Source of the DNA: Sphaerolaimus hirsutus
Lineage: Eukaryota; Nematoda; Chromadorea; Monhysterida; Sphaerolaimidae
Direction of reading: 5' to 3'
DNA: 64,000 bases
Assembly (NCBI GenBank): GCA_964036195.1
Contig: OZ038458.1
Location: forward strand, 21,217,832-21,281,831
Shown in pieces: positions 1 to 64,000 of the stretch. The translations under genes were made by a program, and so were the position numbers. The number at the start of each line of letters is the position of its first letter. Position 1 is the first letter of the stretch. The notes under the pieces are model-generated. The model saw only the letters and a list, made by a program, of their open reading frames with translations. It was not told where the DNA came from and made no database searches.

Positions 1-272
1 TTTGTTTTGTTTCGCTTTTTCATACGCACCGCGTACCAATTGACAGTTTATTGAGCACGTTGAACTTAAGAGTTTGTTTTGTTGCCTTGAATTCCCTGAA
101 AAATTCGAAAAGTATTTTTGAATTTTTGAATTTTCGAATTTTTGAATTTTTTGAAAAATAAATCGATTTTTAAGTGTTTTTTCTAGGGGTGAAATAAAAA
201 TTCGAAAATTATGAAAAAATTCGAAAATTCGAAAATGTTTTCGAATTTTCGAATCTTTTTTTGCCATCGTTA
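1..272 (-). mobile_element. hAT-like element, TAACGATGGC family, one end
   Basis: The right end reads GCCATCGTTA, the inverse of the TAACGATGGC terminus of the complete element at 26198-27379. The interior is an inverted relative of 26204-26460, including the TTCGAAAATTCG-type subterminal repeats and the sequence around position 30. The other end is outside the window, so no duplication can be checked here. No coding capacity is seen. Confidence 0.75.
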
Positions 273-525
273 CCCTGGGGGTACTATGCTAGGTTTCAAA
301 AACATTCAACAGTTTTTTTTGGCTTGCATTCAACAGTTTTTATGTTGTGCGTGATGCCACTGATTGTCATTCCGTGGTGCGCACATTTTTCAATTGAATT
401 AGCTGCGCGCCTGCGCGCTGGGAACCTCGCACGCTGGCATTTGGCGCCATTTTTTCTTGCTCTTTTCCATTGCTTATTACAAAAAGCCATAGATACAATG
501 TTAAAAAAGTGTAAAACCATGTGTA

Positions 526-641
526 CCGTGTATAACACCCCCTTGACCTAACACCCGGGTGTTATACAAGTTTTGAAAAAGATGGCTGAAAATCGCTCCA
601 ATTTTGTATAACACCCGGGTGTTATAAACAGAGAAATACGG
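526..641. mobile_element. Small TA-flanked MITE with CCGGGTGTTATA motifs
   Basis: It starts CCGTGTATAACACC and ends with GAGAAATACGG, with TA on both sides. Inside are two copies of ACACCCGGGTGTTATA, itself palindromic. A longer relative with CCGGGCGTTATA motifs lies at 34166-34566. It is non-coding, and the TA target suggests a Tc1/mariner-like mobiliser. Confidence 0.55.
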
Positions 642-699
642 TAGTGAGTTTGGAGGTGAAAATCTATGAAATGGTATGAAAAAGAGTGATTTTGGGGGG

Positions 700-1317
700 A
701 AAATTATCATTTCTCAAAAATCGCTCAAAATGATCAGTGTATCATTTCTCAAAAATCGCTCCAGATAGGTAGATAGCTGAGCGCTTTGGGGGGGGGGGGG
801 GGGTTTAGGGGGTAGTAGCCCAAAATTTTGCCTCCGGGATTGATAGATAGCTGGGCAGTTTGGGGGGGGGGGGTAACCCCCCCCCCCCCCCGCAAATGAA
901 AAATAGAGAGTGGAAATTGGAGAGTAGAGTAAAAATTGAAGAGTAAAGTAAAAATTGAAAAGGAGAGTAAAAAGTAGAGTAAAGTAAAAAGTAAATCAAA
1001 AATTGAAAAGGAGAGTAAAAAATAAAAAGTTAAGTAAAAAGTAAAGTAGAAGGTAGAGTAAAAAGTAGAGTAGAGGAATAAATTGAAAATAACGATAAAA
1101 TTGAAAAAAAAGAGAAAGAAAAAGCGAAACACGTTGCGGAATATGCTGTCCGCGCACGGCCATTTTTCAAAACTATACGGCGATTTTTTTTCTTTTTGAG
1201 CAATATTTTTTGGATACATCAGTGTGAAATACATTATTGGTTTCAAAGTTGCAACGGAACTGGAAAAACAGTACATTCTGCTCAAATTCCTCGGGGTCCC
1301 CATTGGAAACTATACTA
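700..1317. repeat. Composite low-complexity repeat (poly-G/poly-C and AGTAAA-rich)
   Basis: Long G and C homopolymers occur at about 790-805 and 860-891. They are followed by an AGTAAA-rich stretch (900-1080) and a unique-looking block (1100-1317). The AGTAAA-rich part is an inverted relative of 45235-45500. The 1140-1317 block is an inverted copy of 35105-35550. Apparent ORFs here are artefacts of the simple repeat. Confidence 0.7.
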
Positions 1318-1839
1318 CCGTATATCCTTGAATAAGACCCCCCCCCTTGAATAATACCCCCCCTTGAATAACACCCCCCTGTTGGCCAGGTGAGGAAAAA
1401 ATAACGCCCCCCTTGAATAACTCCCCCCTCTTGAATAAGTCCCCCTCTGGGTAAAACGATCGATGAGCAACACACGAAAATGAAAACGAGACAAACAGAA
1501 AAATAAAGCTATGTCTGGGCTGATTCAACGAATGGGGTTTGGTGTGTGAAACGAAAAATACAAAAGAATGTTAGCCTATGATATTTTTTAGGTTTAGATG
1601 ATTGAACACAAATGTTGTTCGGATGGATACGTTGTTTTGTTAGTGTTGAACTGGTCATTTTCTGCATTAGATGTGTTGGCGGGATGCATACAAACAATGA
1701 ATAAAGTGAAAGTTTTCCTGGAAGTTCTGAGGAAAAAATAACTCCCCCCCTTGAATAGTACCCCCCCTTGAATAACTCCCCCCTCCAAAACCTCTGACGA
1801 AATAATAATGCCCCTGGGGTCTTATTCAAGGATATACGG
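1318..1839. mobile_element. TA-flanked MITE, CCGTATATCCTTGAATA family
   Basis: The inverted termini are CCGTATATCCTTGAATAA and its complement, flanked by TA at 1316-1317 and 1840-1841. Poly-C blocks separated by TTGAATAA occur near both ends. The inverted paralogue of the flanks at about 35111-35117 lacks the element and has a single TA. This directly demonstrates insertion with a 2-bp TA duplication. It is non-autonomous and has no credible ORF. Confidence 0.85.
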
Positions 1840-1841
1840 TA

Positions 1842-2325
1842 TCTAGATGCGAATCCATTTTTTTCTTTTTTTAAATTTTATCATTATTTTCAATTTATCA
1901 TTTTACTCTATTTTTACTCTACTTTTTACTCTACTTTTCAATTTTTAGTCTGCTTTTTTACTTTACTCTTCAAATTTTTCTCCACCCTTCAATTTTTACT
2001 CTACTCTTTACTTGCCATTTGCCGTTTTACTCTACTCCCAGTTTTTACTCTACTTTTAAATTGCGGAACTGGCCCCTGGTCAAATGTCTTGTAAAATGTT
2101 ATGCAAAGTGTCAGTTGTAATGACTAATGTAAATTGTCAATTGTGTCAATTGTCATGCAATGTTCAGTAATAAAATCTTTGTTTTTTGTTTGTTTTGATC
2201 GACATTTTACATAACATTTGACACTCTACTGTATACTTTACAGGGTCTGGGATTGCCCCCAGGTTTTGATGGCATGGTGCAATTTCTAAAGAAGCCTGCC
2301 ATATTTTACTAGATATCCCTTTGTG
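1842..2325 (-). repeat. Inverted copy of the 34607-35110 repeat block
   Basis: The block contains an AGTAAA-type low-complexity stretch, a 'GCGGAACTGGCCCC' boundary, and then a segment of repeated GTCATG/GTCAATTG words. The whole matches 34607-35110 in reverse orientation. Its function is unknown; it is a dispersed repeat. Confidence 0.8.
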
Positions 2326-2329
2326 ATCC

Positions 2330-2396
2330 CATTATGAAAAAATTCGAAAATTCGAAAATGTTTTCGAATTTTCGAATCTTTTTTTGCCATCGTTAG
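2330..2396 (-). mobile_element. Terminal fragment of TAACGATGGC hAT-like family
   Basis: It consists of TTCGAAAATTCG repeats ending in GCCATCGTTA at 2396. It directly abuts GTGACCGG, the last bases of the eIF3h-like exon. The matching left end with the same 8-bp repeat is not visible, so the element is truncated or rearranged. Confidence 0.7.
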
Positions 2397-2450
2397 TGAC
2401 CGGTAGCTCTTCGAACATGTTCTCGTAGGTCAGTCCGCGCGATTTCACAC
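2397..2450 (-). CDS. EIF3H: eIF3h-like exon (post-MPN segment), partial
   Basis: On the minus strand a good acceptor (ATTTATTTCAG) precedes a short open stretch. It encodes LTYENMFEELPV, which resembles the eIF3h segment just after its MPN domain. The downstream exon at 3364-3542 (also minus) supplies the preceding part of the same protein. About 20 residues expected between the two are not found, and the exon phases do not join simply. There may therefore be a missing exon, or the copy may be decayed. The exon's 3' side is cut off by a hAT-like element end at 2396. The eIF3h assignment rests on remembered family similarity and is moderately sure. Confidence 0.5.
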
Positions 2451-2798
2451 TGAAATAAATGTTTTTAGTTGACGGATTTTTTGACGGGGGAGTTATTCAA
2501 GGTGGGGGTATTTTTTCAGGACACGTTCACATGGTAGAGTTATTCACTGGGGGACCCCCCGAATGATAGCTCAGTCGAAAAATTCTCCAAGGCATAGAGC
2601 TGACAAATCAAATTTTGCATAATTCACTAGCCATGTAATTAGATACAAAAATTGCACCAAGCTATGTAAGATAAAAAGTGCACCAAGGCTTTTTGGGCTG
2701 GCGCAAGGGTGCTAGCAAAATTTGGCGACATAAATCATAGTCAAGTCACGCCAAGTAGAGCTCCACACCGTAAAATATGACGTCACTTCACTAGGGAC
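2451..2798. other. Non-coding stretch, nothing recognised
   Basis: This contains the presumed intron side of the eIF3h-like acceptor, short G/C runs, and no ORF, RNA gene or clear repeat boundary that I can identify. Confidence 0.5.
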
Positions 2799-3245
2799 CA
2801 CTGACGTATCCAGGATTTTTGAGCGGGGGGGGCTGCCTGTTTACGTAGCCCGGCGAACGGGGGGGGGGGGCTCAGCCCCCCCCCCAAAATTTTACCCATG
2901 TGGTAGCGGAATGACGTCATGGCGCTGCGCCATTCGTAGGAGCAACACCATTGCACTATTAGCGTTGGCGTTGGCAACAGAAATCGCTAATATGTATGTA
3001 AATATACATACGTATAGAGCAAAAAACACGCCAATTAGTGTATAAAATAGTGAAGTGAGAGTACGGGGACCGATTTACCAACAATACATCTGCAGAAAGG
3101 GCAAATGCACGCTTGCGCGCAAACTTTTTTACATTACACCTCCTAAAGTGGTACCAGAAATTGCATTTTCACCTATTTTTTCATGTCTCACCCGGGAACG
3201 GGGGGGCTGCAGCCCCCCCCCCCGCCCCCCCTGGATACGTCATTG
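2799..3245. mobile_element. hAT-like foldback with TGACGTATCCAGG ends
   Basis: The inverted termini CACTGACGTATCCAGG and CAATGACGTATCCAGG differ at one base. They are flanked by an exact 8-bp direct repeat, CTAGGGAC, at 2791-2798 and 3246-3253. G-rich and C-rich blocks follow each end. A second member of the family is at 55926-56334. The 8-bp duplication points to a hAT-type transposase; nothing is encoded inside. Confidence 0.85.
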
Positions 3246-3363
3246 CTAGGGACGATGTCCTTACAACGACTCTGCTTTGTTTGTTTTTCAGTTTTTCTAT
3301 AAAAAGAACTATTTTAAAACAACCACTGGAAAAATCAGACGTTCAAAACCGCCACTGCCTAAA

Positions 3364-3542
3364 AGCCTAAGAGCCCTGCAACTGAGCTGCCCCTGGAGAG
3401 TCTTCACGGGGTCGTACACGAGCACGATGTTGTCCTTGATGGTGTACTGGTACAGGTGCAAGTCCTCCACGAGTTGCTTGTTGGAGCACGCGCCGAATGG
3501 GTGCGATTCGTAGAAGCCCACCTGTTTCCCGTAGAAGCCCAC
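3364..3542 (-). CDS. EIF3H: eIF3h-like MPN-domain exon, partial
   Basis: Minus-strand translation gives a segment with VGFYESHPFGACSN followed by IVLVYDPVKTLQGQLS. It matches in spacing and wording the MPN (JAB1/MPN/Mov34-like) domain of eukaryotic initiation factor 3 subunit h, a structural, non-catalytic MPN protein of the eIF3 complex. An AG acceptor lies at 3543. The first 21 bases (GTGGGCTTCTAC plus linker) are tandemly duplicated, which gives two possible acceptors (3542 and 3521). The exon is GC-richer than its surroundings. I do not find the rest of the gene upstream, and the donor is unclear, so it may be a live gene with distant exons or a pseudogene fragment. Confidence 0.6.
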
Positions 3543-3660
3543 CTGGCTTTTTTCCAGACCCCATTTTTCGGTAATTTTTCTGTTTTTCACCTCATTTTCC
3601 ACTTTCCGGCTCAACTTTATGTTTTCTGTTTCAGCCAATATTTGTAGTAATTCAATCAAA

Positions 3661-3906
3661 TGGCCCTACACACGCTAGTTTTCACCGTGACTGATTGTGA
3701 AAACTGAAATGACGAGATGGCGACATTCAACCTACTCTTATTGTATGCTATACGTGTTTTAGTTTTGAAATTTTCAAAGTTTAACTTTCATCAATTTCAA
3801 TTCAAATTTAAAATTAATAAAGTACCTCAACCGTGTTGATTAATTTGCATTATAAAAAATTTCAGTGTTCACACGAAGTCACGGTGAAAACTAGTGTGTG
3901 TAGGCA
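3661..3906. mobile_element. Foldback element, CCTACACAC...GTGTGTAGG
   Basis: The two ends are inverted repeats of about 28 bp around CTAGTTTTCACCGTGACT. The interior is AT-rich. No target duplication is convincing and no ORF is present. Confidence 0.6.
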
Positions 3907-3959
3907 CAATACTACCCTGGTAAACGTGTGTGCAGGTTTTTCAATTATTTATACCTAGG

Positions 3960-4130
3960 TATGTGAATTTTTTCTGCTTCCAGCAAAATTTCTGCAATTT
4001 TTCGCCATCCGAATTCAGTTTCCCGTTTTCCGGCATTACCTACCTTTTTCCGTTTTCCATTTTCGGCCAGTACAAAATTCTTCTGTTTCCGTTTCCCGTA
4101 AAAAAATTTGCTTCGACACCGTAACTGCGG
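3960..4130. repeat. Degenerate TTTCCGTTTTCCG repeat fragment
   Basis: Repeated 'TTTCCG/TTTTCC' words end in GACACCGTA, resembling the inside and right terminus of the hAT-like elements at 46192-46479 and 55246-55496. The left end and target duplication are missing. Confidence 0.55.
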
Positions 4131-4135
4131 GAGGA

Positions 4136-4632
4136 TCCCATAAAACATACAAGCCAATGAAACATTTTGTATCATTACATACGCCCATGCGCCCATGAAA
4201 CAGTTTGTATTTTTACACACGCTAATGTGCCCGTGAAACATGCCGGTTTGCCCATGAAACATACATACACTCACGCGGTGTCACAGCAATGCATGAGTGC
4301 CGCAATGCAATCGCTTCCACACTTTTCCAACAGAAAAATTCCATCATATCTATCCCCTTTTTAAAGTGTCATATTTTGTCACTATTGGAACATTTGGAAC
4401 TTTACACTCAAGATTCAGAATTTTATGATAGTCATTCATTTTTTGATATCGACTTACATAAGTAGACGCTTCATTTTTTGGCAAATACGACGCAATACGA
4501 CGGTGTTTGTGACGCACGCACATACATTGCTATAACACCGCGTGCGTGTATGTTTCATGGGCAAACCGGCGTGTTTCATGGGTGCATGGGCGTGTGTAAT
4601 GATACAAAATGTTTCATGGGCTTGTATGTCTC
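4136..4632. mobile_element. Foldback element with CCCATGAAAC repeats
   Basis: Left and right halves are inverted copies: AACATACAAGCC... pairs with ...GGCTTGTATGT. Each arm holds several CCCATGAAAC and ATTTTGTATCATTACA words. A relative with the same words lies at about 47130-47665. It is non-coding. Confidence 0.7.
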
Positions 4633-4637
4633 AGGTA

Positions 4638-5535
4638 TAGTGATGTAAAAGCGCCATGGCGCTGGCGCCTGGCGCTAGCGCCAAACCAAAAAGCGCCATG
4701 GCGCTTTTGGCGCTTGGCGCTTTTTTGCAGAGTTGTTAAAATACTGGTATTTTTGGAAAGTGTAAGTGTAAGTGTAAATACACTTTCCAACTTTTGAGTA
4801 TGGATACAAAAAGTGTAAGGTATTTTAAAAATACCTAGGAAAGTGTAAAAAAATTTTTAGAGGAGCTCTCACTGTTGAGCATTAGAAAACACCACTGTTT
4901 TCACCTTTAGATCAATTTATTTGTCATTTTCATGCATTATTTCACATTTTACTGCCTTTTATGAAACATTTTAGACTGTGACAAATACTGTAGTGGTATG
5001 AAGTTCCCTAATAATGGCACTTTTCAGTGTTGATATTTTACTGATTAAGCAATGCGATACAGACTGTTTAAATGCAAGAATGGACATGCAGCAAATGTCA
5101 ATGCAAAAGCCAATTGACTTTGTGTCCAGCTGGTGAATTTCCATTGATCTTGTCCTTTTTACAAAAGTATGATGAAACTGTAGAATACCATGAGTACTGA
5201 TCAAAGGATGGAGATCAAAGGCTAGTTTGTACATTTGCCATATTTTCTACATTCAATGCAGTACATGACCCTATTTTATGCTTTCTCAAAAGCATAAAAC
5301 AGGGCCATCTGAAAGAGAAAAATACACTTTATGTACCCGGGTATTTTGCTCAGGAAAGTGTAAAAAAAGTGTATGGGTATTTTCTGAAAGTGTAAGTGTA
5401 AGTGTAAATATAAATACCCATTTACCCGGGTATTTCGGGTAAGTGTAAATACACTTTCGCAACTCTGCTTTTTTGCAGTGGCGCCATTGGCGCTTGGCGC
5501 TCACACTTTAAAAAGCGCCAAAAAAGCGCCATACA
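4638..5535. mobile_element. GCGCC-array hAT-like element, left end, interrupted
   Basis: It starts TAGTGATGTAAAAGCGCC and continues as GGCGCTTGGCGC-type words to 4729. It is then split by the complete element at 4738-5467 and resumes at 5476. No right terminus (CATCACTA) was found near 5535, so this copy is incomplete. Confidence 0.65.
4738..5467. mobile_element. hAT-like element, CAGAGTTG family, AAGTGT type
   Basis: Termini CAGAGTTGTTAAAA and CAACTCTG are flanked by the exact 8-bp duplication CTTTTTTG (4730-4737 and 5468-5475). Both subterminal regions carry arrays of the hexamer AAGTGT around TACCGGTATTT/ACCCGGGTATTT words. The interior is AT-rich and non-coding. It inserted into a GCGCC-array element. 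Confidence 0.9.
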
Positions 5536-6060
5536 ATCTGTGTACGATTTCGATAGGTGGCATCAAAAATGCCATCAAAATATGAGATGAATGTTTTTTT
5601 GTCCCATCCAATTTTTCCATCACCCAACAATTATGGTTCACACATCCAAATTTCATAATTTTAATATAAATAGCACAACTTCACTTGCTTTAAAAGAGTA
5701 ACCTACAGAGACTTTTTGCATTCAGAATAAAACTACCTATATATTTAGCATGCTGAATGTACACGTTAAAACAATCTATCTATCATATCACAACTAGGTA
5801 TTTTTCCCCACGGTAACCCTCCGCCACAAACGATCCAGCTATCATCTATCCCCTAAGCGATTTTTGAGATATGTTGTCCCAATTTGAGGATATACGGCAC
5901 TTGCAAGTAATGCACTTGCGAGTAATTTTTTTGCACTAATTTTCACGCAGTTTCATTCATCAAGTAGAGGAACAGCTTTGTGTATTGAGCGTCCAGTTCG
6001 ATCCATATACAACGTGCCATGTAACTTTTAACACTGATGTACATGGCTAATTGTAAATCG
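5536..6060. other. AT-rich stretch, nothing recognised
   Basis: No ORF, intron-exon signal pair, RNA gene or repeat boundary that I can support is visible here. Confidence 0.5.
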
Positions 6061-6061
6061 G

Positions 6062-6275
6062 ACGAGAAATTTTTGGCGCTGGCGCTATTGGCGCTTGGCG
6101 CCATTGTCCTCTGGCGCCATTGGCGCTTGGCGCTACGGTCTGGAAAAGCGCCATGGCGCTTTTGGCGCTTGGCGCTAAAATGGTTTGGCGCCATTGGCGC
6201 TTGGCGCCGCAATGTGAAAAGCGCCATGGCGCCTTTGGCGCTTGGCGCCAAAACTCTGGCGCTTTTCACAGCACT
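6062..6275. repeat. GCGCC-array repeat
   Basis: Several copies of GGCGCTTGGCGC and GCGCCATGGCGC form an imperfectly palindromic array like those in the TAGTGATG elements. Clear TAGTGATG termini were not found. ORFs across it are repeat artefacts. Confidence 0.65.
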
Positions 6276-6376
6276 ACTCAGGTAGCACTCTCCGTAACTG
6301 CGATAGGCCGGGCAGCGCCATCCATGACAGGCTCAAAAAAGCGTGTCATGGAAAGTCTCAGTCGCGAACCTCACGC

Positions 6377-7210
6377 CAGAGTTGTGAAAACGTATTTACG
6401 TTTACCCAAAATACCCGGTTATTCGGGTATTTATACTTACGTTTACGTTTACGCTTTCCAAAAATACCGTTACGTTTTGTTACATTTTCCTGGCACAATT
6501 ACCCGGGTACCAGAGAAAACGTAAAAATATGCTACACAGAACCATATTGTTTGACAAATGTAGTGTATTATGATGAGTTCAACATGTTCTAATGTTGAAG
6601 AGTTTGAATTCCGCAATTGGAGAACTCAAACACCAATTTGCAAGTGAAAAGTAAAAAGTTGAAGGAAAGTATTTTTGTGAGGGAGAACTGCAATGCGAAT
6701 AAAAAGTCGAAACATTTTTAGTGTTTTCTCATGACAGACCATTTGTCTTTTAACTCGCCATTTCACTTAAAAATTTACTTTTCTTTAAATTTTTACTTAC
6801 CATTCAACTTGCCATTACTTCTCACTCATAATTTTTGTTAGTTCTCCTGTTACGGAATTGGCACCTTATGGCCCTACACCCAGTAGTTGACAACGACGCT
6901 AAATGTCAACTCCAATCCCAATTCAATATCACGATCCCATCATTCTAAATATATATAAAATACAGGTATTTAAGCAGAGAAAATGTTGATGGAGATCATA
7001 TGAACATACATAATGTTGTAAAAAACATTGTGTTTTTGTATTCTCTGATAGCGTAAGCACTTAATGTAATTTTTACGTTTACGTTTTATTTTACGTTTTC
7101 CCCGGTATTTTAAAAATACCTTACGTTTTAATATTTATACTTTTGATTTGGAAAAGGTATTTACGTTTACGTTTACGTTTTCCAAAAATACCAGTATTTG
7201 TACAACTCTG
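6377..7210. mobile_element. hAT-like element, CAGAGTTG family, AAACGT type
   Basis: Ends are CAGAGTTGTGAAAAC and CAACTCTG, flanked by an exact CCTCACGC duplication (6369-6376 and 7211-7218). Both ends carry the array word TTTACG (AAACGT on the other strand), unlike the AAGTGT or AAGCGT of sibling copies. A short AGTAAA-type stretch lies inside. It is non-coding. Confidence 0.9.
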
Positions 7211-7327
7211 CCTCACGCACAGTCAAATTGCGTTCTCCTATGCTGACCAGTGACAAACGAAGGAAAGAAAGTGTAGCATTCTTGATTGACGTGAGCGAGC
7301 TATTCCTCCAAACAGTTTCCCGGCGAC
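7211..7327 (+). repeat. Dispersed segment, copy 1, left part
   Basis: Together with 25347-25473 this forms one copy of a segment whose second copy is 26145-26197 plus 27380-27578. Copy 1 lacks the hAT-like insertion that splits copy 2 (uninterrupted CCAGTGAC near 7244). It carries instead the foldback plus retrotransposon. No coding function is recognised. Confidence 0.8.
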
Positions 7328-8543
7328 CATAGCATAAATCGAGGGTGGCATTTTAGGGGGGGGGGGGTCCACCAGACTTTCATGTCATCCCATTCTGTTG
7401 TACGTTGGCCGATTTTGTTGCCGTTCGAGTATGTTAGGGTTTGAGGTTGGGGCTACGACCAAATTTTTTTATTTCCTCAAATAATCCCCCAGTCCCGAGA
7501 TAAGGGGGTCTATAAAAACGTGGTTATTTTGCATGGCCGATCTGGCCGATTGACTTCGGAGCTCAATAACTCGGCCATGCAAAATAACCACGTTTTTATA
7601 GACCCCCCTTATCTCGGGACTGGGGTATTATTTGAGGAAATAAAAAAATTTGGTCGTAGCCCCAACCTCAAACCCTAACATACTCGAACGGCAACAAAAT
7701 CGGCCAACGTACTGTAGGTAGAAATATGGCTAACCAATCATGCGTAAGAACGTAACGACAACTTTGCGCAGACACTCCGACGACTCGAGAACGACCATGT
7801 GCGACCGAATGACGACCCGCGGTGCACAGGGAAGTCACAGTGAACGTGCGGTTCGCTGTGCACTGCAAATCCGCCAACGAAGCCGCAGCCCCAGGACGGT
7901 ACGCCCGAATGGACACTACTGCGGCCATGAATTTATTAATTAATTTCTTTTCCGTTAATTACGTAATTATTTCCCGTGTGATGATAATTTTTCATTTCAT
8001 GTTTCATTAAGTAAGCTAATTAGGTTACCCGCATTGTTAGTTAATTAAGTGACTACTTCCGTTTTTCTTTTTAAATGCATTTCCTAATATATACTTTCGA
8101 ATGTTATAAGTTTTAGGTTTTATCAAGTTTACATTTTTGGTCAAAAGGGTGCAGTGTCTGAGAATGGGTTAGAAAGGCTTATGTTTCTAGTTAAGCTAAC
8201 AGGTGTTGACTCGGTTAAATGCTTAGACGCCCCGATAGATAACATTCAGAAAATTCCCCGACCAAGTGCTTTTTACTTAGGACTAGGTAATGGGTGGAAA
8301 AGTGGCAAACGGCAATTATTGTCGGCATGCGACTGCAAGACACATGCAGAGCACCGTTTACAGTGAAGAGCACAGTAGTGCCAATTAATTATTCCCATCA
8401 CCCAGGGTGATTGGTGAACTCACAAGTGCTAGTGTTTTGTGGCGTGTGTTTAGTCCCAAAGTTTCCAACCCTTACCCGGCAATGCAATAACCTTGAACAA
8501 CCCCCGCAATGAGCGTTCTTTCTGTGGCCTTGGTCGGGCGCGC

Positions 8544-8550
8544 TATAAAA
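8544..8550 (+). promoter_or_regulatory. LTR TATA box (candidate)
   Basis: TATAAAA in a GC-flanked context (GGCGCGC just upstream) is the best core-promoter candidate in the LTR. A second TATAAAA lies at 8904-8910. The 3' LTR equivalent is 24428-24434. Confidence 0.55.
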
Positions 8551-8994
8551 TATATTTCACCTAAACGGGCGCAGGTTGATAACACGTGTCACACCACCTG
8601 CTCTAAATTGTACCGTAACCCCTGAATAGAACCCAGTTTATGACACTCACCTTTGAGATGAATTGCATGTTAATTACGTCCGTGATAATCGCAGTTACTT
8701 CAAATCTGGCCTAATTTACGTTTGTACCCCTTTTATCTAAATTAATTATTTTTTCCCGCATTTAATTAATTTACTTGTGCCTTGTACGCTATGTTTACGG
8801 TTTTCCAGTGATCATTGAAATTGCCTTAGTAATTCGCTTATTACGGTTAATTGTTGTGTCTCTGATTTAGTATTCATTTCGCTTATGGTAGGTTTTTGGT
8901 GATTATAAAACGCGCTGATTTTACATTTTTTCACCCACTAGAGGCTATACGACTCACTTGAGCTATTGTGAAATTGACTCTGACTACATCGCTA

Positions 8995-9000
8995 AATAAA
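8995..9000 (+). terminator. LTR polyadenylation signal (candidate)
   Basis: This is an AATAAA hexamer, with the same hexamer at 24879-24884 in the 3' LTR, where it would end the element's transcript. Confidence 0.55.
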
Positions 9001-9146
9001 GTTCCCGTGAAACCAACTTGGTCCCCCTGAAGCATACTAACTGCTTGAATTTTAATTTGAATTTTATTAATTTCGGCTATTTATTAATTACGGCTTTTTA
9101 ACAATTAATCGAAGTAAACCGCCGGCAGCCGTTACGAAAGGGATTG

Positions 9147-9152
9147 GTAAGT
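9147..9152 (+). promoter_or_regulatory. Candidate splice donor in the leader
   Basis: G|GTAAGT fits the donor consensus and lies downstream of the predicted start of transcription, in U5. It could splice to acceptors ahead of the Env-like ATG (AG at 12775-12776) or the helicase ORF (AG at 18935-18936). Two further CAG|GTAAGT donors lie in the Gag region at 9937 and 12252. Usage is inferred, not shown. Confidence 0.4.
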
Positions 9153-9390
9153 TGCCGTGTCCGTCCTCAGGAACTGTCAGGACCCCAAGGGGTACTGGCG
9201 CCGTTCCTGATTTGCGTGTAAACATCCCCGTACCATAAAACCAATTATTTATTTAATTAAGCACGCAAGTGGAAGCGCAAAGGGACCGGAATTTGCAATT
9301 CTCTGCCGCTGCAAAATTCGACGAGTGGCGTATTTATGTGGTAAAAACGGAAAGTAGTAAAATTAGTAAAAACGTAAAATATCTGACAAC

Positions 9391-9408
9391 TGGTAGCGTA
9401 GCGAGTGG
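9391..9408 (+). other. Primer binding site (candidate)
   Basis: TGGTAGCGTAGCGAGTGG begins two bases after the 5' LTR, and its TGG is complementary to a tRNA CCA tail. I cannot name the tRNA from sequence alone. Confidence 0.6.
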
Positions 9409-9503
9409 TTTCCTAAGCAAGCCATAAAGTTTTCTGTCTGGGGCGCCTGATCAACGCCTCTACAAAAAACGGCTTCACGGATAACGAGTCACCCCAAAGG
9501 GAA

Positions 9504-12500
9504 TTGGGATCGAGGGGGCCAGCAAGCTTACAAGGGGACACCATAGAACAAGTTTGGCACGCTGCGTTGGAGAAGCAAAAACAAGCACGAAGGCGCGCGC
9601 GACAACAGAAGGCTGGGCAAGAAGTGGACGCACAACTTGCTGCAGCTGAGAGTCAAGCAGGAGACAGTGAGTCGAACGATTCGGTTAACCCTGAAACAGA
9701 GGCGCCGGAAGCGCTAGAGGAGAGTGAAAGTCAACGCTGGTCTGGACAGACAGCTGAAGACACCCCGGTAATCAGGTTATCAACGGTTGAAGGTGCAGGG
9801 CCTGCGCCAGACAGTTTCAGTCAGTGGAAGACGCCAGCTGTACCGGCAGCGGCGCGGCAGCTAACGTCCAGCGCAGAAGCTGAAGAAGCGCCTGGGACAA
9901 GCAGACAAGCTGCAGGAAAGGAAGCAGGTAAGACAGGTAAGTGGTCTAAGCTTCGGAGGACACTGGGTTGGAGCGCGGGCAGCTCATCCATATCGCCTGG
10001 AGTGCGATCGGGTTCTGAAGTCGGTTCAGACGGATACGTTGGTGACAGCGAGCCTCTAGGGCAGCCGTCGATTCAACGTGATTATCCTGTGATTGCAGCT
10101 GAGCTTGGAGCTACTGCAGATCAATTTCCCGTGATTGAAAATACCGTAGAGGAATTATTGGAGACAGCGGCGCAGAGTGGAGACACTTCCCCGGCGCTGC
10201 AGTTAAGCCCCCCGAAGAGCACTTCGACGCCGAGAGACGTGTCAGGCAACAGCAGTCGGAATTTATCGAGCGACCAGTCGAGATCACAGAGCGCAACTGC
10301 AAAGGCTAGACGCCAGTTAATTAAGACCGAATTTTCAAGTAACCCCCCCGTGATAATTATTAACAGTCCCGCTAGCAGAATGACAAACAATGGCGCGAAC
10401 CAGACGGCGGCTCCGGCGCTGGAAGACAGGTACGCAAAGGTCACTAATGCGGACTTAATCTACCAAGCTACCATAATGGATCTGGACCCGGTGCAAACAA
10501 CGCCAACCTGTGCACAATGGACACCTAAAAAGGCATGTGCAGCTGCGAAGAAATGGGCAAACATGATGAGTCAGGCGAGACCGGTTGGTGCTTTCTCACA
10601 GAATGGTGGTGAACCAGGGGACTTGCGTATGGTGACACTAATTAAAATGGCTATGAATTTATGGGGAAGTGACCCAGCCGCCGAGGTACCTAGGGTGGAA
10701 CATTTTCTGCAGGAATTCGAAGCGCACCACAGCGTACATGGCGACGATATAGTGGACCTGACGACTGCGTACCAGCAGCATAATCAAGCCGTACAAAATC
10801 AGAATGCGACGCTGGGAGGAAATTCACCGGCCAGTGGCCAGCAGCCGATAGTGCTGACCAATGGTCAAGCAGCGCCCCTACAGTCATCAACGGCACCAGC
10901 GGCGCCCCCGTCGGCAGCTGGAACGAACCAGGTGAGAACTGTTACGCAGCGACGCGCTCGATCCCATTCGCCAGCATCCTCCAGGAGCTCGTCGGCTACA
11001 TCTGAAGTGGCGCGGCCCACAGACCTGGGACAAAATTGGCAATTAGAGCAAAGTAATGCGGCAGTCATCACAGCCTTAGCACAACAATGTGGATATTTTC
11101 GCGGCAAGCCAAATGAGGGTTTCAGGGACTGGAGAAGGAGCTGGGACACGGTATGTGATGCGCTGCGCATAAAATTACAGGAGCGGAAGCCGCTGGTGAA
11201 ATTGTTCCTGAAGGGCAGTGCCAGAGCCATTTTCAACACGCGGTACAGAGAATTGCGCGACCTGAATTACAAGGACATGATGCAGGCACTGGAGAAGTTC
11301 TATGAAAACCCAAATGACAAACATCATGCACAGAGAGAGATTTTTGAAACGCGACAGGGCGCAGATGAGTCGGTACTGGAATGGGCGGTACGTTTGGAAA
11401 AGTTGATCAAACGCGCCTATCCAGGCATGGGTCATGAAAAACGAGGTGACACATGCATGATAAAATTTCATGGAGGGCTGAGAAATGAAATTCGGCGCAA
11501 TGTACCTGTCACGGCGTCTATCACTTGGAAAGAGATGGTTGACAACGCACGCGCACAAGAGAGCTTTCTGGAAGCAGAACAGAGCCAGAATAAGGGAGAA
11601 AAATCCAAACAGGATGTGGTTGCCAGCGCTACAGACAAGGTAATGGACAGGTTGATGGCGCTAAACATGCCCGCCATGGCTGGACTGCCGTCCCAGGCCG
11701 ACAAGACGTTAGAAACAATGGAACAGAAAATGACCGAGAGTGTTGCCAAATTCGACTCTGTGCACCAAGAGATAGCGAAGAAATTAGCGCAACTGGGCGC
11801 GTTGGAAGGTAAACTTTTGGGATTGAATAGGGACCCCCCTAAATTGCCCCCACGAAAATTTGACAAAGGATGTTGGGAATGTGGCTCTGAAGAGCATATC
11901 AGATATGAGTGCCCCAAACTAACCCCAGAACAAAGGGAACAGTATTTCAAAAGGAGCCGCGGCGGCGGAGCATCCAGAGGAAATGGACGTGGGCGCGGCG
12001 GAGGACAACGTGGTGGCTATCAGGGAAATAATCAAGCCCAAGCGATGCAGCCAGGTATGGTGCCCATGCAATACGCATATCCGCAGTGGCAACCAGCGCA
12101 GCCGATGCCTGTACAACCAGCGCAGACGGTACAGAGGGCTGGCGATATGAACATGCAACCGCAAATGATGGCTTATCAAACGCCGCCAGCTAACTGGATG
12201 GCTATGGGACCGGATGGGCGCATGCAACAATATAACATGCAACCGGTACAGGTAAGTAACCCACACGTAGAGTCGCTGAACCCCACGCGAGTGTCCAGTA
12301 CGACTGGAATGACCATGCATGTGCGCGAAGATGATCGCTGCATGATGATACGTCCCGTTAATAAATTAATCCCTGTGATGCAAGGCCTGGAATTAGAGGA
12401 TGAGGAACCTGACGAACTGGTTCCAGAGTCACCCGAAGAGCAGCAGCGCACTACTGGAATGCATGTGCTCGCGCAGGAGCGGGAATTCTGGATCAAACCA

Positions 12501-15500
12501 TGGGCATACATGCGAACTGAAAAAGGTTACCTGTTTCGAACTACCTGGCTGGCCTTTCTACGCAGGATTGGAATGCATGATTTGAGAGAAACGGACTGTA
12601 CGTTGTGGCCTAATTGCCCTGCAGACGACCACTCGGACACGCTGACTGAGGTGCCCTTGGATGTGCTCATGAACATCAGCCTGGACCCGTTTTTGTATGC
12701 CACGCCGGCCGCCCTGCCGCCACGTACTGGCTCCAGCAACCAGGTAGACAGGTATATGGGTTTTCTGTCTACTGAGGAAGGGGTGCGCCCCGCGCCGCGC
12801 GCATATTCAGAACCCCCCTACATGCCTCAGGTCGCACAGTCGCTGTTTTTCGTATTGGCAGTTGGGTTAATTATAATGGGATTAGCCTTTTTGCCGGGCG
12901 CGGGCGCGACTACCATGCCCTCGTTTCCACTGCTCTGCAGCGACTTGACAGATCACTACGATTTATACACGTACCCCCCTCTACCCAATTGCACGGCTAT
13001 TGTTGACACTACGGCGTCATTAGAACGGCCACGAAAATTGACACTGACAATCTACAAGCGAAATATGGTAGAATATCGTGCGGCAGCACACAGGTGTGTG
13101 GCCTCTACCCGAACGGCAAAGACGTATCAGAACTTCTGGGGCGACGTCACGCTGGAAAAGTTTGATTCTAACCCCCGATCGGTGGGCGCCGCCGAGTGCG
13201 AAGGCATGATTAAATATCACAAGTGCAACAATGGGCCCATGACCCCTGTGAGTGATTTGGACAACGCATGGGACACCCAGTACCCCACCAATGTTAGCTA
13301 CTCAGGACATGGATTATACTGTTGCAAATGGGTGAGTGAAACGACGCCACACTGTGGGCTGTTTCGAGGGGAAGTACAAATGAGATATGGAGCCAACACC
13401 ATGCAAAGCACGCTGGGTGAGGTTAGCAAGTGCAATTATGAAATGGGTGCATGCACGCTAGAAGACGGCAGCCAATTAACATGGAAACCGAACCCGAAGG
13501 CGGAATGCCCTTATGAAAAATGGCGTGAAATGCATGGACGCATTAGACAGGACATCTGGCTAGCCGATGATCATACACTATCACTGTCCTTCAGAGCACA
13601 TGAAGAGGTTGAATCATGCGGCATTAAATTATGGAAATCGGACCAGGATATTGTAGTGGCGCCATTTGAGAAGGCAGTGATTCGAAGCGTCAGACAAAAA
13701 CGAGCGCAAGGTCGACCCACGCTGGGAATAGTGAGCGCAGGCCAATTAGCAGCCAGCATGCAGGCGGTATACGAAACAGCAGAACAAACCATGCGCGCAC
13801 AGGCCGTAGCCACCTGCAAGAATGTGCAACACTTCCAAGAATATGTGCGCCTGGCTATGAGCGAACACGCAACTACGACAGCCCGATGGTACATGAATGA
13901 TAACGAAATAATTGCCAAACCTGCGCCGGACGGATTTTTGGTTCACAAATGTTTTGCGGTAAAAACATACGAGATCATGAAAGAGAAGAAGTCTCCAGAA
14001 TGCTACGAAACAGTACCTGTGCAAGTTAGCGTACACGGGCAGAATGTGACGTTGCACATGAATAGGTTGACAAACATTTTGCATTTTCAAGCGATCCCGG
14101 GATCATGCACCAATGCGCACAATCGCGTGGTAATGTTAAATGGACAGTGGTACAAATATCTACCGGAAGTAGGCGGCCTGGAACATTTACCTATGTATAA
14201 CACACACAGTTTCCCGCAGAAATGGCAACAGGAAAAGGTCAAGGATGTGCATCATCAGATTTTTGCCGCCACGACTATGTACAACTTGTCAGAATTATTG
14301 CCGACTACCACCCTAAATGACGTGTGGCATGCATATTCAATCGTGCGGCAAATTACGCAGGGGGCGGAGCCGGAGGTGGAATCACACATGCAAAGGCATC
14401 GAACCTTGGCAAAATCGGTATTGGCGCTGGGATGGTGGGATTTTGACACCTGGCGCACCTGGCTACAAGTATGGATCTATCTGATATGTGCACTGGTCAC
14501 CATGCAGTATTTACTAGCCGCGCTCATGGCTGCAGCGCCGGAAACGGCCGTGACTTTGGTGAACAGGGCAAAGGAAAAAATCAAAAGGCGGCCAAAGACA
14601 GAAGAAAAGTCCAATATCATTGTCGAATTGGCTGAGGACCGCCCTAGCGAACAGGTAAAGGTAAGAACGGTAATTAACCCGTGCGTGGGAATGCCAAGTG
14701 GCGTGCCCGCACTCACGGGCGCGCGTCGTTTTCCCGCTATACAATACAGCATCAACAGAAAATGCGATCTGGAAGAAGAATCGGTGTGCATGATCACTTT
14801 CTCGACGGAAGAAAGAGATAACATACATCAAGTAGCCAACCGACGTGAAGAGATCGTGCATGTGTATTACAGCCCATCCATTACCATAACCATCGATGGG
14901 AGAGAATATCGAAGATGTCTACTGGACACGGGCGCCATGCGATCATTATGCAACAGAGACGTGCTGATGCGACACAAGGAAAAGGCTACTAAACATGACG
15001 AAGTTTCACCTATTGGAGCCCTTAGGTGTGCAGCAGACTCGAAACTTTTGGTATTGGGACAAATGGAAGTACCGGTAACCATGGGAAACCACACCTTCGG
15101 GATTGTGTTTCAGGCAGTGAACGGATTAGCTGGTGAAATTCTAATTGGTGCAGATGTCTTACGGCACATGGTAGTAGACCTACCTGCAAGGGAATTACGA
15201 ATCCCTACGGCTAATGCGATCATTCCTTTTGACAACCCAGACCCGGAAGTGCAGCAGCGCAGAATTTACGCTATTGTGAATGAAAAAATAGAAATTCTGG
15301 CTAGACATGAAGCGCTAGTGACGGCGAAATTATCTGCCCCCATGGATGAAAAGTTATTTACGGTCATGGGATTGGATACGGTAGGCGAACGCTGTGGAGT
15401 TATGGCTGCTTCAGCGGCGTATGAAACCAGTGCCCCCGTGTTTCAGGTGAGATGTGCAAATGTACGAAATCAGCCCGTAGTGCTACAGGTAGGACAGCGC

Positions 15501-16103
15501 ATTGCGGTGGTCGAACCAGTGGATTGCGTGCTGAAGGTGAAACCTGGAGACCCTCCCGCTGAATGGGTGAAGCAGTGCTATGACAGAGATGTGTGTCGAC
15601 AGGTTCAAGCGACTGAACCTCCCCCCAAAGTAGCCGAAGACAAATTAGGACCTCCACTGCAAGTTGCATGTCCAGATGGACACGTGATGGAATTTACCGT
15701 GCCAGAAACATTGACGGACGAACGCAGAGAGGAACTGAAAAAGGTGATTTTGCAGTACAAAGAAGCTTTTGCCCGACATAAGTACGACATCGGCTACAGC
15801 GAATTAGTGGACTACCGGTTGCAATTAGTGGATAAAAAACCAATTGCATGCAGAATGTACCGGTTGAGTCTGGATGATCAGCAATACTTAGAAAATCATT
15901 TGAGATGCCTCATCGAGCACGACATCGTGGAACCCAGTACGAGCCCGTATTGTGCCCCCACGTTGGTGGTATCCAAACCGGATGGAGCGAAGCGGATGGT
16001 AATTGATTACAGACGCCTGAACGCTGTTTTGCACGCTCCCCAATTCCCATTACCCCGCTTAGATGAAACAGTCGAATCTTTATGTAGCTGCAAGTATTTT
16101 TAG
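9504..16103 (+). CDS. Gag / Env-like / protease / RT N-terminal polyprotein
   Basis: The frame is open from 9417; 9504 is only a TTG and the first ATG is not until 10380 (residue 293 counting from 9504), so the true start is unknown. Residues 1-290 are low-complexity. Residues 500-695 resemble a Ty3-type capsid. A CCHC knuckle has C790, C793, H798 and C803, followed by an RGG-rich stretch (816-845) and a P/Q/M-rich stretch. Residues 1107-1680 form the Env-like region (separate entry). An aspartic protease has D-T-G-A at 1808-1811 and a second LIGADVL-type motif near 1880. RT fingers begin near 2100 (VIDYRRLN, FPLPRLDE). The frame ends at TAG 16101-16103 inside the RT core because of a T5 run (16097-16101); the next RT segment continues in another frame. 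No stop or frameshift separates Gag, Env-like and Pol, unlike most retroelements. Confidence 0.9.
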   Translation: MGSRGPASLQGDTIEQVWHAALEKQKQARRRARQQKAGQEVDAQLAAAESQAGDSESNDSVNPETEAPEALEESESQRWSGQTAEDTPVIRLSTVEGAGPAPDSFSQWKTPAVPAAARQLTSSAEAEEAPGTSRQAAGKEAGKTGKWSKLRRTLGWSAGSSSISPGVRSGSEVGSDGYVGDSEPLGQPSIQRDYPVIAAELGATADQFPVIENTVEELLETAAQSGDTSPALQLSPPKSTSTPRDVSGNSSRNLSSDQSRSQSATAKARRQLIKTEFSSNPPVIIINSPASRMTNNGANQTAAPALEDRYAKVTNADLIYQATIMDLDPVQTTPTCAQWTPKKACAAAKKWANMMSQARPVGAFSQNGGEPGDLRMVTLIKMAMNLWGSDPAAEVPRVEHFLQEFEAHHSVHGDDIVDLTTAYQQHNQAVQNQNATLGGNSPASGQQPIVLTNGQAAPLQSSTAPAAPPSAAGTNQVRTVTQRRARSHSPASSRSSSATSEVARPTDLGQNWQLEQSNAAVITALAQQCGYFRGKPNEGFRDWRRSWDTVCDALRIKLQERKPLVKLFLKGSARAIFNTRYRELRDLNYKDMMQALEKFYENPNDKHHAQREIFETRQGADESVLEWAVRLEKLIKRAYPGMGHEKRGDTCMIKFHGGLRNEIRRNVPVTASITWKEMVDNARAQESFLEAEQSQNKGEKSKQDVVASATDKVMDRLMALNMPAMAGLPSQADKTLETMEQKMTESVAKFDSVHQEIAKKLAQLGALEGKLLGLNRDPPKLPPRKFDKGCWECGSEEHIRYECPKLTPEQREQYFKRSRGGGASRGNGRGRGGGQRGGYQGNNQAQAMQPGMVPMQYAYPQWQPAQPMPVQPAQTVQRAGDMNMQPQMMAYQTPPANWMAMGPDGRMQQYNMQPVQVSNPHVESLNPTRVSSTTGMTMHVREDDRCMMIRPVNKLIPVMQGLELEDEEPDELVPESPEEQQRTTGMHVLAQEREFWIKPWAYMRTEKGYLFRTTWLAFLRRIGMHDLRETDCTLWPNCPADDHSDTLTEVPLDVLMNISLDPFLYATPAALPPRTGSSNQVDRYMGFLSTEEGVRPAPRAYSEPPYMPQVAQSLFFVLAVGLIIMGLAFLPGAGATTMPSFPLLCSDLTDHYDLYTYPPLPNCTAIVDTTASLERPRKLTLTIYKRNMVEYRAAAHRCVASTRTAKTYQNFWGDVTLEKFDSNPRSVGAAECEGMIKYHKCNNGPMTPVSDLDNAWDTQYPTNVSYSGHGLYCCKWVSETTPHCGLFRGEVQMRYGANTMQSTLGEVSKCNYEMGACTLEDGSQLTWKPNPKAECPYEKWREMHGRIRQDIWLADDHTLSLSFRAHEEVESCGIKLWKSDQDIVVAPFEKAVIRSVRQKRAQGRPTLGIVSAGQLAASMQAVYETAEQTMRAQAVATCKNVQHFQEYVRLAMSEHATTTARWYMNDNEIIAKPAPDGFLVHKCFAVKTYEIMKEKKSPECYETVPVQVSVHGQNVTLHMNRLTNILHFQAIPGSCTNAHNRVVMLNGQWYKYLPEVGGLEHLPMYNTHSFPQKWQQEKVKDVHHQIFAATTMYNLSELLPTTTLNDVWHAYSIVRQITQGAEPEVESHMQRHRTLAKSVLALGWWDFDTWRTWLQVWIYLICALVTMQYLLAALMAAAPETAVTLVNRAKEKIKRRPKTEEKSNIIVELAEDRPSEQVKVRTVINPCVGMPSGVPALTGARRFPAIQYSINRKCDLEEESVCMITFSTEERDNIHQVANRREEIVHVYYSPSITITIDGREYRRCLLDTGAMRSLCNRDVLMRHKEKATKHDEVSPIGALRCAADSKLLVLGQMEVPVTMGNHTFGIVFQAVNGLAGEILIGADVLRHMVVDLPARELRIPTANAIIPFDNPDPEVQQRRIYAIVNEKIEILARHEALVTAKLSAPMDEKLFTVMGLDTVGERCGVMAASAAYETSAPVFQVRCANVRNQPVVLQVGQRIAVVEPVDCVLKVKPGDPPAEWVKQCYDRDVCRQVQATEPPPKVAEDKLGPPLQVACPDGHVMEFTVPETLTDERREELKKVILQYKEAFARHKYDIGYSELVDYRLQLVDKKPIACRMYRLSLDDQQYLENHLRCLIEHDIVEPSTSPYCAPTLVVSKPDGAKRMVIDYRRLNAVLHAPQFPLPRLDETVESLCSCKYF
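12822..14590 (+). other. Env-like transmembrane glycoprotein region inside the polyprotein
   Basis: An ATG at 12822 (residue 1107) is followed within a few residues by a hydrophobic segment (1113-1135). It ends in GAGA, which looks like a signal peptide or signal anchor. A cysteine-rich ectodomain follows, with N-glycosylation sequons (NCT, NVS, NVT, NLS). A basic RQKR at 1397-1400 fits a furin-type site near the middle, and a second strong hydrophobic segment lies at 1650-1679. The layout is that of a cleaved viral-type surface/fusion glycoprotein. I cannot assign a fold class. A faint organisational resemblance to mononegavirus-type glycoproteins captured by other retroelements is only an impression. 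It lies between Gag and protease, where env is not normally found. An AG after a pyrimidine-rich stretch at 12775-12776 could make 12822 the first ATG of a spliced RNA. Confidence 0.7.
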
Positions 16104-17982
16104 CAGTGCTGACATAAATCAAGCTTTCTATAACATTGCTTTGCATCCAGATGATCGACACATCACGTCATTCAGAAATGTTTTTGGACAATTTCAACTG
16201 AAACGTTTACCCATGGGATTAAAATGCTCACCTAGTTTAGCGCAGCGCTGTTTTGAATTAGCTATGGCCGGTTTAATACATCGAAATGTGTTACTATACA
16301 TCGACGATTTACTAATTTATAGTGCAACCTGGGAAACCCATTTATATGACATAGGACAGGTGTTAGAAAGATTAATTAGAAATAATTTCAAAATTAGTCC
16401 AAAAAAGTGTTTTTTCGCACGCGTCACAGCTGTACGTTTTCTAGGATTTATGATTGGACGTGACGGCGTGTGCGTACCGGACGACAAACGACACATAATT
16501 CAGGACTGGCCGGTACCCACTACCGTAAAAGAGGTCAAGGGTTTTCTGGGAGCTATCGGTTTTTTCAGACGCATGATTCACAGATGTGCCGAATTAGCTG
16601 TACCTTTGTCAAATCTCACGCGTACGGGACCACGAGAAAATTATAATAGCGACACCCCAGTAGATTTGACATCGAAACCCAAGGCACTGGAGGCTTTTCA
16701 TAAGCTCAAGGAAACATTGTTAGGAAGCCCATGTTTGCAATTTCCCGACCCTAAACGCATGTTCATAATTATCACAGACGCCTCTAAAATTGCCGTTGCA
16801 GGCGTACTGGCACAACGAGCAGAGGACGAGAAAATACTACATGCATGTGCCTTTTACAGCCGGAAGTTAGGTGCAACCCAAAGCAAATGGCCAGCAATTT
16901 CACTGGAAGCGTGTGCAATCTACGAAAGTATACGTAACTGGCATTGTTATTTGGCGGGGCGGCCCTTTGAAGTTTGGACTGACGCCAAGAGTATTTCGTG
17001 GGTAAAGAATCCTAATTTAGAGACTACCCCGCACGCCATGTTACACAAGTTCGCGCTAGCAATTACGCCGTACCAAATCACGTTCAAACACTTGAGGGGA
17101 AAAAGTAACGAATTGGCAGATGCATTATCTAGAAGACAAGACGCGCCAGTGGTATTCGACGAGAAAAAGGACCTGGATGAGGCTTTTGAGCAGTTCGCAC
17201 AAGTTACGTGCCGTGAAATCGCTATCCCGCACGATAAGCAGGTTACGGTAGCTGCGGCGAGCAGGGCAGCGTTTCAGCCAATCAGCGAACGAAGCGGCGT
17301 AAACGAGGAGGCGGAGTTACTGCGACCAATCAGCGACCGGACGCGCGGGCGAAAAGAGGCGGAGTCACCCGGGCTGCGAGAGCGGCAGCGGAACGCGGAA
17401 GCGCCTGGAACCGGAACAATGGCTGGTGGTTCAGGAGCCGGAAATGAAGTTGTTCCGGGTTTGACGAGTGTAAACAAGCGCAGTACGATCATGGCACTAC
17501 CTCCAATGACCTCGGTTGACAAATTGAAGCGACTACAAGCAGAAGAACCGTACATAGCCACAACCATAGAAGTGTGTCGCGCAGATAATTTTTACAGCGC
17601 CGCGCCGTATTTTATTGACCAATACGGTTTGTTATGTCGCCAGGCGGGAACGTCCCAAATACCAGGTATACAATTATACGACCCCGTATGTATTCCGTCG
17701 GAATTAGTTCCATTCGTATTAGAATTAGCTCACAATCACCCTACGGCGGGCCATTTAGGAATAATAAAAACATTTGAAAGATTACAGGAATTCGCGTGGT
17801 TTCCAGGAATGCGGCCAGAAAGTGCGCGCTGGGTTGCCACCTGCCCTTCGTGCAACGCCAAGAAAGGTCTCAGAGCGGCAATGCGAACTCAAATGGTGTG
17901 CCGCCAGGTAGCCAAAAGGCCAGGTGATGTGATAGCGGTAGACGCAATAGGACCTTTACTAACCACGAAACGCAGAAACTGA
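16063..17982 (+). CDS. RT core, RNase H and integrase N-terminal half (frameshifted)
   Basis: The frame is shifted relative to the Gag-protease frame; the switch falls at the T5 run near 16101 in the middle of RT, so it is a lesion and not a normal gag-pol signal. The YIDD catalytic box is at 16297-16308. RNase H (about 16770-17140) shows TDAS, an acidic-helix E, WTDAK and NELADALSR. A charged linker follows. The integrase HHCC finger is at about 17730-17870 (H-H then CPSC), and the first catalytic aspartate is in the GDVIAVDA segment near 17941. The frame ends at TGA 17980-17982. The same frame reopens at once in the next segment, so this is a nonsense change. The nominal start at 16063 is an artefact. 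Confidence 0.9.
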   Translation: MKQSNLYVAASIFSSADINQAFYNIALHPDDRHITSFRNVFGQFQLKRLPMGLKCSPSLAQRCFELAMAGLIHRNVLLYIDDLLIYSATWETHLYDIGQVLERLIRNNFKISPKKCFFARVTAVRFLGFMIGRDGVCVPDDKRHIIQDWPVPTTVKEVKGFLGAIGFFRRMIHRCAELAVPLSNLTRTGPRENYNSDTPVDLTSKPKALEAFHKLKETLLGSPCLQFPDPKRMFIIITDASKIAVAGVLAQRAEDEKILHACAFYSRKLGATQSKWPAISLEACAIYESIRNWHCYLAGRPFEVWTDAKSISWVKNPNLETTPHAMLHKFALAITPYQITFKHLRGKSNELADALSRRQDAPVVFDEKKDLDEAFEQFAQVTCREIAIPHDKQVTVAAASRAAFQPISERSGVNEEAELLRPISDRTRGRKEAESPGLRERQRNAEAPGTGTMAGGSGAGNEVVPGLTSVNKRSTIMALPPMTSVDKLKRLQAEEPYIATTIEVCRADNFYSAAPYFIDQYGLLCRQAGTSQIPGIQLYDPVCIPSELVPFVLELAHNHPTAGHLGIIKTFERLQEFAWFPGMRPESARWVATCPSCNAKKGLRAAMRTQMVCRQVAKRPGDVIAVDAIGPLLTTKRRN

Positions 17983-17985
17983 CAT

Positions 17986-18822
17986 GTGTTAGTATTTGTT
18001 GATCAGTGCACACGTTTTGGAATTGCTGTGCCCGTTCCCGACATAAAACAAGACACAGTATCATTTGCATTTCTGTTGCACATTTTGCCTATATTTAGTG
18101 TGCCGGCCATTATACTCAGTGATAACGCCCCTAGCTTTACCGAGGGCACTTTTGCCAAGCTTCTACAATATTTGAACGCGACCCAACATACATCATTTGC
18201 GTACACCCCCAAGAGCAACGGAATGGTGGAACGTAGGAATGGTGTTCTGATGGAAATAGTATCACACTACGTAAATCGTACACATGACGATTGGGACATA
18301 CATTTAGGCGCCGCTGTACACGCGTACAATACATCGAAACACCCTTCCTTGCAAACCACCCCCTATGCGTTGCTATTTGGCAAGCCTGCTGCGTCCATGT
18401 GGGAGCGTATGATCGAGCCTCCCCCTGACAACGAGGCATTGCCCTCATTGCCGCATAAGCGCGCTCTTATAAATGAATTAGGCGCGCGTCTGACCACAGC
18501 ACGCGAAGCAGCGCACACCGCTTTAGCAAAGGCGCAGCAAAAAGAGCAATTTTACGCCAATCGCCGTGCGCGCCGATTGAATGTGCAACGCGGGCAAGCG
18601 GTACGCGTATACACGCCGCGTATTACTCAGTTGACGGGCCCTAGTAAGAAATTCGCGCCTCGCTTTATCGGCCCGTATGAGTGCATTGATTATGCCCACC
18701 CATTAGTGACTTTATTCAACAATATTAATAAGAAAATTTATGTAGTTCATGCAGATCGTTGCAAGGCAACCAGTGAATATTTAATCCCCCCTTCTTACAG
18801 TGAATTATACGGCGACGGCTAA
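17986..18822 (+). CDS. Integrase catalytic core and C-terminal domain
   Basis: This continues the frame of the previous segment after the TGA at 17980-17982. It holds the rest of the integrase core: the second aspartate in LSDNAPSF (about 18118) and the glutamate in NGMVERRNG (about 18220). The tail has a basic stretch and a GPY/F-type motif (FIGPYE near 18666), as in many Ty3/gypsy integrases. It ends at TAA 18820-18822. A 226-bp gap follows before the helicase ORF. This copy would not make full-length integrase without readthrough. Confidence 0.9.
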   Translation: MLVFVDQCTRFGIAVPVPDIKQDTVSFAFLLHILPIFSVPAIILSDNAPSFTEGTFAKLLQYLNATQHTSFAYTPKSNGMVERRNGVLMEIVSHYVNRTHDDWDIHLGAAVHAYNTSKHPSLQTTPYALLFGKPAASMWERMIEPPPDNEALPSLPHKRALINELGARLTTAREAAHTALAKAQQKEQFYANRRARRLNVQRGQAVRVYTPRITQLTGPSKKFAPRFIGPYECIDYAHPLVTLFNNINKKIYVVHADRCKATSEYLIPPSYSELYGDG

Positions 18823-18934
18823 AATTGATTAATTAGCTGATTAATTAGCCGTTACGACCATCGCCGCCGCGTCAAACAACCCGGAACCAGGTATGACAGG
18901 TATGAAGTGTGTGTGAAAGTGTGCGTGTGTTTTT

Positions 18935-18936
18935 AG
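18935..18936 (+). promoter_or_regulatory. Candidate splice acceptor ahead of the helicase ORF
   Basis: GTGCGTGTGTTTTTAG is a plausible 3' splice site, 112 bases before the helicase ATG, with no ATG in between. It would let a spliced RNA present the helicase as its first ORF. This is inference only. Confidence 0.4.
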
Positions 18937-19048
18937 GAAGCTCGTGCACCCCTTTTGCCCACGGGCAACTGGACCGCACGAGTTCTTATTACTTTCCCCG
19001 TTCATAAAACTTCGCAATTAATTATTTTATCACATATTTATAATTATA

Positions 19049-22000
19049 ATGGCTTCGGCCTCTCGCAAACGCCCATTTGAAGGTGCAGACGCCCCGCCCA
19101 TTAAATCCAAGGAGACAAATACACATGGTGCCTGCGGCGGCGGAACCATTCCCCCGCGACAACTTTACCGCGCGCAGCAGATGCAAAATGGACCGGAAAT
19201 CTACCCCAGCAGAGGGAAATTCGAAGGTTGGGTAGATAGGGTGTATATTGACTCGGGCGCCGACGGGCATGTTGAGTATCAGTGCCATGTGAGAATTTCT
19301 GAGCAGACGATGGCGATACTCAACGAAAACGAGCAGTGGGTAAATGCGGATGAAGCCTATCCGTATTTTTATTATTCGAATAAGCGGGCCAAGGCGGCTA
19401 GGGACAAACGGACCACCCAGCTGGTGGATTTGTGCGCGAGAATTCAGAAACAACACCCCTCGATGTTCCTGCCCCTGGTGCGCCACGGGATGCGTTTCTC
19501 GGCGACCGCAATCGCACAAAAAATAGAAAATCCCCGGTACTGGGAGTTTACCGGCGTCGCGATATGGGGTAATCAGACAAAGTGCCCCTTAAACGTTGCC
19601 GCCCCCGTGGTCGTGAGTACGCAGGGCACGCGGCGCGTCACTCAAGCGGCACGTACATTGACGCGCGGCGACACTTCCGGCTACCAGCCCTACACGAGCG
19701 ACTGGAAAACGGCGCGGCTGCGAGCGGCCTTCACGCCGTCGAATTACAAAAATCTGGAACCGCTGGGCGCGGCGGAGCGGGGCGCTGCCGGGCCGGAAAA
19801 GTTGGTCATCTTACACAGAGAATATGTAAGTGACAGCAGAGTGGAAAACTTGAGTGCTGGGCAGTTGGGGCTGGCCCACGTCGAATATCACGACCTGAAC
19901 GATTTGGACGTGTTCGGCGACGAATTCTACGGCCATGCGTACGGGCTGCAGGTCGCCACGGCCGAGGACATCAGTACATCGGGCATCCAGCCAGACACAG
20001 AAAACCGAGACCACATGGACTCGTTTCTCAGGTATAAATTGGGCATTTTAGCGGCGGCCCATTGCTATAACGAGTCATTTTTGCGGTTTCGGGCGAAACG
20101 CGCAACGGATGTGTGCGCGCATGTGTCCTGGGAACACACGCCGCAGGGCACTGCATGCGATATTATGGTGCGCCGCCCGGACCCAGAAGAATTGCAAGCT
20201 GACACTTTCGAAGGACCAGAAGAGCAGCGCGTGCGTTTGCTGGAGCAGGTGAACACGCAGACACAGTTGTTGAACCAGGCGACGCCCATGTCGGTGTTGA
20301 GCTTGGTGCTGGCCAGACCGGACGAAGACAAACCAGCGGCGGGCAGCCCCAACCTATCAGTCAGAATTACCAGCGTGGAATCAGAGCCAACCACTACAAT
20401 GCTGCGTGCGAAGTTGGACATGGCGGCGTCGCAATCAGCACTGCCCCGAACCCTGGAGAGTGGAAGATACATGGTGCGCGGCTCGAACGACTCGCCCAAT
20501 TACGACCGAACCATGCGGTCGCTGCAAGCCGCCCTGAACAAAGCGCCGGTCGGCTGGGTGCCAAAAGTGGTCCAGGGGTCAAAAGTACTCACCCTGGAGG
20601 CGCAAATCCAACTAGCTGTGATATTGAATTTGCGTCTGCTGGATGACGAAACTGACTGGGCGCTCATTAGCCGCGAGGCTAATGAGTTGTACGAATCACT
20701 GTTCAGAGGAAAAAACGAACAGATGATTCAGGCCAAATTAGGTGAGTTTCTACCGCAGCAGGGACAGGTAGAAGTTTTAGGAGCCGTGATCACAGCCGTG
20801 CGAATGCGCAAACCCCTTTTGATTATGTGTGACTCGCCTTTCGGGTCCGGGAAGACGACCACACAAAATCAACTGGCGTATGTGTGTTCACGCGGCTATA
20901 ATTATTATAACTCAAGACCCAGGGTGCGCGCGGGCTCCGACTTGCCATCGGACAAGCAGCCGAACGCCAAATATCATTCGACGCTCATCACGTGCACGGT
21001 CAACTCGGCGGCCGACGAAGGCGCGCGCAGGGCCCTGACCAATCTGAATAAATTAGGGCAGCGGGATATTTTTGGGGCTTTAGAAGTTTTATTGCGGGAG
21101 CGCGCGAAATGGACCGCCATGGCTGATACGCCATTTTCTGAAATGCAAAAACTGGAGGGTTTTGAAGAATTTTTGAAACTAAGAGCGGCATTTCCGGTGC
21201 GCGTTTTGAGTCCCATGTGGGAAACTGACCCCACTTATAACGCCACCCCCGCGACCCAATTGCCAACCCTGCACACCCTAGCACAGCGAACCGGCCACAA
21301 CATCGTCCGCCTCAGCCCCGAATGGACGGCAGCGCTGGAAAAGTACGACGGCGCCAAGAAGGACTACGAACTGGTGGACGAAATCATCAACAACTGCACG
21401 GACGACGCCGTCATACGCGCGCAGCTGACCGAACAGGTGCCTTTTCTCACCGCCGACGATGGAGATGAGCAGCCATTCGACGACTTCGAGGCAGGCGTGG
21501 CGGGCGCCCGGGCTGGTGAGGCTAGTTTAGCTGATCAGGGATTTTGGGGTAAGGTGCTGCGTAGGGCGCTGTCTAAATATGTCAGGGCTACGGTCAGGCT
21601 GCACCGGGTGTTCTTGGAGGTGGTGCAGCCCGGTCAAATCCATGTCACTTTAGACTCCGCCCACGACGCCCGTATAAAAAGTGTGACTGCGTGTGCGGTA
21701 ATTATTGACGAAGCGTCTTTGGCGTCTGACGCTGCAGTAATTAGCGTGGCTCAGGCGGCTCAGCTCCCAGTGAACGGCATGCTACTTCTATTTGGAGACA
21801 GTAAACAATTGACGCGCATGATTCGCGTGCAAGACTGGGTGGAGCCTGTCCTGAAACCCGACCCCACCCTCATTGATAGGCTCACACAATACCAACTATG
21901 TCCCGTGGTTCACTTGGAAACAGTGTTCCGCGGGCATCGCCAGCTCATTCAGGCCAACTCTGTGGCGGCGTACAATGGACTGCTACGCGCCTACAACGAC

Positions 22001-23005
22001 ACTGCAGCGCACGGCGCCACCATGTTGCCCGCGCCTGGCGACTTCGAGGATGGCGTCATGCTGTCATCGACGCTGGTGCACCAGGGCTGCGAATCGAAAG
22101 AAGGCATGTCCATTATCAACAAGAAGGAGCTGCGCATCATCCTGCACCTGTACGACTACCTCGTGGCCACGGTGAAAGAAGATCCCACCCTGCCCTGGGC
22201 AGATCTTACCGATCCCGTTAGTTTGTTAATTGTCTGTTTTTATGCGGCGCAGGCGCGCGCCCTAATCAGTCGCCTAGTAGCCCATACAGAACACGACGCG
22301 GCTTACTGGGCCACCCGCGTGATCACTGCCGACAAGGCACAGGCCCGTGAAGCGGAAGTGGTCATCGTTTCCTGCGTGCGCGGCAGCCCGCCTACCGACT
22401 CCGCCCAGCTGGACGCCGACCCCAAGAAGGCATACGGTAGAGTTGGATTTGTAGCGGAGTTGCCCCGGGGAAACGTAGCCACCTCCCGCGCCAAATGTGT
22501 GCGCATCGTGGTGGCCAACGCCGAGACCATGTTGTGGTCAACCTTTTTCCACCGGTTTCTGACGGTCGAGCACAAAGCCGACCGGATTTACTCTTACGAG
22601 TCAGGCCAAATTTGGGGAAACGTGTTGGGATTTTGGCCTCCGGAATGGCGCCCGCGGGCCGACTTGAAAGAACTAGTCGGACCAGACAGATACCCGGCCC
22701 TCGAAGAAGAACTGCAGGCGGAGTGTTTGTCTGACATTGAAACCGCCACCGCGGGCTCTGACTCCTCCGCAGACGCGCGGGAGGAGGGTGTGCCGGTGTG
22801 TGTTGTCGAACCAGTTTACCGCCCTAATGAAGAATATTCCCCCATTAGCAACGACATGGCGGCCATGGCACTGCAGAACGTAGCCGAGCCCCCCTCGCCG
22901 CCGCCCGAGCACCACGACGCGGTCGAGGCCATCCCACTGCCACCGGAGGAAGCTCCAGCGCAACAGGTAGAACACCACATGGAAAATGGTAATTGTGAAA
23001 ATTGA
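19049..23005 (+). CDS. SF1 (Upf1-like) RNA/DNA helicase encoded by the retrotransposon
   Basis: An intact 1318-codon ORF, with ATG in good context (A at -3, G at +4). The helicase core lies in the C-terminal half. Motif I is SPFGSGKTT at 596-604, with S in place of the usual first G. Motif II is DEAS at 887-890, and motif III GDSKQ at 916-920. The FRGH segment (960-963) sits where Upf1-like proteins have motif IV-type residues. SCVRG follows at 1108-1112, and VATSRAK (motif VI) at 1143-1149. DEAS plus SRAK is typical of the Upf1/NAM7 branch. About 280 residues separate motifs I and II, more than I expect for Upf1. The first 590 residues are unrecognised (RKRPFEG near the start could be a nuclear signal), and the last 100 are acidic/proline-rich. 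It lies between integrase and the 3' LTR on the same strand with similar base composition, so it belongs to the element. Its role is unknown; RNP remodelling, reverse transcription or evasion of RNA decay are guesses. Confidence 0.9.
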   Translation: MASASRKRPFEGADAPPIKSKETNTHGACGGGTIPPRQLYRAQQMQNGPEIYPSRGKFEGWVDRVYIDSGADGHVEYQCHVRISEQTMAILNENEQWVNADEAYPYFYYSNKRAKAARDKRTTQLVDLCARIQKQHPSMFLPLVRHGMRFSATAIAQKIENPRYWEFTGVAIWGNQTKCPLNVAAPVVVSTQGTRRVTQAARTLTRGDTSGYQPYTSDWKTARLRAAFTPSNYKNLEPLGAAERGAAGPEKLVILHREYVSDSRVENLSAGQLGLAHVEYHDLNDLDVFGDEFYGHAYGLQVATAEDISTSGIQPDTENRDHMDSFLRYKLGILAAAHCYNESFLRFRAKRATDVCAHVSWEHTPQGTACDIMVRRPDPEELQADTFEGPEEQRVRLLEQVNTQTQLLNQATPMSVLSLVLARPDEDKPAAGSPNLSVRITSVESEPTTTMLRAKLDMAASQSALPRTLESGRYMVRGSNDSPNYDRTMRSLQAALNKAPVGWVPKVVQGSKVLTLEAQIQLAVILNLRLLDDETDWALISREANELYESLFRGKNEQMIQAKLGEFLPQQGQVEVLGAVITAVRMRKPLLIMCDSPFGSGKTTTQNQLAYVCSRGYNYYNSRPRVRAGSDLPSDKQPNAKYHSTLITCTVNSAADEGARRALTNLNKLGQRDIFGALEVLLRERAKWTAMADTPFSEMQKLEGFEEFLKLRAAFPVRVLSPMWETDPTYNATPATQLPTLHTLAQRTGHNIVRLSPEWTAALEKYDGAKKDYELVDEIINNCTDDAVIRAQLTEQVPFLTADDGDEQPFDDFEAGVAGARAGEASLADQGFWGKVLRRALSKYVRATVRLHRVFLEVVQPGQIHVTLDSAHDARIKSVTACAVIIDEASLASDAAVISVAQAAQLPVNGMLLLFGDSKQLTRMIRVQDWVEPVLKPDPTLIDRLTQYQLCPVVHLETVFRGHRQLIQANSVAAYNGLLRAYNDTAAHGATMLPAPGDFEDGVMLSSTLVHQGCESKEGMSIINKKELRIILHLYDYLVATVKEDPTLPWADLTDPVSLLIVCFYAAQARALISRLVAHTEHDAAYWATRVITADKAQAREAEVVIVSCVRGSPPTDSAQLDADPKKAYGRVGFVAELPRGNVATSRAKCVRIVVANAETMLWSTFFHRFLTVEHKADRIYSYESGQIWGNVLGFWPPEWRPRADLKELVGPDRYPALEEELQAECLSDIETATAGSDSSADAREEGVPVCVVEPVYRPNEEYSPISNDMAAMALQNVAEPPSPPPEHHDAVEAIPLPPEEAPAQQVEHHMENGNCEN

Positions 23006-23596
23006 TACGAAACAATTTTTGTCAAAAAACCAGTTATCAAAGTTTCAATGTAATAATTCATGCACAACTTTTTGTCATCAGGAGAAACAGACAACTTTGT
23101 AACAAAAAACCAGTAGTTAAAAACATACTTGTTAATATTCCATGAAAACAATTAGAAAATCTTGTCGACGATCAATTTTCACACGCACGGACTGCGACAT
23201 GTCGGTCGAGCAGGTAACTTGAATGTTGATTCCAAACTGCCCATCCAACAGTGGCACGATGCTGCGAAATAACACAGATTAGTAGTCTGATTAATTAGTT
23301 TCCAAAATCAAAAAAAAAAAAGAAAAAAAAAAAAAAACTTTTTCTCACATCGAGCCCTGAGCGGGAACCAAAATTTCGAAGTTTCGAGCACAAAAAGCCG
23401 GCACGGCAGAAAGCTGATGCCATAATTCAAATGAAGACGAGCCATATTTGCACCCCCAGGGCATGTGACTGCCACAGCCGTCCACCGAAAAATGCAGAGA
23501 AGGCATGATTTTTGAATAATCAAAAAACGGCGCAAAACACTTTTTCTGAACATGCCGTTTTTAGCCCGGAGGTAAAAAATTAATGGCTGGTGGGAT
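23006..23596 (+). other. Retrotransposon 3' untranslated region
   Basis: This is non-coding and contains an A-rich run (about 23309-23337). A classic long polypurine tract is absent; only GGTGGGAT abuts the 3' LTR at 23589-23596. The plus-strand primer is therefore uncertain. Confidence 0.6.
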
Positions 23597-25272
23597 TGTA
23601 GGTAGAAATATGGCTAACCAATCATGCGTAAGAACGTAACGACAACTTTGCGCAGACACTCCGACGACTCGAGAACGACCATGTGCGACCGAATGACGAC
23701 CCGCGGTGCACAGGGAAGTCACAGTGAACGTGCGGTTCGCTGTGCACTGCAAATCCGCCAACGAAGCCGCAGCCCCAGGACGGTACGCCCGAATGGACAC
23801 TACTGCGGCCATGAATTTATTAATTAATTTCTTTTCCGTTAATTACGTAATTATTTCCCGTGTGATGATAATTTTTCATTTCATGTTTCATTAAGTAAGC
23901 TAATTAGGTTACCCGCATTGTTAGTTAATTAAGTGACTACTTCCGTTTTTCTTTTTAAATGCATTTCCTAATATATACTTTCGAATGTTATAAGTTTTAG
24001 GTTTTATCAAGTTTACATTTTTGGTCAAAAGGGTGCAGTGTCTGAGAATGGGTTAGAAAGGCTTATGTTTCTAGTTAAGCTAACAGGTGTTGACTCGGTT
24101 AAATGCTTAGACGCCCCGATAGATAACATTCAGAAAATTCCCCGACCAAGTGCTTTTTACTTAGGACTAGGTAATGGGTGGAAAAGTGGCAAACGGCAAT
24201 TATTGTCGGCATGCGACTGCAAGACACATGCAGAGCACCGTTTACAGTGAAGAGCACAGTAGTGCCAATTAATTATTCCCATCACCCAGGGTGATTGGTG
24301 AACTCACAAGTGCTAGTGTTTTGTGGCGTGTGTTTAGTCCCAAAGTTTCCAACCCTTACCCGGCAATGCAATAACCTTGAACAACCCCCGCAATGAGCGT
24401 TCTTTCTGTGGCCTTGGTCGGGCGCGCTATAAAATATATTTCACCTAAACGGGCGCAGGTTGATAACACGTGTCACACCACCTGCTCTAAATTGTACCGT
24501 AACCCCTGAATAGAACCCAGTTTATGACACTCACCTTTGAGATGAATTGCATGTTAATTACGTCCGTGATAATCGCAGTTACTTCAAATCTGGCCTAATT
24601 TACGTTTGTACCCCTTTTATCTAAATTAATTATTTTTTCCCGCATTTAATTAATTTACTTGTGCCTTGTACGCTATGTTTACGGTTTTCCAGTGATCATT
24701 GAAATTGCCTTAGTAATTCGCTTATTACGGTTAATTGTTGTGTCTCTGATTTAGTATTCATTTCGCTTATGGTAGGTTTTTGGTGATTATAAAACGCGCT
24801 GATTTTACATTTTTTCACCCACTAGAGGCTATACGACTCACTTGAGCTATTGTGAAATTGACTCTGACTACATCGCTAAATAAAGTTCCCGTGAAACCAA
24901 CTTGGTCCCCCTGAAGCATACTAACTGCTTGAATTTTAATTTGAATTTTATTAATTTCGGCTATTTATTAATTACGGCTTTTTAACAATTAATCGAAGTA
25001 AACCGCCGGCAGCCGTTACGAAAGGGATTGGTAAGTTGCCGTGTCCGTCCTCAGGAACTGTCAGGACCCCAAGGGGTACTGGCGCCGTTCCTGATTTGCG
25101 TGTAAACATCCCCGTACCATAAAACCAATTATTTATTTAATTAAGCACGCAAGTGGAAGCGCAAAGGGACCGGAATTTGCAATTCTCTGCCGCTGCAAAA
25201 TTCGACGAGTGGCGTATTTATGTGGTAAAAACGGAAAGTAGTAAAATTAGTAAAAACGTAAAATATCTGACA
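23597..25272 (+). repeat. 3' long terminal repeat
   Basis: Same length and ends as the 5' LTR, and followed by the GTAC duplication at 25273-25276. I noticed no substitutions or indels relative to 7713-9388. Confidence 0.95.
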
Positions 25273-25346
25273 GTACAACAGAATGCGATGACATGAAAGT
25301 CTGGTGGACCCCCCCCCCTAAAATGCCACCCTCGATTTATGCTATG

Positions 25347-25473
25347 CCGGCGACACGATTCTATATAACTTCCTTCATATCGCCCCCGGGATGGGTCATC
25401 GAATCATGATAGATATTATATGTGAAGAGACAAATGCCAGGGGCAAATGAAAGAGACAAATGAAGAGCCAGGG
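25347..25473 (+). repeat. Dispersed segment, copy 1, right part
   Basis: It matches 27453-27578 closely (GCCCCCGGGATGGGTCATCG, then GAAGAGCCAGGGG). It shows that 7211-7327 and this stretch were contiguous before the foldback inserted. Confidence 0.8.
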
Positions 25474-26144
25474 GTAAGGTTGGGAATTCAAAATTTTCGG
25501 GTTCGGGTATCGGGTCCTTTTTCTCATAGAGAACTTTAAAGTGAGTACCGTATTTCCTCGAATTACCCCCAGGGGGGGGGGGTTATTTTTTCAGAGTGAA
25601 AATTTTGAGAGAAAAACGTGAAAAATGCAACAATAACCACCATTTACCGTATTTCCTGTAAATACCCCCCCCCCTCGAAATACCCCCCCCCCCCTCGTTT
25701 ACCCCCCCCCCCCTCGGGAGCACTATGAAACAATCACCCCCGGGGGGTATTTCGAGGAAATACGGTATAAGTTTTTACAGCCTTATATAAGGATGTAACG
25801 ATGTTCTAACGTAACACAGTAAGTGTTTTGAACGTCTGTTATGCATTTCCCGGACCACAAATTCATAGTGCCCATTTTGAGGGGGGTATTTCGAGGGGGG
25901 TATTTCGAGGAAATACGGTATTTTACTCACAAAAATAACTTAAAACTTTGTGTTTTTTCAATTTTTTTCTGAAATACATCAAAGATGTGTGTTTTTCTCT
26001 CCTGATAAGTATTTCTTAGGAAAATGTCCTATGTTTGTCACTTTCTGTCTGGCAAAATGACATTTTCTGTCTCTTTAAAATGTTTTCTGTACTCGCGTAC
26101 TTTCAAAAAGTATGCGAGTATGTGAGTCGTCAGGTGCCAACCCT
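25474..26144. repeat. Mosaic of hAT-like element fragments
   Basis: It begins TAAGGTTGGGAATTC with TCGGGTATCGGG words (like 27579 onward). It then switches to sequence matching 29210-29700 of a CAGAGTTG element and ends near GCCAACCCTA. The ends have no matching duplication, so this is a recombined mosaic. It contains two nested MITEs. Confidence 0.65.
25548..25918. mobile_element. TA-flanked MITE, CCGTATTTCCTCG family, with a second MITE inside
   Basis: The outer termini are CCGTATTTCCTCGAATTACC and GGAAATACGG, with TA outside both. The inner element at 25647-25765 (CCGTATTTCCTGTAAATACC...GAGGAAATACGG) is also flanked by TA. The relative at 29344-29345 shows the empty TA for the inner insertion. 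Poly-C blocks and TATATAAGG occur inside. Confidence 0.85.
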
Positions 26145-26197
26145 AGTCGCGAACCTCAAGCACAGTCAGATTGAGTTCTCCTATGCTGACCAGTGAC
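26145..26197 (+). repeat. Dispersed segment, copy 2, left part
   Basis: It matches about 6361-6376 plus 7211-7250 (GTCGCGAACCTCA...CTGACCAGTGAC). It is continued at 27380 after a hAT-like insertion. Confidence 0.75.
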
Positions 26198-27379
26198 TAA
26201 CGATGGCAAAAAAAGATTCGAAAATTCGAAAACATTTTCGAATTTTCGAATTTTTTCGGAATTTTCGAATTTTTATTTCGCCCCTAGAAAAAACACTTAA
26301 AAATCGATTTATTTTTCAAAAAATTCGAAAATTCGAAAATTCGAAAATAGTTTTCGAATTTTTTAGGGAATTCAAGGCAACAAAACACACTGTTAAGTTC
26401 AACATGCTAAATAAATCAACAATTGATACGCGGTGCGTATGGAAAAGCGAAACGTAGCAAAAAAAACGTTGAAATGTCATCCACCGCGGAAGAGGCGGAC
26501 TTCGACACATCCGTTTTTATACTGTATTTTCTCGAAATATCCCCCCCCCCTCAAAATACCCACCCCAAAATTTACACTATCAATTTATATACCCCCCCTC
26601 AAAAAACCACCCCCCCACTTTGGTGTATAGAGAACGTAATGCAGTTTGTGATCTGGGAAACACAGAACAGAACACACGTTAAAAACAATGACTGTGTTGT
26701 GTAGAACACGGTTTGTACCATCTACATACTTATATAAGTATATAGAGTCTTATAAAAGGCAGTTTTTGTTGCATTTTTTGACATCTGTGTTACCTACAAA
26801 CAACAATTGAGTACTGGGATTTTGAAAAAATTTCTGGCAAAATAATACACCCCCCTCGAAATACCCACCCTCGTTTAACCCCCCCAAGTTTCCACTCTGA
26901 AAAAATAATACGGTATTTAATACCAATTTTGTATTTTATGCTGATATTTTATTTGACACCAATTTTTAAATTGTTGTTTTTATTGCCTTCGCTCTGTTGG
27001 TGAATTAAATGTAGCAATGTGTGAATTAAATGAAGAAGCAGCACACTGGTTTGCATAACTCATTCCACCATTTTTAATGCTGATTTATGGTTAAAATAAG
27101 GTCATAACAACTGAGCAGAACATGAAGACAGTCCAAATTCTGTGTTCAAAGCTTAAGATTCAGTATTTTTCCAAAAAGATTCGAAAATTATTCGAAAAAA
27201 TTCGAAAACTAGCCAAAATAACTTGAAAATTGCCAAAAAAGATTCGAAAATTCGAAATTCGAAAATTAAATTCGAAATTCGAAAATTATTTTGAAGAAAA
27301 ATTCGAAAATTCGAAAATTCATTTCAGAAAAAACACTTAAAAATTTAAATACTTTTTTTTCGACTGTTTGCCATCGTTA
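26198..27379. mobile_element. hAT-like element, TAACGATGGC family, complete
   Basis: Termini TAACGATGGC and GCCATCGTTA are flanked by the exact 8-bp duplication CCAGTGAC (26190-26197 and 27380-27387). The uninterrupted site is seen at about 7244-7251. Both subterminal regions consist of TTCGAAAATTCG words. A poly-C MITE lies inside at about 26524-26926. There is no transposase ORF, so it is non-autonomous. Confidence 0.9.
26524..26926. mobile_element. MITE of the CCGTATTTCC group, diverged
   Basis: TACTGTATTTTCTCGAAATA on the left and AATAATACGGTA on the right enclose poly-C blocks and the family's internal TTATATAAG-like core. The boundaries are approximate. Confidence 0.6.
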
Positions 27380-27578
27380 CCAGTGACACACGAAGGAAGG
27401 AAAGTGGAGCATTCTTGATTGACGAGATTGAGCTATTCCTCCAAACAGTTACCCGGCGACACGTTTCTGTAACTCCCTTCATCTCGCCCCCGGGATGGGT
27501 CATCGAATCATGATAGATATTATATCTGAAGAGACAAATGTCAGGGGCAAATGAAAGAGACAAATGAAGAGCCAGGGG
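27380..27578 (+). repeat. Dispersed segment, copy 2, with empty site for the foldback
   Basis: This continues 26145-26197. A single CCGGCGAC at 27453-27460 marks the unoccupied version of the site that carries the palindromic element at 7328-25346. It ends at the GCCAGGGG target of the next element. Confidence 0.85.
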
Positions 27579-28982
27579 TAGGGTTGGGAATTCAAAATTT
27601 TCGGGTCCTAAAACTTTCGGGTCGGGTATCGGGTATTGGTTCCAAAAAATTTACGGGTATCGGGTTCGGGTATTGAGGTCGGGTATCGGGTCATGTTTTC
27701 AGGTCAAAATGTCGGGTATTGGGTAATAGAATTGTCGGGTATCGGGTAATATAGATTGTGGGTATTGGGTAATGAAATTATCTGGCATTCGATTGAACAA
27801 TAAAAATACAGCATGGTGTAGTGTATCTAAATATCACAAGGTGTATAACTAAGTGCAAATACACATGGAGACACAGCAGTTTATCCAAATAAATGGTCTT
27901 GCTCAAGAAAAAAGCAGGACCATTGAATTGTGATAAAAACACATCTCTGTTTGTTGTGGGATACCATTACACCATGGTGGCTGGAGTCCCTAAAAGTAGT
28001 GAAACATATTTTTGGTGGATTCCGATTGGCACATGATGTTATCTCAACATGCTTGGGTAAAAATTGCTGAAACCATTGCACTGTGAACCTTAAGGAATGT
28101 GTTTCAATGATTCTTAGTAATCATTTTCAGTTGTAGCAATTGAGCTTAATGGATCTGTTGGGTTTTTTTGGAAAGTGAGTGATGGTTACACCTGTTGGGG
28201 CATATGTCATGCCATCGCTGCTGAGGCACCAAGAATGGTGTAACATATTTGTTGTAGGTTTCATTTTGACCCACAGTTTTAACCTCAGTATGTTTGGGTA
28301 AAACCAGTGGCAAACTAATTTACAAAAAAATTCAAAAGTGCTTGAAACATCTTAGTTAATGGTGGAAATATTACAGTGGCCTTCACAGGATGCCAATAAA
28401 GTGCAACTGTTTGCACACTCAGGATATGAATTCTCATTACCTGATGACAAAACAGTTGCAAACTTAACTGTGCGGACATTCTGCAGTTGAACAAACAATT
28501 TTTTCTCAGTCCATCTGGCACCCAGTCAGACTGTCTACCTCACTGAACCAGTGCAACTGAACACACTCTGAGGAGAAAACTGGAATCAAGTGCACCCAGA
28601 TATCTGGCAGCCATTTTGGCCAAGGGAAAAGCAGCTTTCTGAATTGTCTTCAATTGAATCAAATTTTTCAAATGTGAATTAAACATGCAGTACATAAAAA
28701 AATTAGATCTGAATTTATTGAAACAAACCAATTAGAAGTGTCTAAATTACAACTGCACCAAACAACCGGAAGTTGTATTCAGAACACTTCAAAACTGCTT
28801 GAAAGATTCAACTGTGGGTAAATTTTGCGGATATTTTTGGCCATTGAGTGTGGGTTCTGGTATTGAGGTCGGATATCGGGTTCAGGTTTGGGTAGTAGAG
28901 TCGGGTTCAGATATCGGGTTTCGGTCCCAAAAAGTGTGCGGGTATCGGGTTCAGGTTGGGTCGGGTTGGGTTCCCAACCCTA
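27579..28982. mobile_element. hAT-like element, TAGGGTTGGGAA family, TCGGGTATCGGG arrays
   Basis: Termini TAGGGTTGGGAATTC and GGGTTCCCAACCCTA are flanked by the exact duplication GCCAGGGG (27571-27578 and 28983-28990). Both ends carry arrays of TCGGGTATCGGG-type words. The 1-kb interior is AT-rich without an ORF I can support. A fragment of its right end recurs at about 32790-32975. Confidence 0.9.
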
Positions 28983-29048
28983 GCCAGGGGCAACAGCAAT
29001 TGAGCATAAGTCACGCATTTTTATCACTACCGTAATGGCCCTGGGCAC

Positions 29049-29802
29049 CAGAGTTGTTAAAAGTATTGAACTTTTTAAAAAGTAAATGTAAAGTAATTTT
29101 ATTTTACTCACACATGAGTACAGAAAACCTAAAGTATTTTATTTTACTTTTACACTGTGTAAAATACGTTTTTCTAGAGAATACGTAAAAATGAGTTTTT
29201 CAATGGAAAACATAAAAATGGTATTTTTCTCATAGAGAACTTAAAAGTGAGTACTTTATTTCCTCGAATTACCCCTGGGGGTTTATTTTTGAGAGAGAAA
29301 ATTTTGAGAGAAAAACGTGAAAAATGCAACAATAACCAACATTTATAAGTTTTTACAGCCTTATATAAGGATGTAGATAGTATGAACAATGTTCTAACGT
29401 AACACAGTAAGTGTTTTGAACGTCTGTTATGCATTTCCTGGACCACAAATTCATAGTGCCCATTTCGAGGAGGGGTATTTCGAGGAAATACGGTATTTTA
29501 CTCACAAAAATAACTTAAAACTTTGTGTTTTTTCAATTTTTTTCTGAAATACATCAAAGATGTGTGTTTTTCTCTCCTGATAAGTATTTCTTAGGAAAAT
29601 GTCTTATGTTTGTCACTTTCTGTCTGGCAAAATAACATTTTCTGTCTCTCTAAAATGTTTTCTGTACTCGCATACTTTCAAAAAGTATGCGAGTATGTGA
29701 GTACCGGTATTTTTTTAGGGAGGAAACGTAAACGTACTTACGCAGTACGCGAGTATACGTATTTATTGAGTAGGTAAACGTAAATACGTTTTAACAACTA
29801 TG
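29049..29802. mobile_element. hAT-like element, CAGAGTTG family, mixed array type
   Basis: Ends CAGAGTTGTTAAAA and CAACTATG are flanked by CTGGGCAC and CTGTGCAC (7 of 8 identical). The array word is AAATGTA on the left but AAACGTA on the right. A CCGTATTTCC-group MITE (about 29253-29490) is nested inside. Confidence 0.85.
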
Positions 29803-29909
29803 CTGTGCACACTAGTTTCACACGATATTTCGAAAACTCATAAATGAGCTTTAAATGTGTTTGAGTTTTCCACAATGTGTCATTTTTCATCTCTGTCAAC
29901 TGCAGTTGA

Positions 29910-30185
29910 GTGCCACCTCATTGTAGAAAATACATGTTATTCACTCCAAAGTAACACTATTTTGTACGGTGGCATTATCAACTCCAAAATGGTGCCATTT
30001 TTATGGAATGGCGCTGTCAGCTCCAAATCGGCACCAAAATGACTCTGAAACAGAACCATTTTTGTGGAGTGGCACTGTCTACACCAACTGCTATTTTTAT
30101 GGAGTGATGCCATGTACTCTAAAATGGCAAAAATTTTATTGAGTGGTTCTATCCACTACAAAACAGTACCATTTTTATGGATTTG
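29910..30185. repeat. Degenerate tandem repeat of about 45-60 bp
   Basis: Units of CCATTTTTATGGAGTGGCNCTGTCNACTCCAAA type repeat about five times with many changes. It is non-coding. Confidence 0.5.
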
Positions 30186-30186
30186 G

Positions 30187-30406
30187 GGCCAGTTCCGCAA
30201 GTGGAAAAGTTAAGAGTTAAAACTTAAGAGTTGAGTAAAATGACAAATGACAAGTTATGAGTAAAGTTAAGAGTTAAAAGTTGAGTAAAACGACAAATGA
30301 TTTTACTCAACTCTTAACTTTAACCTTACTCTTAACCTATCTTTTATCATTTTACTCAACTCTTAAGTTTTAACTCTTAACTTTTCCACTTGCGGAACCG
30401 GCACCA
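30187..30406. mobile_element. Foldback, GGCCAGTTCCGCAAGTGG ends
   Basis: The two halves are inverted copies made of AAGAGTTAAAA/TTAACTCTT words, starting GGCCAGTTCCGCAAGTGG and ending with its near-complement. A larger relative is at 38331-39074. It is essentially simple-sequence DNA. Confidence 0.7.
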
Positions 30407-30419
30407 GAGCTATCGATTC

Positions 30420-30752
30420 ATACATTGGCAATCAAAAAATACCGGTACTCAATTACTCGCGTACTGTTTGAAAGTACGCGAGTACAGAAAACTTAATTGA
30501 GAACATTTTTGAGTGCATAAAAAGCAAAAAATCACTCGCACGAATATAAACGGCTGGAAAAATAGCGTAAAATAACAGCGGAAATTTTAGAATTCGCGAT
30601 GGGTAGGGACGTAGGGATAGCGACGACTCTCGCTTTCACCTATACTCATTTTTACGTTTTCCTATGTAAAAAACTAAAGTAGCACCCTCTACTTTACGGC
30701 CGGGTTTACTTTACGGCCGGACCATCCCCCAATTTTTATACATTGGCAATCA
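30420..30752. repeat. Segment bounded by 15-bp direct repeats
   Basis: ATACATTGGCAATCA occurs at both ends (about 30422 and 30738). Inside are TACTCGCGTACT words like those in CAGAGTTG elements and two TACTTTACGGCCGG units. The long duplication is unlike the 8-bp ones elsewhere. Confidence 0.45.
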
Positions 30753-30859
30753 TATGTAGGTAACTGGTAGGATTTAAAAGTGAAAGTCTTGGCCCCTATC
30801 ATTATTCCCCACTTTCAAATACCTATTGTACAGCACTACTTTTTTTTAGTCAAAATAGG

Positions 30860-30956
30860 ATGGCAAACATGGCTTATTGCCAATTCCATTGGGTGATACT
30901 GGCAACAGCACTAATCAAACTAATTTTCATGGTGTCGCTTTCAACTTCTGCCCTCG
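30860..30956 (+). CDS. Exon 1: signal peptide
   Basis: Two in-frame ATGs (30860 and 30869) precede a hydrophobic run (WVILATALIKLIFMVSL). The exon ends in phase 1 at G|GTGATG, which matches the phase of the acceptor at 31588. Confidence 0.7.
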
Positions 30957-33900
30957 GTGATGTTTAATTTGCAATTAGATTTTACTTGACAGTTTTCTAT
31001 AAGGTGGATATATGTTCTTAATAAATGTAATGAATAAATTGTAATTAATTGTACCGTATTACCTCGAATTATCCCCCCTTGTATTAACCCCACCTCGAAT
31101 TAACCCCCCCTCAAAATGGGCTGGGGAAATAATAAACCCCCCTCGATTTACCCCCCTCCAGAATGATGTACATCATGTATGCAATGTACATGATGTAAAT
31201 ACTACTAATTTGCATTGCAGCTACATTTATACGCTCATTTGCGTACAGATGTACATCTATAGCCCCAATATAACCTATTTTCTCACATTTATTACCGTTT
31301 TTGTATACGAAAAGCGTATTCTCTACTATGAATTTCACGAAAATTTCTGACGAAATAATACCCCCCCCCCCCTCGAATAAACCCCCCCCCCTCGAATTAA
31401 CCCCCCTTAAATTTTGCTGGCGAAATAATAAACCCCCATGGGGGTATTTCGAGGTAATACGGTAAATTAATTGTATCTACCATGTAGCTCACAGAATCGT
31501 AAAATGTGTGTGATTATATGTGTGATGCCCATTTAATTTTTTTAATTAATATCCATTACTGTCTTCAATTAAACAAGCCATTAAACAGATGGACAAAGGC
31601 ATTGCAAATCACCAAAAGGTGCCCCAGTGTTGCAGTATGCTGGCTGGTGCTGGGCCATTCTGACAGGAACAAGTGAGACATTTCCCAACCTGACCATTGC
31701 TGGCTTGAAGCAGGATTTATTGAATCAAAGTGGCATGATGGCTGCCAATGTGCAGCTAGCGGCACCCCTGGAATATGAAATCATGACCACATTGTTCAAC
31801 TTTCTAATGAATGTGAGATTTCCATGAAAGGATTGTATTTGTAAAGTAATTTTATCTGTGGATATAATTATGGGTACAATTGTCTGATTACCAATCACCC
31901 ATCTTTATTTCGATGCAATTGTTCAGCTACCTTGAATCATAACATACAATAAAAAATATATTTTTTCATTCACAGTATGCAGCAACAGCACACAGAGTTG
32001 GTCTTATCTTTGACAGCACAAATTCAATGTTGCATTGGCAAAGTGCCAAAAGTAATTGGACCAGTCCAAGCACAGCTGATTGGGTGAATGCTACCACATT
32101 TTCTGCAGAAAATCCATATGGAGTTATAAGTAATGGGGCAATAGTGCCTGACTCTGGTATGCCAGCTGTGCCAATCATTGTGCAATATAGTGAGTATTTT
32201 TGATGCTTTAGGAAAATATTGACCATATTCATGCCATGATAGAAGTCTTTTGTGATTATGAAGGTTACCTATACCTTCCCCTGAAAAAAATTAATTGACA
32301 TCTGCATCATTCACACAGGGCCTGCCAAATGGAATGTAGTGTGCCACTCAGAAAAATATGCACTTGGGGAGATCATCCAGTCTGACATACCTGTCTGTAA
32401 CCAGATTGAATGTGAAAGAAAGTGCTACCACAGTGGCTTCTGTCTTTCATTCACTTTTAATGAAAATGTGAATCTGTGCACAATGCATGGGTCAGTTAAA
32501 AAAGAAAAACTCAACATAACAAAAGGAGAGAATATGATTCTCTGCATTGGAGAACCAACATTCAAGGGTACTCAAATTATGTCCTTCAATGTCCTTCATA
32601 AACAATGTCAACAGTAAATTTTAAATGCAGAATGTCCAGCACCTAAGTGTTCTGCAGACCAACCTGAGTACATAGTATATAAAGGCCCAGGAATAACACC
32701 CAGGTCAGAAAAATTGATTTTGAACAGATAGGTAAATGGAAAAGTTATAGCTGCATTAATGAATTAACTGAATGTTGTAAATATTCACAACTCTTCTGAA
32801 ATGTTTGAAAGATTGAACTGTGGGAAATTTTTGCAGACCTTTTTGGGTATTGAGTGCGGGTTCAGCTACCTATTGGTGTCAGGTATCGTGTTCAGGGTTC
32901 GGGTAATAGAGTTGCGTTCGGGTATCGGTTTTCAGTTCCAAAATGTATGCAGATATCGGGTCAGCTTCCCAACCTTCGATGACAGTTCTGCATGCTATTC
33001 TACATTTTTGAATGCCAAGATACATATTGACACATTTTTTTGGATATACTCGGCGTACGTGATACTCTGCCCTCGCACTGATTTATGTCTCGTGTTGGAA
33101 GCGTGCCAATGATTATAAAATCATGCGATTTCCGTAAAAATATGAAAAAAAATTCATCGATGTGAATATGTTAATAAATAACATTATAACAAAAATCAAT
33201 TTTGTCATCTTTTTATGAAACTCGGACGCGTTAACCATCGTTGGCACACTTCCAGCGGGAACCACGCGTGCAGGGTGTAAAGTAATCGGAGTATACCTAC
33301 ACACGTTCTTATCATGCCATCGCAGCGGATTTTATAGCGCTGGTGCCCAGTTGCGAATGCAATGCCCAGTGGGCTACTGGATAGGTGGTTTATGGATACG
33401 AGTTAGCAGAACTTCTGCGACATGTCAATCTGATGGCAGCTGGGACATGGACATATGCAACACAGGATATACCTGCGTTACGGTTGCATCCGGTGAGTAA
33501 ACTTTGTGAAACTTGCTTTTAGAAGATAATATTTATATTTATAACGAAAATTCAACGATTTGCAGCCCGGTGTGGACCAGTGTATGTAAATAGGTGTGGC
33601 GGGACTTATTTCTTGCCACCAAGCTATAATGTGAGTCGGGTAACAGAGTTGTTAAAAGTACTGCACGTTAAAAGTACTGCAAGTACTTATTTTTTACTCA
33701 CAGTTGAGTACAGAAAACGTAAAGTATTTATTTTTTACTTTTACTCATGAGTAAATGTGAGTAAGTTAATTAATTTTGTTCCCAGAAAACGTAAACTTTG
33801 GGTATTAGAAACGTGGGCATTTTTGAGAAATTTTGCCACAATTTTTGCTTAAAATCACAAATTTTTGAACTTTTTGCCACAATTTTCGCTTAAAATCACC

Positions 33901-36900
33901 AATGTTTGAACTATTTCACCATCAAATTCACAAGTTATTGTTTTTGCCCATTTTATGCTATTTTGTCCCCATTTTTTAAAGCATTTCTCTCCTTTTTATG
34001 CCTTGAAAAAGCCTAAAAAAGCCTGTTTGAAATACGTTTTCTGTACTCGCGTACTTTCAAAAAGTACGTGAGTATATGAGTACCGGTATTTTTTCGGGAG
34101 GAAACGTAAACATTTTTACGCAGTATAAAAAGAAAATACTCGAGCATCCGTATTTATCGAGTACCGTATTTCTCCGTGTATACCGCCCGGGCGTTATACA
34201 AAACCGAGGCACTTTTCAGCAACCTTTTTTTAAAACTTGTATAACGTCCGGGCGCTAAATCATTGCGAGGGGGGCGTTATACAAGGGAAATTTTCGCTTT
34301 ACATATTTTGTTCCCTCCCAGCGTGCACCGAATTCAATGGTAAAACGTGCATACCGCGGAACAACTATGCGTGCCGCAAGGCACAACATTCAAATAGTTC
34401 AAACCAAGTGGGAGTTTCATTACCACTCAGCTTGATTTGTCATGAAAATATTTCAACTTCGCGTATGTTTTTGAAACCATGCATAGCGCCCCGGGGGCGC
34501 TATAAAGCTGTATAACGCCCCGGGCGTTGTGCACGGGGGGGGGGCGCTTTACACGGAGAAATACGGTAAACGTAATTACGTTTGAACTAACAACTATGCA
34601 ATAGAACAAAGGGATATCTAGTAAAATATGGCAGGCTTCTTTAGAAATTGCACCATGCCATCAAAACCTGGGGGCAATCCCAGACCCTGCAAAGTATACA
34701 GTAGAGTGTCAAATGTTATGTAAAATGTCGATAAAAACAAACAAAAAAACAACGATTTTATTACTGAACATTGCATGACAATTGACACAATTGACAATTT
34801 ACATTAGTCATTACAACTGACACTTTGCATGACATTTTACAAGACATTTGACCAGGGGCCAGTTCCGCACTTTAAAAGTAGAGTAAAAATTGGGGAGTAG
34901 AGTAAAACGGCAAATGGCAAGTAAAGAGTAGAGAAAAAATTTTAGGGTGGAGAAAAATTTGAAGAGTAAAGTAAAAAAGCAGAGTAAAAATTGAAAAGTA
35001 GAGTAAAAAATAAAAAGTAAAGTAAAAAGTAGAGTAAAAAGTAGAGTAAAAGGATAAATTGAAAATAATGATAAAATTTAAAAAAAGAAAAAAAATGGAT
35101 TCGCATCTAGATAGTATAGTTTCCAATAGGGACCCCGAGGAATTTGAGCAGAATGTACCGTTTTTCCAGTTCCGTTGCAACTTTGAAACCAATAATGTAT
35201 TTCACACGGATGTATCCAAAAAAATATTGCTCAAAAAGCAAAAAAAATCGCCGTATACCGTATTTCCTCGAAATACCCCCCCCCTCGAAATACCCCCCCT
35301 CAAATTGGGCACTATGGATTTGTGGTCCGGGAAATGCATAACAGACGTTCAAAACACTTACTGTGTTACGTTAGAACATCGTTTATACCATCTACATCCT
35401 TATATAAGGCTGTAAAAACTTAAAAATGGTGGTTATTGTTGCATTTTTCACGTTTTTCTCTCAAAATTCTCACTATGAAACAATAAACCCCCGGGGGGTA
35501 TTTCGAGGAAATACGGTAGTTTTGAAAGATGGCCGTGCGCGGACAGCATATGGGGAGTTTCATTCTAAAAGTGCATATATCCAAGTTTTTCGATTTTTCA
35601 AAATCGCATTTCAAAGTTTGACGCTGGCCCGACAGCGCCACGTTTGAGTGTCAATGTTTGCCCGACACTTTTCGGATACCTCAAACATTTTTCTAAATTT
35701 TTGATATATATAACCACCAGTGGCCCGTGATCTATATGCGAGTTACAGCCCGTTTCGTCTGACGTGTTCAGAGTTTCATATCGTAAGTGCATAAGCGCCA
35801 CCTAGTGAAGATGGCGCTTATGCACTTACGATATGAAACTCTGAATTTTTACTCAGAGAACACATAGAAGGAAGAAAAGAAGCAAAATCACATAGAAGGA
35901 AGAAAGGTAGAAAAATCGCTTTGAAGTAAGTGAAAAATATCTGAAAATAGGTAAAAAAAACACATGAACTTACGATTGTGGCTATGAAAATCTAAAAAAG
36001 GGTATGAAAACTAGCGATTTTGAGTGTAAGTTGGATAAAAATTTCTCAAAAGTCGCTTCAGATAGATAGATAGCTGGGCGATTTCGGGGGGGGGGGATGG
36101 GGAGGTTCAGGGGATAGTAGTCAAAAATTTGCCCCCGGGATAGATACCTAGATAGCTGGGCGGTTTGGGGAGTATTCGAGACTCCTGGCGCCAACACGAT
36201 TTTAGCGCCAAGCGCCAGTGCCATATGTTTTTGATCACATTCTACGTAAGTAGACATGTACAGATGTACCTACCATATTTCTTCAAGTATAACGACATAC
36301 CTCCAATAGTAGGGCACCTTCACTAGAACGGCAGGTAGAAATTACATTGGGAGAGTGCCAAAACACAAAAAATACATATTAAAAATGAATGGCGAGCACA
36401 TTCAAAGTGTTCAAATAGCTAAATACCTATACCGAGTGGAGCACATACTTTGTGCAGAATCCTACAATAATTTGATAAATAAAATCTAATAATAAATTTC
36501 ATAATTCCATATTCCATATTCAAAATGAAACATGATGAAAAAACTATAATTATTGGTTCATTATTCAGATGGATTATGGCAGGTTTCCATACTAAGTGTG
36601 ATGTCGGCCATAGGGTTCAAAAAGATCATTATTTCATATGTCTTGATATAAAAAAGTATTAAAACAATTAAAATCAGATTTTTTTTCAAAATTGTTCAAA
36701 ATGGACATTTAGGCAAAAAATGCATATGTAAAGTGTCACATAACATATTGTTATGTCGATTGTGGTCAAGACAGTGGAGTCATGAGATAGCATTATAAAC
36801 AGTGATTTCTTTCAAAAATAACTATTGTATTTCCTCAAAATACCCCCCTTGAAATACCCCCCCTCAAAATGGACACTATGAACTTATAACCCCCCCCCCC

Positions 36901-39900
36901 TCGAAATACCCCCCCCCAAATTTAGTGTATAGTAGTGATGTAAAGGCACCGGGGCACCGGTGCCCCGGTGCTGGGCACCGAAGGGCACCAGCACCGGTGC
37001 TGGTGCGGTGCCATTGCAATCTTCAGGGGTGCCATGCCGGTGCCGGTGCCATTTTTTTCAGAATAGCACCGGTGCTGGTGCGGTGCGGTGCCATTTTTTT
37101 GCCGGTGCCAAAGGTGCTAGCACCGGGCCAAAGTAAAAGGCACCGGGAAAGGCACCGGCCAAGGCTTCATGTGCTGTGCAATTTTGTCCATAGTATGTTA
37201 TTCATATTTCAAAAAACAGCGATATATTTACCCAACCGTTTTTGCCTTTTTTGTAAACCTCCCATCAAATAAATATACCTACTGTGAAATCCATTATACC
37301 CGATACGTGATCTGATGAACGAATCTAAAATTTTGTTGAATTTTAAATCATTTTTATATTTTATATTTATCCTACTTGTTTGTTCAAAATTTGTTGTCAG
37401 TTTATGACAGAGATAGTTCCATTCTCTGTACAGCAACGATTCCGATCAGTAGACAATAGTGGCTATGGACATCGCAGTGAATTAAATATTTTATCTTTCA
37501 TTTGTAATCATTGTAATTGCTTCATAAAAGTGATTGCCACATCATTCTGATCATTTTAAGTGCTCAACCATCAAAATCGGTTGAAAATTCATGGAAATAT
37601 GCGCTTCCAAAAGTGAGACCACTGAGAAACTGCCCGATATTCACTTCAGAAATTCCAGCCCGGTGCGGTGCCTTTCGGTGCTAGCACCGGCAACCCGCCG
37701 GTGCCCTTCGGTGCCGGTGCCATTTTTTCCAAAAGGCACCGGTGCCGGTGCGGTGCGGTGCCATTTTCTGGCCGGTGCCCCAGGGTGCCAGGTGCCCTTT
37801 TCATGTGTTGGCAAAGGTGCCGGTGCGGTGCGGTGCCATTTTTCCCGGTGCCTTTAACATCACTAGTGTATAGAGAATGTAAATGACAAAGGCTGCGGTT
37901 TGTCATCCGGGCAATGCAGAACACACGTTAAAAACGATGACTCCGTTATTATGTGAGAACAGTGTTTGTACGTCTACACTAGTGATGTGAAAAGCGCCAG
38001 AACTTTAGCGCCAAGCGCCAAAAGCGCCATGGCGCTTTTTAATCGATGGCGCCAAGCGCCAATGGCGCCAGAGCAAAATGGCGCCAAGCGCCAAAAGCGC
38101 CATGGCGCTTTTCTGGACATGAGCACCAAGCGCCAATGGCGCCAGGAGGCTATAGCGCCAAGCGCCAATGGCGCCAGCGCTAACAAGATTTTCTGTCAAT
38201 TACGCAGACACGATACACAGTATTTTTGTATAGCTTCTACTATGTCCCAAAACATAAAAATAGCTAAATGAAAGCCAAAAGGCTTTCTTACTTAACAATA
38301 TGGGCAAGAATGACACCTGGAAGCAATTCCAGGTGCCGGTTCCGCAAGTGGACAAGTTAAGAGTTAAAAGTTAAGAGTTAAAAGTTAAGAGTTGAGTAAA
38401 ATGACAAATGGCGAGTTAAGAGTAAAGTTAAAGTTTAAGAGAAAAGTTAAAGTTTAAGAGAAATTTTAAAATTTAAGAGTTGAGTTAAAAGTTGAGTTAA
38501 ATGTTAAGAGTTGAGTTAAAGGTTGAGTTAAATGTTAAGAGTTGAGTTAAAGGTTAAAAGTTGAGTTAAGAGTTAAGAGTTGAGTTAAGAGTTGAGTTAA
38601 AGGTTAAAAGGTGAGTTAAAAGTTGATTTAAAAGACAAATGGGGGAAAAATGTAATAAAAAAATTAAAAAAATGAATTCGGATCTTGAGAGCGTTGTATC
38701 AATACCAATTTCACATTTTTATTTTTTTTAATTTTTTTATCATCATTTTCCACTTGTCTCTTAACTCTCAACTCTTAACTCAACTCTTAACTCAACTCTT
38801 CACTCAACTCTTAACTCAACTCTTAACTCAACTCTTAACTCAACTCTTAACTCTTAACTCAACTTTTAACCTTTAACTCAACTCTTAACATTTAACTCAA
38901 CCTTTAACTCAACTCTTAACATTTAACTCAACTTTTAACTCAACTCTTAAATTTTAACTCAACTCTTAAACTTTAACTTTTCTCTTAAACTTTAACTTTA
39001 CTCTTAACTCGCCATTTGTCATTTAACTCAACTCTTAACTTTTAACTCTTAACTTGTCCACTTGCGGAATTGGCCCCAGACCCTGTAAAAGACCCTGTCA
39101 AGTGTGAAAGTCCCTGTAAAATGTAAAAAAGGCATGTGAAAGATCTTCTAAAGTGCCAAATGTCATGTAAAATCACCTGTAAAATTTTACATGCCATGTA
39201 AAAAGCCCTCTAAAATGTAAAATGTCATGCAAAGTGTCATATTCAGGTTGAACGAAATGCCCTGTAAAATGTAAAATGTAATGTACAGTGTCATATTTAG
39301 GTCATGACTTCTGACACTTTGCATAAAATTTAACATTTTACAGGTTCTGGGTCATGGCATCTGCTGACACTTGTGCAGGTGGACAAGTAGAAGAATATGT
39401 ATGGTAAGAAGAGTTATAGGCTGTAAGAAAATTTATACTTGGCAAATAAATGTTCTAAGTGGTAGGTCATAGACAAGTAAAACTCATATGTATGTTTGTT
39501 ACTGAAAGTACTTGTCAGTTATGAGTTTAGTTATACCACTTGGTTTACCATGTGAATTTACTTGCCAACTTGCCAGTTATGATCGTTTTACTTGTTCTCT
39601 TGTCAGTGTGGCTCTCCATTTTTCAGATTTTTTTACATCTGAATTTTTAGCAGTTATTAACTCTAATAGATATTTCGAAAATAGAATTGCAAAATCCAGT
39701 GTTTGCAAATTTTTTGCAAGCCCACTCTTTTGCATTTGATACCCGGGTTGCCTTCATTTATTTTGTCCTAGAATCCACAATTTCATTTTTGAAAAACTAT
39801 CGGTGGACAAATCAAATGAGAAATAATTTCATCGGTAATGCTCACTTTATGTTTGACTTTATTTGCTTTATATTTTTTCTTTCATCTGTTCAAATGATTA

Positions 39901-42900
39901 TTTATGGTGCGTGAAATTAAGTAACATCTTGCACACTTCATTGGACTGGCATAAGAAAAATAATTCTGTAGTTAAAATACTACCGAGTTTATGCAATTCG
40001 CTGTCAGTTATCACATGGAATTGTTGATTCTCTGGCGCTTTTTTGGCGCTTTCAAAAATGCTAGCGCCAAGCGCCAATGGCGCCACCGGAAAATAGCGCC
40101 AAGCGCCAAAAGCGCCATGGCGCTTTTCGGAACCACGGCGCCAAGCGCCAATGGTGCCAGAGCATTTTAGCGCCAAGCGCCAAAAGCGCCATGGCGCTTT
40201 TCGCTTTGGCGCTAGCGCCAGGCGCCAGCGCCATGGCGCTTTTACATCACTAGTCTACACACTTATAAACGTCTTTAGAGTCTTATAAATGGCTCTTTAC
40301 GACGACAAATCTGGGATTTCAAAAAATTTCTGGCGAAATAATAAACCCCCCTCGAAATACCCCCTCATTGAACCCCCCCCTCAAAATTCTCACTCTGAAA
40401 AAATAAACCCCCCGGGGGTATTTCGAGGAAATACGGTATGTTTATTTCAACTCTGGGGATTAAAAACGTTTTTTTTCAACAAGCCAGGTTTTTAAAATGA
40501 GTTTTTTCTTCAAAAAAAGTTGATTTTAAACAATTGTATTTGAATGATTTGAACATTCTTGGCATCCCTTTTCTGTTTATTTTCGTGTCTTGGCACACTC
40601 CCAACATTATTTCTACCTGCCATTCTATTAGAGGTGCCGTTCTATAGGAGGTATGCCGTTGTATTAGAAGAAATACAGTATTATATACAACTCCAGTGAC
40701 TTTACACTTTGTACGCGTGGTTCACGCTGGAAGCGTACCAATGATATTAAGACTTGCTTTGCAAAAGGGCCAAACCTCAGTAGGTACAAAATTCTGACCC
40801 TCATTTTTTATCATGGATTCAGAATCTATATACCATAAAAACTCAAAATTTTATTCCATACATGTATCTGGAAATGTCATCCTCCTACTTAAAAAATGAT
40901 CAAAAATGGTCATTTTTGGGGCTGTTTTTTTAGAAATTCATAACTATTGCTAAACATTATCTATCAATATACCATTTTGAATTCTTATAAAGATAGTTAT
41001 GAAGATTTATTGGTCTATACACACAAACTTCATCAAATGTTTTTTTCTTACTGAAAATAATGGCTGAAATTTTGAAAATTGCACCAAATTTTCAGTTGTG
41101 CATTGAGACCTCTACAATTTTTACAAAAACTGTGCTCAATTACATAGTTAATCATACAGAACATTCTGTGACGTGAACCCAGCAATGAATAAAATAAAAT
41201 AAAAAATTGAAAAAGTAGGTCTGCACTTTTTTGTCACATCAGTTTGAAACAGCCAGACACCCATATCACCAGCACAGACAATCCCACTCTAAACACTCAG
41301 GTGAGGTTTTAGGGAAAAAAGTTTTCATTATAAACTAAGGTTATTTTTTCATGCTCTTTGATTTGTATATCTCCATGTAAAACATAGTGATTTTTCACCC
41401 TTTTTCCTCATAAAGCTCGAAAAAACACATATTGAACCCCTGCAACCCCCCTCCAAAAACAACAACTATATACATGATTAGTGATGGGATGGTGCCATTT
41501 GAGGGCGCCAAAGTACTCCGCACCATGGCGCCCTTCTACTACTTTTGTTACTTGTGCACCGGGTTTACTTGTGCACCGACACACCCTTGTTTCAAACTGA
41601 TGTGGCAAAAAAGTGCAGACTAGTGATGGAAAAAGCACCAGGACTTTGGCACCAAGCGTCATGGTGCTTTTCTGAACCCCAGCGCCAAACGCCAATGGCG
41701 CCAGAGCAAAATGGAGCCAAAAGCGCCATGGCGCTTTTCTGAACCCCAGCGCCAAACGCCAATGGCGCCAGAGCAAAATGGAGCCAAGCACCAGAAGCGC
41801 CATGGCACTTTTTGCTTTGGCGCATGTGCCAAGCGCCAGCGCCAGGCATCTTGTTCCTGGCACCAGGCAAAAATAGCGCCAAGCACCAAAAGCACCATGG
41901 CACTTTTTCATTTGGCGCTAGTGCCAGGCGCCAGTGCGATGGTTCTTTTCCATCACTAGTCCGCACTTTTTACAATTGAGCACAGTTTAGCACAGTTTTT
42001 ATTAAAATTGTAGAGGTCTCAATTCAGAACTGAAAATTTGGCACCATTTTCAAAATTTCAGCCATTATTTTCAGTAAGAAAAAACATTTGATGAAGTTTG
42101 TTTGTATACACCAATTAATCTCCATCACTATCTTACAAAGAATCCAAAATGGTATATTGATAGATAATGTTTAGCAAAAGTTATGAATTTCTAAAAAACA
42201 GCCCCAAAATGACCGTTTTTGACTTAGATCATCGTTATAAGCAGGAAGATGACATTTCTGGATACATGTATGGTAGAAAATTTGGAGTTTTTATTATGTA
42301 GATTCTGAATCCATGATAAAAACGGGGGTCAGAATTTTGAACATACTGAGGTTTGAGCATGTTTAGTTCTTGGGCAAAGCGAGTCTTAAATGAATGTGAT
42401 TTTCACAAAAATTTAATTGCTATTATAACGTTGTCTGTTAATGTATTCACAGATAAGAGTTTTTCACACTTTACAAAAACGCATGCTTCAATTATTATAT
42501 CATTGGCAAGCTTCCAACGTGAGACATAAATAAGTGTGCATGCAGAGTATTCAATTAAGACGAGTAGAAAAAATCATTCATGAAAAACGTGGTGGGTATG
42601 AATAAGCAGAAAGATAGACGGTATATAAATCAATATGCACAGCAAATATAGACAGGGGACAGGCCAGGTCCAGCACCCAAAAGTTGAGTCGGTTCCGGAG
42701 CCTATAACTCATGTTTTAGGGGGGGTAACAATTTGAAATTTTGGGGGAATATACTCTAAACCCCCTTCGACCATACACTGCAGGGGGGCCCCGGCGACTC
42801 ACCTGAGTGTGGGACGCCGTATAGGTGAATTTTTTTTTGAAAATACATGTTCACACGAGGTCCGTACCCTGTGTTTTTACAGTATAACGGGCTGCTAATT

Positions 42901-45900
42901 AAAAACTGTTGGGGGGAATTGATCGAAATTTTGAGGGGGTGTACCCCACTATTTTTGGAAGTTTGAGCCTTTTGGTGACCCCCCTGAGAGTGGACTGCTG
43001 GAAAAAAACCCTGATATTTTTGAGAATTCACTGTCCAGATTTGGCACTGGACAGCAAAAATAATAATTACATTAGAATGTCCCTTAGAGGACAATGTATA
43101 CCACTGTAAAATGTGTGTTTAGTAAAGCGAATTTTAAAATAAAAATTTGATCTGGTACCAAAGTGTATTTGACACCCATACACATGTTAAATTTCGATTT
43201 AAGTCAAATCTTCTTTACACACTTTAAAAGCTGGTTTATGATGTCCTCTAGGATATGATTAAAGGTAAAAATTCGCGTAAACAACATTGCCCCAAAAATC
43301 AACCATAGTGGAGTTTCAATGAGGGTCCCTGTAATGATGTCATCAATGACCTCATTCCAGGAACAAAATTCACCTTGTGGGACAGCTTTTGTGTTGACTA
43401 GTGATGTAAAGGCACCGGGGCACCGGTACCCTGGTGCTGGGCACCGAAAGGCACCAGCACCGGTGCTGGTGCGGTGCCATTACAATCTTCAGGGGTGCCC
43501 TGTCGGTGCCGGTGCCATTTTTTTCAGAATAGCACCGGTGCCGGTGCGGTGTGGTGCTATATTTTTGCCGGTGCCAAAGGTGCTAGCACCAGGGCCAAAG
43601 TAAAAGGCACCGGGAAAGGCACCGGACATGGCTTCATGTGCTGTGCAATTTTGTCCATAGTAAATACGTGCTTTTTCATATTTCAAAATACAGCGATTTA
43701 TTTACCCAACCCTTTTTTGCCTTTTTTGTAAAATCCCATCAAATAGATCCCGTTTTTGCCTACTGTGAAATCTATTATACCTGAAAGGTTATCTGATGAG
43801 CGAATATAACATTTTGTTGAGTTTTAAATCATATTTACCGTATTTCCTTGGGGGGGGGGTGATTGTTTCATAGTGCTCCCGAGAGGGGGGGGGGTTAAAC
43901 GAGGGGGGGGGGGGTATTTCGAGGGGGGGGGTTATTATTTCACAGGAATTTTTTTGAAATCCTAGTACAAAATCGTCGTTTGTGATGTGCGCTGGGGTAG
44001 AAAAATGCATCAATAACTGACGTGTACACCACCTGGGGCAATGTTGTTTACATGAATTTTTACCTTAAATCATATCCTAGATTCCATCAAGATATCATGC
44101 TGTCCAGTGCCAAACCTGGACAGTGAATTCTCAAAAATATCATTTTATTTTCCAGCAGTCCACTCTTAAGGGGGTCGCCAGGGGGCTCAAACTTCCATGA
44201 AAAGCAGTGGGGGATGTCGTGTACACCCCCTAAAAATTTCGATCAATTCCCCCCAACAGTTTTAGATTGGCAGCCCGTTATACTGTAAAAACACGAGGTG
44301 CCGGACCTCGCGTGGACGGCGATTTTTTCAAAAAAATATTCATGTATACGGCGGCCCACACTCAGGTGGGTCGCCGACCATCCTAAGCCCGTATTTAGTA
44401 GTTGGGGGGGGGGGGGTTTGAGTATATGCCCTAAAATTTTCGAATCAATCCCCTAACTACAGCTAAAGATATGGTGTCCGGCACCGACTCAGAAATTAGG
44501 TGCCGGACCTGGCGTGTCCCCAGTCCCCAGTGTCCCAAAACATAGCTGAATTAATGGCTTTTTTATATTAAAAAAGGATCGCTACAGTTATTACAACTTG
44601 GCACTCGTCCAATTTTCAACTTGCGTATTGTACAAACGAAAGTGAAGGGCCCATGATATTCGCCCGCGTCACCGCTAATCGCGCAGAAAGGAATTAAGCG
44701 ACCAGAACTGGTCGCAAATGACGCCTGAATGCAACATCCTTCCCTCTGCATCATTATGGATATATGCATTTCTTCCGTGAAACATTATGGATATGTTAAC
44801 TTTCGATATGAAACTTTTATGGATATGTGCACATACGACGTGAAACTCCAAAATTGCACGCGTGCACTTTTGGAAATGAAACTCCATTTTGTATGGGGAT
44901 TTCGGCATCCTCTTCCCGCCGAATCTGAAGCACGCGTGCACTTTTGGAAATGAAACTTTTTTTTGGAGATATGCACTTATGAAATGAAACTATTGTGGCC
45001 CGAGTGTGACTTATGCATTTACGGCGTGAAACTGTTGATTTTCACGTTGGATATGTGTACTTTCGATGTGAAAATCGTGTTTTTTATTTAAATCAGCATG
45101 TACGTATCTCGGGAACGAAATGGACTATAACACTCATTTTTTTACCAAAATGGGCAGAATTATACGTGGATGTCGAATCCACAGCTAACTCGATTTTTCT
45201 GGATTTGGCGCTTGTGCACTTTTAGAACGGAACTCCCCATATTCCGCAACGTGTTCCGCTTTTTTATTTTTATTTTTTTCTTCAATTTTATCGTTATTTT
45301 CTATTTATTCCTCTACTGTACTTATTACTCTACCTTCTACTTTACTTTTTACTTAACTTTTTATTTTTTTACTCTCCTTTTCAATTTTTAATTTACTTTT
45401 TACTTTACTCTACTTTTTACTCTCCTTTTCAATTTTTACTTTACTCTTCAATTTTTACTCTACTCTCCAATTTTCACTCTCTACTTTTAATTTGCGGAAC
45501 TGGCCCCAGGGGTCTCCAATGGGGGGGGGGTTACCCTATCTGGAGCGATTTTTGAGAAATGATACACTAATTTTATAGATTTTCACCTCCAAATTCACTA
45601 GTTCTTGTTCCTATTAACCTATTTTCAGCTATTTTACACCTACTTTTAGAGATTTTTCTCCCTTTTTCTGCCTTCTACACCATGAAAAAGCCTACCTATA
45701 CATATATCGAACCCCGCAACCCCCCCCCCCCCTCGAAAAAAACCCTCAATTTTTTCCGGCTATCTATCCAACCCCCCGGAGGGTCAAAATCTAGGAGACC
45801 CCTGCATTTGACACTTCACAGGGTCTGGGATTAGCACCTGTGACACAATCAACAATCTATCACAACTGAACGCCATACAATTTCGAATCACTTTTCAGGT

Positions 45901-46021
45901 ACCTAGCTATTATGGAAGGTACCCACAGGGGTCAGAGGTTTCCTTAACGTGCTCAGCTGGCACTTACATGAATCTGAGGTGTAACTCAGCAACAGTATAC
46001 TCGGTAGCTGAGTGTTCGTAA
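30860..46021 (+). CDS. Secreted lectin-like / PAN-like / sushi-like protein, eight-exon model
   Basis: The exons are 30860-30956, 31589-31812, 31976-32189, 32319-32567, 32631-32703, 33326-33492, 33566-33630 and 45899-46021. All introns are GT-AG and every phase matches; the sum is 1212 bases (403 residues plus TAA). The start ATG has A at -3 and G at +4. Residues 1-32 are a signal peptide. Exons 2-3 resemble a divergent C-type-lectin-like fold (AANVQLAAPLEYE, then VGLIFDSTNSMLHW) without obvious calcium ligands. Exon 4 has PAN/apple-like cysteine spacing (ECERKCYHSGFCLSF). Exons 5-8 look like two CCP/sushi modules (SDGSWDMDIC; SLTCSAGTYMNLRC). Such combinations occur in extracellular recognition or adhesion proteins. 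Intron 4 is only 63 bp, while intron 7 is 12.3 kb of transposons. The last codons could alternatively run on through a GTAAGA donor at 46018. Domain names are by eye. Confidence 0.75.
31054..31463. mobile_element. TA-flanked MITE in intron 1 of the host gene
   Basis: Termini CCGTATTACCTCGAATTA and CGAGGTAATACGG have TA outside both. Poly-C blocks are present at both ends. It lies wholly between exon 1 and exon 2. Confidence 0.85.
31589..32189 (+). CDS. Exons 2-3: C-type-lectin-like region
   Basis: Exon 2 is 31589-31812 and exon 3 is 31976-32189, joined in phase 0 over a 163-bp intron. Cysteines, a helix-like LEYEIMTTLF segment and a WT/WVN-containing half fit a degenerate CTLD. Sequons (NLT, NQS, NWT, NAT) support extracellular location. 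Confidence 0.65.
32319..32567 (+). CDS. Exon 4: PAN/apple-like domain
   Basis: Six cysteines include the C-x3-C pair in ECERKC and a C-LSF-TF stretch, typical of PAN/apple domains that mediate protein or carbohydrate contacts. Reading on past the GTACTC donor meets TAA at 32615. Splicing over 63 bp to 32631 restores frame exactly. Confidence 0.65.
32790..32975. repeat. Fragment of TAGGGTTGGGAA-family right end
   Basis: GAAAGATTGAACTGTGGG and TTCGGGTATCGG words match 28799-28980. It is truncated, within intron 5 of the host gene. Confidence 0.6.
33043..33294. mobile_element. Foldback with TATACTCGGCGTAC ends, copy 1
   Basis: Inverted arms contain GGAAGCGTGCCAATGAT and its near-complement. 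It is very similar to 54985-55236. It lies in intron 5 of the host gene. Confidence 0.7.
33326..33630 (+). CDS. Exons 6-7: sushi-like module and start of the next
   Basis: Exon 6 (33326-33492) carries MQCPVGYWIGG and SDGSWDMDIC, a sushi/CCP-like pattern. Exon 7 (33566-33630) carries CGPVYVNRCGGTYF. Donors are GTGAGT in both. A CAGAG transposon end begins 13 bp beyond exon 7. Confidence 0.65.
33644..34598. mobile_element. CAGAGTTG-family element without clean duplication
   Basis: It runs from CAGAGTTGTTAAAAG to CAACTATG with AGTACTGC/ACGCGAGTA-type words. The flanks TCGGGTAA and CAATAGAA do not match, so it has been rearranged. A CCGGGCGTTATA MITE (34166-34566) is nested inside. Confidence 0.6.
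34166..34566. mobile_element. TA-flanked MITE with CCCGGGCGTTATA motifs
   Basis: Left CCGTATTTCTCCGTGTATAC and right GGAGAAATACGG with TA outside. Several CCGGGCG(T/C)TATA words are inside. A short relative is at 526-641. Confidence 0.75.
34607..35560 (+). repeat. Dispersed repeat block (inverted copy at 1.14-2.32 kb)
   Basis: GTCATG/GTCAATTG words are followed by a GGGGCCAGTTCCGC boundary, an AGTAAA stretch and a unique-looking segment. It has the empty TA for the 1318-1839 MITE near 35114, and carries its own MITE at 35258-35516. Confidence 0.8.
35258..35516. mobile_element. TA-flanked MITE, CCGTATTTCCTCG family, type copy
   Basis: Termini CCGTATTTCCTCGAAATACC and GGTATTTCGAGGAAATACGG have TA at 35256-35257 and 35517-35518. 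The inverted paralogue at about 1174-1177 has no insert. The interior has a palindromic CTTATATAAGG and the ends carry poly-C blocks. Confidence 0.9.
35768..35845. repeat. Near-perfect hairpin with 33-bp arms
   Basis: TTCAGAGTTTCATATCGTAA and the bases that follow pair with ...TTACGATATGAAACTCTGAA across a loop of about 12 bases. It probably joins two repeats head to head. Confidence 0.7.
36190..36824. other. AT-rich stretch, nothing recognised
   Basis: Apart from a short GCGCCAGTGCC relic near 36190 I see no gene, RNA or repeat boundary. Confidence 0.45.
36933..37865. mobile_element. hAT-like element, TAGTGATG ends, GGCACCGG arrays
   Basis: It runs from TAGTGATGTAAAGGCACC to GGTGCCTTTAACATCACTA with exact GTGTATAG duplication (36925-36932 and 37866-37873). 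Both ends are arrays of GGCACCGGTGCC/GGTGCGGTGCC words. The interior is AT-rich and shared with 43626-43832. Confidence 0.92.
38331..39074. mobile_element. Large foldback of GAGTTAAAAGTT words
   Basis: Left GTTCCGCAAGTGGACAAG pairs with right CTTGTCCACTTGCGGAA. The arms are AAGAGTTGAGTTAAA repeats of some 300 bp each around a short unique core. It is followed to 39350 by ATGTAAAATGTC-type repeats. ORFs here are artefacts. Confidence 0.75.
39360..40010. other. AT-rich interior of a hAT-like element
   Basis: No gene is supported; short ORFs have no recognisable product. Confidence 0.45.
40683..42555. mobile_element. Long foldback with arms of roughly 0.5-0.6 kb
   Basis: The 40760-41245 region pairs in inverse with 41578-41620 plus 41960-42390. 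Shared words include TCATCAAATGTTTTTT and CAATATACCATTTTGAATTC. The outer ends carry (A/C)GCTGGAAGCGTACCAATGAT-type motifs related to the foldback at 33043. A TAGTGATG element is nested in it. Confidence 0.7.
41621..41958. mobile_element. hAT-like element, TAGTGATG ends, GCGCC/GCACC mixed arrays
   Basis: It runs from TAGTGATGGAAAAAGCACC to CTTTTCCATCACTA. The flanks GTGCAGAC and GTCCGCAC match at only 5 of 8 positions, so the duplication has decayed or is obscured by the surrounding palindrome. Internal words mix GCGCC and GCACC. Confidence 0.7.
42655..44525. mobile_element. Long foldback, CCAGGTCCAGCACC...GGTGCCGGACCTGG
   Basis: The arms at 42655-43290 and 44027-44525 are inverted copies with about 75-85% agreement by eye. 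The left arm has an extra segment (about 43140-43240). The centre holds a truncated GGCACC element (43399-43832) and a poly-G MITE fragment (43834-43945). No target duplication was found. Confidence 0.7.
43399..43832. mobile_element. hAT-like element, GGCACC type, truncated
   Basis: It starts TAGTGATGTAAAGGCACC and parallels 36933-37350, then stops where a CCGTATTTCC fragment begins. The right end is missing. Confidence 0.75.
44727..45230. repeat. Degenerate repeats of GTGAAACT...TGTGCACTTT type
   Basis: About ten imperfect units of 35-45 bp contain (G/C)TGAAACT and GGATATGTGCAC or CACTTTTGGAAATG. Related words occur at 35554-35860. ORFs across it reflect the repeat. Confidence 0.6.
45235..45505. 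repeat. TTTTACTC low-complexity stretch
   Basis: An inverted relative of 890-1145, ending at TTTGCGGAACTGGCCCC. It lies in intron 7 of the host gene. Confidence 0.7.
45899..46021 (+). CDS. Exon 8: last sushi-like segment
   Basis: After a CTTTTCAG acceptor this encodes QGSEVSLTCSAGTYMNLRC and ends at TAA 46019-46021. It is phase 0, as exon 7 requires. It lies 12.3 kb from exon 7. Confidence 0.65.
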   Translation, partial: VPSYYGRYPQGSEVSLTCSAGTYMNLRCNSATVYSVAECS

Positions 46022-46124
46022 GAAATATCTCTTCACTCGAAATATCTGGGGTTTTTATTTGCCATTTGAGCATCATAAATATTTTGTGAAAATTTCTCAG
46101 ATTGTCTGTGGCACTGAGTAAATG

Positions 46125-46130
46125 AATAAA
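46125..46130 (+). terminator. Poly(A) signal of the host gene
   Basis: AATAAA lies 104 bases after the stop codon, a normal distance for a short 3' UTR. Confidence 0.5.
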
Positions 46131-46191
46131 TTAAAGTACAGTATCAGTTAGCCAAAAAATATGCCAAAGTAAACTGTTCAGTGTCCCTTAG

Positions 46192-46479
46192 TAGGGTGTA
46201 AAATTTCCGTTTTCCGTTTCCGCTTTCCGCAGGCAATTTTTTTCCGTTCTATTTTCCGGCAAGTGCAAAAAATTTACCGTTTCCGTTTTCCGGCAAGTGC
46301 AAAATTTTGTCCGTTTCCGCTTTTCCGCAGGCAAAATTCTTTCCGTTTTCCGCAGGCAAATTTTTTCCGTTTTCAGTTCCGTTTTCCGGTAAGTGCAAAA
46401 ATTTTTCCGTTTCCGTTTTCCGGATAGTGCAAAAAATTTCCATTTCCGTTTTCCGTAAAAAAATTTTGTTGACACCCTA
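46192..46479. mobile_element. hAT-like element, TAGGGTGT ends, TTTCCGTTTTCCG arrays
   Basis: It runs from TAGGGTGTAAAATTTCCG to TTGACACCCTA with exact TCCCTTAG duplication (46184-46191 and 46480-46487). It is made almost entirely of CCGTTTTCCG words. Confidence 0.92.
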
Positions 46480-46487
46480 TCCCTTAG

Positions 46488-47060
46488 GGCCATTTCACTA
46501 CACATTTGTGAGCATAGGCGGCGCAAGGTCCCACTTTGTGCTTGTGACATTCACAATCACATTGGCCAAAATTTGACGTTGTGCACTTTTTACTAGGTAA
46601 ACATAGGTATTGCTGCTTGTGACACCGAAAATTCCGCTTGTGACATTCACAAGCGCACAAGCACTTACGCCGCCTATGTTTGTGAGGTTTCCACATGCAG
46701 ATTTTTCAAAATAATTCCCATAAAGTATGTACTGAAATAAGAAGGGTGTCCGCAGATGGGGTACAAAATTTCGTGTACTTTTCTATAGTAAAATTTCCTT
46801 TACTGTAAATTTCTAGTATTTTAAATGTCTCTAGTAAGCCAGAATTGTAAATTTCCTGAATTCATCTCTAGTAAACCAGAGTTAAGTGAATTTTTACTTT
46901 TTCCAACAATATTTCATGTGATCCTACATAAAGTGAAACGCAATTTTAAATCAAGTTCTAATTACGTATTCAATATCATTGGGAAAAGTTACATTGTAAA
47001 AAATAGGACAGAATCGTTCAAAAAATCACCACTTCCATTTAAAAAATGAAAAGTAACATG
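46488..47060. other. Stretch with CTTGTGACATTCACAA inverted words
   Basis: CTTGTGACATTCACAA-type words occur as an imperfect hairpin (46535-46660). The rest is AT-rich with no gene. Confidence 0.45.
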
Positions 47061-47071
47061 GTGTCCTCTGT

Positions 47072-47800
47072 AGTGATGTTAAAGGCACCAGGAAAAATGG
47101 CACCGCACCGCACCGGCACCTCTCCCATTGCATGAGAAGGGCACCCCTCTGGCACGAGAGTGCTTCACGAAACATTTTGTATCATTACACACGCACACGC
47201 TCCCATGAAACACTTTGTATCATTACACACGCCCATGCGCCCATGAAACACGTTGGTTTGCCTATGAAACCCGCACGTGCGCGGTGTCATAGCAATGTAT
47301 GTGCGCGCGTCACATTTACTTATTTATTTTGTAAGTATAATCAACCATTTTCAGAGCTGTATATTACCTATTTACATGCGTGCCAAATTGCGTTGGATGC
47401 CTTTGATAGTTAAACATGCACAGTAAACATTGTTAGATGTGTTAATTGTGTCAAAATAAGCAATTAATTCATTGGAGCGACTCAATCAACTGTAGCACAG
47501 CAAATATCCGACCAAAAATAATCACAATAGATAATCTGTATAAAAAATATTTGGGCGAGTGTATAAAAAAATTAAAAAAATATTATTAAAAAAATTTCAT
47601 GGGCGCGTGTGCGTGTGAATTGATACAAAATGTTTCATGCGCTTGCATGTTTCATTGGATCCCCCCTCTGGCACCTCGGGCACCACCCAAAAAGTGGCAC
47701 CGCACCGCATCGATGCCATTCTGAAAAAATGGCACCGGCACTGAAGGGCATCGGCCGGTTGCCGGTGCTAGCACCGAAAGGCACCACACCAGGTCAAAAA
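47072..47800. mobile_element. GGCACC-type element ends around a CCCATGAAAC foldback
   Basis: TAGTGATGTTAAAGGCACC begins near 47072. GGCACC words reappear at about 47660-47790. The middle (47130-47660) is a relative of the foldback at 4136-4632, with ATTTTGTATCATTACACACG. I find no CATCACTA right terminus. Confidence 0.6.
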
Positions 47801-47995
47801 GGTTCTGAAAGTGTTTGCTCCAAATTTGGCTGCGTATTTACATCTGCTCGGAGTTGGATTCTCCTGTCGTTGAACAAACGCTTTGTATTTAGTGCTATAG
47901 CAATGATTTAGAAGCCTTTTTAGTGCAAACGATTTGCGTATGACCTGAAAAGCAGTGAAAAATTTAATTTTGATTAAAAATTCATTACTTTACAC

Positions 47996-48778
47996 CAGAG
48001 TTGTTAAAATACCGGTATTTTTGGAAAGCGTAAGCGTAAGCGTAAATACACTTTCAAAATTTTCAGTATGGATACTTAAAGCGTAAGGTATTTTTAAAAT
48101 ACCTGGGAAAGCGTAAATAAAAGCGTAAGCGTAAAAAAATTATAAGAGATGTTTTCTCAGTGAATTCTTTCCAAATCAAGCTCTCAGCGACATTTTTCGT
48201 ATGTCCACTTAGTAGTCTGCCGTCATATGTTGTTTGGAAATTCATCGGCTGCGACACTTACCGTATTTCTTCTTCTACTTTTTTGCCTGCCATTCTATAG
48301 GAGGTGCCGTTCTATTGGAGGCTGCCGTTCTATTAGACGAAAAATGGTAAGTCATGCTTTTATCTTACAACTTGGAGTTAGTGCTGTCGACGGCGACAAC
48401 ATCGTCCGTCTCGGAATCCATTTTCAGCCCAAAATTTCTTATCTGAAGCCACGATTTTGCTCGACACAGTATTAGCAAGACATTCATACTGCGACAGAAT
48501 TTGTAAATGTGCCACTATTTCCAGCACATTACTGCACGCACGCAGTAATTTTTTGGTACGCAGTTTCGTTCACTCTTTTTTGTGGTTTTATGCTTTTTCA
48601 AAAGTGTAAAACTGAACCGTGTGAAAAGCTTTTTTACGCTTTTAGTACCCGGGTATTTCGGCCGGGAAAGCGTAAAAAAGCGTACGGGTATATTATGAAA
48701 GCGTAAGCGTAAGCGTAAGTATAAATACCCATTTACCCGGGTATTTCGGGTAAGCGTAAATACGCTTTCGCAACTCTG
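47996..48778. mobile_element. hAT-like element, CAGAGTTG family, AAGCGT type
   Basis: CAGAGTTGTTAAAATACC to CAACTCTG, with exact CTTTACAC duplication (47988-47995 and 48779-48786). Both ends carry AAGCGT arrays. A short CCGTATTTCTTC...GAAAAATGG insertion-like segment is at about 48259-48350. Confidence 0.92.
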
Positions 48779-48786
48779 CTTTACAC

Positions 48787-49213
48787 ACAATTGACAATGC
48801 AATGACACCCAGCAAAGCGTTTCCACTGCACAATGTGCATGTTACTTTGTCACAAGCAGGGTTGGTTTTATAAAAATCATTTGTATACAAATTGTATAAA
48901 AATGTATTTTATTTTATTTTATTCTTGTTTCATTTAATTTTATTTTATTCCAAAATGTTAATAAAATAATAAAATGGAACCATTTCACAAAAGTTTTACA
49001 AAAATTGTACAAAATTTTTGCAAAAAATCAAATCTTGCATGCTAAGCCAGCAAAATGTTATCATTAGACCTAAATGTAAGGTAAAAACTAATAATTTAAT
49101 TTTTTGAAACTAATTGCAACCAACTAATTAATTTTACTTTGTTTTGCGTTAATTTTAACGTTTTTAACCTATTTTTAATCTCTATTGAAGCCCTCATTTT
49201 TACTCTGAATTTA
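48787..49213. other. AT-rich stretch, nothing recognised
   Basis: TTTTATTTTATT-type low complexity; no gene or element boundary. Confidence 0.45.
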
Positions 49214-49640
49214 CCGTATTACCTCAAAATACCCCCAGGGGGTTTATTATTTCGCCAGCAAAATTTGAGGGGAGGATTATTCGAGGGGGGGTTTATTCGA
49301 GGGGGGGGGGGGTCTATTTTTTCGCCAGAAATTTTCAGAAATTCCGCATACTCAGACGTAGAAAAATCAAGCAATTACATAGATGTATCTGTGTTTTTAG
49401 GCATATATAACTGTATATACACATAAACCATTCCCTAACATCACACAATCATCAGTTTTAACGTGTGTTCCGCATTGTACAGATCACAAACTGCGGTATT
49501 TGTCATGTACGTTCTCTTTACACTCAATTTTAGGGGGGGTATTTCGAGGGGGGGGGTTATTATTTCCTCAGCCGAATTTTAGGGGGGTATTTCGAGGGGG
49601 GGGTTAATTCAAGGGGGGGGGATAATTCGAGGTAATACGG
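49214..49640. mobile_element. TA-flanked MITE, CCGTATTACCTC type
   Basis: CCGTATTACCTCAAAATACC to TTCGAGGTAATACGG with TA outside, and G-rich blocks at both ends. It is the same sub-type as the MITE in intron 1 of the host gene (31054-31463). Confidence 0.85.
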
Positions 49641-50928
49641 TATTATGGTATGTAAGGCCAAATATTGTTAATTTGAATATCATGCTTAAGCTAAATGTTT
49701 GCAGCTAAGTAAGCACAATTCCCTAAGCATATTCCCTTGATGCATGAAACTGATTGATCCATGACAGATTGTCATGTGTCATGAGCATCAGCTGAGAGAG
49801 GTCAGCTGGGAATTGGGAAGCATGATGAGTGATTACATGACAAGATACCGGATGACCTTGTGATAGGAAGTGGCGTTCCACTAGTTAAATTATGATAGCA
49901 CACTTTGTGCAGGTGAAAATTGGATAAGCACATTATAATTGTGCGCCTGCGGAATTGACTTGATAAATTGCTTGGCTTGTTCTATATAAGGTAGGATATA
50001 AATGTTTTAGACATTCAGTTTCAAGCCAGTTATCCAGGCAGTTTCAGTTTCAAGGAGATTCAAGGCATTTTTGAATCCAAGTGAGTCATGATGTAAAATC
50101 CACTAGAGTTGAGTGGAGTCATGAAATTTTTAGCAGCGAATTTTTTTAAGTCTTTGAAAGACTGTTTGAGAGTCATGAAAAGATGGAAAAATGACCAAAA
50201 GACTGCTAAAATGTAGAGTATTTTATGAATTGAGAAGTTGAACAAATACTTCTTGAGTCCATTATTTAGTGGACTTATAATTAGTTTCAATCATCCCCAT
50301 GAAACTAATAAAATTCATAAAACCAGTTTCATACTATCCTAGATCATGAGATGAATGATCAGAAGACTCTACTTATTGGCCATGCATTCATGTGCTAATT
50401 ATGACCGCATTATTATTTAATTAAATCAAGAAACTGATTCCAACTAAAATAGTTAAAAATACTATTCAAAATGTCTACGAAGTCCCACCCAGTGCAGAAA
50501 CAGATTATTTCCAGCTTAGTTCATATCTTTTGTTGAGTGTTTTACGACTTCAAAATTATCTCATTTACCTTAGTTGTATCCCTAATAAAGTGGTAGCAAT
50601 ATATTCCTGATCTAATTAGTGAGAAAGTATAAGTAAGTACTTTGTGAGAAATTTAGCAAGAGTTGTTAAATAGTGAAAAATTGGGAAAATGGATGAACCT
50701 GACATGCATTGATAACATCCTGTCTCTCGGAAAAGTCAAGCCTTAAATTGCATATTTTTATGCAATAGTGAGAGGATATTTAAGGAATATGTCACCTAGT
50801 GAGAATTGTATGTGGGATTGCCCTGTACAGTCCAATTGTGATATGACACCTCCTAGAGATTAGAAAGAGGATGTTCAGTGATAACCATGTAGTAGGCACA
50901 GTGACGGTATGTGAGAGGTCACCTGTGT
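49641..50928. other. Low-repeat AT-rich stretch
   Basis: This is the longest stretch without an obvious repeat. I find no convincing exon, ORF or RNA gene; it may be unique intergenic DNA or an unrecognised element. Confidence 0.45.
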
Positions 50929-51742
50929 CAGAGTTGTTAAAATACCGGTATTTTTGGAAAGCGTAAGCGTAAGCGTAAATACACTTTCCAAATTTTGAGT
51001 ATGGATACTAAAAGCGTAAGGTATTTTTAAAATACCTAGGAAAGCGTAAAATAAAGCGTAAGCGTAAATTTTTTCTTAGAAAGTGATCTTGCTGTTGAGG
51101 ATCAAAAAACACCTTTGCGCGTTCACTTTTAGATAAGTTCATACGTTGTTTCCATTCATTTTCACATTTTTTTTTATCAACACAATTAAAGATCACGATC
51201 AACGTAACAAAAAAACATTGTTCAACACCAGGGGTCTAATAGGACACCCACTTGGTAGTCTGCTCTAGGATTTTATGGCATTTCAAAGGCAGCGGCACTC
51301 TGATCTGCGTTATCTTCTAACTGAGACTTAGTGCTGTCAATGGTGACAACATCATCGTCAGAATCAATTATGGCACCAAAATTTCGAATTCAGAAGCCGC
51401 AAAATTTCTAGACTCTATATTTAGCCAGTAGGTACATTGTGCTCATATTTTCACAGGATTTGTACATGTGACGCTATTTTCAGAGCGTTTCTACACACAC
51501 GCAGTTACTTTTTATCTCTACACGTTCTACTTAACTTTCTGTTTTGTAGTTTTATGCTTTTTCAAAAGCATTAAAACTGGCTATGTGAATAGTTTTTTTA
51601 CGCTTTCGGTACCCGGGTATTTCGGCCGGGAAAGCGTAATAAAGCGTACGGGTATTTAATGAAAGCGTAAGCGTAAGCGTAAATATAAATACCCATTTAC
51701 CCGGGTATTTCAGGTAAGCGTAAATACGCTTTTGCAATTCTG
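50929..51742. mobile_element. hAT-like element, CAGAGTTG family, AAGCGT type
   Basis: CAGAGTTGTTAAAATACC to CAATTCTG with exact ACCTGTGT duplication (50921-50928 and 51743-51750). AAGCGT arrays are at both ends. Close sibling of 47996-48778. Confidence 0.92.
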
Positions 51743-51750
51743 ACCTGTGT

Positions 51751-52183
51751 AGAACAAGGCTTGTAGAAATATAGTCAAGAGGTCCAAAAATGTGACACTA
51801 GCTAGTGAAATTTCACTTGAGTATCTGACATCAGATTATTGAAAGAAAATATGTCATAACCATAGAATCATGTGTTAAGTCGCAGAGATATGATTATAAA
51901 TGAGTTCAAAAGCATGACATTCAAATATTGTGTTTTTATGATAACTTTGAAGTCAATTTGAATGCTATGATATGCTTTTCGACAACATGGCCAAATACTG
52001 CAGTAATAAAGTAAACAACAAGTACTTGATTTGATTTGATTGAAACCTAAATAACCACCTACTTAGCTATGATAATTAAGATCTGAACATAATTATTCAC
52101 AGTTGAATCTGGACATTCAATTCCTGCCTAAGACCTCATTAACAAAAATAGAAGTATTATAGTTGTCTTCTCAATAACCAAAG
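51751..52183. other. AT-rich stretch, nothing recognised
   Basis: No ORF, RNA or repeat boundary is supported. Confidence 0.45.
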
Positions 52184-52185
52184 CA

Positions 52186-52615
52186 GAATACCAGGGCCTT
52201 TGAACCTATGGGGAAGGTGGTGTGCGCTACACTCGTTCCCAGTAAAGAAAAAAGTGGGTTATGGTAGTTTTTTTTCTGGAAAATGTCCGTTTTGTGAGAG
52301 TTATGTCCCATTTTGTGTGAATTATGTCCCTATGACGTCATAGTATTGACACAAGATAGGGTTATGGTAGTGTGAAGAGCTACCGTATCCAAATCTTGTG
52401 TCAATGTTATGTTTGGTCTTCTGGGGTTATGGTAGATTACTGTAGTAATATACTATGACGTCATAGGGACATAACTCTCACAAAATGGGACATAACTCTC
52501 ACAAAACGGACATTTTCCGGGAAAAAAACTACCATAACCCACTTTTTTCTTTACTGGGAACGAGTGTAGCGCACACCACCTTCCCCATAGGTTCAAAGGC
52601 CCTGGTATTCTGCTA
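52186..52615. mobile_element. Foldback, GCAGAATACCAGGGCC ends
   Basis: Arms of about 150 bp pair almost perfectly from GCAGAATACCAGGGCC to its complement, around a CTATGACGTCATAG-containing core. TAACCAA occurs just outside both ends, a likely 7-8-bp target duplication. Confidence 0.75.
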
Positions 52616-52779
52616 ACCAACTTTACATAAACATGAAAAACTTTCAAGTGAAAGTTTTTTCATTACTTTGCAATAGGTTGCATGCAGTAGGTATATTGTT
52701 AGAAAGTTGAAAGTGTAAGGTTACAATTATTGAAAACAATGGTTTGCATTTTTGGTACAACAACTACTGAAGCATGAAG

Positions 52780-53150
52780 GGTGTGAAATGTCATGCAAAG
52801 TGTCAATTGTCATGACAACTGTAAATTAACGTGTCAAATGTTATGTCAAATGTCAAGCAAAGCATCAATTGTCATGACAAATGTCATGCAAAGTGTGAAT
52901 TGTTTATTCAAATCATCAAATATGTTTGTATCCAAATTTTATGTTTTTGTATCAAAATCATTTTGTATCAAAATCTGATGTTGGCATAAGATTTCGATAC
53001 AAAAACAACAACAAGATTTACATACAATGTGCACTTGACACTTTAACTTATATTTGTCATGACAATTCACACTTTACTTTACATTTGTCATGACAATTGA
53101 CACTCTGCATGACATTTTACATGACAATTTTACACTTCACAGGGCTTGGT
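52780..53150. repeat. GTCATGCAAAGTGTCAATTG repeat, palindromic
   Basis: GTCATGACAA/AATTGTCATGAC words are arranged as an inverted pair. Related words occur at 2080-2260 and 34690-34860. It ends near CACAGGGCTTGG. Confidence 0.65.
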
Positions 53151-53527
53151 ACAAGCACCAGTTCCCAAAATAGACAGGTAGAAACTCATGCAACACAATA
53201 AAAAAATTTACAAAAAATATGTATTTATATACAATTTTACAAAAATTCGATTTTTTGTACAATTTTACAAAAATTTGAATTTTTATACAATTTTTATTTT
53301 TATTTTGAAATTTTCCATTTTATTTTATTTTATTTTATTCTTAAATTTTCCATTTTATTTTAATTTTATTTTTATTATTTTCAGAGATTTTGCCAACCGT
53401 GGTCACAAGCCCATGGGTAATAAAAATGATCAATGTACGCAGCTCTGTTCGATTAACGAATGGCTGCCGAGCCGCTGAGTTGATTTTCAGTGGCCATACC
53501 CCTTTACGACATGTGGGAATGATCCGG

Positions 53528-54218
53528 CTAAGGATGGCCAAGGTCTTTTTCAAAGGTTTTTTTAAAAATTTAAGTTTTTTTTAACCCGACCATCGAAACC
53601 GTTTTTTTTTAAAACCTTGGCCAAAATTTTTAGTACTAAGCACTAGGTATTTTGCAATTTTTTTGCGCGCAAGCACGCAATTTCGCCTGTACTTTACCAT
53701 TTGTGGTGGTTTTCTTTGGTTTTGAGGCATTTTTAGTGTAAAAGCTTCCATTTGTTTGTGTTATATATCATAATAAGCCACAATGTGCTAGTGCAGTATA
53801 TAATATACAGCCAATGTGCCCATACACACTTGTGCGGTGTGAAACACCACTGCCAATGTGTTAGCCTGCTCTTATATCCTTATTGAGGCACTTTTCCATA
53901 CCCAACTTCATTTGAAGTCACAAATGTTCGACAAAAGGCGATATCCACAATAAGGCGATATAAAACAGATATTTTTGACAGAAATCATCACTTAAAATGC
54001 TATCCCATGACACTACAGCCATTCTATGGCTATATATAACATCACAAAGTACTGTCACCCGTCTGATTTACCCGTATATGTTGACTCATGACCATATCTG
54101 GGAGCTTTTGAGGAAAAAAATGGTTTTATTTGAAAATAAAACCCTGTTTTTGAAAAAAACGGGTTTTTTAAACAAAAAAACACTGTCATTGAAAAAAACC
54201 TTTTTCGGCCATCCCTAG
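53528..54218. mobile_element. Possible hAT-like element, TAAGGATGGCC ends
   Basis: TAAGGATGGCCAAGG on the left and GGCCATCCCTA on the right are inverted, with TTTTTTCAAAGG/AAAAAACC words inside each end. The flanks do not give a clean 8-bp duplication. Confidence 0.55.
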
Positions 54219-54359
54219 CCAGCTCGAAATCTATTTTTATATTTGTAAATGCTTTTGCCCATCACATAAAAAACCCACCACAGCAAGTTTCAATGTGCAT
54301 TACATTGCGTCACTTTTTAAATGTGCATGCGCACCTCATGGGTAGGAACAGATTTTGGA

Positions 54360-54541
54360 CCTTGAAACCCTGCCGGTGCCCCACTTTTTCTGGCTGGTAA
54401 AGGCACCAGCAAAAATTGGCACCGCACCGGCACCGGTGCTATTTTGAAAAAAGGGCACCGACACCGGGTGGCACCTCTGAAAATTGCAAAGGCACCGCAC
54501 CAGCACCGGTGCCTCTCGGTGCCCCGGTGCCTTCACATCAC
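54360..54541. mobile_element. hAT-like GGCACC-type element, right end
   Basis: GGCACCGCACCGGCACC words end in GGTGCCTTCACATCACTA, the TAGTGATG terminus in reverse. The left end was not found. Confidence 0.7.
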
Positions 54542-54984
54542 TACCTCTGACCGGAAGAAATGTGGAATGCTCTTCCATTTTTCAAACATATTTTTGTATT
54601 ATACAGACAATTACAACACGTTAAATACTGTAATTCTAGAAACACTTGTAATTCAAGATTCCCCAGACATCAGTTACAGCAACCTGTTTATCAAACGGCT
54701 GGTGGTATTCTTATCATTCTAGTGTTGGCGGCGTGTACTTTTTGAGTGGGAACTGCCACTGATTTTACTGTATACAAATAATGTCCCACAATATCTAAAA
54801 ATATAATGGTTACCTGGAACCAGTTCCGCATGTATTTTACCTTTAAATTTATAATTAACACCTTTATTAACTTCTTATTTATTATTCCATTTTACTTTAC
54901 TTTCAACTACCAACTTTGCCACTTGCGGAACTGGCACCAGTCACTTTTACCACATCTGTTGGATAATTTTTACATCCTAACTTA

Positions 54985-55236
54985 TGTATACTCGGCGTAC
55001 ATGATACTCTGCCGTCGCACTGATTTATGTCTCGTGTTGGAAGCGTGCCAATGATTATTCAATCATGCGATTTCTGTAAAAAAATGAAAAAAAATTCGTC
55101 GATGTGAATATTTTAATGAATAACATTATAACAAGAATCAATTGTGTCATCTTTATATGAAACTTGCACGCGTTAACCATCATTGGCACACTTCCAACGG
55201 GAACCACGCATGCAAGGTGTAAATTAACCGGAGTAT
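54985..55236. mobile_element. Foldback with TATACTCGGCGTAC ends, copy 2
   Basis: It is nearly the same sequence as 33043-33294 in the same orientation, including GCGTGCCAATGATTAT and CCATCATTGGCACACTTCC. It ends directly before the GCAAGAAC target of the next element. Confidence 0.75.
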
Positions 55237-55245
55237 AGCAAGAAC

Positions 55246-55496
55246 TAGGGTGTCAAATTTCCGTTTTCTGTTTCCGTTTTCCGCAGGCAAATGTTTTCCG
55301 TTTTCCGTTAAGTTTTCTGGCTGCTGAAATTTTTCTCCGTTTTACGGCCACTTTTTTTCCGTTTCCACTTTTCTGGCTCATTTTCCGTTTTCCAGCTAAA
55401 TTTTAAGTTTTTCCACCTTTTTTCCATTTTCCAGCTGCTGAAAAAATTTTCTGTTTCGGTTTCCATTTTCCATAAAAAAATTTTTTTGACACCCTA
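55246..55496. mobile_element. hAT-like element, TAGGGTGT ends, TTTCCG arrays
   Basis: TAGGGTGTCAAATTTCCG to TTGACACCCTA, with exact GCAAGAAC duplication (55238-55245 and 55497-55504). Second complete member of the family at 46192. Confidence 0.92.
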
Positions 55497-55540
55497 GCAA
55501 GAACCCTACTAAAACCTGTCTGCCCTAGCTTTAAAATACA

Positions 55541-55837
55541 GTATTTGATTGAATAATCCCCCTGGTGGATTTTTTTTCAACAGACTTTTTTTACGGGGGG
55601 GGGGGGAATTATTCAAGGGGAGGAATTTTTATTTTGTTAAAACTTTATATTTCTATCGAGTAATTTCATGAAATATGCTTTATTCACCAAAATCGTGAAA
55701 TCTTCAAATTGGACACAAAACAACTTGATCAAGGGTCAACTTGTCGTAAGGGGGTTTTATTTGAGGGAGGAATTATTTTTCCCCCCAAGGTCTAACAGGG
55801 GGAGTTATTCAAGTGGGATTTTTCAAGCAAATACGGT
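55541..55837. mobile_element. MITE of CCGTATTTG...TTGAATAA type
   Basis: CAGTATTTGATTGAATAATC to CAAGCAAATACGG with TA outside and G-rich blocks inside. Related to the CCGTATATCCTTGAATA family. Boundaries are approximate. Confidence 0.65.
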
Positions 55838-55925
55838 AATTTTAAATATTCTGGTAATTTTTCCAATCAAATGTGTGATTCACATGTCATCGACTTTGTG
55901 CCACCCGCCCGCCCTCAGCGGTGAG

Positions 55926-56334
55926 CAGGGACGTAGCCAGGATGTTTGAGCGGGGGGGGGGCGCGGATTGTATGGGGGGCGGCGCCTGGCGAACGGGGGG
56001 GGCGGCGCCCCCCCCTAAAATTTTACCCCTGTAGTAAGGTAATGGCGCCATGGCGCTGGCGCCATTCGTAGGCGCCACTGGCGTTGGCATTGGCACCAAA
56101 ACAGCGGTATGCGTCTGCATTTTACAGGCATATAGAGCGACATGGACAGGAACTGAGTCGATTTTCACTGGCTTTGAGGCCTCGGAGACCGATCAGACGA
56201 AAATATATGTTGTGAAAGGAAAATGCGCGCTTGCGCGCAAATTTTTTTCAAACTGTCAACAAAATCGTCTTCTGAAAGTGCCATTTCTGGCACGTTTTTT
56301 GGTCCGGCCCGTGCCCCCCCCTGGTACGTCCTTG
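55926..56334. mobile_element. hAT-like foldback with CAGGGACGTAGCCAGG end
   Basis: CAGGGACGTAGCCAGG to CCTGGTACGTCCTTG, with exact GCGGTGAG duplication (55918-55925 and 56335-56342). G/C-rich blocks at both ends. Same family as 2799-3245. Confidence 0.9.
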
Positions 56335-56477
56335 GCGGTGAGGAACTCCACGCCCACCAGTTTTCACAATACGCTGTTCAAAGATTTGTGATTTGTTTCA
56401 GCATTTGCGACTGTGCTTGCAAAAACAAGCAAAAATAGATGTAATAAATATTCCATCACTACTCGTGTGCCACTGAG

Positions 56478-57467
56478 CAGGCTGTCCGCGAAAATAGGGA
56501 AATATTTGTAACCCGTATACCACTACCACGCAGATGCTTTTTTTTGACGGGCTACAAAAAACAACTAACACCTAAGTTGCACTATGCAATGTGTTAGCAG
56601 AATTACCCCAAACGATGCATTGCGTGTTAGTGTAAACATACTAACACGCAGCAAATGGTCAATTTTTGAGTCAATTCGGGGTACATCCCACACGCTCAAA
56701 AAACGTATCCATTTCACAGTGTGGGTCAGTAATGTAAAAAATTTTTAGATAGTTTGTTTTTGCATATGTGGATTCATGTGCAAAGTAAATTATTTGACCA
56801 AGATCTTTAGTGGAATTTTTTGAGGGGAATTGAGGGGGGAATTTTTTATCTTAAATATGTATCTACAGTATTTCCTCAAATTACCCCCTGGGGGTTTATT
56901 TTTTCAGAGTGAAAATTTTGAGAGAAAAACGTGAAAAATGTAACAATAACCACCATTTATAAGTTTTTACAGCCTTATATAAGGATGTAGATGGTTTAAA
57001 CGATGTTCTAATGTAACACAGTAAGTGTTTTGAACGTCTGTTGTGCATTTCCTGGACCACAAATTCATAGTGCCCATTTTGAGGGGGGGGGGTATTTTGA
57101 GGAAATACGGTACCCATATAAATTGAAATTGCAAATGTTTATTTATCATAAATTATTCTTTAATTGAGGAATTTTTACGTAAATGTTTATTTATCATATA
57201 AGTGAATGAAAACAATGAAAACTTAATGCACATCCAGTGTGAGTCACCCATTATTTTTGCCAGCTGCTATGGAACAGATGCTGTAACACATTGCACAGCG
57301 TTGTTGCCGTGTTACAGATTTTTGTTTTACACGCAATAGTGCATACAGCGTGTTGGTAATATTATGCCAACACGAGCAATTTTTGTCTGCGTGGTAGTAC
57401 AAAAATCGTTCACCCGCATTGGTTAACACTCCTGTTTACCACGGGGTGGACTTTCGCGGACAGCCTG
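56478..57467. mobile_element. hAT-like element, CAGGCTGTCCGCG ends
   Basis: CAGGCTGTCCGCGAA to TTCGCGGACAGCCTG with exact CCACTGAG duplication (56470-56477 and 57468-57475). The subterminal regions are inverted (TACCAC(T)ACCACGCAGA / TCTGCGTGGTAGTA). A CCGTATTTCC-group MITE is nested at about 56868-57110. Confidence 0.92.
56868..57110. mobile_element. MITE, CCGTATTTCC group, nested
   Basis: CAGTATTTCCTCAAATTACC to TTGAGGAAATACGG with the family core CTTATATAAGG. Close to 35258-35516 in inverted orientation. Confidence 0.8.
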
Positions 57468-57475
57468 CCACTGAG

Positions 57476-58040
57476 AAATCAAGAATCTGGTTTAACCCAG
57501 GTTTTTATTATTTCAAGTTCCCATTGATGTGCCTTGTGTTGCACACAAGCGCAGCATGCCAATAAAATATCGCCCTATTACATTTTTATAGATTTAAAAA
57601 AAGTATATACCTAGAAGGTTTTAGAGAAAATTCTTGCCGTATTAACATTGCTTGTTGTATAATGCTTTAGATGTTGTTCTGTGTGAAAATGTGAAAATTT
57701 TAAGTGTGACTAGGTGGTGATTGCACCCCATTTTTTTGCTACTTTTATTTAGGTAGGTGTTCCCAAAGCCAAGTTGTTTAATTTTCAGATCAAATGCGAT
57801 ATTTTTTGTAAGCCAGAACAAGCCAACGGCATTTAATAAATTGCTTAACAAAATATCGTCTATTTCTGTGTTTGAAACCCTCGATTTATTCTTCACGCAG
57901 GTTCTCCGCTAAATTTCGCATGATCAAAACGTATAAAAATGTAACTATAAACTGCGCCAAATTATTTTTTTTTGGAAAACCACAGCGCAGGATTTATTCA
58001 AACAACTCACAGTTGATATCAATTCATCAAAAATACTACA
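57476..58040. other. AT-rich stretch, nothing recognised
   Basis: Short ORFs have no recognisable product and no repeat boundary is seen. Confidence 0.45.
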
Positions 58041-58056
58041 TTCGCGAACACACTGT

Positions 58057-58225
58057 ATTTCCATCTGGCCAGGCCTATTTCGCACATAAGCCTGTTTCGC
58101 ACATACGCCTGTTTCGCACATGGATGAAACCCATTTCGCACAAAGGCCCATTTTGCACATAACTGATGCTATGTGCGAAACAGGCGTATGTGCGAAACAG
58201 GCTAATGTGCGAAACAGTGCACCCT
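58057..58225. repeat. Inverted array of GTTTCGCACATA units
   Basis: Three or more GCCTGTTTCGCACATA units on the left face AGGCGTATGTGCGAAAC units on the right, separated by about 50 bp. This forms a strong potential hairpin. Function unknown. Confidence 0.65.
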
Positions 58226-58386
58226 CATTTCCATCCGCTTCAAGCAGGAACTAGACCACAGAAATAGAAAAAATACCAATATGGAATGGCTTTTTTCATA
58301 CGATTTAACATATTTAACGCGACCATGCAACTTGGCAAATTTAACAGAAAAACTCAAGTCGAGTAGAAAATTAATTCTATCATATA

Positions 58387-58813
58387 ACGTATTTCCTCGA
58401 AATACCCCCCCCCCTCTTGGGACCACTATGAAACAATCACCCCCCCCCCATCGAAATACCCCCCCAAATTGAGTGTAAAGGGAACGTACATCACAATAAC
58501 TGTAGTTTGTGTTCTGTGTACTGCAGAACACACGTTAAAACAATGTCGGTGTCACGTTAAAACAGTGGACATACCACCTACATACCTACTAATATAAGTC
58601 TACAGAACCATAAAAATGGCGGTTTTTGTTGCATTTTTCGACGTCTGCGTAAGTTTCAGACGACAATTTCGTACTTGGTTTTCAAAAATTTTCATGTGAA
58701 ACAATAACCCCCCCCCCCCTCGAAATACCCCCCCCCTCGTTTAACCCCCCCCCCCCCCCTCTCGGGACCACTATGAAACAATCACCCCCCGGGGGGTATT
58801 TCGAGGATATACG
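58387..58813. mobile_element. MITE, CCGTATTTCC group
   Basis: CGTATTTCCTCGAAATACC to TATTTCGAGGATATACGG with long poly-C blocks and the family interior (CACACGTTAAAACAATGTC). Confidence 0.8.
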
Positions 58814-58815
58814 GT

Positions 58816-59400
58816 AGTCGTTTACGAAACAAATCAAATAATGACAAAATCGACAAGTAGTCAACAATTTGAATTTCACACTGGATACATCACGGATTAT
58901 GTTTCGGCCGTTGTCACGGATTCGGCAACATACAACCTGTAAAATAATATTCAATGCAAGCACACCGCATGTGTTCATTCAGCTCTAGGGCGTATCCATA
59001 AAATAACTTTTGCGGGAGGTTCATTGTATCCTAAAGGGCCGTTCAAACGATTTTTAGACAACTAAAGCACTTGAAAAAGTTCAATGTGTCATGTGAAAAG
59101 TTCCATAATCGTCTGAAAATGTGGTGAAGTGTAGTTTTACTTCGGTGCACACACATGCCCAAAATTTCTCAATAGATTTCAGTTTCAATTCAGATTTCAA
59201 TTTTTTAATTTCAGATAGATAGCTGTTCGATTTTTTGGTGGGTGGTGGGTTCGATGTTAAGTAGCCAAAAATTTTTGCCTCGGGATAGATACCTAGATAC
59301 CTCCGGGATGGACAGACAGCTACAGCGTTTGGGGTAACCCCCCCCCCCCTCAACCCCCAAAACCACCCACCTGCCCACTCTGCGACTGGCTGCCTCCAGA
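58816..59400. repeat. Mixed stretch with GATAGATAGCTG repeat
   Basis: A GATAGATAGCTG/GGATAGATACCTAGATA segment and a poly-C run (59210-59350) resemble 750-890 and 36060-36170. The rest is unrecognised. Confidence 0.5.
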
Positions 59401-59401
59401 G

Positions 59402-60366
59402 TAGTGATGGAAAAAGCGCCAGGCTTTTAGCGCCAAGCGCCAAAAGCGCCATGGCGCTTTTCCGATCCACGACGCCAAGCGCCAATGGCGCCAGAGCGTT
59501 TTAGCGCCAAGCGCCAAAAGCGCCATGGCGCTTTTCTGGACCACGGCGCCAAGCGCCAATGGCGCCAGGAACCTATAGCGCCAAGCGCCAATGGCGCCAG
59601 CGCCAAAGTGAAAACGCTTTTTATTATGCCGCACGATGTCCCAAACAGCCTCCCCCAGAAATTTTTTTCCAGCTATCTACCCAACCTCCGCGAGAGTCAA
59701 CATCAAGGGGGTTGGATTGGGTAGATACACTCATTTTCGGTGGGTGCATCTCAAGGGGAGAGTATTATTTCTATAGCTCACTCAGACCTGGGTGAATTTC
59801 AAGGGGTAAATACGAGGTGGTAAATTTCGAGTGGGTAGATTGAAAAAACCCACCTTGAATAACACCCACTTGAATAACACCCCGTTGAGTAACTTCCCCT
59901 CCAAAACTTACTGACGAAATTATAACTCACTGGGGTCCTATTCGAGGATATACGGTAGCTGGAATTGTGAGTAAATGAGGAGCAATTTTGGACAACCTAC
60001 CTATGCAACATTTCAATGTTTTTAGGGTACTAACAGTGATCAAATGCAAATTTAACAGGGCTTGGGAACAAAAATTTTGTCAGGTGCAAGAAGTCGTTAA
60101 GTCCACTTGTTTACTAGACTTCTTCCTGGATTTTTATAATAATGGTTGGCGCTTTTTTGGCGCCATTTAAAATGCTGGCGCCAGGCGCCAATAGCGCCGC
60201 CAGAAAATGGCGCCAAGCGCCAAAAGCGCCATGGCGCTTTCTCAGATCCTGGCGCCAAGCGCCAATGGCGCTAGAGCATTTTAGCGCCAAGCGCCAAAAG
60301 CGCCATGGCGCTTTTTGCTTTGGCGCTAGCGCCAGGCGCCAGCGCCATGGCGCTTTTCCATCACTA
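59402..60366. mobile_element. hAT-like element, TAGTGATG ends, GCGCC arrays
   Basis: TAGTGATGGAAAAAGCGCC to GGCGCTTTTCCATCACTA, exact CTCCAGAG duplication (59394-59401 and 60367-60374). GCGCC arrays at both ends. A TTGAATAA-type MITE relic is at about 59840-59956. Confidence 0.92.
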
Positions 60367-60374
60367 CTCCAGAG

Positions 60375-60945
60375 CGTACTGCGCGTGCGAGTGCACCTCC
60401 GGCGGCCAAAAACGGCGCCAACATGCCGTCGCGGTCGGATAAGGTCGGCCACTTTTTTTGACGCGACAATTCTTCCAGTGGCAGCTCTGGGGGGGGGGGG
60501 GGTTGTAGGGTTTTTGAGGGTGTGTAGGGCGGGCTTTGGGGGATGTAGGGCATTTGAGCTGTTTGGTAGGATGGTTAGAGACCCGGAGTAAATTTTGGTC
60601 AGCTTTGAAAAAATCTTTGTAATGATTTTCATTTTGAAATGTCTAAAAAATATCTAAAATTTGAGATTTTTTAATATTTATGTTTTGTTAGGATTTTCCA
60701 AAGAAATTTTATTTTTTATTTCCTGATTCCTGATGATATTATCTCAAAATAACACAAATAAATTTTCAACCAAACCTCACGCCGCGACAAAAACCGATTT
60801 CATGAACAAAAATTCAAACACGCTAAAAAAACAACACAAAACCAACCAGGCTCCCCATTTTTCCTTCTCTGCTCATTTTCAAGTTCCCTTTTCTGTTTCA
60901 TGGTAGCCAAAAGTGCCTCCTGTTTTTGTTTCTGCTGTTGGTATT
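60375..60945. other. No gene recognised
   Basis: A poly-G run (60489-60502) and AT-rich DNA. Apparent ORFs on both strands are overlapping and repeat-derived. Confidence 0.45.
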
Positions 60946-61788
60946 TGTTAAGCGGGAATTAGAGCTCAGCGTCGATTCGACATAAATGACGACGTGAAAT
61001 GATGTCGTGAAATTAATTACACGAGTGTGGATCATGCTACGGGTCTACATTTTTCTAAGGATAATATATGAATCAATACCTTAATCGTGTCCAATACTGA
61101 GTGTTATCAGCCACAACTAGAGCGAATTGAAAAATTCAATTTTTATCATTCCACGTCATCATTTTACGTCAGGGAACAACTTGACATTTCACGTCAAACT
61201 ATTGCTTGCAATAGTGTTGTGGGCACGGGCGATTGAGCAAATGGCAAACTTGCGTGCGTCCCACAGAAATCTATTTACAAGGTGCCGAACTTCGCGGAGA
61301 CCAGCAATGGGCCAGGTGACTGAAGCGATGTCACGCCCAGAGTGCTGTCGACCGATGGAAAAAGGGGGAGGAACGTTTGTAATATGTGTGATTTCGTTTC
61401 TGAGCAAAAACCGTCGCCTTGCGACACTGGCTGCACTCAATGAATAAATGCATTCATTTTTGATGCGGTCAAGCGAAGGAAAAATGAGTTGCAGAAAGGA
61501 ACACAACTAAAAATAATTTCAAATGCGCACCTTATAAATGTCAGCCGGCGCATGCGCTGTGCGGGTGCCGCCGCGACCGTCCGCTGCACACGCGCGCCAC
61601 AGGGGCGGGCCGCGGGCGATCGGGGCAACACTCACGTGTGCACGCCCCGGCCGAGGGTGCCAATCGACGCTTGCAACACCTGGGCGCGCGTCGCCATGGC
61701 AACACGGCGCCCGGCCGCCATAAGGGCGACCGAGCGCCGCGCCGTCATGGTGGCGCACGCGACGGTCAACTTGCCCGTGGGGGCAACA
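60946..61788 (-). repeat. Candidate 3' LTR of a second retroelement
   Basis: Read on the minus strand it would begin TGTTGCCCCC, directly after a run of ten G (61789-61798), and end CCCGCTTAACA. A TATA-like TTTATAAGG lies near 61536 (minus). The size (843 bp), TG...CA ends, G-tract and position downstream of an integrase gene all fit. The other LTR is outside the window, so this cannot be confirmed here. Confidence 0.4.
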
Positions 61789-61798
61789 CCCCCCCCCC
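61789..61798 (-). other. Candidate polypurine tract
   Basis: Ten G on the minus strand abut the proposed LTR start, as expected for plus-strand priming. Confidence 0.4.
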
Positions 61799-62193
61799 AA
61801 GCCCGGGGCAGGGGTTCAAAACAAAAAAAACTGAACGTCCAAAATTGCCGTATGTGAGAAAAAATGAAAATAAAATAGACTGGTGAAATTCAAACACCAA
61901 AATATGCTTTTCTCAACTGCCAGAAAGTAAATATAAAAAACGCGTTAGCACCGAAAAAATGTTTTTTACAAATAATTGTAAACCCGTTAGTGCTGTAAAA
62001 GCTTTTTTACAAATGAGGCAAAAATAAATTAGTGACTTTGTAAAAAAAATCAGTACCTGAGAAATGAACAGAAAAAAATGAACCCGTTTCCACATCAAAA
62101 ATGCGTTGAACCCGTGTGCGCAAAAATGTGCCCAAAATAATCACCTCAAAAAATTGCGAAAATCCAAAAAAAAAATTCTGCTCCGCCCAATTT

Positions 62194-62592
62194 TCAATGC
62201 CGCTTACTTTTTGTCACTTTCTTCAGGCCGGTGGTCATGATACCAGATGGCCCGGCTTCTTCACCGGCACTTTGGCCCAGCGGTGTTGGTGAACGGGCGC
62301 GCGGAATGCGGCTGGCTGGGGGCTGCAGCGGGGACAGAAGGGGGGGTAACGCGGCAAAAAACTCGCAAACGCGCCGCACCTCGGGGGGGGCTATGCAGCA
62401 ACAGTTTGCTGTCGCTGTATTCTTGTGGGGTGGGGCTGAGGGACAGGCTTTGGGGGCCGCTGTGGGCGGCGGCTGGCAGGCCGCCGCCTCCTCCTCAATC
62501 CAAGATCTCCTCCGCCGTTTGGAGCTCATCTTGGCAGTCGGCCAACTGCTGATGCAGTGCGTCCTGTTCAACGCGAATGCGGGCCTCCGCAT
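62194..62592 (-). CDS. Small ORF after integrase, unrecognised
   Basis: A proline/alanine-rich ORF of 132 codons with SSKRRRRSWIEEEAAA and a basic tail. It overlaps the preceding ORF in another frame. It may be an accessory or spliced-on segment of the second retroelement, or a chance ORF in GC-rich DNA. No family recognised. Confidence 0.3.
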   Translation of the reverse strand: MRRPAFALNRTHCISSWPTAKMSSKRRRRSWIEEEAAACQPPPTAAPKACPSAPPHKNTATANCCCIAPPEVRRVCEFFAALPPLLSPLQPPASRIPRARSPTPLGQSAGEEAGPSGIMTTGLKKVTKSKRH

Positions 62593-62902
62593 TCAGACTC
62601 CAGCGGAGCATGGGCAGGGCTTCGCCAGGGTAGAGCAACAGGCGCTCTACCACGGAGGACAGCAAATCGACAGAACTGCGCAATTTTGCGAGTTCGTCGT
62701 TATCTGTGGGGGGTAGGCGTGGTTTTTGGACTTTTTGGGGTTGGGTGGGTCCAGGTTTTGCACAAAATTTACCCCTATTACACTCACCACACTGCGGGAC
62801 CAGGGCTACGTGCAGGGGGGTAGGCAGTAGGGGTTGCGCGCGTGGGATGCCTGCGCACATGGCGGCGTGTGTCTGCACGTAAGTACTGTTCCAAAAAATC
62901 AT
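62495..62902 (-). CDS. Small ORF with coiled-coil-like end
   Basis: This ORF (135 codons) has CGECNRGKFC, then a heptad-like leucine-rich stretch (LAKLRSSVDLLSSVVERLLL; QQLADCQDELQTAEEILD). The latter looks more protein-like than random. It overlaps the integrase tail by about 120 bases. A GTGAGT donor lies inside. Its function is unknown. Confidence 0.4.
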   Translation of the reverse strand: MIFWNSTYVQTHAAMCAGIPRAQPLLPTPLHVALVPQCGECNRGKFCAKPGPTQPQKVQKPRLPPTDNDELAKLRSSVDLLSSVVERLLLYPGEALPMLRWSLNAEARIRVEQDALHQQLADCQDELQTAEEILD

Positions 62903-64000
62903 GCCCAGTGAACTTACTGGACGCGTTCATGTGGTGGGCGGCCGCGGATGTGCGGTTGGCGACCCTAGGGTTGTGAGCTGGCTGGCGATGCCCAGCGTGG
63001 ATATTCATGTCTGCGGAGGCACGTGCCGTGACTTTGCCGCTCCGATTTTGTGAAAATGCGCCCCAGGGGATAAAGTGCACACCTGGGGCTGGCTTCGGCT
63101 GCACGGCGTTCAACGGCACCGGGGCCTGGAGTTTCACCTGGGCGACAACGCTCTCCATCGTGCGCCGCTGGCTGGGGGAGCGGTTCTGTGTGGGGGAAGT
63201 TCGGTAGTCGGAAATATTCGCCGCTTGACTATGGCAAACTGAACTGACCTGGTTCGTGTTTGGATGTTTGGCGCTGGGCACTCTGGATGGTGGGCTGAGC
63301 AGCCGGTGGCGCCTGCCATCAGTTCTGCTGACGCGCAAGTTGTCCATATCGCCGCGGCCCATATTTTTGCTCGTGTTCGTGTCTGTGGGGGGAGTTTTTA
63401 TTTTTATTTTTATATCGTTGGCAGGTGTGAGCGCACTCATTGGTACTCTCCGGAGAGAGTCCCCCGTATCAATAATTGCCACCGATTTGTCAACCCCGAC
63501 TACATCGTATCGACCAGTGCGCAGGGGTTGCAATTTTCGGTCCACTGAAAAACCCCACTTTGTTTCTAGGTAGGTTGTATCACCTATTTTTGTGGGTGTC
63601 CCCGTTTTCAAGTCATAGGTACGCTTGTACCGATCTTGAGCATTTTTCAGGTGCATTTTGGCTTGCTGCCATAATTGTTGCAAGTGCCCAGGGCGAGCTG
63701 CCGCTGCTGGCACTCTTGTAGCCAGCGCTTTCAATGTTTTCTGCAGTTGCGTGTTACTGCTGGGGGGGTCGTGGTCTGTGTTGTCTACTTTTTGGGGCCC
63801 ATCCGCTTTATCTTTGGTGATTGGTGGCATGCATCCAAAAAGTAGCTCAAATGGTGCATGTGCAACGTCTCGATTGTATGCTACGTTCATTCGTAATGCT
63901 ACTTTGGGTAACGCTGCGGGCCAGTCCTTGGAATTTGTATTTCTCTGCGCCCATTGTCGCGTTAGCTGTTCGACGCTGCGAATTGCCCTTTCCGCCAGTC
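62784..64000 (-). CDS. Integrase C-terminal part of a second Ty3/gypsy-like element
   Basis: The frame is open from the window edge (64000) down to the stop at 62784-62786. The first residues (LAERAIRSVEQLTRQW) contain the glutamate of the integrase catalytic core. They are followed by DWPAALPKVALRMNVAYN and APFELLFG, typical of the end of the core. Then come a basic KNAQDRYKRTYD helix, a TYLETKWG strand and a chromo-less C-terminal region with VGVDKSVAIIDTG. The last 200 residues are polar and proline-rich and unrecognised. The rest of pol lies outside the window. It differs from the element at 7713. Confidence 0.85.
   Translation of the reverse strand, partial: LAERAIRSVEQLTRQWAQRNTNSKDWPAALPKVALRMNVAYNRDVAHAPFELLFGCMPPITKDKADGPQKVDNTDHDPPSSNTQLQKTLKALATRVPAAAARPGHLQQLWQQAKMHLKNAQDRYKRTYDLKTGTPTKIGDTTYLETKWGFSVDRKLQPLRTGRYDVVGVDKSVAIIDTGDSLRRVPMSALTPANDIKIKIKTPPTDTNTSKNMGRGDMDNLRVSRTDGRRHRLLSPPSRVPSAKHPNTNQVSSVCHSQAANISDYRTSPTQNRSPSQRRTMESVVAQVKLQAPVPLNAVQPKPAPGVHFIPWGAFSQNRSGKVTARASADMNIHAGHRQPAHNPRVANRTSAAAHHMNASSKFTGHDFLEQYLRADTRRHVRRHPTRATPTAYPPARSPGPAVW

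What the first reader, a model, noticed from the sequence alone, without database searches (positions are those of the whole stretch)
19049..23005. Retrotransposon-encoded Upf1-like SF1 helicase
An intact 1318-codon ORF between integrase and 3' LTR carries motif I (SPFGSGKTT), DEAS, GDSKQ, SCVRG and SRAK. LTR retrotransposons do not normally encode helicases. A Upf1-type enzyme could act on RNA decay, RNP remodelling or reverse transcription.
Basis: partly seen in the sequence, partly recalled or inferred. Interest (0 to 1): 0.93.

Follow-up and report, generated by a model that had tools for sequence, protein, structure and literature searches.

The report
Retrovirus-like element carrying its own helicase
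An animal genome holds many copies of a very large retrovirus-like jumping gene that carries a gene for an RNA- or DNA-unwinding enzyme, apparently kept working by selection, which elements of this kind are not known to have.

Summary
The frame 19049-23005 encodes a 1318-aa SF1 (Upf1-like) helicase with its core motifs, inside a 17,560-bp Ty3/gypsy-type element (7713-25272; identical 1676-bp LTRs, 4-bp target duplication). It is no one-off: all 35 scored places in the same genome, the window's own included, are 99-100% identical in protein. Four further complete copies share the order gag-glycoprotein-PR-RT-IN-helicase. Variants shared among 36 copies are 260 synonymous, 48 nonsynonymous; neutral non/syn would be about 2.31. 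Host UPF1 has introns and is only 26-28% identical over the matched part.

A second, divergent group of elements carries another SF1 helicase, between gag and a related glycoprotein. The two helicases are 15-18% identical in the compared core and sit at different places, so two captures are likely but not proven (AU p=0.138).

'Upf1-like' holds at superfamily level only: Sen1, UPF1 and IGHMBP2 fit about equally, and no UPF1 CH domain is found. Best mechanism: remodelling of the element's own ~16-kb RNA/RNP; main rival: blocking nonsense-mediated decay. Both are inference. My literature searches showed no helicase-encoding LTR element.

The parts
7709..7712 (.). target-site duplication GTAC (left)
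   Evidence: same 4 bases at 25273-25276
7713..9388 (+). 5' LTR, 1676 bp, TG...CA
   Evidence: 0 mismatches to the 3' LTR
9417..16103 (+). ORF1 frame: gag, glycoprotein, protease-like region, N-terminal part of RT, in one open frame
11196..11435 (+). Gag domain (Retrotrans_gag)
   Evidence: PF03732 E=1.3e-5, above cut-off
11868..11918 (+). CCHC zinc knuckle (weak)
   Evidence: PF00098 E=0.02, below cut-off; CWECGSEEHIRYEC in the translation
13392..14171 (+). viral fusion glycoprotein match (Monjiviricetes_fusion), in frame between gag and protease
   Evidence: PF24664 E=8.4e-7, 27.8 bits vs cut-off 27; an overlapping stretch that begins further upstream is 31-35% identical to the glycoprotein of type B elements
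14883..15155 (+). aspartyl protease-like region (weak)
   Evidence: PF13650 E=0.07, below cut-off; LLDTGA motif
16098..16103 (+). frame change inside RT: ORF1 ends in TAG after a T run and RT goes on in the +1 frame
   Evidence: site present in this copy and in 14 of 14 others examined; downstream frame under purifying selection
16063..17982 (+). RT, RNase H and N-terminal integrase
   Evidence: PF00078, PF17919, PF17917, PF17921; ends in a stop codon that 14 of 14 other copies examined lack
17983..18822 (+). integrase core, rest
   Evidence: PF00665 E=4.2e-8
18930..18936 (+). TTTTTAG, 3' splice-site-like, 112 bases before the helicase ATG
   Evidence: conserved in 8 of 8 copies aligned, window included (place checked); use as a splice site is inferred
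19049..23005 (+). helicase ORF, 1318 aa
20834..20860 (+). helicase motif I, SPFGSGKTT (aa 596-604)
   Evidence: identical in 32 of 34 readable other copies, 1 more not covered
21707..21718 (+). motif II, DEAS (aa 887-890)
   Evidence: 35 of 35 other copies
21794..21808 (+). motif III, GDSKQ (aa 916-920)
   Evidence: 34 of 35
21923..21937 (+). VFRGH (aa 959-963), counterpart of the QYRMH stretch of Upf1-like helicases (motif name not assigned)
   Evidence: 35 of 35; aligned to QYRMH of 8ftm
22370..22384 (+). SCVRG (aa 1108-1112), next to motif V
   Evidence: 34 of 35; aligned to SCVRA of 8ftm
22484..22495 (+). motif VI, SRAK (aa 1146-1149)
   Evidence: 35 of 35
23597..25272 (+). 3' LTR, 1676 bp
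25273..25276 (.). target-site duplication GTAC (right)

Best explanation
SHOWN: the ORF is a standing gene of a recently amplified, glycoprotein-bearing Ty3/gypsy-type element and is under strong purifying selection with its catalytic motifs kept. INFERRED: it is an active ATP-driven SF1 helicase of the Upf1-like branch, made from a separate (probably spliced) mRNA. INFERRED mechanism: it remodels the element's own very long RNA (about 16 kb, from LTR spacing) and its ribonucleoprotein, by unwinding structure and stripping host RNA-binding proteins, so that the RNA can be packaged and copied by RT. This parallels the Upf1-like helicases of nidoviruses, the largest RNA viruses. Confidence is about 0.95 for 'selected element-encoded Upf1-like SF1 helicase' and about 0.45 for this mechanism; the figure given is for the statement as a whole.
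For: Same helicase in 35 of 35 scored places, window included, 34 without a stop; gene order kept in 4 of 4 other complete copies. dN/dS of the helicase core against these four copies 0.04, 0.01, 0.05, 0.03: below gag in 4 of 4 and below RT-RNase H in 3 of 4. Shared variants in 36 copies 260 syn, 48 non; neutral ratio about 2.31. Core matches helicases that act on RNA or RNP (Sen1, UPF1). A second element group carries its own SF1 helicase, which points to a function in the element's life cycle. The review PMC8994683 (passages) notes that the nidovirus helicase resembles Upf1.
Against: No biochemistry, expression or structure: structure prediction was never accepted. The 560-aa N-terminal part has no relative found, so cofactor and substrate are unknown. 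Size alone does not demand a helicase: other glycoprotein-bearing frames of up to 6806 codons exist in this genome, and none of the scored AAA_11/AAA_12 places lies in a frame that long, although other ORFs of those elements were not examined. The last part of integrase shows little constraint against two of four copies (0.89, 0.44, on 4-5 changes), and two of the four have a stop in the glycoprotein region, so not every copy is functional.
Confidence: 0.55

Rival explanations
1. Anti-decay factor. The element RNA, with a stop at 16101-16103 and roughly 8-9 kb of RNA behind it, should be a target of nonsense-mediated decay (long-3'-end rule, recalled); the Upf1-like protein competes with or displaces host UPF1 and shields the RNA.
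For: Position of the conserved frame change; host UPF1 present; the review PMC8994683 (passages) raises the same idea for the nidovirus helicase and cites an HTLV-1 Tax-UPF1 study.
Against: Catalytic motifs are conserved, while a decoy needs no ATPase; no UPF1 CH domain (the UPF2-binding part, recalled) at E<=0.1.
Confidence: 0.22
2. Nuclear role on transcription, RNA 3' ends, R-loops or DNA, like Sen1/senataxin or IGHMBP2: helps transcription of the long provirus or processing of cDNA.
For: A Sen1-type chain is the best single match; TIGR00376 (IGHMBP2 family) E=1.9e-13, though 49.7 bits is far below its cut-off of 348.9.
Against: Sen1, UPF1 and SMUBP2 score almost alike, so the match does not discriminate.
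Confidence: 0.13
3. Aimed at rivals or host defence: the helicase removes small-RNA or other silencing complexes from element RNA, or interferes with the many other glycoprotein elements in the genome.
For: The genome seems crowded with such elements (1557 first-look candidates for PF24664, of which 68 were scored and all 68 matched).
Against: No direct evidence; sequence gives no hint of such a target.
Confidence: 0.07
4. Passenger: a host helicase gene taken up recently and carried without use.
For: LTR elements do pick up host fragments (PMC5408684, passages).
Against: dN/dS 0.01-0.05 in the core; 260:48; no close intron-bearing relative recognised among 98 of 98 scored AAA_11 candidates or among 150 scored of 454 AAA_12 candidates.
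Confidence: 0.02

Closest known systems
Burro giant gypsy-like elements of planarians (PMC6431247, section 7 read)
   Same: Very large; gag, then an in-frame env related to mononegavirus fusion glycoproteins, then PR and RT in one frame; extra captured functions.
   Different: The section names MATH/TRAF, BIR, BCL2-like, ankyrin, dUTPase and, in one species, a midasin-like AAA region, not an SF1 helicase; Pfam shows none of those in ORF1 here. The host's COX1 fits mitochondrial code 5, not the flatworm code. No Burro sequence was compared.
Bdelloid rotifer LTR elements with captured ORF3 (PMC5408684, passages)
   Same: A captured enzyme ORF in addition to gag and pol.
   Different: DEDDy exonuclease or GDSL esterase; the only 'helicase' in that text is in a reference title.
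Upf1-like SF1 helicases of cells (UPF1, Sen1/SETX, IGHMBP2, ZNFX1)
   Same: AAA_12 core, motifs I, II, III, V, VI.
   Different: 22.6% identical to yeast Upf1/NAM7 and 24.3% to the Sen1-type chain in the compared core; 290 residues between motifs I and II against 149-154 in type B; N-terminal 560 aa without a relative found; no UPF1 CH domain.
Nidovirus helicase (PMC8994683, passages)
   Same: Virus-encoded, Upf1-like, in unusually large RNA genomes.
   Different: Different polymerase and life cycle; no nidovirus chain among the matches of P0001 (8 at E<=1) or A1 (22 at E<=1); the type B profile only weakly (5wwp, an ORF1ab chain, E=0.2).
Anakin BEL-Pao elements with chuvirus glycoprotein (PMC7642597, passages)
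   Same: LTR element with a glycoprotein from a related virus group.
   Different: BEL-Pao, not gypsy; no helicase mentioned in the passages seen.

Membership tests
Ty3/gypsy (Metaviridae) LTR element | Two LTRs with TG...CA and a 4-6 bp target duplication | tested here: met
   4-bp duplications also in 4 of 4 further copies
Ty3/gypsy (Metaviridae) LTR element | gag and pol in the order PR-RT-RNase H-integrase | tested here: met
   PR itself only weakly matched (E=0.07)
Ty3/gypsy (Metaviridae) LTR element | RT groups with Metaviridae in a tree | not tested
   no reference RT set at hand; order of domains used instead
errantivirus-like element with env | fusion glycoprotein gene | tested here: met
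   PF24664 27.8 bits, cut-off 27
errantivirus-like element with env | env as a separate 3' ORF | tested here: not met
   glycoprotein lies in ORF1 between gag and PR
Burro | env in frame between gag and PR | tested here: met
Burro | dUTPase, BIR, ankyrin or BCL2-like domains | tested here: not met
   Pfam scan of ORF1, E<=0.1
Upf1-like SF1 helicase | RecA1/RecA2 motifs I, II, III, V, VI | tested here: met
   the first RecA domain only weakly matched (AAA_11 below cut-off)
Upf1-like SF1 helicase | 5'-3' nucleic-acid-driven ATPase and unwinding | not testable with these tools
   needs protein
UPF1 (SMG2) | N-terminal Cys-His (CH) domain | tested here: not met
   no such Pfam match at E<=0.1
UPF1 (SMG2) | closest to UPF1 among subfamilies | tested here: inconclusive
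   8ftm 5.8e-18, UPF1 2.9e-17, SMUBP2 3.4e-15; tree of 10 rows open at that fork

The most novel reading that the evidence does not exclude
Glycoprotein-bearing retroelements of this animal took up Upf1-like SF1 helicases twice independently (after pol in type A, between gag and glycoprotein in type B) and keep them as core replication genes: a retroelement counterpart of the helicases of nidoviruses, i.e. helicase-encoding retrovirus-like agents.
Probability: 0.45. Interest if true: 0.88.

Novelty: new variant of a known kind. Interest (0 to 1): 0.8.

Why it matters
Retroviruses and LTR elements are taught as gag-pol-env agents that borrow helicases from the host. An element family that carries and selects its own Upf1-like helicase, in many copies and with recent insertions, makes testable whether a helicase relieves a limit on retroelement genome size, RNA stability or reverse transcription. 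A second, divergent helicase in other elements of the same genome suggests a repeated need.

Tried and rejected
Recent host-gene fragment: rejected. Assembly accident or nested gene: rejected, same order in 4 of 4 further complete copies. Phage or IMG/VR origin: one weak phage hit, E=0.01; nothing confirmed in viral contigs for P0001, P0005 and P0003. The full-length protein search found nothing, as its words come from the first 500 residues; the core found one relative, P0005, and the A1 profile three more, all distant; each search scored only the 8000 candidates sharing most words. Common origin of type A and B helicases: not shown, not rejected (AU p=0.125; 0.138 with a corrected row; weak profile comparisons). 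Type A with P0005 as one clade: not rejected, not shown (p=0.322). Host: COX1 fits the invertebrate mitochondrial code, no TTAGGG telomere run found; species not identified. Rfam at gathering scores and a tRNA scan of the window gave nothing. Structure prediction was never accepted.
Full report
WHAT IS THERE. The frame 19022-23005 on the + strand is open throughout; from the ATG at 19049 it encodes 1318 aa. Such a frame has a chance of about 1e-22 at this composition, and the longest frame in 200 shuffles was 255 codons. It lies in a complete LTR element, 7713-25272 (17,560 bp): LTRs of 1676 bp without a mismatch, TG...CA ends, target duplication GTAC. Gene order: gag (PF03732), fusion glycoprotein (PF24664, 27.8 bits against a cut-off of 27), protease-like region (weak), RT, RNase H, integrase, helicase. 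So this is a Ty3/gypsy-type, retrovirus-like element whose env-like gene is inside ORF1, as described for Burro of planarians (PMC6431247, section 7 read).

THE HELICASE. Pfam AAA_12 matches at 1.4e-24 (aa 940-1158); AAA_11 only at 0.0012, below its cut-off. By sequence alone the closest solved chains are 8ftm and its kin (3.6e-6; listed as a 5'-3' RNA helicase-like protein, which I recall as Sen1-type), then UPF1 (0.073). A profile of the core with its only direct database relative, P0005 (a JGI protein, 28% over 293 aa), gives 8ftm 5.8e-18, UPF1 2.9e-17, SEN1 5e-16, SMUBP2 3.4e-15, ZNFX1 2.7e-11, DNA2 1.1e-7. It therefore belongs to the Upf1-like branch of SF1 in the wide sense and cannot be given to one subfamily. 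No UPF1 CH domain is seen at E<=0.1. There are 290 residues between motifs I and II, about twice the 149-154 of the type B helicases described below, so an insertion there is likely. For residues 1-560 I found no relative.

IT IS A STANDING GENE OF THE ELEMENT. In the same genome (G000, 348 Mb) the protein matches 35 of 35 scored places, the window's own among them, at 99-100% identity over its whole length, 34 without a stop and 1 with one TGA; 612 first-look candidates existed, so this is a lower bound. A scan with AAA_12 scored 150 of 454 candidates. The two best are host UPF1. The other 148, the window's own among them, match the same part of the profile at 89.7-97.8 bits; 28 of these were cut out and all 28 are this helicase at 93.2-97.4% DNA identity (one over 1997 bases only); the rest were judged by profile match alone, save those that are also among the 35 places. 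Four further copies fetched in full have all parts in the same order, 4-bp target duplications, and 4, 2, 0 and 1 LTR mismatches, so amplification is recent. One of the four has about 450 extra bases in the gag region.

SELECTION. Window against these four copies: helicase core dN/dS 0.04, 0.01, 0.05, 0.03; helicase N-terminal part 0.30, 0.03, 0.12, 0.04; helicase C-terminal tail undefined (no change), 0.10, 0.20, 0.08; gag 0.12, 0.04, 0.12, 0.07; glycoprotein 0.29, 0.05, 0.07, 0.05; PR and RT start 0.15, 0.02, 0.07, 0.02; RT-RNase H 0.28, 0.02, 0.06, 0.02; integrase first part 0.32, 0.09, 0.12, 0.10. The values near 0.3 rest on few changes, in the copy closest to the window. The last part of integrase is less clear (0.89, 0.44, 0.07, 0; 4-6 changes each). 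Two of the four copies have a stop in the glycoprotein region. Over 36 helicase copies (8 full, 28 partial, window included) variants shared by at least two copies are 260 synonymous and 48 nonsynonymous, those in one copy 212 and 146, with 8 stop-codon cells; the neutral ratio non/syn, with transitions weighted fourfold, would be 2.31 (codons with more than one change were left out). Copies are related and may recombine, so these are not independent events. Motif I is identical in 32 of 34 readable other copies, II in 35 of 35, III in 34 of 35, SCVRG in 34 of 35, SRAK in 35 of 35.

NOT A RECENT HOST GENE. The two best AAA_12 places are pieces of host UPF1 split by introns (my reading of the translations). 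They show no DNA match to the helicase and match its protein at 26% over 114 aa and 28% over 96 aa. AAA_11, with all 98 candidates scored, adds a multi-piece match on C3 in short frames and one short match on C7, neither fetched; I take them for host exons.

A SECOND KIND OF HELICASE ELEMENT. The AAA_11 scan also found 14 places in long open frames of 604-1183 codons. Three were fetched (L067, L068, L069): 1159, 1138 and 1177 codons, the second and third 39% and 43% identical to the first, with AAA_11 and AAA_12 above cut-off. In two of the three, a Gag frame lies upstream (L070, L071; Retrotrans_gag above cut-off in both) and a glycoprotein lies downstream, 31-35% identical to that of the window; by Pfam the first of these glycoprotein pieces is below cut-off (18.7 bits) and the second has no match. 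For the third (L068) no frame of 150 codons was found in the 3 kb upstream and no further frame of 200 codons in the stretch fetched. For one of them the frame after the glycoprotein shows aspartyl protease (two stretches), RT, and integrase above cut-off, but no RNase H at E<=0.1 (L073), so its order is gag-helicase-glycoprotein-PR-RT-IN. A search with one type B helicase gave 49 matches from 40 scored of 77 candidates: 5 at 98-100% identity, the longer others at 37-62%. Of the 40 best rows 19 have no stop and 21 have one, so many copies are damaged; still, full-length open frames at 41-51% identity speak for long upkeep. The type B profile matches yeast Upf1/NAM7 best (1.2e-6), although one sequence alone finds nothing. 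Types A and B are 15.2-17.5% identical in the compared core, less than A is to each of the six other rows (21.8-25.7%). The window pol and type B pol align at 38.5% over 109 aa of RT, and the helicases not at all by BLASTP at E<=0.01. In a tree of 10 rows type B is one clade (100/100) and A falls outside it, but long branches are involved and a joint clade A+B is not rejected (p=0.125; p=0.138 with a corrected row). Two captures is the simpler reading, not a proof.

EXPRESSION. Between integrase and the helicase ATG, TTTTTAG|GAAGC is kept in 8 of 8 copies, a plausible 3' splice site for a separate mRNA (inference). Inside RT the frame changes by +1 at a T run followed by TAG; the site is the same in this copy and in 14 of 14 others, and the frame behind it is under purifying selection (62.5 syn to 5.5 non and 63.5 to 4.5 in the two most diverged copies). 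Programmed +1 frameshifting is therefore likely. The stop within integrase is private to the window copy among the 15 looked at.

MECHANISM. I hold remodelling of the element's own long RNA/RNP as most likely, with anti-decay second and a nuclear Sen1-like role third. The nidovirus parallel is only that: a review (PMC8994683, passages) says that the nidovirus helicase resembles Upf1 and may act in RNA quality control or against decay. Against a simple size rule stand frames of up to 6806 codons with a related glycoprotein (68 scored of 1557 candidates), none of which coincides with a scored helicase place.

NOVELTY. Searches of the held papers listed no paper whose title or abstract start reports a helicase-encoding LTR element; four of them listed only the top of a longer list (25 of 476, 20 of 24, 20 of 267, 10 of 158). 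I looked at the word helicase in four papers: PMC5408684 (a reference title only), PMC6431247 (Helitron and viral contexts), PMC3286476 (host genes near insertions) and PMC12910113 (a figure legend with helitron helicase-like and RecD domains); none describes a helicase ORF in an LTR element in the passages seen. The Troyka paper (PMC12440569) was seen as abstract and outline only. Most subscription papers, bioRxiv, RepBase and Dfam were not searched, so 'unknown' means not found there. Host: an invertebrate by its mitochondrial code (my reading of COX1), species not identified.

CHANGES AT CHECKING. Identities and the AU value were recomputed with a corrected row, type B domains and host UPF1 identity were added, and several counts were made exact.

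Noticed in passing
window 16098-16103: Conserved +1 frame change inside RT (T run then TAG), same site in 15 of 15 copies including the window, with purifying selection behind it: likely programmed +1 frameshifting at an unusual place, inside RT rather than at the gag-pol border.
   Followed up: partly
L067, L068, L069, L070, L071, L073: Second, divergent group of elements with an SF1 helicase between gag and a related glycoprotein (order seen in two of three fetched, pol in one); other places 37-62% identical.
   Followed up: partly
L073 (frame 1-5193): Two aspartyl-protease stretches in a row and no RNase H at E<=0.1 in this type B copy.
   Followed up: no
G000, (e.g. C1, C9, C129): Glycoprotein-bearing open frames of up to 6806 codons: giant polyproteins, far longer than ORF1 of the window; contents not read.
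   Followed up: no
L005 and L006 (C6:7577975 and C6:7593852): Two helicase copies 15,877 bp apart, about one internal region plus one LTR, with equal match scores: looks like a tandem pair sharing an LTR.
   Followed up: no
G000: 16 type B places at 55-62% identity to P0009 show one in-frame TAG each in the helicase match; whether it is one shared site, recoded or decayed was not looked at.
   Followed up: no
window 9389-9408: ACTGGTAGCGTAGCGAGTGG just behind the 5' LTR is a possible primer-binding site; the tRNA was not identified.
   Followed up: no
L009 (C65) and L010 (C14): Host UPF1 appears twice with introns, perhaps an uncollapsed haplotype.
   Followed up: no
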